Assembly: GCA_900315105.1 (NCBI GenBank)
Contig: OMXX01000106.1
Location: forward strand, 1 to 12,245
DNA: 12,245 nucleotides
Reading direction: 5' to 3'
DNA from: an uncultured Prevotellaceae bacterium
Lineage (GTDB): Bacteria; Bacteroidota; Bacteroidia; Bacteroidales; Bacteroidaceae
Positions 1 through 12,245 of the stretch are shown one piece after another. The position numbers and the translations under genes are program-made. Below the pieces are notes generated by a model. That model was not told the origin of the DNA. It made no database searches and saw only the letters and a list, made by a program, of their open reading frames with translations. Positions within the stretch are counted from its first letter, which is position 1; the number at the start of each line of letters is the position of its first letter.

Positions 1-25
1 AAAACGGTATCGTATCTTCACCCAT
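1..25 (-). CDS. Possible start of a gene running off the left edge (partial)
   Basis: An ATG at 25-23 on the minus strand opens eight complete codons (MGEDTIPF) before the window ends. No function can be assigned. The case for a real start is its position: a well-formed Bacteroidota promoter (-7 box at 57-50, TTTG at 81-78) lies just upstream and would give a leader of roughly 20 bases. The ten bases around this ATG, CTGTTATGGG, are identical to those around the proposed start of the gene at 1034, which also has the same TAATTTTGCAA promoter core. The true start could lie further left, outside the window. Confidence 0.35.
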
Positions 26-49
26 AACAGCAATAATTTGATTCGTTTG

Positions 50-81
50 CAAAATTACAAAACTATCCCCACACTTCCAAA
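50..81 (-). promoter_or_regulatory. Promoter for the gene leaving the left edge
   Basis: Read on the minus strand, TTTG at 81-78 is followed, 20 bases after its TTG, by TAATTTTG at 57-50. This matches the Bacteroidota primary-sigma consensus (TTTG at -33, TAnnTTTG at -7). Transcription would start near position 44 and run leftward. A palindrome (86-98) sits just upstream of the -33 element. Confidence 0.6.
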
Positions 82-85
82 TCTC

Positions 86-98
86 CGCAAGGCTTGCG
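86..98. repeat. Palindrome CGCAAG-G-CTTGCG
   Basis: A perfect inverted repeat with six-base arms around a single central G lies between the stop codon of the 106-393 gene and the -33 element of the left-edge promoter. The core CAAGGCTTG recurs in two other promoter regions of the window (1088-1096 on the minus strand and 11387-11395). The one-base centre makes it a better candidate protein-binding site than an RNA hairpin. It is also placed where a terminator for the 414-106 unit would be, but no U-tract follows. Confidence 0.35.
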
Positions 99-105
99 AA
101 GATAA

Positions 106-393
106 TTATGGCAATGGGGCATCTTTGGGGAAACTGCGAACTTGTTTGATGACTCTATCCAAGTCTTCTTCATCCGCATCCATTACCCATTTTACCGCTT
201 CTTTATAGAAGTCTAATTTGGCTTGCATATTTCTGATAGAATCCTCCAGCTCATTTATCTTGGCTGTCTTTTTAGCCAATTCCTTCTGATATTTACCATA
301 CCCATGTTCCTTCCGCATATCCAGATTCCAGAAAGTCCCCACAGCAATCAAGCATATTACCAATGCTATAATGACAAATATAAACTTTTTCAT
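106..393 (-). CDS. Small membrane-anchored coiled-coil protein, unknown function
   Basis: This 95-residue protein has one hydrophobic segment (about residues 4-22) directly after a short basic N-terminus (MKK), so it is either a membrane anchor or an uncleaved signal. No clear signal peptidase site or lipobox is visible, and an inner-membrane anchor with the rest outside the cytoplasm is the likely topology. Residues about 33-66 are charged with heptad-like spacing (ELAKKTAKINELEDSIRNMQ), which suggests a coiled coil. The C-terminus is short and proline-containing. It lies 20 bases downstream of the 414-1034 gene in the same direction, with no promoter visible between them, so the two are probably co-transcribed. 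The ATG at 393 is the only good start. No family is recognised. The size and architecture would suit a small accessory or stator-like partner, which is a guess. Confidence 0.75.
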   Translation of the reverse strand: MKKFIFVIIALVICLIAVGTFWNLDMRKEHGYGKYQKELAKKTAKINELEDSIRNMQAKLDFYKEAVKWVMDADEEDLDRVIKQVRSFPKDAPLP

Positions 394-413
394 ATCTTTA
401 CGTCTTATATTGT

Positions 414-1034
414 TTAATTATTCTCCGTTACGCTGCACTTTTCCAATTCTGCCAATACAAGCCTTTGAACTTTGAAAAAATTCATGAGAGTAGCAATAAG
501 ATACTTATCTATATTTGGTATTTCCTTTCGGAATAATATTTCTTTCTTACTATGTACTCCAATTTGCTCAATCTCCTTATTGGCTGTATAGACCAGTGTG
601 CAACTAGCATTTTGATTAACCAAGTTGATAATTTTATGAAGTTCCGCAATTTCCTCTATGTCGCTGTAAATTGATATTTGATACCACCAAGTATCATAGA
701 TGGTTATTAAACGACAGTCATCACTACATTGAATCTTAAAATGCTCTCCTTGATACTCAAAGCCTACCCAATTATTATTGTCGTGTTCCTCTATCTCCGG
801 ATCACACCCAATACTGCGCAACGTTGCTAGGACTAACCCTGTGGTTGTTCTATCATCCAAACATATTGAGTTATTATCATTAAACTCATTACCATCAAGT
901 TTTTCTTCCCTCGGTTTATTCATCGCTTCATGCACAAAGCGGTCATAATCTTTCTCCGATTTCCTCTTTTCTATAATATACCGAATGATGGAAAATATAA
1001 TCAGCGTCACTAAAATTGTCATAACGGTTCCCAT
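414..1034 (-). CDS. Membrane-anchored YbjN-like protein
   Basis: The 206-residue protein begins with a hydrophobic segment (about residues 4-19), then a charged linker to about 55, then a soluble alpha/beta domain (about 60-200). The pattern in the domain recalls the YbjN / type III secretion chaperone-like fold: a helix ending in IGCDPEIEE, strands WVGFEYQGEHFKIQC and RLITIYDTWWYQIS, then a helix and a strand pair (CTLVYTAN, EILFR). That family is usually cytosolic and may bind partner proteins; no catalytic residues are expected. The assignment is by pattern memory and is moderate at best. The start is uncertain. The -7 box at 1050-1043 would place the transcript start at about 1036, leaving almost no leader for the ATG at 1034; the in-frame ATG at 1022 (MTILVTL) would have about 15 bases. 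The gene leads a unit with 106-393. Confidence 0.7.
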   Translation of the reverse strand: MGTVMTILVTLIIFSIIRYIIEKRKSEKDYDRFVHEAMNKPREEKLDGNEFNDNNSICLDDRTTTGLVLATLRSIGCDPEIEEHDNNNWVGFEYQGEHFKIQCSDDCRLITIYDTWWYQISIYSDIEEIAELHKIINLVNQNASCTLVYTANKEIEQIGVHSKKEILFRKEIPNIDKYLIATLMNFFKVQRLVLAELEKCSVTENN

Positions 1035-1042
1035 AACAGTTG

Positions 1043-1050
1043 CAAAATTA
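1043..1050 (-). promoter_or_regulatory. -7 promoter element of the 1034-106 unit
   Basis: TAATTTTG on the minus strand matches TAnnTTTG exactly. The expected -33 position (1073-1071) reads TTC, not TTG, so the upstream element is weak. The element sits in the 50-base gap after the stop of the 1085-1657 gene, which separates this unit from the DUF4407 operon. A palindrome (1085-1099) lies upstream and overlaps that stop codon. Confidence 0.45.
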
Positions 1051-1084
1051 AAAGATTATTTCAGTTTTCAGAAATGTTTTTCCA

Positions 1085-1099
1085 TCACAAGCCTTGTGA
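1085..1099. repeat. Palindrome TCACAAG-C-CTTGTGA overlapping a stop codon
   Basis: A perfect inverted repeat with seven-base arms around one central base covers the last codons and stop of the 1085-1657 gene (Q-G-L-stop on the minus strand). Its core is the same CAAGGCTTG found at 88-96 and 11387-11395. It is upstream of the -7 box at 1050-1043. It could be an operator for the next unit or a weak terminator; no T-run follows. Confidence 0.35.
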
Positions 1100-1657
1100 A
1101 TTTGGTAATATACATTTCCAGATTACATTAGCTCGAACCAGATCAATCTTCTTGGCTTCTCCTCGCTTGCCTGATATGGCATAGTATCTGGCTACACTCT
1201 TGGGGAGAATGGAGGCAAAAAGCTTGCGAATCCTGGTACACTTCTCATTGATAGAGTTTTGCGTAGGATTGGTAACATCTACAATGCTCTTCTTTACCCT
1301 ATCTGTAAGTCCGTAAGGTCTTAGTAACAGGTAAAAGCTGGTCAATTCCTTACGATAATCAGGGAGGCATTTCAGAACGATACCCTCAGGATGTGAGAGG
1401 AAAAGTAGATATACCGCCTTTACCAGAGGTTCCATCTCCACCTCTACTGGCTCTTCTGCAGCCAACACGATCTTGTAATCCTCCGTCACAATCAGTTGCG
1501 GGAACAGTTCTTCTTCGTTCATCGCTGCTACAATCTCAGCCTCATCAACACCATACGCCTTTAACTTGCGTACATTCTCCTTTACTTCGTCCAAAAGAAT
1601 GGAGCAATGGAACTGCTCCAATTCTTTTGCGATCATTTCCTTAAATTCCTTTTCCAT
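1085..1657 (-). CDS. 190-residue protein with a possible winged-helix C-terminus, unknown function
   Basis: Residues about 1-50 are helical and acidic (EFKEMIAKELEQF, then VDEAEIVAAMNEEEL). Residues about 52-110 read as strand-helix segments (LIVTEDYKIVLA; VKAVYLLFLSHPEGIVLKCL). The C-terminal third has the residues SIVDVTNPTQNSINEKCTR, then a long helix (IRKLFASIL) and a basic stretch YYAISGKRGEAKKIDLVR. The layout is consistent with a winged-helix-like nucleic-acid- or protein-binding module; it feels familiar from other Bacteroidales proteins, but I cannot name a family. No signal peptide or membrane segment is present, so it is cytoplasmic. It is the last gene of the five-gene operon, 12 bases after the acidic 63-residue protein, which suggests that the two are made together and may interact. 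The ATG at 1657 is the natural start. Confidence 0.75.
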   Translation of the reverse strand: MEKEFKEMIAKELEQFHCSILLDEVKENVRKLKAYGVDEAEIVAAMNEEELFPQLIVTEDYKIVLAAEEPVEVEMEPLVKAVYLLFLSHPEGIVLKCLPDYRKELTSFYLLLRPYGLTDRVKKSIVDVTNPTQNSINEKCTRIRKLFASILPKSVARYYAISGKRGEAKKIDLVRANVIWKCILPNSQGL

Positions 1658-1669
1658 TCTTACACAAAT

Positions 1670-1861
1670 TTAGAATCCTAAAGCATCCATCATTGCATCA
1701 TACTCCAGAGGATTACTTGGCATTTCGCCATACATACCATCTGTCAGCGCGTCCCAAGAGTCTTCTTCAGTCCACTCGTAGCCTTCTTCATAGCCACCAC
1801 ACTCATAATCGTCTTCATACTCTTCATTTTCATAAGAGTCGTAATCATAATCTCTTGTCAT
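1670..1861 (-). CDS. Very acidic Tyr/Glu-rich 63-residue protein, unknown function
   Basis: Almost every other residue in the first 35 is Asp, Glu or Tyr (DYDYDSYENEEYEDDYE, then YEEGYEWTEEDSWDAL). A more ordinary tail follows with WDALTDGMYGEMPSNPLEYDAMMDALGF, which has conserved-looking aromatic and hydrophobic positions and ends in a short amphipathic helix. The acidic half is probably disordered; the tail is the likely functional or docking part. The gene is short, but it is supported by its tight placement: 26 bases after the DUF4407 gene and 12 before the next gene, all on one strand, and by the leader ending ACAATTATG that resembles other starts in this operon. Acidic miniproteins can be adaptors, inhibitors or nucleic-acid mimics; nothing here decides among them. 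Confidence 0.65.
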   Translation of the reverse strand: MTRDYDYDSYENEEYEDDYECGGYEEGYEWTEEDSWDALTDGMYGEMPSNPLEYDAMMDALGF

Positions 1862-1887
1862 AATTGTAATTCATTTATTTGTTAATA

Positions 1888-2877
1888 CTAAGCTACTTTT
1901 TTCGCCAGCAGACTATGAGAAGTCTGGTCCATCAATGTTCTCTTCAAGTTGAGTTGATTCTCCACTATCAGATCATAATCGCACTTACTATCGCCCATCT
2001 TAATGGTGAGTACAAACAACTCCAGAAAGGTCAAGAAGCAGAATAGGATAATGTAGAAAGCCAGTGAGATTGGGCTTTGTGATACCACATGCAGGGTGGC
2101 TTCAAGTTCCTCGATGAATCCAGGAGCACGATGATTCACTTCTGCAGTAGTAGTCTCCAAGATATTCTTTTTATCCTGTCGCAGCTGTTCCAACTGATTG
2201 GCATAAATCTGGATCTGCTCGTTATTAGCCTTCATCTGTTCTGCCAGAGGATTTGCCATAACGACTGTAGAAACAGATTGTGTTCTAACCTTCTTGGGCT
2301 TACCGTTCTCATCCACACCCACTACCTGCTCTTGCGTAGAAACATTGGTACCTTTGATGGTGGGTCTCTTCTGCAGTTCTTCACCGATGAGGACAGTTGC
2401 CTTACTCAGAGAATCCATGTCATGGGTTATCCGCTGGATGTCACTCTCATAGATTGACAAGCGTTTGGTCACAGTCTCCTTGATAACATCCTCTCTGTGC
2501 TCCTGAATAGCCTGATGAATATCGTTTCGGAAGATGATCTGGTCAAAGATACAAGCCCCTAAAAAAGCCATACACAAAGCCAACATCACACGCATTGCTG
2601 TCATCAGTCGTGCCTTTCCCACAGTCAGGATAATCACACGTTCTACACTGAGAACAATAAACATAAAGACCAAGGAAACACAGATCTTCAGCAGACAAGA
2701 GTGGAGATTGATGTATCTGTCAGCGAAACAGTAACCAATGGTTCCCCAAAGAATCAGCATAATACTAAGGGCTGATATCAGTTTCCTGAACTGGCGGTGA
2801 CTAGCCTCTCCACACTCACTTAAGATATTCTTGTCCCATCCAATAAGGAGGCAACCTATATTCGTTAAAGTTTTCAT
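1888..2877 (-). CDS. DUF4407 family integral membrane protein
   Basis: The 329-residue protein has three hydrophobic segments near the N-terminus (about 36-52, 62-78 and 95-113) and one near the C-terminus (about 270-292). Between them lies a large soluble insert (about 115-265) rich in coiled-coil helix (VTKRLSIYESDIQRITHDMD; EQMKANNEQIQIYANQLEQL) interrupted by a glycine/lysine-containing segment (about 172-205). This architecture, with ER in the second span and the F-D-x-I-I-F signature after the third, fits the DUF4407 family common in Bacteroidota, whose role is unknown. With four spans the long insert would face one side of the membrane as a helical stalk. It is the third gene of the operon, 12 bases after 2890-3453. 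The other products (a single-span protein and a coiled-coil protein) would make sense as parts of a membrane complex, which is inference. Confidence 0.85.
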   Translation of the reverse strand: MKTLTNIGCLLIGWDKNILSECGEASHRQFRKLISALSIMLILWGTIGYCFADRYINLHSCLLKICVSLVFMFIVLSVERVIILTVGKARLMTAMRVMLALCMAFLGACIFDQIIFRNDIHQAIQEHREDVIKETVTKRLSIYESDIQRITHDMDSLSKATVLIGEELQKRPTIKGTNVSTQEQVVGVDENGKPKKVRTQSVSTVVMANPLAEQMKANNEQIQIYANQLEQLRQDKKNILETTTAEVNHRAPGFIEELEATLHVVSQSPISLAFYIILFCFLTFLELFVLTIKMGDSKCDYDLIVENQLNLKRTLMDQTSHSLLAKKVA

Positions 2878-2889
2878 AATTACCTGTTT

Positions 2890-3453
2890 TTACTTGTTTT
2901 CAATGAATTCAATTGTAGAGGCTGTGATACCCTTAAGGAATCCTCTGCGATAAGACTCTATCATAGTCATCATCTTAGGATCTTCTGCTGCAAACAGATC
3001 CTGCATCTCCTTGATCTCAGAAAGATGCTCTTCATAAGTCTGTTTAAGAGAGTCCAGCCTTGCAGCTGCAGTGAGAGCATATGCCTTTCGGGCATTATCA
3101 ATCTTAATCTCAACTTCCCGGATGTCATTCTTGTAACGTAGGACGATCCGCTTAAAGAGCATATCCAGATCATTACAGATTATTTTCTCCTTAATGTCAC
3201 GATAGGCTACATCCTGATTTACCAGAGCATCCTGGAAGCCTTCCTCCTCGAAGTTCTTATGAATGAAGTTGAAGATAACATCTATGGGCATTCCAGTCCC
3301 CCAGATGATGGTAATAATCTTCTTCTCTTCATCCTTCTTCTCCTCAACGGGAGCCTCTTTTTCATCACTAACAACCTGAAGATTGTTGTCTGTCTCAGGT
3401 GTAACATCGCTGTTCACAACCTGCTTTGAATTGAATAAATTAAAAAGTGCCAT
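2890..3453 (-). CDS. Cytoplasmic helical/coiled-coil protein, unknown function
   Basis: The 187-residue protein starts MALFNLFNSKQ, then has a highly charged, probably disordered linker (about 18-45, EAPVEEKKDEEKK). A domain of about 46-187 follows: a strand IITIIWGTG, a helical region, then long charged helices (LFKRIVLRYKNDIREVEIKI; SLKQTYEEHLSEIKEMQDLF) compatible with a coiled coil that could pair with the helical insert of the DUF4407 protein encoded next. No signal peptide, membrane span or catalytic motif is visible. It is the second gene of the operon, 38 bases after 3492-4034 and 12 before the DUF4407 gene. Its 5' leader carries the 16-base motif TAGTAACAATTTAAAA ten bases before the ATG, shared with the first gene of the operon and with the distant repeat-protein gene. 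No family is recognised. Confidence 0.75.
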   Translation of the reverse strand: MALFNLFNSKQVVNSDVTPETDNNLQVVSDEKEAPVEEKKDEEKKIITIIWGTGMPIDVIFNFIHKNFEEEGFQDALVNQDVAYRDIKEKIICNDLDMLFKRIVLRYKNDIREVEIKIDNARKAYALTAAARLDSLKQTYEEHLSEIKEMQDLFAAEDPKMMTMIESYRRGFLKGITASTIEFIENK

Positions 3454-3463
3454 AATTGTATCG

Positions 3464-3479
3464 TTTTAAATTGTTACTA
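3464..3479 (-). promoter_or_regulatory. Leader motif TAGTAACAATTTAAAA, copy 2
   Basis: An exact 16-base copy ends 10 bases before the ATG at 3453. The same sequence precedes the starts at 4034 (10-base gap) and 11558 (9-base gap). The fixed distance to the start codon suggests a translation-enhancing or RNA-binding leader element rather than a DNA operator. Confidence 0.5.
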
Positions 3480-3491
3480 TAATCTGTTATC

Positions 3492-4034
3492 TTAAGCAGC
3501 CTTCAACTCTCGATTATTGACTACGATATCGAAGAATTCACCTGACTTACGTGAAGTGTATCTGAAGACCAAATTTCTATGTGAGCGAGCCACTCGGGTG
3601 GTCTGAACACTATATTTATTAATCTGAGAAAGAATACTCTGCTTCAACTTATCTTGATCAATGGTCTCATAACCCTTACTCAACTCATAAAACATTGTAT
3701 AGGAATCGCTATTGACATCAGAGCCTACCCATTTTGTGATTTCATCTACCTTCTTGGGGCAGAAGTAAGACTGATATCTTGCCAATATCTGAAGATATTC
3801 TTCATCAGAGACATTTTCATCGACAGTTTCTGCCAGAGCAATATTTAGTTCTTCCTCTGTGAAATTGTCCATCAAATCATTAACATCTACAGGATCTGCT
3901 TTGAAATACAACGAATAGGCTAAGAAGATCAGGAATAAACCGATTCCAAATACGAAGGATATAGCCCCTGCGATACAGATGATAAACCAATGATTACCGA
4001 TCACTCTCTTTGAATGTAAAAATACTCGTTTCAT
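3492..4034 (-). CDS. Single-span membrane protein, first gene of the DUF4407 operon
   Basis: The 180-residue protein has a basic N-terminus (MKRVFLHSKRVIGNH), one long hydrophobic segment (about 16-45, including IAGAISFVFGIGLFLIFLAY) and a soluble C-terminal part. Basic residues before the span predict an inside N-terminus and an outside C-terminus. The soluble part is acidic (about 47-85, NDLMDNFTEEELNIALAET), then becomes basic and strand-rich at the end (TTRVARSHRNLVFRYTSRKS). The spanning segment is long enough for a helical hairpin, so two short spans are also possible. No signal peptidase site is seen. As the first gene after a 154-base divergent intergenic region facing the caspase gene, it probably defines the operon's promoter. 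Function is unknown; membership of a membrane complex with the downstream DUF4407 protein is plausible. Confidence 0.75.
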   Translation of the reverse strand: MKRVFLHSKRVIGNHWFIICIAGAISFVFGIGLFLIFLAYSLYFKADPVDVNDLMDNFTEEELNIALAETVDENVSDEEYLQILARYQSYFCPKKVDEITKWVGSDVNSDSYTMFYELSKGYETIDQDKLKQSILSQINKYSVQTTRVARSHRNLVFRYTSRKSGEFFDIVVNNRELKAA

Positions 4035-4044
4035 AATTTTAAAA

Positions 4045-4060
4045 TTTTAAATTGTTACTA
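4045..4060 (-). promoter_or_regulatory. Leader motif TAGTAACAATTTAAAA, copy 1
   Basis: An exact 16-base copy ends 10 bases before the ATG at 4034 of the first gene of the DUF4407 operon. It lies downstream of the proposed promoter, so it would be in the mRNA leader. Confidence 0.5.
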
Positions 4061-4075
4061 TTTTGTTTCTTTGTA

Positions 4076-4083
4076 CAAGGATA
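4076..4083 (-). promoter_or_regulatory. Possible -7 element of the DUF4407 operon
   Basis: TATCCTTG on the minus strand differs from TAnnTTTG at one base and would start a transcript near 4069, giving a leader of about 35 bases that contains the 16-base leader motif. At the -33 distance the sequence is GTT, not TTG. It is the best candidate in the divergent region but remains weak. Confidence 0.35.
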
Positions 4084-4161
4084 CCACAGACCTCCATAGA
4101 AGTAACCGCCGTTTAACATTGTTTAAGGATTTAAGCAGATACCCATATCAATTTTTTTTTG

Positions 4162-4169
4162 TATATTTG
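4162..4169 (+). promoter_or_regulatory. -7 promoter element of the caspase-sigma operon
   Basis: TATATTTG matches TAnnTTTG exactly and lies 19 bases before the ATG at 4189, giving a leader of roughly 15 bases. This placement shows that the TTG at 4159, which would extend the frame by ten residues, is upstream of the transcript start and is not the start codon. No TTG is present 19-21 bases upstream (about 4138-4142), so a different sigma factor or an activator may recognise this promoter. The 13 bases TATATTTGCCCAA (4162-4174) recur exactly at the TPR-CHAT promoter. Confidence 0.6.
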
Positions 4170-4188
4170 CCCAAAATATTTCTTTAAG

Positions 4189-5058
4189 ATGCGAAAATTA
4201 CTACTGATAATAGGCCTAATTTCCTTGGTCTCAATCGCTGGAAATGCCCAGCGGAAGAGGGCTTTCATGGTAGGCATCTCTCAGTATGATACTGCTCTGA
4301 CAGGTTATCAGTGGAACAACATCAATGGAGTGGAAGATATCAATCTTTTGAGCCCCATCTTGAAAAAACAAGGTTTTTATTTAACCACGTTATTAGATGA
4401 GCAAGCTACTTATCAGAATATAACCAACCAACTTTCGACCTTCACGAATCAGACAAAGAAAGGAGATATCGTCTATCTTCATTTCTCTGCTCATGGGCAG
4501 CCTGTAGAAGATCTTAACGGTGACGAAGAGGATGGATGGGATGAAGCGATTGTCCCCATTGATGCCTATAAGAATTACAAGAAAGGCGTTTATGAAGGTA
4601 AAAAGCATCTGCTCGATGACCAATTGAACACGTATATCAAGAAGTTAAGGACTAAGATAGGAACCACAGGTTTCCTCTATGTGGTTATTGATGCCTGTCA
4701 TGCAGGCACCTCTTCAAAAGCTAACGATGAGACGATAAGAGGCACCAAGGTTGGCTTTACATATCATAATAAGGTATTCAAACCTTCAACCCAGAAGAAA
4801 TCTCATTATAAAGTAGAAGCAACTCCCAAGATGTCGCATGTAATGTACCTAGAAGCCTGTCGCCCTGATCAGGTAAATATGGAAATAAAGGTAGATGGGA
4901 AACGATATGGCCCACTCTCTTACAACATTGCCCAGGCTTTACAAACCAAGCCATTATCTGCTAATGGGAATGATTTTTTGAATCAAGTGAAGGCGTCCAT
5001 TATGAAAGGTGGCAAATGGCCCAACAATCAGAATTTGGTAACTGAAACGAGTTTCTAA
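4189..5058 (+). CDS. Exported caspase-like cysteine protease (peptidase C14, metacaspase type)
   Basis: The 289-residue protein has a signal peptide (residues about 1-20, cleavage predicted at GNA-Q), so the protease acts in the periplasm or beyond. The caspase fold follows at once: strand AFMVGISQYD, then YLHFSAHGQ with catalytic His102, an acidic loop NGDEEDGWDEAIVPIDA (110-126) typical of metacaspases, and YVVIDACHAGT with catalytic Cys170. Asp168, two residues before the Cys, corresponds to the metacaspase residue that binds P1 Arg or Lys, so cleavage after basic residues is predicted. The end (about 240-289) resembles the usual C-terminal strand-helix of C14 enzymes. There is no extra domain, so it is a minimal protease. 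The start is set by the promoter at 4162-4169. It leads the operon, one base before the sigma factor gene. Confidence 0.9.
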   Translation: MRKLLLIIGLISLVSIAGNAQRKRAFMVGISQYDTALTGYQWNNINGVEDINLLSPILKKQGFYLTTLLDEQATYQNITNQLSTFTNQTKKGDIVYLHFSAHGQPVEDLNGDEEDGWDEAIVPIDAYKNYKKGVYEGKKHLLDDQLNTYIKKLRTKIGTTGFLYVVIDACHAGTSSKANDETIRGTKVGFTYHNKVFKPSTQKKSHYKVEATPKMSHVMYLEACRPDQVNMEIKVDGKRYGPLSYNIAQALQTKPLSANGNDFLNQVKASIMKGGKWPNNQNLVTETSF

Positions 5059-5059
5059 C

Positions 5060-5683
5060 ATGGCAAAAGAGATCTCCATATTTGACATAAAAAGCTATTT
5101 TCAAGGAAAAGCTAGTTCCAAGAAGAGGCAAGATTTTGAGAATGAGAAAGGAAAGGCCTTCTCGTTTTTAAGAAAAAGATATGATTCCCTTTCTGACGAG
5201 GATATCGAAGATATCTATCAAGAAGCCCAGTCTGCATTATATCTTAATATAGAAAATGGAAAGCTTCAGGAACTCACATGCCCCTTTAGTTCCTATTTCT
5301 TGCAAATATGTAACAATCAAGCATTAAAAATAGTCAATAGGAGAAAAGGGATAAAGACAAAACAAATAAATGAAGACCGGACTATCTTAAACGATTATGA
5401 GGTTCTTGAAGAAAAAGTGGATGAGTTATACAGTTTTTGTATGACAACAGAAGAAGAAGACAGAAAATTACGTTTGCAATTGCTTGTCAGAAAGATTATC
5501 GCCTCGATGACAGATACCTGTAAAAACATCCTTCATAGTTATTATTGGGATGATTTCTCGACATCAACGATTGCAGATATGTTTAACTTCTCCAATGCAG
5601 ACTCTGTGAAAACACAGAAGTATAAGTGCATGAACAAATTCAGAGATAAGTATAACGAATTAAAAAAGAAGATCTATGGATAA
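5060..5683 (+). CDS. Sigma-70 family (ECF-like) RNA polymerase sigma factor
   Basis: The 207-residue protein has the two-domain layout of group 4 sigma factors. Region 2 covers about 30-97: FSFLRKRYDSLSDEDIEDIYQEA, then FSSYFLQICNNQALKIVNRRK, the -10-binding helix pair. Region 4 covers about 138-200, with a helix-turn-helix at about 166-198 (FSTSTIADMFNFSNADSVKT, then QKYKCMNKFR) for the -35 element. The linker is acidic. Region 4 has several Asn/Ser/Thr substitutions compared with a typical ECF factor, so it is a divergent member. The gene begins one base after the caspase stop and its last eight bases overlap the anti-sigma gene, which indicates translational coupling. The gene is visibly more AT-rich than its two neighbours (about 32% G+C in one hand-counted line against 48-50%). 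Likely targets are the operon itself or the nearby units; this is inference. Confidence 0.85.
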   Translation: MAKEISIFDIKSYFQGKASSKKRQDFENEKGKAFSFLRKRYDSLSDEDIEDIYQEAQSALYLNIENGKLQELTCPFSSYFLQICNNQALKIVNRRKGIKTKQINEDRTILNDYEVLEEKVDELYSFCMTTEEEDRKLRLQLLVRKIIASMTDTCKNILHSYYWDDFSTSTIADMFNFSNADSVKTQKYKCMNKFRDKYNELKKKIYG

Positions 5684-6338
5684 GAATAACGATATATTGC
5701 AGCAAGCCATTGATGATCGCATCGATGCGTTTATCAGAGGCATGATGACAAAGGATGAAGAAGCTGCCTTTAAGCAGGAAATCCAGGCTGACCCTGATCT
5801 CCGAGCTCATGTATTGGCTACAGTATCACTCATCAAGGGTATTCGCACGCAAAATGCGGAAAAGGAAAGAACGCTTATCCAGCCACAACAAAATAACAAG
5901 GTTCGCACACTTCTATGGTGGGCCACATCTATTGCAGCTGTCTTTGCCATCTTCTTTGGATATCAGAAAGACAAACGCTTCAACGAACTCTCTGATATGG
6001 TATCCCCATACTATGCAGAGTACAGTATGAGTGATTATGCACGTGGAGATGTGGATTCCGCCACTGTTGCCCACCTCTATACCTTATTTAATAACATACA
6101 GAAGCAGCGTCATGTCAGCAGTATCATTGCAGAACTGGAGCCAATCTATACTTCTTTAGGACATGACTTCACCTACTCTGCCTATGCCAATGACATAGCT
6201 CTTAATCTGGCACTTGCTTACATCAAGGATGATCAGACAGATAAGGCCATCCCCATCTTAGAGAAACTGGAGAAAGATAATCCTGATACTCCAATCGCAA
6301 CTAAAGCAGGAGAACTCTTATTAATACTACGGGAATAA
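5676..6338 (+). CDS. Anti-sigma-like membrane protein with extracytoplasmic TPR-like tail
   Basis: The 220-residue protein begins with DRIDAFIRGMMTKDEEAAFK and then ADPDLRAHV (residues 14-46), the helical pattern of cytoplasmic anti-sigma N-termini (D-x-x-I-x-x-F-x-x-G, then E-E-A-A-F, then D-P-x-L-R). No Zn-binding His/Cys cluster is present, which is common in Bacteroidota. One membrane span follows (about 78-95, LLWWATSIAAVFAIFFGY). The outer part (96-220) contains a helical repeat best seen at about 170-205 (ALNLALAYIKDDQTDKAIPI), a TPR. Basic residues at 98-101 (KDKR) lie just outside the membrane, a plausible cleavage zone for the Arg/Lys-type caspase encoded two genes upstream. It overlaps the sigma gene by eight bases. 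It could instead be a plain TPR scaffold, but position and N-terminus favour sigma control. Confidence 0.75.
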   Translation: MDKNNDILQQAIDDRIDAFIRGMMTKDEEAAFKQEIQADPDLRAHVLATVSLIKGIRTQNAEKERTLIQPQQNNKVRTLLWWATSIAAVFAIFFGYQKDKRFNELSDMVSPYYAEYSMSDYARGDVDSATVAHLYTLFNNIQKQRHVSSIIAELEPIYTSLGHDFTYSAYANDIALNLALAYIKDDQTDKAIPILEKLEKDNPDTPIATKAGELLLILRE

Positions 6339-6366
6339 TTCGGAGATTAAATCATTGGAAAAGACT

Positions 6367-7764
6367 TCATCTTTGTTGTTCCGCAATATGCTGAAGAAGT
6401 TTGGGTAGTTGTTTATGGTTATTACCCCCTCTATACCATATAACATTTATGCCTAAATCTGCTAGCATATCTTCTCTTATTTGGAAATCTTCTTCACGTT
6501 TTTCGGCAGTTTTACACTTACTCTTTCGTTCAAGAAAGGCGTAATGTCGGACCTCTTTCCCACGATATCCTTTGGCGATTTCTAACAAACGCCTAAGATT
6601 GGGATCTTTCATGGAAAGTCCTATGAAGAAACAAGTACAACGTGTTAATGCATGGAGTTGCTCAACATTAGACCAGTCAAAAACTTTTGAATACATTTCA
6701 TGGTAATCCCTTTCACTTAATACTATTCTTTCTTCTTGCTGTTCTTCATTATCACGTGAAATGATACCATGAACATGATATACAGGAAATGAATTGTATT
6801 CATCTCGATTGTATCCATAAACAGGAAAACAATTTTCCCCTATCCTTACCAAATTCTCTTCAATTAACGTATCATAGTTATATGTTAAGATACTTCTAAC
6901 ATTCTTTTGGTTTTTGACCAAGTTACATATAGAAGATATTAAATCAGATTTTCCAACATTTTCATTTTTATAAAAAATATTCCATATACGTTTACGTAAT
7001 TCAACATTATCTACACCAAGTGATTTTTGAATATACCTTGCTATTACTAAATTGGAATTATCCATCTCATTTGAAATCGCTAAAAAATCATTATGATTGA
7101 TAATACGCCCCATTGTAACTAATTCTTTTAATAGCTTGTCCCAACTTGGCATATGTGCAGAAACACTTACTCCCGCCCCCAGAAACAAGGCGCTGTCATA
7201 TCGTTTTAAATCGTTGATTGCATTTGCCAATCTCTCTTGTCTCGTTTTTGTCCATCCTTTTGACTTACGCTTTTCACCTGATGCTATTTGCTTTAAAACA
7301 TATCCTTTTCCTGTAGATATAGCTTCTTTTATTCTATCAACAAAAACACTTGCATTAATAAATTCTACACGACCCATTAGACCGCTATTATCAACAATTG
7401 GATTTTCAGGATTTATAGATAACAAAATGATATTGTCAACCTCTTTGCTATCTATAAGAGTTTTATATATTTTCACTTGTTTTATCTCAGTATCAAATAA
7501 CAGATTTTTTCTTATTTCGATAATTGTTTTTCCGATAATACCTAGAGACTTACATCCCTTATCTAAATAAATATCAGGTATAAAACGAAATCCACCATCC
7601 CCAACATTTATCTGTTTTTGAAGATCACATACCTCTTCAGGATGCATAATAAGTAATAGTGCATCAAATAACCATCTGCCCAAACTTATTTCATTTTCTA
7701 GTATTTCAACATTGTCTATGTTAACAATGTTTGGATCAAGAAAAGCTTTTCTAATGTATGCCAT
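6367..7764 (-). CDS. SIR2-family putative NADase with N-terminal nuclease-like domain
   Basis: The 465-residue protein has a C-terminal SIR2_2-type domain (about 185-445): the NAD-binding loop FLGAGVS (194-200), SILTYNYDT with Asn296 and Asp298, the catalytic-type histidine H332 in YHVHG, IVLSERDY, and FFIGLSMKDPNLRRLL. In bacterial defence proteins such as ThsA this domain hydrolyses NAD+. Residues about 25-120 look like a PD-(D/E)xK fold: FIPDIYLD (D64), TIIEIRK (E83; the usual Lys is Arg85), then Q96-x-x-x-Y and a strand NIILLSI. The altered ExK suggests either a variant or a binding-only nuclease domain. No signal peptide or span is present, so it is cytoplasmic. It starts six bases after the TPR-CHAT stop and is probably translationally coupled to it. 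The gene is AT-rich like its partner. Activation of NAD loss is inferred from family knowledge only. Confidence 0.85.
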   Translation of the reverse strand: MAYIRKAFLDPNIVNIDNVEILENEISLGRWLFDALLLIMHPEEVCDLQKQINVGDGGFRFIPDIYLDKGCKSLGIIGKTIIEIRKNLLFDTEIKQVKIYKTLIDSKEVDNIILLSINPENPIVDNSGLMGRVEFINASVFVDRIKEAISTGKGYVLKQIASGEKRKSKGWTKTRQERLANAINDLKRYDSALFLGAGVSVSAHMPSWDKLLKELVTMGRIINHNDFLAISNEMDNSNLVIARYIQKSLGVDNVELRKRIWNIFYKNENVGKSDLISSICNLVKNQKNVRSILTYNYDTLIEENLVRIGENCFPVYGYNRDEYNSFPVYHVHGIISRDNEEQQEERIVLSERDYHEMYSKVFDWSNVEQLHALTRCTCFFIGLSMKDPNLRRLLEIAKGYRGKEVRHYAFLERKSKCKTAEKREEDFQIREDMLADLGINVIWYRGGNNHKQLPKLLQHIAEQQR

Positions 7765-7770
7765 AACAAA

Positions 7771-10700
7771 TCAATTTAATCCATCCAACAAAATAAACGA
7801 AGCCCAATATTCAGGCTTATCGTATTTTCCATTATCAACTTGGCGTAGATACTTCTGAGCCTCTTTTAGAGATTGATGCTTTGATTTCCCGTCCATGAGA
7901 TTCTTATAAAACTCTACCATTAACAATTTGGTAGCCTCATCATCGACTTTATCCAAACTCATAAGAATTGTATTTACTCCTGCTTTTTTGAAACCACGTT
8001 GAAGCCCAAATATACCATTACTATTTATATCACCCAAACCTGTTTCGCATGCAGAAAGTACTACCATATCAACTTTTCTCAAATCTAACTGGGAAATCTC
8101 AAATGCTGTTAAAATGTCATCATCAATTTGGGGGGCAATAGTTTTGCGATAAATCAGTTTGTTACCACCAGACATCACTAAAAAAGAATGTGTCAATACA
8201 ATATCTTCCTGAACAGGATCTTTTTCATTCGTTATTAACTCAAGAAAATTAAAATTATTCTTGATTTTCTTTTGATACACAATATCTGGGCCAATATACA
8301 TGCCATGAGTTGAAAGATGTATCATATTTACGTCCTTACCAGATAGTTTTTTGAAACTTTCTTCTGTCCCCTTTTCATCTGTATAAAGCGTTGATAAAAT
8401 ATTCTTGTTTTTCAAGAGGCTATCAATTTCCTGTACTTCCTCAAGAGCACTGAATAAAGGATCAAAGCCACCACGAGCATTAATACTACGCAAAAGGCTA
8501 TTTCCCTTTATACTATCATTGTCTGTTGACTCTATTACCTGAGTTTCATAATTTAGTCCACCATACAGAATCGCATTAGCTTCTTGTGCCTTTTTGTTTT
8601 GGAATACAATTTCCTTTGTAGAAGAAAGTCTAAATAGATTATAGTGATTCATCATTTCACCAATCCCATCAACATTGCAATATTCTATCGGTAATCGGTT
8701 TATTATTCCATCCGGAGAGAAATAAATATTTTCTACATTATTATATTGACTTAATATCGGTTTCCAAATTAAAGGGCCAATAATTTCCATAATACTTTTT
8801 GTACTATTCTTCTTTAATTCCTCAAACATTGATTCATTATATAAAGATACCATATTGGGAAACTTACATGTCTTGTCAATAATCATAGCATGATATGTAA
8901 AATACAAAGAATCTTCTCTGGTAGTAAAAATTTCTATTGCAATGTCTTGATCTGATAGTTTCTTCTGAATATCCTTCCATCCAATATTCATCCTATGTAG
9001 AAGCTGGTCTCCATCTGAAACATAAGCATCCAGCAATAAACTTTTGGAGAACAAGATATAATTATAAAGTTTTGAATATAATTCCTCATTCCTATCACTC
9101 TTTTCAACAATCTCCCGATACAGCAGATATAGCCATTCATATCGATTCCATAGCCTTTGTTTTTGTTCTGAAGTCATTCCTATGATCTCACGTTTAATGT
9201 TGACCTGAACATTATCAAGAATCTCTGAAAGCAATTTTTCAGCTTTTGTATATTCATAGTTATCCATATAAAGTGACGAAAGAAAAGACGCAGCGCTTAT
9301 TTTTATGCCTTCATTGCGCATATCATTAGCCATAGATAAAGATAACAAAAAACTCTCTTTAGCCCGTTGTATATCACTATTATTCATATAGCACTCACCG
9401 AGAATTAAATAAGATGGAACCAGAAATTCGGCTCTAGTTCCTACCCTTTTAAGCAAATCTATTGATTGCTTTACGCTATTAATTGCCTCAGGGAACTGCT
9501 TATTTTGAAGGTAATATTGAGATAATGTTGTGAGGTTACAAGCATATGATTCTTCATCTATCTCCTTCAATATATCACCATTCTCTTTCGTAGTAATTAT
9601 TGCATCATACAACTGACCTTTTTTCATGAATACATTTGCCAAGGTTGAATAATAACCAGATTTAACAAAACCAATATATTGTCTGACATATTTCAAAGAA
9701 TAAGGATTATCAATATCAGTATTTTCCATAAGTTTTACATCTTTTGCGATATAATCCTTTGCATCATCATGACCTTTCAAAATATCAATAGCCTTTTTAA
9801 GATACAATTCTGCATTATCTAGGTCTTCAGAATAATGATAAAAATTCCCTATTTGTCCGTATGCATTTGCTAATGCAATCCAATTCTCTTCTGATTCAAA
9901 TATACCTGCAGCATCCGTTTGAAGTTGAATAGATTTCTCATAATCGAAGATCATACTATATGCATACGCAAGATCATTAAGCATCTCTGCATATTTAGCT
10001 GATTTGATATTTAACGAATCAAATATCTGCCTAGATGCTTCACCAGAAACGATTGCTTCATACTTTAACCCAAGTTCTTTTTGGTATCTACATTTCTGGC
10101 CCAAGATTTCTGCATATTCTTCTGTTTTCCCAGTTGTATTATTGAGTATCTCAAGAGATTTATTGCAATACTCAATTGCCTTCACATCATTATTTAAAAC
10201 AGAATAATGACTAGCTATAGTTTTGTAGATCAGAACCATTCCCAATGAAGAAGATGGAACATAATCTGGGAGGTTTTCAAGTTCTTCCTCTACAGCCTTA
10301 ATACGTTTAGCATCATCTTGATGATATCCAGAAATAAGCAAATCAACTAATCCATCTAAATAGATTTTAGCATCCCCTATCTTTCGTCTAACGTCGACAT
10401 TTTTCTTTTGATATAGTAAACCATTGTCATAATCCCCAATCATATAATAGTCATTCGCAATGAAATCCAAAGTCAAAGCATATTGCTCATCAACGATATT
10501 TAGCTCCTCATATAATGCAATAGCTTCTTTAAAAGTATTGATAGACTGTTCATACATTTTTGCATGACTATATAATTGGGCTTGTGTTCTCAATTGTAAT
10601 GCATAATTCCAATCAGATTTACCATATGTTTCCTCATATAGTTTTGTAGTTTTTTCAATCAGCGTCGTTGATTCTCTAAAATACTCGTATTTGTCATACA

Positions 10701-11295
10701 TTAAACTTAGCTTAAAAAGAGATAGTAAATAAGCTTCTGATTTAAATCCATGAATATATTGAGTAGCATTTAATTCGTCTTCCTTATATTGAATCGCTTT
10801 CAAAGTATCCCCAGCAGAATCATAAAATGAAGCCATATTGGAGAATCGTTTTAATTCTGATTCTTGATATTGCTTTTCAAATTGATTATTTAGATCTATT
10901 CCATAAACATTAAAGGCTCTCTCATCTTTATTTTCAATAAGATCAAGTTTCCCTTTTGGAATGAAAGAAGGAAAATATAAAGTAAACTCACACCTTTCTT
11001 CAAATAAGAACTTTTTTTGTTCTGGGGAAAAAGGAAAGCCCTCGCTTTTCTGTATAGGATATTTAATGTTAGTTTTAGTATCCAATAGATATGTATCTTC
11101 AGAGATATTAGCCCATGAATTAGCTTCTGCAGCATAAGTACATTGAAGAATAATAGCATCCTTGTTTATCGTTACTTTATCAATATGGAATGCAGATATA
11201 TCAGTTCTGTCAAAAACAGGATTCTCAATTGTTTGTGCAACAGTTGTCAAACTGGTGCAAATTAATATAATTAGTAGATATAATACTTTTCTCAT
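7771..11295 (-). CDS. Exported TPR-CHAT protein (clan CD protease)
   Basis: The 1174-residue protein starts with a signal peptide (about 1-20, ending TTVA-Q). Residues about 21-140 form a strand-rich domain of a kind often seen at the N-terminus of exported Bacteroidales proteins (NPVFDRTDISAFHIDKV, FTLYFPSFIPKGKLDLIE, FNVYGIDL). About 150-690 is a long series of TPR helices, around ten or more repeats, many near 40 residues apart (for example FANDYYMIG-like and AYAYSMIFDYEKSIQL segments). The CHAT domain runs from about 770 to the end, with His997 in MIHLSTHG and Cys1083 in VVLSACETG, the intact dyad. CHAT proteins are proteases related to separase and caspases; TPRs usually bind the trigger or substrate. 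The gene leads an operon with the SIR2 gene. It is clearly AT-rich (about 30% G+C in one hand-counted line). Export distinguishes it from Csx29 of type III-E CRISPR systems. Confidence 0.9.
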   Translation of the reverse strand: MRKVLYLLIILICTSLTTVAQTIENPVFDRTDISAFHIDKVTINKDAIILQCTYAAEANSWANISEDTYLLDTKTNIKYPIQKSEGFPFSPEQKKFLFEERCEFTLYFPSFIPKGKLDLIENKDERAFNVYGIDLNNQFEKQYQESELKRFSNMASFYDSAGDTLKAIQYKEDELNATQYIHGFKSEAYLLSLFKLSLMYDKYEYFRESTTLIEKTTKLYEETYGKSDWNYALQLRTQAQLYSHAKMYEQSINTFKEAIALYEELNIVDEQYALTLDFIANDYYMIGDYDNGLLYQKKNVDVRRKIGDAKIYLDGLVDLLISGYHQDDAKRIKAVEEELENLPDYVPSSSLGMVLIYKTIASHYSVLNNDVKAIEYCNKSLEILNNTTGKTEEYAEILGQKCRYQKELGLKYEAIVSGEASRQIFDSLNIKSAKYAEMLNDLAYAYSMIFDYEKSIQLQTDAAGIFESEENWIALANAYGQIGNFYHYSEDLDNAELYLKKAIDILKGHDDAKDYIAKDVKLMENTDIDNPYSLKYVRQYIGFVKSGYYSTLANVFMKKGQLYDAIITTKENGDILKEIDEESYACNLTTLSQYYLQNKQFPEAINSVKQSIDLLKRVGTRAEFLVPSYLILGECYMNNSDIQRAKESFLLSLSMANDMRNEGIKISAASFLSSLYMDNYEYTKAEKLLSEILDNVQVNIKREIIGMTSEQKQRLWNRYEWLYLLYREIVEKSDRNEELYSKLYNYILFSKSLLLDAYVSDGDQLLHRMNIGWKDIQKKLSDQDIAIEIFTTREDSLYFTYHAMIIDKTCKFPNMVSLYNESMFEELKKNSTKSIMEIIGPLIWKPILSQYNNVENIYFSPDGIINRLPIEYCNVDGIGEMMNHYNLFRLSSTKEIVFQNKKAQEANAILYGGLNYETQVIESTDNDSIKGNSLLRSINARGGFDPLFSALEEVQEIDSLLKNKNILSTLYTDEKGTEESFKKLSGKDVNMIHLSTHGMYIGPDIVYQKKIKNNFNFLELITNEKDPVQEDIVLTHSFLVMSGGNKLIYRKTIAPQIDDDILTAFEISQLDLRKVDMVVLSACETGLGDINSNGIFGLQRGFKKAGVNTILMSLDKVDDEATKLLMVEFYKNLMDGKSKHQSLKEAQKYLRQVDNGKYDKPEYWASFILLDGLN

Positions 11296-11329
11296 TCTTA
11301 TTAGGATTTTATAGATTGTTTTTATTGGG

Positions 11330-11360
11330 CAAATATAAGAAGAAAAACTGAAGTTTGCAA
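11330..11360 (-). promoter_or_regulatory. Promoter of the TPR-CHAT/SIR2 operon
   Basis: On the minus strand, TTG at 11360-11358, a 20-base spacer and TATATTTG at 11337-11330 match the Bacteroidota consensus. The transcript would start near 11325, leaving a leader of about 30 bases before the ATG at 11295. The -7 box and the five bases after it, TATATTTGCCCAA (11337-11325), are identical to the caspase operon promoter. Confidence 0.7.
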
Positions 11361-11382
11361 GTTATCCAGGGAAAAAGTGCAT

Positions 11383-11395
11383 TTCGCAAGGCTTG
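11383..11395. repeat. Third CAAGGCTTG site, between two divergent promoters
   Basis: TTCGCAAGGCTTG contains the same eleven bases CGCAAGGCTTG found at 86-96. It lies between the TPR-CHAT promoter (11330-11360) and the repeat-protein promoter (11410-11440), a suitable place for a regulator acting on both. The right arm is imperfect here (CTTGTT instead of CTTGCG). Confidence 0.3.
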
Positions 11396-11409
11396 TTATT
11401 TGAAAATGC

Positions 11410-11440
11410 TTGCATAATAAGGGCTAATTCCTTAGCTTTG
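11410..11440 (+). promoter_or_regulatory. Promoter of the repeat-protein gene
   Basis: TTG at 11410-11412, a 20-base spacer and TAGCTTTG at 11433-11440 form a good Bacteroidota promoter. It predicts a leader of about 110 bases before the ATG at 11558, long for this window; the 16-base leader motif is at its end. Confidence 0.6.
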
Positions 11441-11532
11441 CAGTAAAAATTCAGGTATTAACAAAAAAAATCATTTTTGGTGGTTACCTTTTGATATTTT
11501 ATGGTATAAAGAGGCAAAGAACAACAAATTAG

Positions 11533-11548
11533 TAGTAACAATTTAAAA
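11533..11548 (+). promoter_or_regulatory. Leader motif TAGTAACAATTTAAAA, copy 3
   Basis: An exact 16-base copy ends nine bases before the ATG at 11558. The two other copies lie over 7 kb away on the opposite strand, before unrelated coding sequences, so the element is shared rather than part of a gene duplication. Confidence 0.5.
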
Positions 11549-11557
11549 ATTAGAATT

Positions 11558-12052
11558 ATGAAAAAGTTAATGATGACACTGATGGCTGTCGTATTCGCCA
11601 TCACAGCAAATGCTCAGTACAACACCAACTATTACAACCAGTATGGTAACAGTATCGGTTCTTCAACAACCCGTTCCAATTACGGTGGTGGCTACACCAC
11701 GGACTACTACAACCAGTACGGTGCAAGCACAGGTAGCGCAACGACACGCTCTAACTATGGTGGTGGAGCAACTACTAACTACTACAACCAATATGGTAGT
11801 AGTACAGGTTCTGCTTCAACACATTCCAATTATGGCGGTGGCTATACCACAAACTATTACGACAGTTACGGTGCAAGCACAGGTAGCTCAACAACACGCT
11901 CCAACTATGGTGGTGGTACAACTACCAACTACTACGACCAATATGGCCGCAGCATAGGTTCTTCAACAACCAGAGAAAATTATGGTGGCGGAACGTCAAC
12001 AACCTATTATGACGCATATGGAAATAACATCGGATCCAGCAGTGGTTGGTGA
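11558..12052 (+). CDS. Exported protein of 25-residue Tyr/Gly/Ser/Thr-rich tandem repeats
   Basis: The 164-residue precursor has a signal peptide (residues 1-20, ending ANA-Q at 19-21). All the rest is five complete 25-residue repeats (about 21-145) and a partial sixth (146-164, ending SSSGW). The repeat has the pattern T-T-N-Y-Y-N/D-Q-Y-G, then S-x-G-S-S-T-T-R-S-N-Y-G-G-G. The Tyr-Tyr pair, the Y-G and the N-Y-G-G-G block are invariant or nearly so. Charged residues are scarce. Such composition suits a flexible or amyloid/adhesive surface or periplasmic protein; no enzyme domain is present. The repeats correspond to 75-bp DNA units, so copy number may vary by slippage or recombination. It is a single-gene unit with its own promoter and terminator. 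The first ATG is right for the signal peptide. Specific function is unknown. Confidence 0.85.
   Translation: MKKLMMTLMAVVFAITANAQYNTNYYNQYGNSIGSSTTRSNYGGGYTTDYYNQYGASTGSATTRSNYGGGATTNYYNQYGSSTGSASTHSNYGGGYTTNYYDSYGASTGSSTTRSNYGGGTTTNYYDQYGRSIGSSTTRENYGGGTSTTYYDAYGNNIGSSSGW
11618..12052 (+). repeat. 75-bp coding tandem repeat, about 5.8 copies
   Basis: The DNA of the repeat-protein gene is built from 75-bp units that encode 25 residues each. Units differ mainly at synonymous or conservative positions: TAC/TAT, ACC/ACA/ACT and Asn/Asp changes. The units are diverged enough not to be very recent copies, but long identical stretches remain, for example around the GGTGCAAGCACAGGTAGC block at about 11720 and 11870. 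Confidence 0.8.
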
Positions 12053-12066
12053 TATAAGGTCGAGCG

Positions 12067-12132
12067 CGACAAGCTCAGGAACCGTCCATTCGACAAGCTC
12101 AGGAACCGTCCATTCGACAAGCTCAGGAACCG
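12067..12132 (+). repeat. 24-bp direct tandem repeat, 2.75 copies
   Basis: Two complete units (12067-12090 and 12091-12114) and an 18-base partial third (12115-12132) are exactly repeated without spacers. Each begins CGACAAGCTCAGGAACCG and complete units end TCCATT. A degenerate trace, CAGGGACCGT, follows at 12136-12145. From memory, TTCGACAAGCTCAG-type sequences are dispersed intergenic repeats in many Bacteroidota genomes. The array lies in the 3' untranslated region of the repeat-protein gene, before the terminator. Confidence 0.85.
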
Positions 12133-12160
12133 AATCAGGGACCGTGGAATATTAAAAAAG

Positions 12161-12191
12161 ATCCAAACTGCATGGTGGTTTGGATTTTTTT
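12161..12191 (+). terminator. Rho-independent terminator of the repeat-protein gene
   Basis: ATCCAAAC (12161-12168) and GTTTGGAT (12178-12185) form an eight-base-pair stem with a nine-base loop, followed by a run of seven T (12185-12191). A-rich sequence before the left arm means that it could also work on the other strand. Confidence 0.85.
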
Positions 12192-12194
12192 ATG

Positions 12195-12202
12195 TACCTT
12201 TG
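12195..12202 (+). promoter_or_regulatory. -7 element of the next gene to the right
   Basis: TACCTTTG is an exact TAnnTTTG match and is followed by CCC as at the caspase and CHAT promoters. No TTG lies at the proper -33 distance. The likely start codon is the ATG at 12242-12244, about 40 bases downstream, so only the first codon of that gene is inside the window. Confidence 0.5.
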
Positions 12203-12245
12203 CCCTCGAAATCAATAATCATACTTAAACCACTTAAAACAATGA

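Follow-up and report, generated by a model that had tools for sequence, protein, structure and literature searches.

A periplasmic metacaspase encoded in DNA of an uncultured Prevotellaceae bacterium is probably the site-1 protease dedicated to an ECF sigma switch that is anchored in the membrane. The preliminary description of this DNA (contig OMXX01000106.1, positions 1 to 12,245, all of which we call the window) had suggested such a role for the caspase. That role, with its inferred cleavage step, is now supported by an anti-sigma arginine that is tied to the caspase, by metacaspase-type S1 residues, by the presence of PrsW in the caspase's slot in three caspase-free relatives, and by a promoter motif that does not face the caspase gene. 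In the mechanism that we propose, the sigma factor would in the resting state be bound and held at the inner membrane by the anti-sigma. Upon a presumed signal the exported caspase would be activated, perhaps with the exported TPR-CHAT protein, and would cut the anti-sigma after R123, in a loop on the outer side close to the membrane. Release would then be completed by a site-2 protease (RseP/M50). The freed sigma would activate a small set of genes at the locus, predicted to be the divergent DUF4407 operon and, beyond CHAT, the gene for the repeat protein; the role of these targets is likewise presumed.

Organisation of the locus

The features of the window are as follows.

1888..4034, - strand: predicted divergent target operon, genes 3492-4034 (membrane protein), 2890-3453 and 1888-2877 (DUF4407)
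4079..4107, - strand: degenerate divergent ECF promoter copy GGTTACT-N16-GTATCC, facing gene 3492-4034 (read by hand)
4162..4169, + strand: housekeeping-type TAnnTTTG (TATATTTG) 5' of the caspase gene
4189..5058, + strand: exported metacaspase-type peptidase (C14; PF00656), 289 aa from the ATG at 4189
5060..5683, + strand: ECF-type sigma-70 factor, 207 aa (TIGR02937)
5676..6338, + strand: putative membrane anti-sigma, with a helical cytoplasmic N-terminus (3-66), a span (76-94), an outer loop and a TPR-like tail
5901..5957, + strand: anti-sigma transmembrane span, residues 76-94 (hydropathy; AF2 helix 76-112)
6042..6047, + strand: anti-sigma R123-G124 in loop 121-127, the proposed site-1 cleavage site (invariant Arg; AF2 loop)
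7771..11295, - strand: exported TPR-CHAT protein (second clan-CD-type domain; PF12770, 4e-46), recurrent module partner
11330..11337, - strand: housekeeping-type TATATTTG 5' of the CHAT gene (read by hand)
11482..11510, + strand: predicted ECF promoter GGTTACC-N15-GTATAAA, 47 bases 5' of gene 11558
11558..12052, + strand: predicted target, an exported Y/S/T/G-rich repeat protein

A TTG at 4159, 5' of the caspase ATG, is likewise open and provides an alternative start. The 1-base gap between caspase and sigma genes (5059) and the 8-base overlap of sigma and anti-sigma genes (5676-5683) given earlier are both confirmed in the list of open reading frames. The TPR-CHAT partner (7771-11295) and the predicted local regulon are additions to the earlier finding, from which they were absent.

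The second gene had been assigned sigma regions 2 and 4, and its ECF membership holds through TIGR02937 (43.3 bits, narrowly over the 42.9 cut-off), the Pfam region 2 match being sub-threshold (15.4 bits against a 24-bit cut-off). Relatives of the sigma factor occupy 62 genome loci and none was found among viral contigs, so there is no sign of a viral element; a plasmid search returned caspases only at <60% identity.

Linkage of caspase and sigma genes was recovered from both sides, in sigma-anchored and in caspase-anchored surveys. In the latter, a sigma gene lies in the fetched stretch for 31 of 33 matches (all except L068 and L079), directly downstream of the caspase in 28, and at distances of 3 and 6 kb in L087 and L092. 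The conserved caspase-sigma-TPR linkage that the preliminary description proposed to look for across Bacteroidota is thus found. As the same trio recurs across the phylum, with the 8-base overlap kept in 36 loci, its presence in the window is more than chance. A phylum-wide survey gave 32 caspase matches in 29 of 395 genomes, of which 26 matches were fetched (left out were G005, already included as L010, and G505, G244, G417, G563 and G361). Most of the fetched caspases form a separate clade with no export signal and no linked sigma, and 18 unlinked caspases from this clade serve as our control set. An M50 site-2 protease is present in all ten module genomes searched, which belong to relatives of the window's organism.

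The exported caspase and its predicted specificity

The window caspase is of the metacaspase/orthocaspase (C14B) type, with the p20 fold and the catalytic His and Cys. It matches PF00656 (E 1.2e-19), and in Foldseek its best match is 3bij, followed by metacaspases and MALT1. The earlier reading of a signal peptide and an intact His102/Cys170 pair is borne out, the N-terminus being signal-peptide-like and both H102 (4492-4494) and C170 (4696-4698) being present. A hydrophobic N-terminal stretch is seen in 75 of the 76 module caspases (a count that, like the 72 linked anti-sigmas below, includes the four duplicate loci L063/L020, L064/L022, L065/L018 and L066/L036) versus 0/18 unlinked caspases. 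Residues S100, H102, D168, C170, R184 and G185 are identical in 76/76 module caspases, and D50 is also kept in all of them.

Residues D50, S100 and D168 are the equivalents of Asp95, Ser156 and Asp211, the S1 residues proposed for TbMCA2 in an account that also has metacaspases accepting Arg/Lys at P1 (PMC4357240); the match of D50 to Asp95 derives from profile alignment to a yeast metacaspase. Judged by residue identity, the S1 pocket appears to be acidic, as suits Arg/Lys at P1, and since module caspases keep these metacaspase-type residues, cleavage after Arg/Lys is predicted. The invariant R184-G185 (4738-4743), 14 residues C-terminal to the catalytic Cys, was considered as a module-specific autoprocessing mark, a view weakened by the finding that the R184 equivalent is also Arg in 18/18 unlinked caspases, where the next residue is T (11), R (6) or Q (1). 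The two sites do not covary: the caspase linker remains R-G in L089-L094, whose anti-sigmas carry R-A or R-S.

A juxtamembrane arginine that follows the caspase

The third gene had been described as encoding an anti-sigma-like N-terminus, one membrane span and an outer TPR-like tail. The single span (76-94) and the helical N-terminus stand, and the anti-sigma identity comes through relatives: no Pfam or NCBIfam family matches the window protein over cut-off, and NF052375 ('anti-sigma factor') is matched by 21 of 29 relatives at E <= 0.5 (best 3.5e-6), with the window protein sub-threshold. The TPR-like tail is less firm, being helical in the AF2 model with weak Pfam matches. Foldseek with this model has a TPR protein (YbgF, E 0.06) as top match and nothing at E <= 0.001, and so does not identify an anti-sigma fold, and a PDB profile search gives almost exclusively TPR or other repeat proteins at marginal values.

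The aligned juxtamembrane arginine, R123 in the window, is present in 30/30 cluster representatives of caspase-linked anti-sigmas, a count independent of the duplicate loci, and is followed by G (21), S (5), A (3) or D (1). An R-[GAS] pair 6-65 residues past the span occurs in 70 of 72 short-caspase-linked anti-sigmas versus 30.6 expected from shuffles, in a test that scores the first match past the span, which in L006, L015, L078 and L091 differs from the aligned Arg; L033 and L034, the only two without the pair, both have R-D. The 72 anti-sigmas fall short of the 76 caspase loci because none was detected in L068, L079 and L088, and L075 (R-G) was excluded by the distance rule. Among anti-sigmas without a caspase the pair is found in 4/17, versus 6.8 expected. 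Eight later caspase-free anti-sigmas were judged by reading, three of which (L155, L156, L161) would be positive under the R-[GAS] rule. By tree and alignments the arginine follows the caspase through most losses, its labels on the tree having been set by hand for L033 and L034 (R-D, scored present) and for L153-L161 (L155 scored absent). In three caspase-free relatives the caspase's slot is occupied by PrsW (L153, L156 and L157; E 9e-37 to 1.5e-35), which is itself the site-1 protease of RsiW in the review of these systems (PMC10202637).

The enzyme cutting at this arginine might be not the caspase but the exported TPR-CHAT protein, or one of the two might activate the other in a cascade, in either order, a reading that we consider unlikely and that nevertheless has evidence on its side. 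CHAT is present in 23 of the 32 family-survey stretches L063-L094, and in L035 its gene immediately precedes the caspase gene in the same orientation. Two stretches with CHAT and no caspase have the arginine past the span (L161, R-G; L049, R-S), and the TPR-CHAT protease of Craspase is described as cleaving a sigma-factor inhibitor (PMC10028731). However, nine of the 32 stretches have a caspase without CHAT (L079, L084, L088-L094), and the arginine is kept in 7/7 of those with a listed anti-sigma (L084, L089-L094). Furthermore, the gene adjoining sigma in most loci is the caspase, not CHAT. CHAT may have a part in the anti-sigma cut or make it alone; the caspase is the preferred site-1 protease.

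Promoter and predicted regulon

The regulon was sought in the genomes of relatives. The promoter motif GGTTACY-N14-16-GTATAAA, which may be recognised by this sigma, has 31 copies in 18 module genomes, every one near the module (12 of the 18 were chosen for a motif at the locus, which biases presence there and not absence elsewhere), and two copies in 20 genomes without a caspase match. These copies are directed towards the divergent operon or towards genes on the far side of CHAT, and the divergent copy fits the pattern better in relatives than it does at 4079-4107.

This distribution bears on the alternative raised in the preliminary description, that the caspase acts downstream of the sigma factor, as its target or effector, and does not activate it. 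The shared operon would fit such a role, as would GGTAAC placed exactly 19 bases 5' of GTAnnTTTG in 20 of 33 caspase upstream regions (the window's is not among them), which could be a second, inward-facing use of the near-palindromic -35 and makes some sigma control of the caspase possible. But 0/31 strict promoter copies in the 18 genomes precede the caspase, and 32 of the 33 caspase upstream regions examined contain TAnnTTTG, which we take to be a housekeeping-type promoter consensus; in the window it stands before the CHAT gene too. That the anti-sigma arginine follows the caspase also stands against this disfavoured alternative, which we regard as improbable.

Other roles for the arginine

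Capping of a helix or contact with an acidic partner can be the function of a lone conserved Arg, and L156 retains its R-G with PrsW and no caspase in the stretch, as might be expected if R123 were conserved for structure or ligand binding and no protease cut there. This is very improbable given that R123 is placed in a loop (121-127) of the AF2 model, is retained in anti-sigmas without TPR whose outer part is only ~50 residues (L077, L078, L080, L081, L086), and is missing from most caspase-free relatives. Against the caspase as the cutter, R-[GAS] is present also in L044, L055 and L056, in which neither caspase nor CHAT was found.

It is most unlikely that some other Arg-specific periplasmic protease cuts R123 while the caspase has a linked but separate purpose: gene order is blind to an unlinked protease, and L156 again fits, but four genomes have two pairs, one linked to a caspase and one not. 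Their linked anti-sigmas all carry the Arg (L070, L078, L089, L087). Of the caspase-free copies, three have no R-[GAS] past the span (L154, L157, L160), and the fourth, L155, has R-Y close to the expected position and R-A farther into the tail, 38 residues past the span.

Comparison with known systems

The proposed role of the caspase resembles regulated intramembrane proteolysis of anti-sigmas, reviewed for DegS-RseA, PrsW-RsiW, SipS/SipT-RsiV and SipP-RsiP (PMC10202637), in its ECF sigma, putative one-span anti-sigma, proposed outer juxtamembrane cut and M50 protease in relatives' genomes, and also in having a protease gene alongside, which in three relatives is that of PrsW. It differs in that the site-1 protease we propose is a cysteine peptidase of metacaspase type; the main text of that review never uses the word 'caspase'.

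In Craspase (type III-E CRISPR), the TPR-CHAT protein Csx29 is reported to cut Csx30, an inhibitor of CASP-sigma (PMC10028731), so that, as proposed here, one locus brings together a TPR-CHAT protease, a sigma factor and a protein that inhibits it. As that report describes it, Craspase is RNA-guided via Cas7-11, whereas in our locus the enzymes have export signals, the putative anti-sigma crosses the membrane and a distinct C14 caspase is predicted to do the cutting. A scan of the ten window proteins gave no Cas protein, and no Cas7-11 effector among them.

Caspase, ECF sigma and TPR protein are also neighbours in the EACC2-caspase conflict systems, described as having ECF sigma and DUF1822 TPR genes, with caspase activation proposed to lead to sigma output (PMC8195603). 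In that description the caspase follows EACC2 and the C-terminus is variable, whereas here the caspase is small and exported, and its neighbours include a putative membrane anti-sigma that has a conserved Arg. None of the ten window proteins matched DUF1822 in Pfam. An EACC2-caspase fusion was considered and rejected, as the 289-residue protein consists of a signal-peptide-like start and a caspase domain, and the EACC1 model (EACC1 only) is far sub-threshold.

Prokaryotic metacaspases sharing operons with sigma-70 genes were reported earlier for Myxococcus, Anaeromyxobacter, Haliangium, Sorangium, Ralstonia and Fibrobacter (PMC3501461). These are other taxa, and the passages of that paper on the operons do not mention an anti-sigma, a cleavage site, a promoter or a mechanism. 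Within the terms used, our search of the open-licence literature found no report that assigns the site-1 cut of an anti-sigma to a caspase.

Implications

Bacterial metacaspases are widespread, with natural substrates known for few. One metacaspase family now gains a specific predicted substrate, with a predicted cleavage site and a predicted transcriptional read-out. We are evenly divided on the broader view that caspase-type peptidases of Bacteroidota act as site-1 proteases in the periplasm, where an exported metacaspase and an exported TPR-CHAT protein would form a proteolytic cascade across the envelope that releases an ECF sigma for a locus-confined regulon, and that within one sigma lineage the site-1 enzyme is exchangeable: a caspase in some cases, in others PrsW or an anti-sigma-fused trypsin domain. 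If the proposed role is true, a caspase-fold cysteine peptidase would join the site-1 proteases and provide a cell-envelope parallel to Craspase, hinting at how CHAT/caspase-sigma circuits could arise.

Results

The preliminary description read three tightly coupled genes in this contig, and open reading frame analysis bears out both their positions and their spacing, a 1-base gap between the caspase and sigma genes and an 8-base overlap between the sigma and membrane protein genes. With their neighbours these are:

4189-5058, exported caspase
5060-5683, ECF sigma factor
5676-6338, one-span membrane protein, predicted anti-sigma
6367-7764 (-), SIR2-domain protein resembling Thoeris ThsA (PADLOC 6e-23)
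7771-11295 (-), exported TPR-CHAT protein
1888-4034 (-), predicted DUF4407 operon on the divergent side
11558-12052 (+), exported repeat protein, predicted target

A Pfam scan identifies the caspase domain clearly (PF00656, 1.2e-19), profile searching leads to metacaspases (top match 4f6o, 4.6e-19), and the structure model (pLDDT 84) matches GSU0716, metacaspases and MALT1. The sigma factor scores narrowly above the cut-off of the general ECF model, and the membrane protein itself has weak database matches, an anti-sigma model being matched by 21 of 29 relatives. Its structure model (pLDDT 79.8) comprises three N-terminal helices, a long helix across the span, a loop (121-127) and a helical tail. 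The sigma factor (5060-5683) and its homologues P0149, P0194 and P0210 are nearly identical in the C-terminal half (region 4) and clearly different in the N-terminal half, a pattern that resembles a swap of region 2. The SIR2 gene separates the anti-sigma gene from CHAT and has the appearance of a variable insertion, since among relatives' loci L001-L062 only L002 and L019 encode a related protein. Downstream of the module in several relatives, ORFs of 61-73 aa resemble the anti-sigma N-terminal domain only, possibly soluble anti-sigmas or decoys:

L012:8316-8531
L013:9092-9313
L018:4792-4977
L019:9289-9492
L022:4540-4734

Screening contigs of public genomes with a sigma alignment gave 62 loci, 42 of which contain a short caspase. 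In the reverse direction, a caspase-anchored search of 201 genomes from one family (E <= 1e-30) gave 33 matches in 31 genomes (L010 and L063-L094), and the proposed linkage proved conserved, with a sigma gene within the stretch in 31/33 and directly downstream in 28/33, counting L089 despite 199 intervening bases. The order is sigma-anti-caspase in L084, the sigma gene lies 3 kb away with CHAT between in L087 and 6 kb away in L092, and the stretches fetched for L068 and L079 contain no sigma gene. Nor was one found within the stretch for a separate caspase clade lacking an export signal (18 examined). Two modules lie in bins labelled Bacilli (L028) and Lachnospiraceae (L033); these contigs are probably misbinned, because their sigma falls within the Bacteroidota tree.

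D50, S100 and D168, the predicted counterparts of the proposed TbMCA2 S1 residues Asp95, Ser156 and Asp211 (PMC4357240), are invariant in all 76 module caspases; according to that paper, metacaspases accept Arg/Lys at P1. So is R184-G185 in the linker, 14 residues past the catalytic C170, to which we give little weight because the arginine is also present in 18/18 unlinked caspases. The N-terminus includes a hydrophobic stretch in 75/76 module caspases versus 0/18 unlinked ones, and also in most CHAT proteins listed. The basic flank ahead of the anti-sigma span suggests an N-in topology. Caspase and anti-sigma residue R123 would both lie in the periplasm.

R123 lies in the outer loop past the span in the structure model. 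When the caspase-linked anti-sigmas were clustered at 60% identity and 30 representatives aligned, this column was Arg in 30/30 without a gap, followed by Gly (21), Ser (5), Ala (3) or Asp (1); the sole other invariant column is an alanine within the span. The arginine is kept even in proteins with no TPR, whose entire outer part measures 50-55 residues (L077, L078, L080, L081, L086). An alignment-free count of R-[GAS] 6-65 residues past the span, with expectation from shuffling, found it in 70/72 short-caspase-linked anti-sigmas (30.6 expected) and 2/2 long-caspase-linked ones, versus 4/17 without a caspase (6.8 expected); by cluster this is 31/32 versus 3/14 (Fisher p 3e-7, kinship ignored).

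When the same 201 genomes were searched from the sigma side, 40 strong matches (E <= 6.3e-26) stood apart from background (>= 3.7e-17). Nine lack a caspase match (L153-L161), with an anti-sigma detected in eight. At the R123 place L156 and L161 have R-G, L161 also having CHAT, and L153 has K-G; L155 has R-Y close by and, deeper in the tail, R-A, and R-[GAS] is missing from the 65 residues past the span in L154, L157, L159 and L160. Four of these loci are second copies beside a caspase-linked pair (genomes G134, G083, G122, G211). The arginine is present in 4/4 linked copies and R-[GAS] is missing from 3/4 second copies (L154, L157, L160; L155 is ambiguous), which speaks against the idea that the arginine is there for an unlinked Arg-specific protease. 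Mapped onto the sigma tree, caspase presence or absence takes 9 changes, and well-supported branches make at least 7 of them unavoidable, so it has switched several times.

PrsW, which PMC10202637 lists as RsiW's site-1 protease, occupies the usual caspase slot directly upstream of sigma in L153, L156 and L157 (E 9e-37, 3.7e-36, 1.5e-35); searching with a profile built from the three turned up no further PrsW in the window, L001-L122 or L153-L161 (E <= 1e-5). Pedobacter-type relatives carry an outer-side trypsin-like domain within the anti-sigma itself, confirmed by Pfam in L045 alone (PF13365, 3.5e-25) and assigned in L047, L051 and L055-L057 by sequence resemblance. Such recurrence of proteases at the sigma-adjoining position is consistent with the caspase acting at site 1. 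Adjoining the caspase-free sigma gene of L158 is a membrane protein (7641-8450) that contains a HELTH motif and matches Peptidase_M50B below cut-off.

Among upstream regions we found the motif GGTTACC-N14-16-GTATAAA, with 31 copies in 18 module genomes (~52 Mb) against 5 of a reversed control pattern. Judged by coordinates and downstream genes, all 31 are near the module, facing the divergent side (14), a repeat protein like 11558-12052 (13), a 412-419-aa protein (3) or another small protein (1); 20 same-family genomes without a caspase match have 2 copies versus 10 reversed. A GTATTAA form lies 31 bases (script's count) ahead of the sigma gene in Pedobacter-type L045, L047, L051 and L055-L057, tying the motif to this sigma lineage. 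The window has two copies of the motif:

11482-11510, perfect copy
4079-4107, divergent degenerate copy

Housekeeping-type elements precede both the caspase gene and the CHAT gene. On the caspase side GGTAAC stands at a fixed 19 bases ahead of GTAnnTTTG in 20/33 upstream regions, an arrangement that the window lacks, so some sigma feedback onto the caspase is possible. The repeat protein has recurring Arg before Ser (TTR-S), its relatives many copies of Arg before Asp (HR-D), and it could be a multi-site substrate of exported proteases.

Discussion

Metacaspase operons with sigma-70 genes in other taxa (PMC3501461), caspase-ECF-TPR neighbourhoods in EACC2 systems (PMC8195603) and Craspase, in which a TPR-CHAT protease cleaves an inhibitor of a sigma factor (PMC10028731), are on record; no exported caspase that acts on a membrane-bound anti-sigma is described in the excerpts of these three papers. 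The best-supported mechanism is that the caspase would cut the anti-sigma at R123 as the site-1 step, after which RseP would act as site-2 protease; an M50 protease is present in 10/10 relatives' genomes searched. The main alternative is that CHAT, instead of the caspase, makes the site-1 cut. From promoter type alone, caspase, sigma, anti-sigma and CHAT seem to be detector genes, made constitutively, and the DUF4407 operon and repeat protein seem to be induced response genes.
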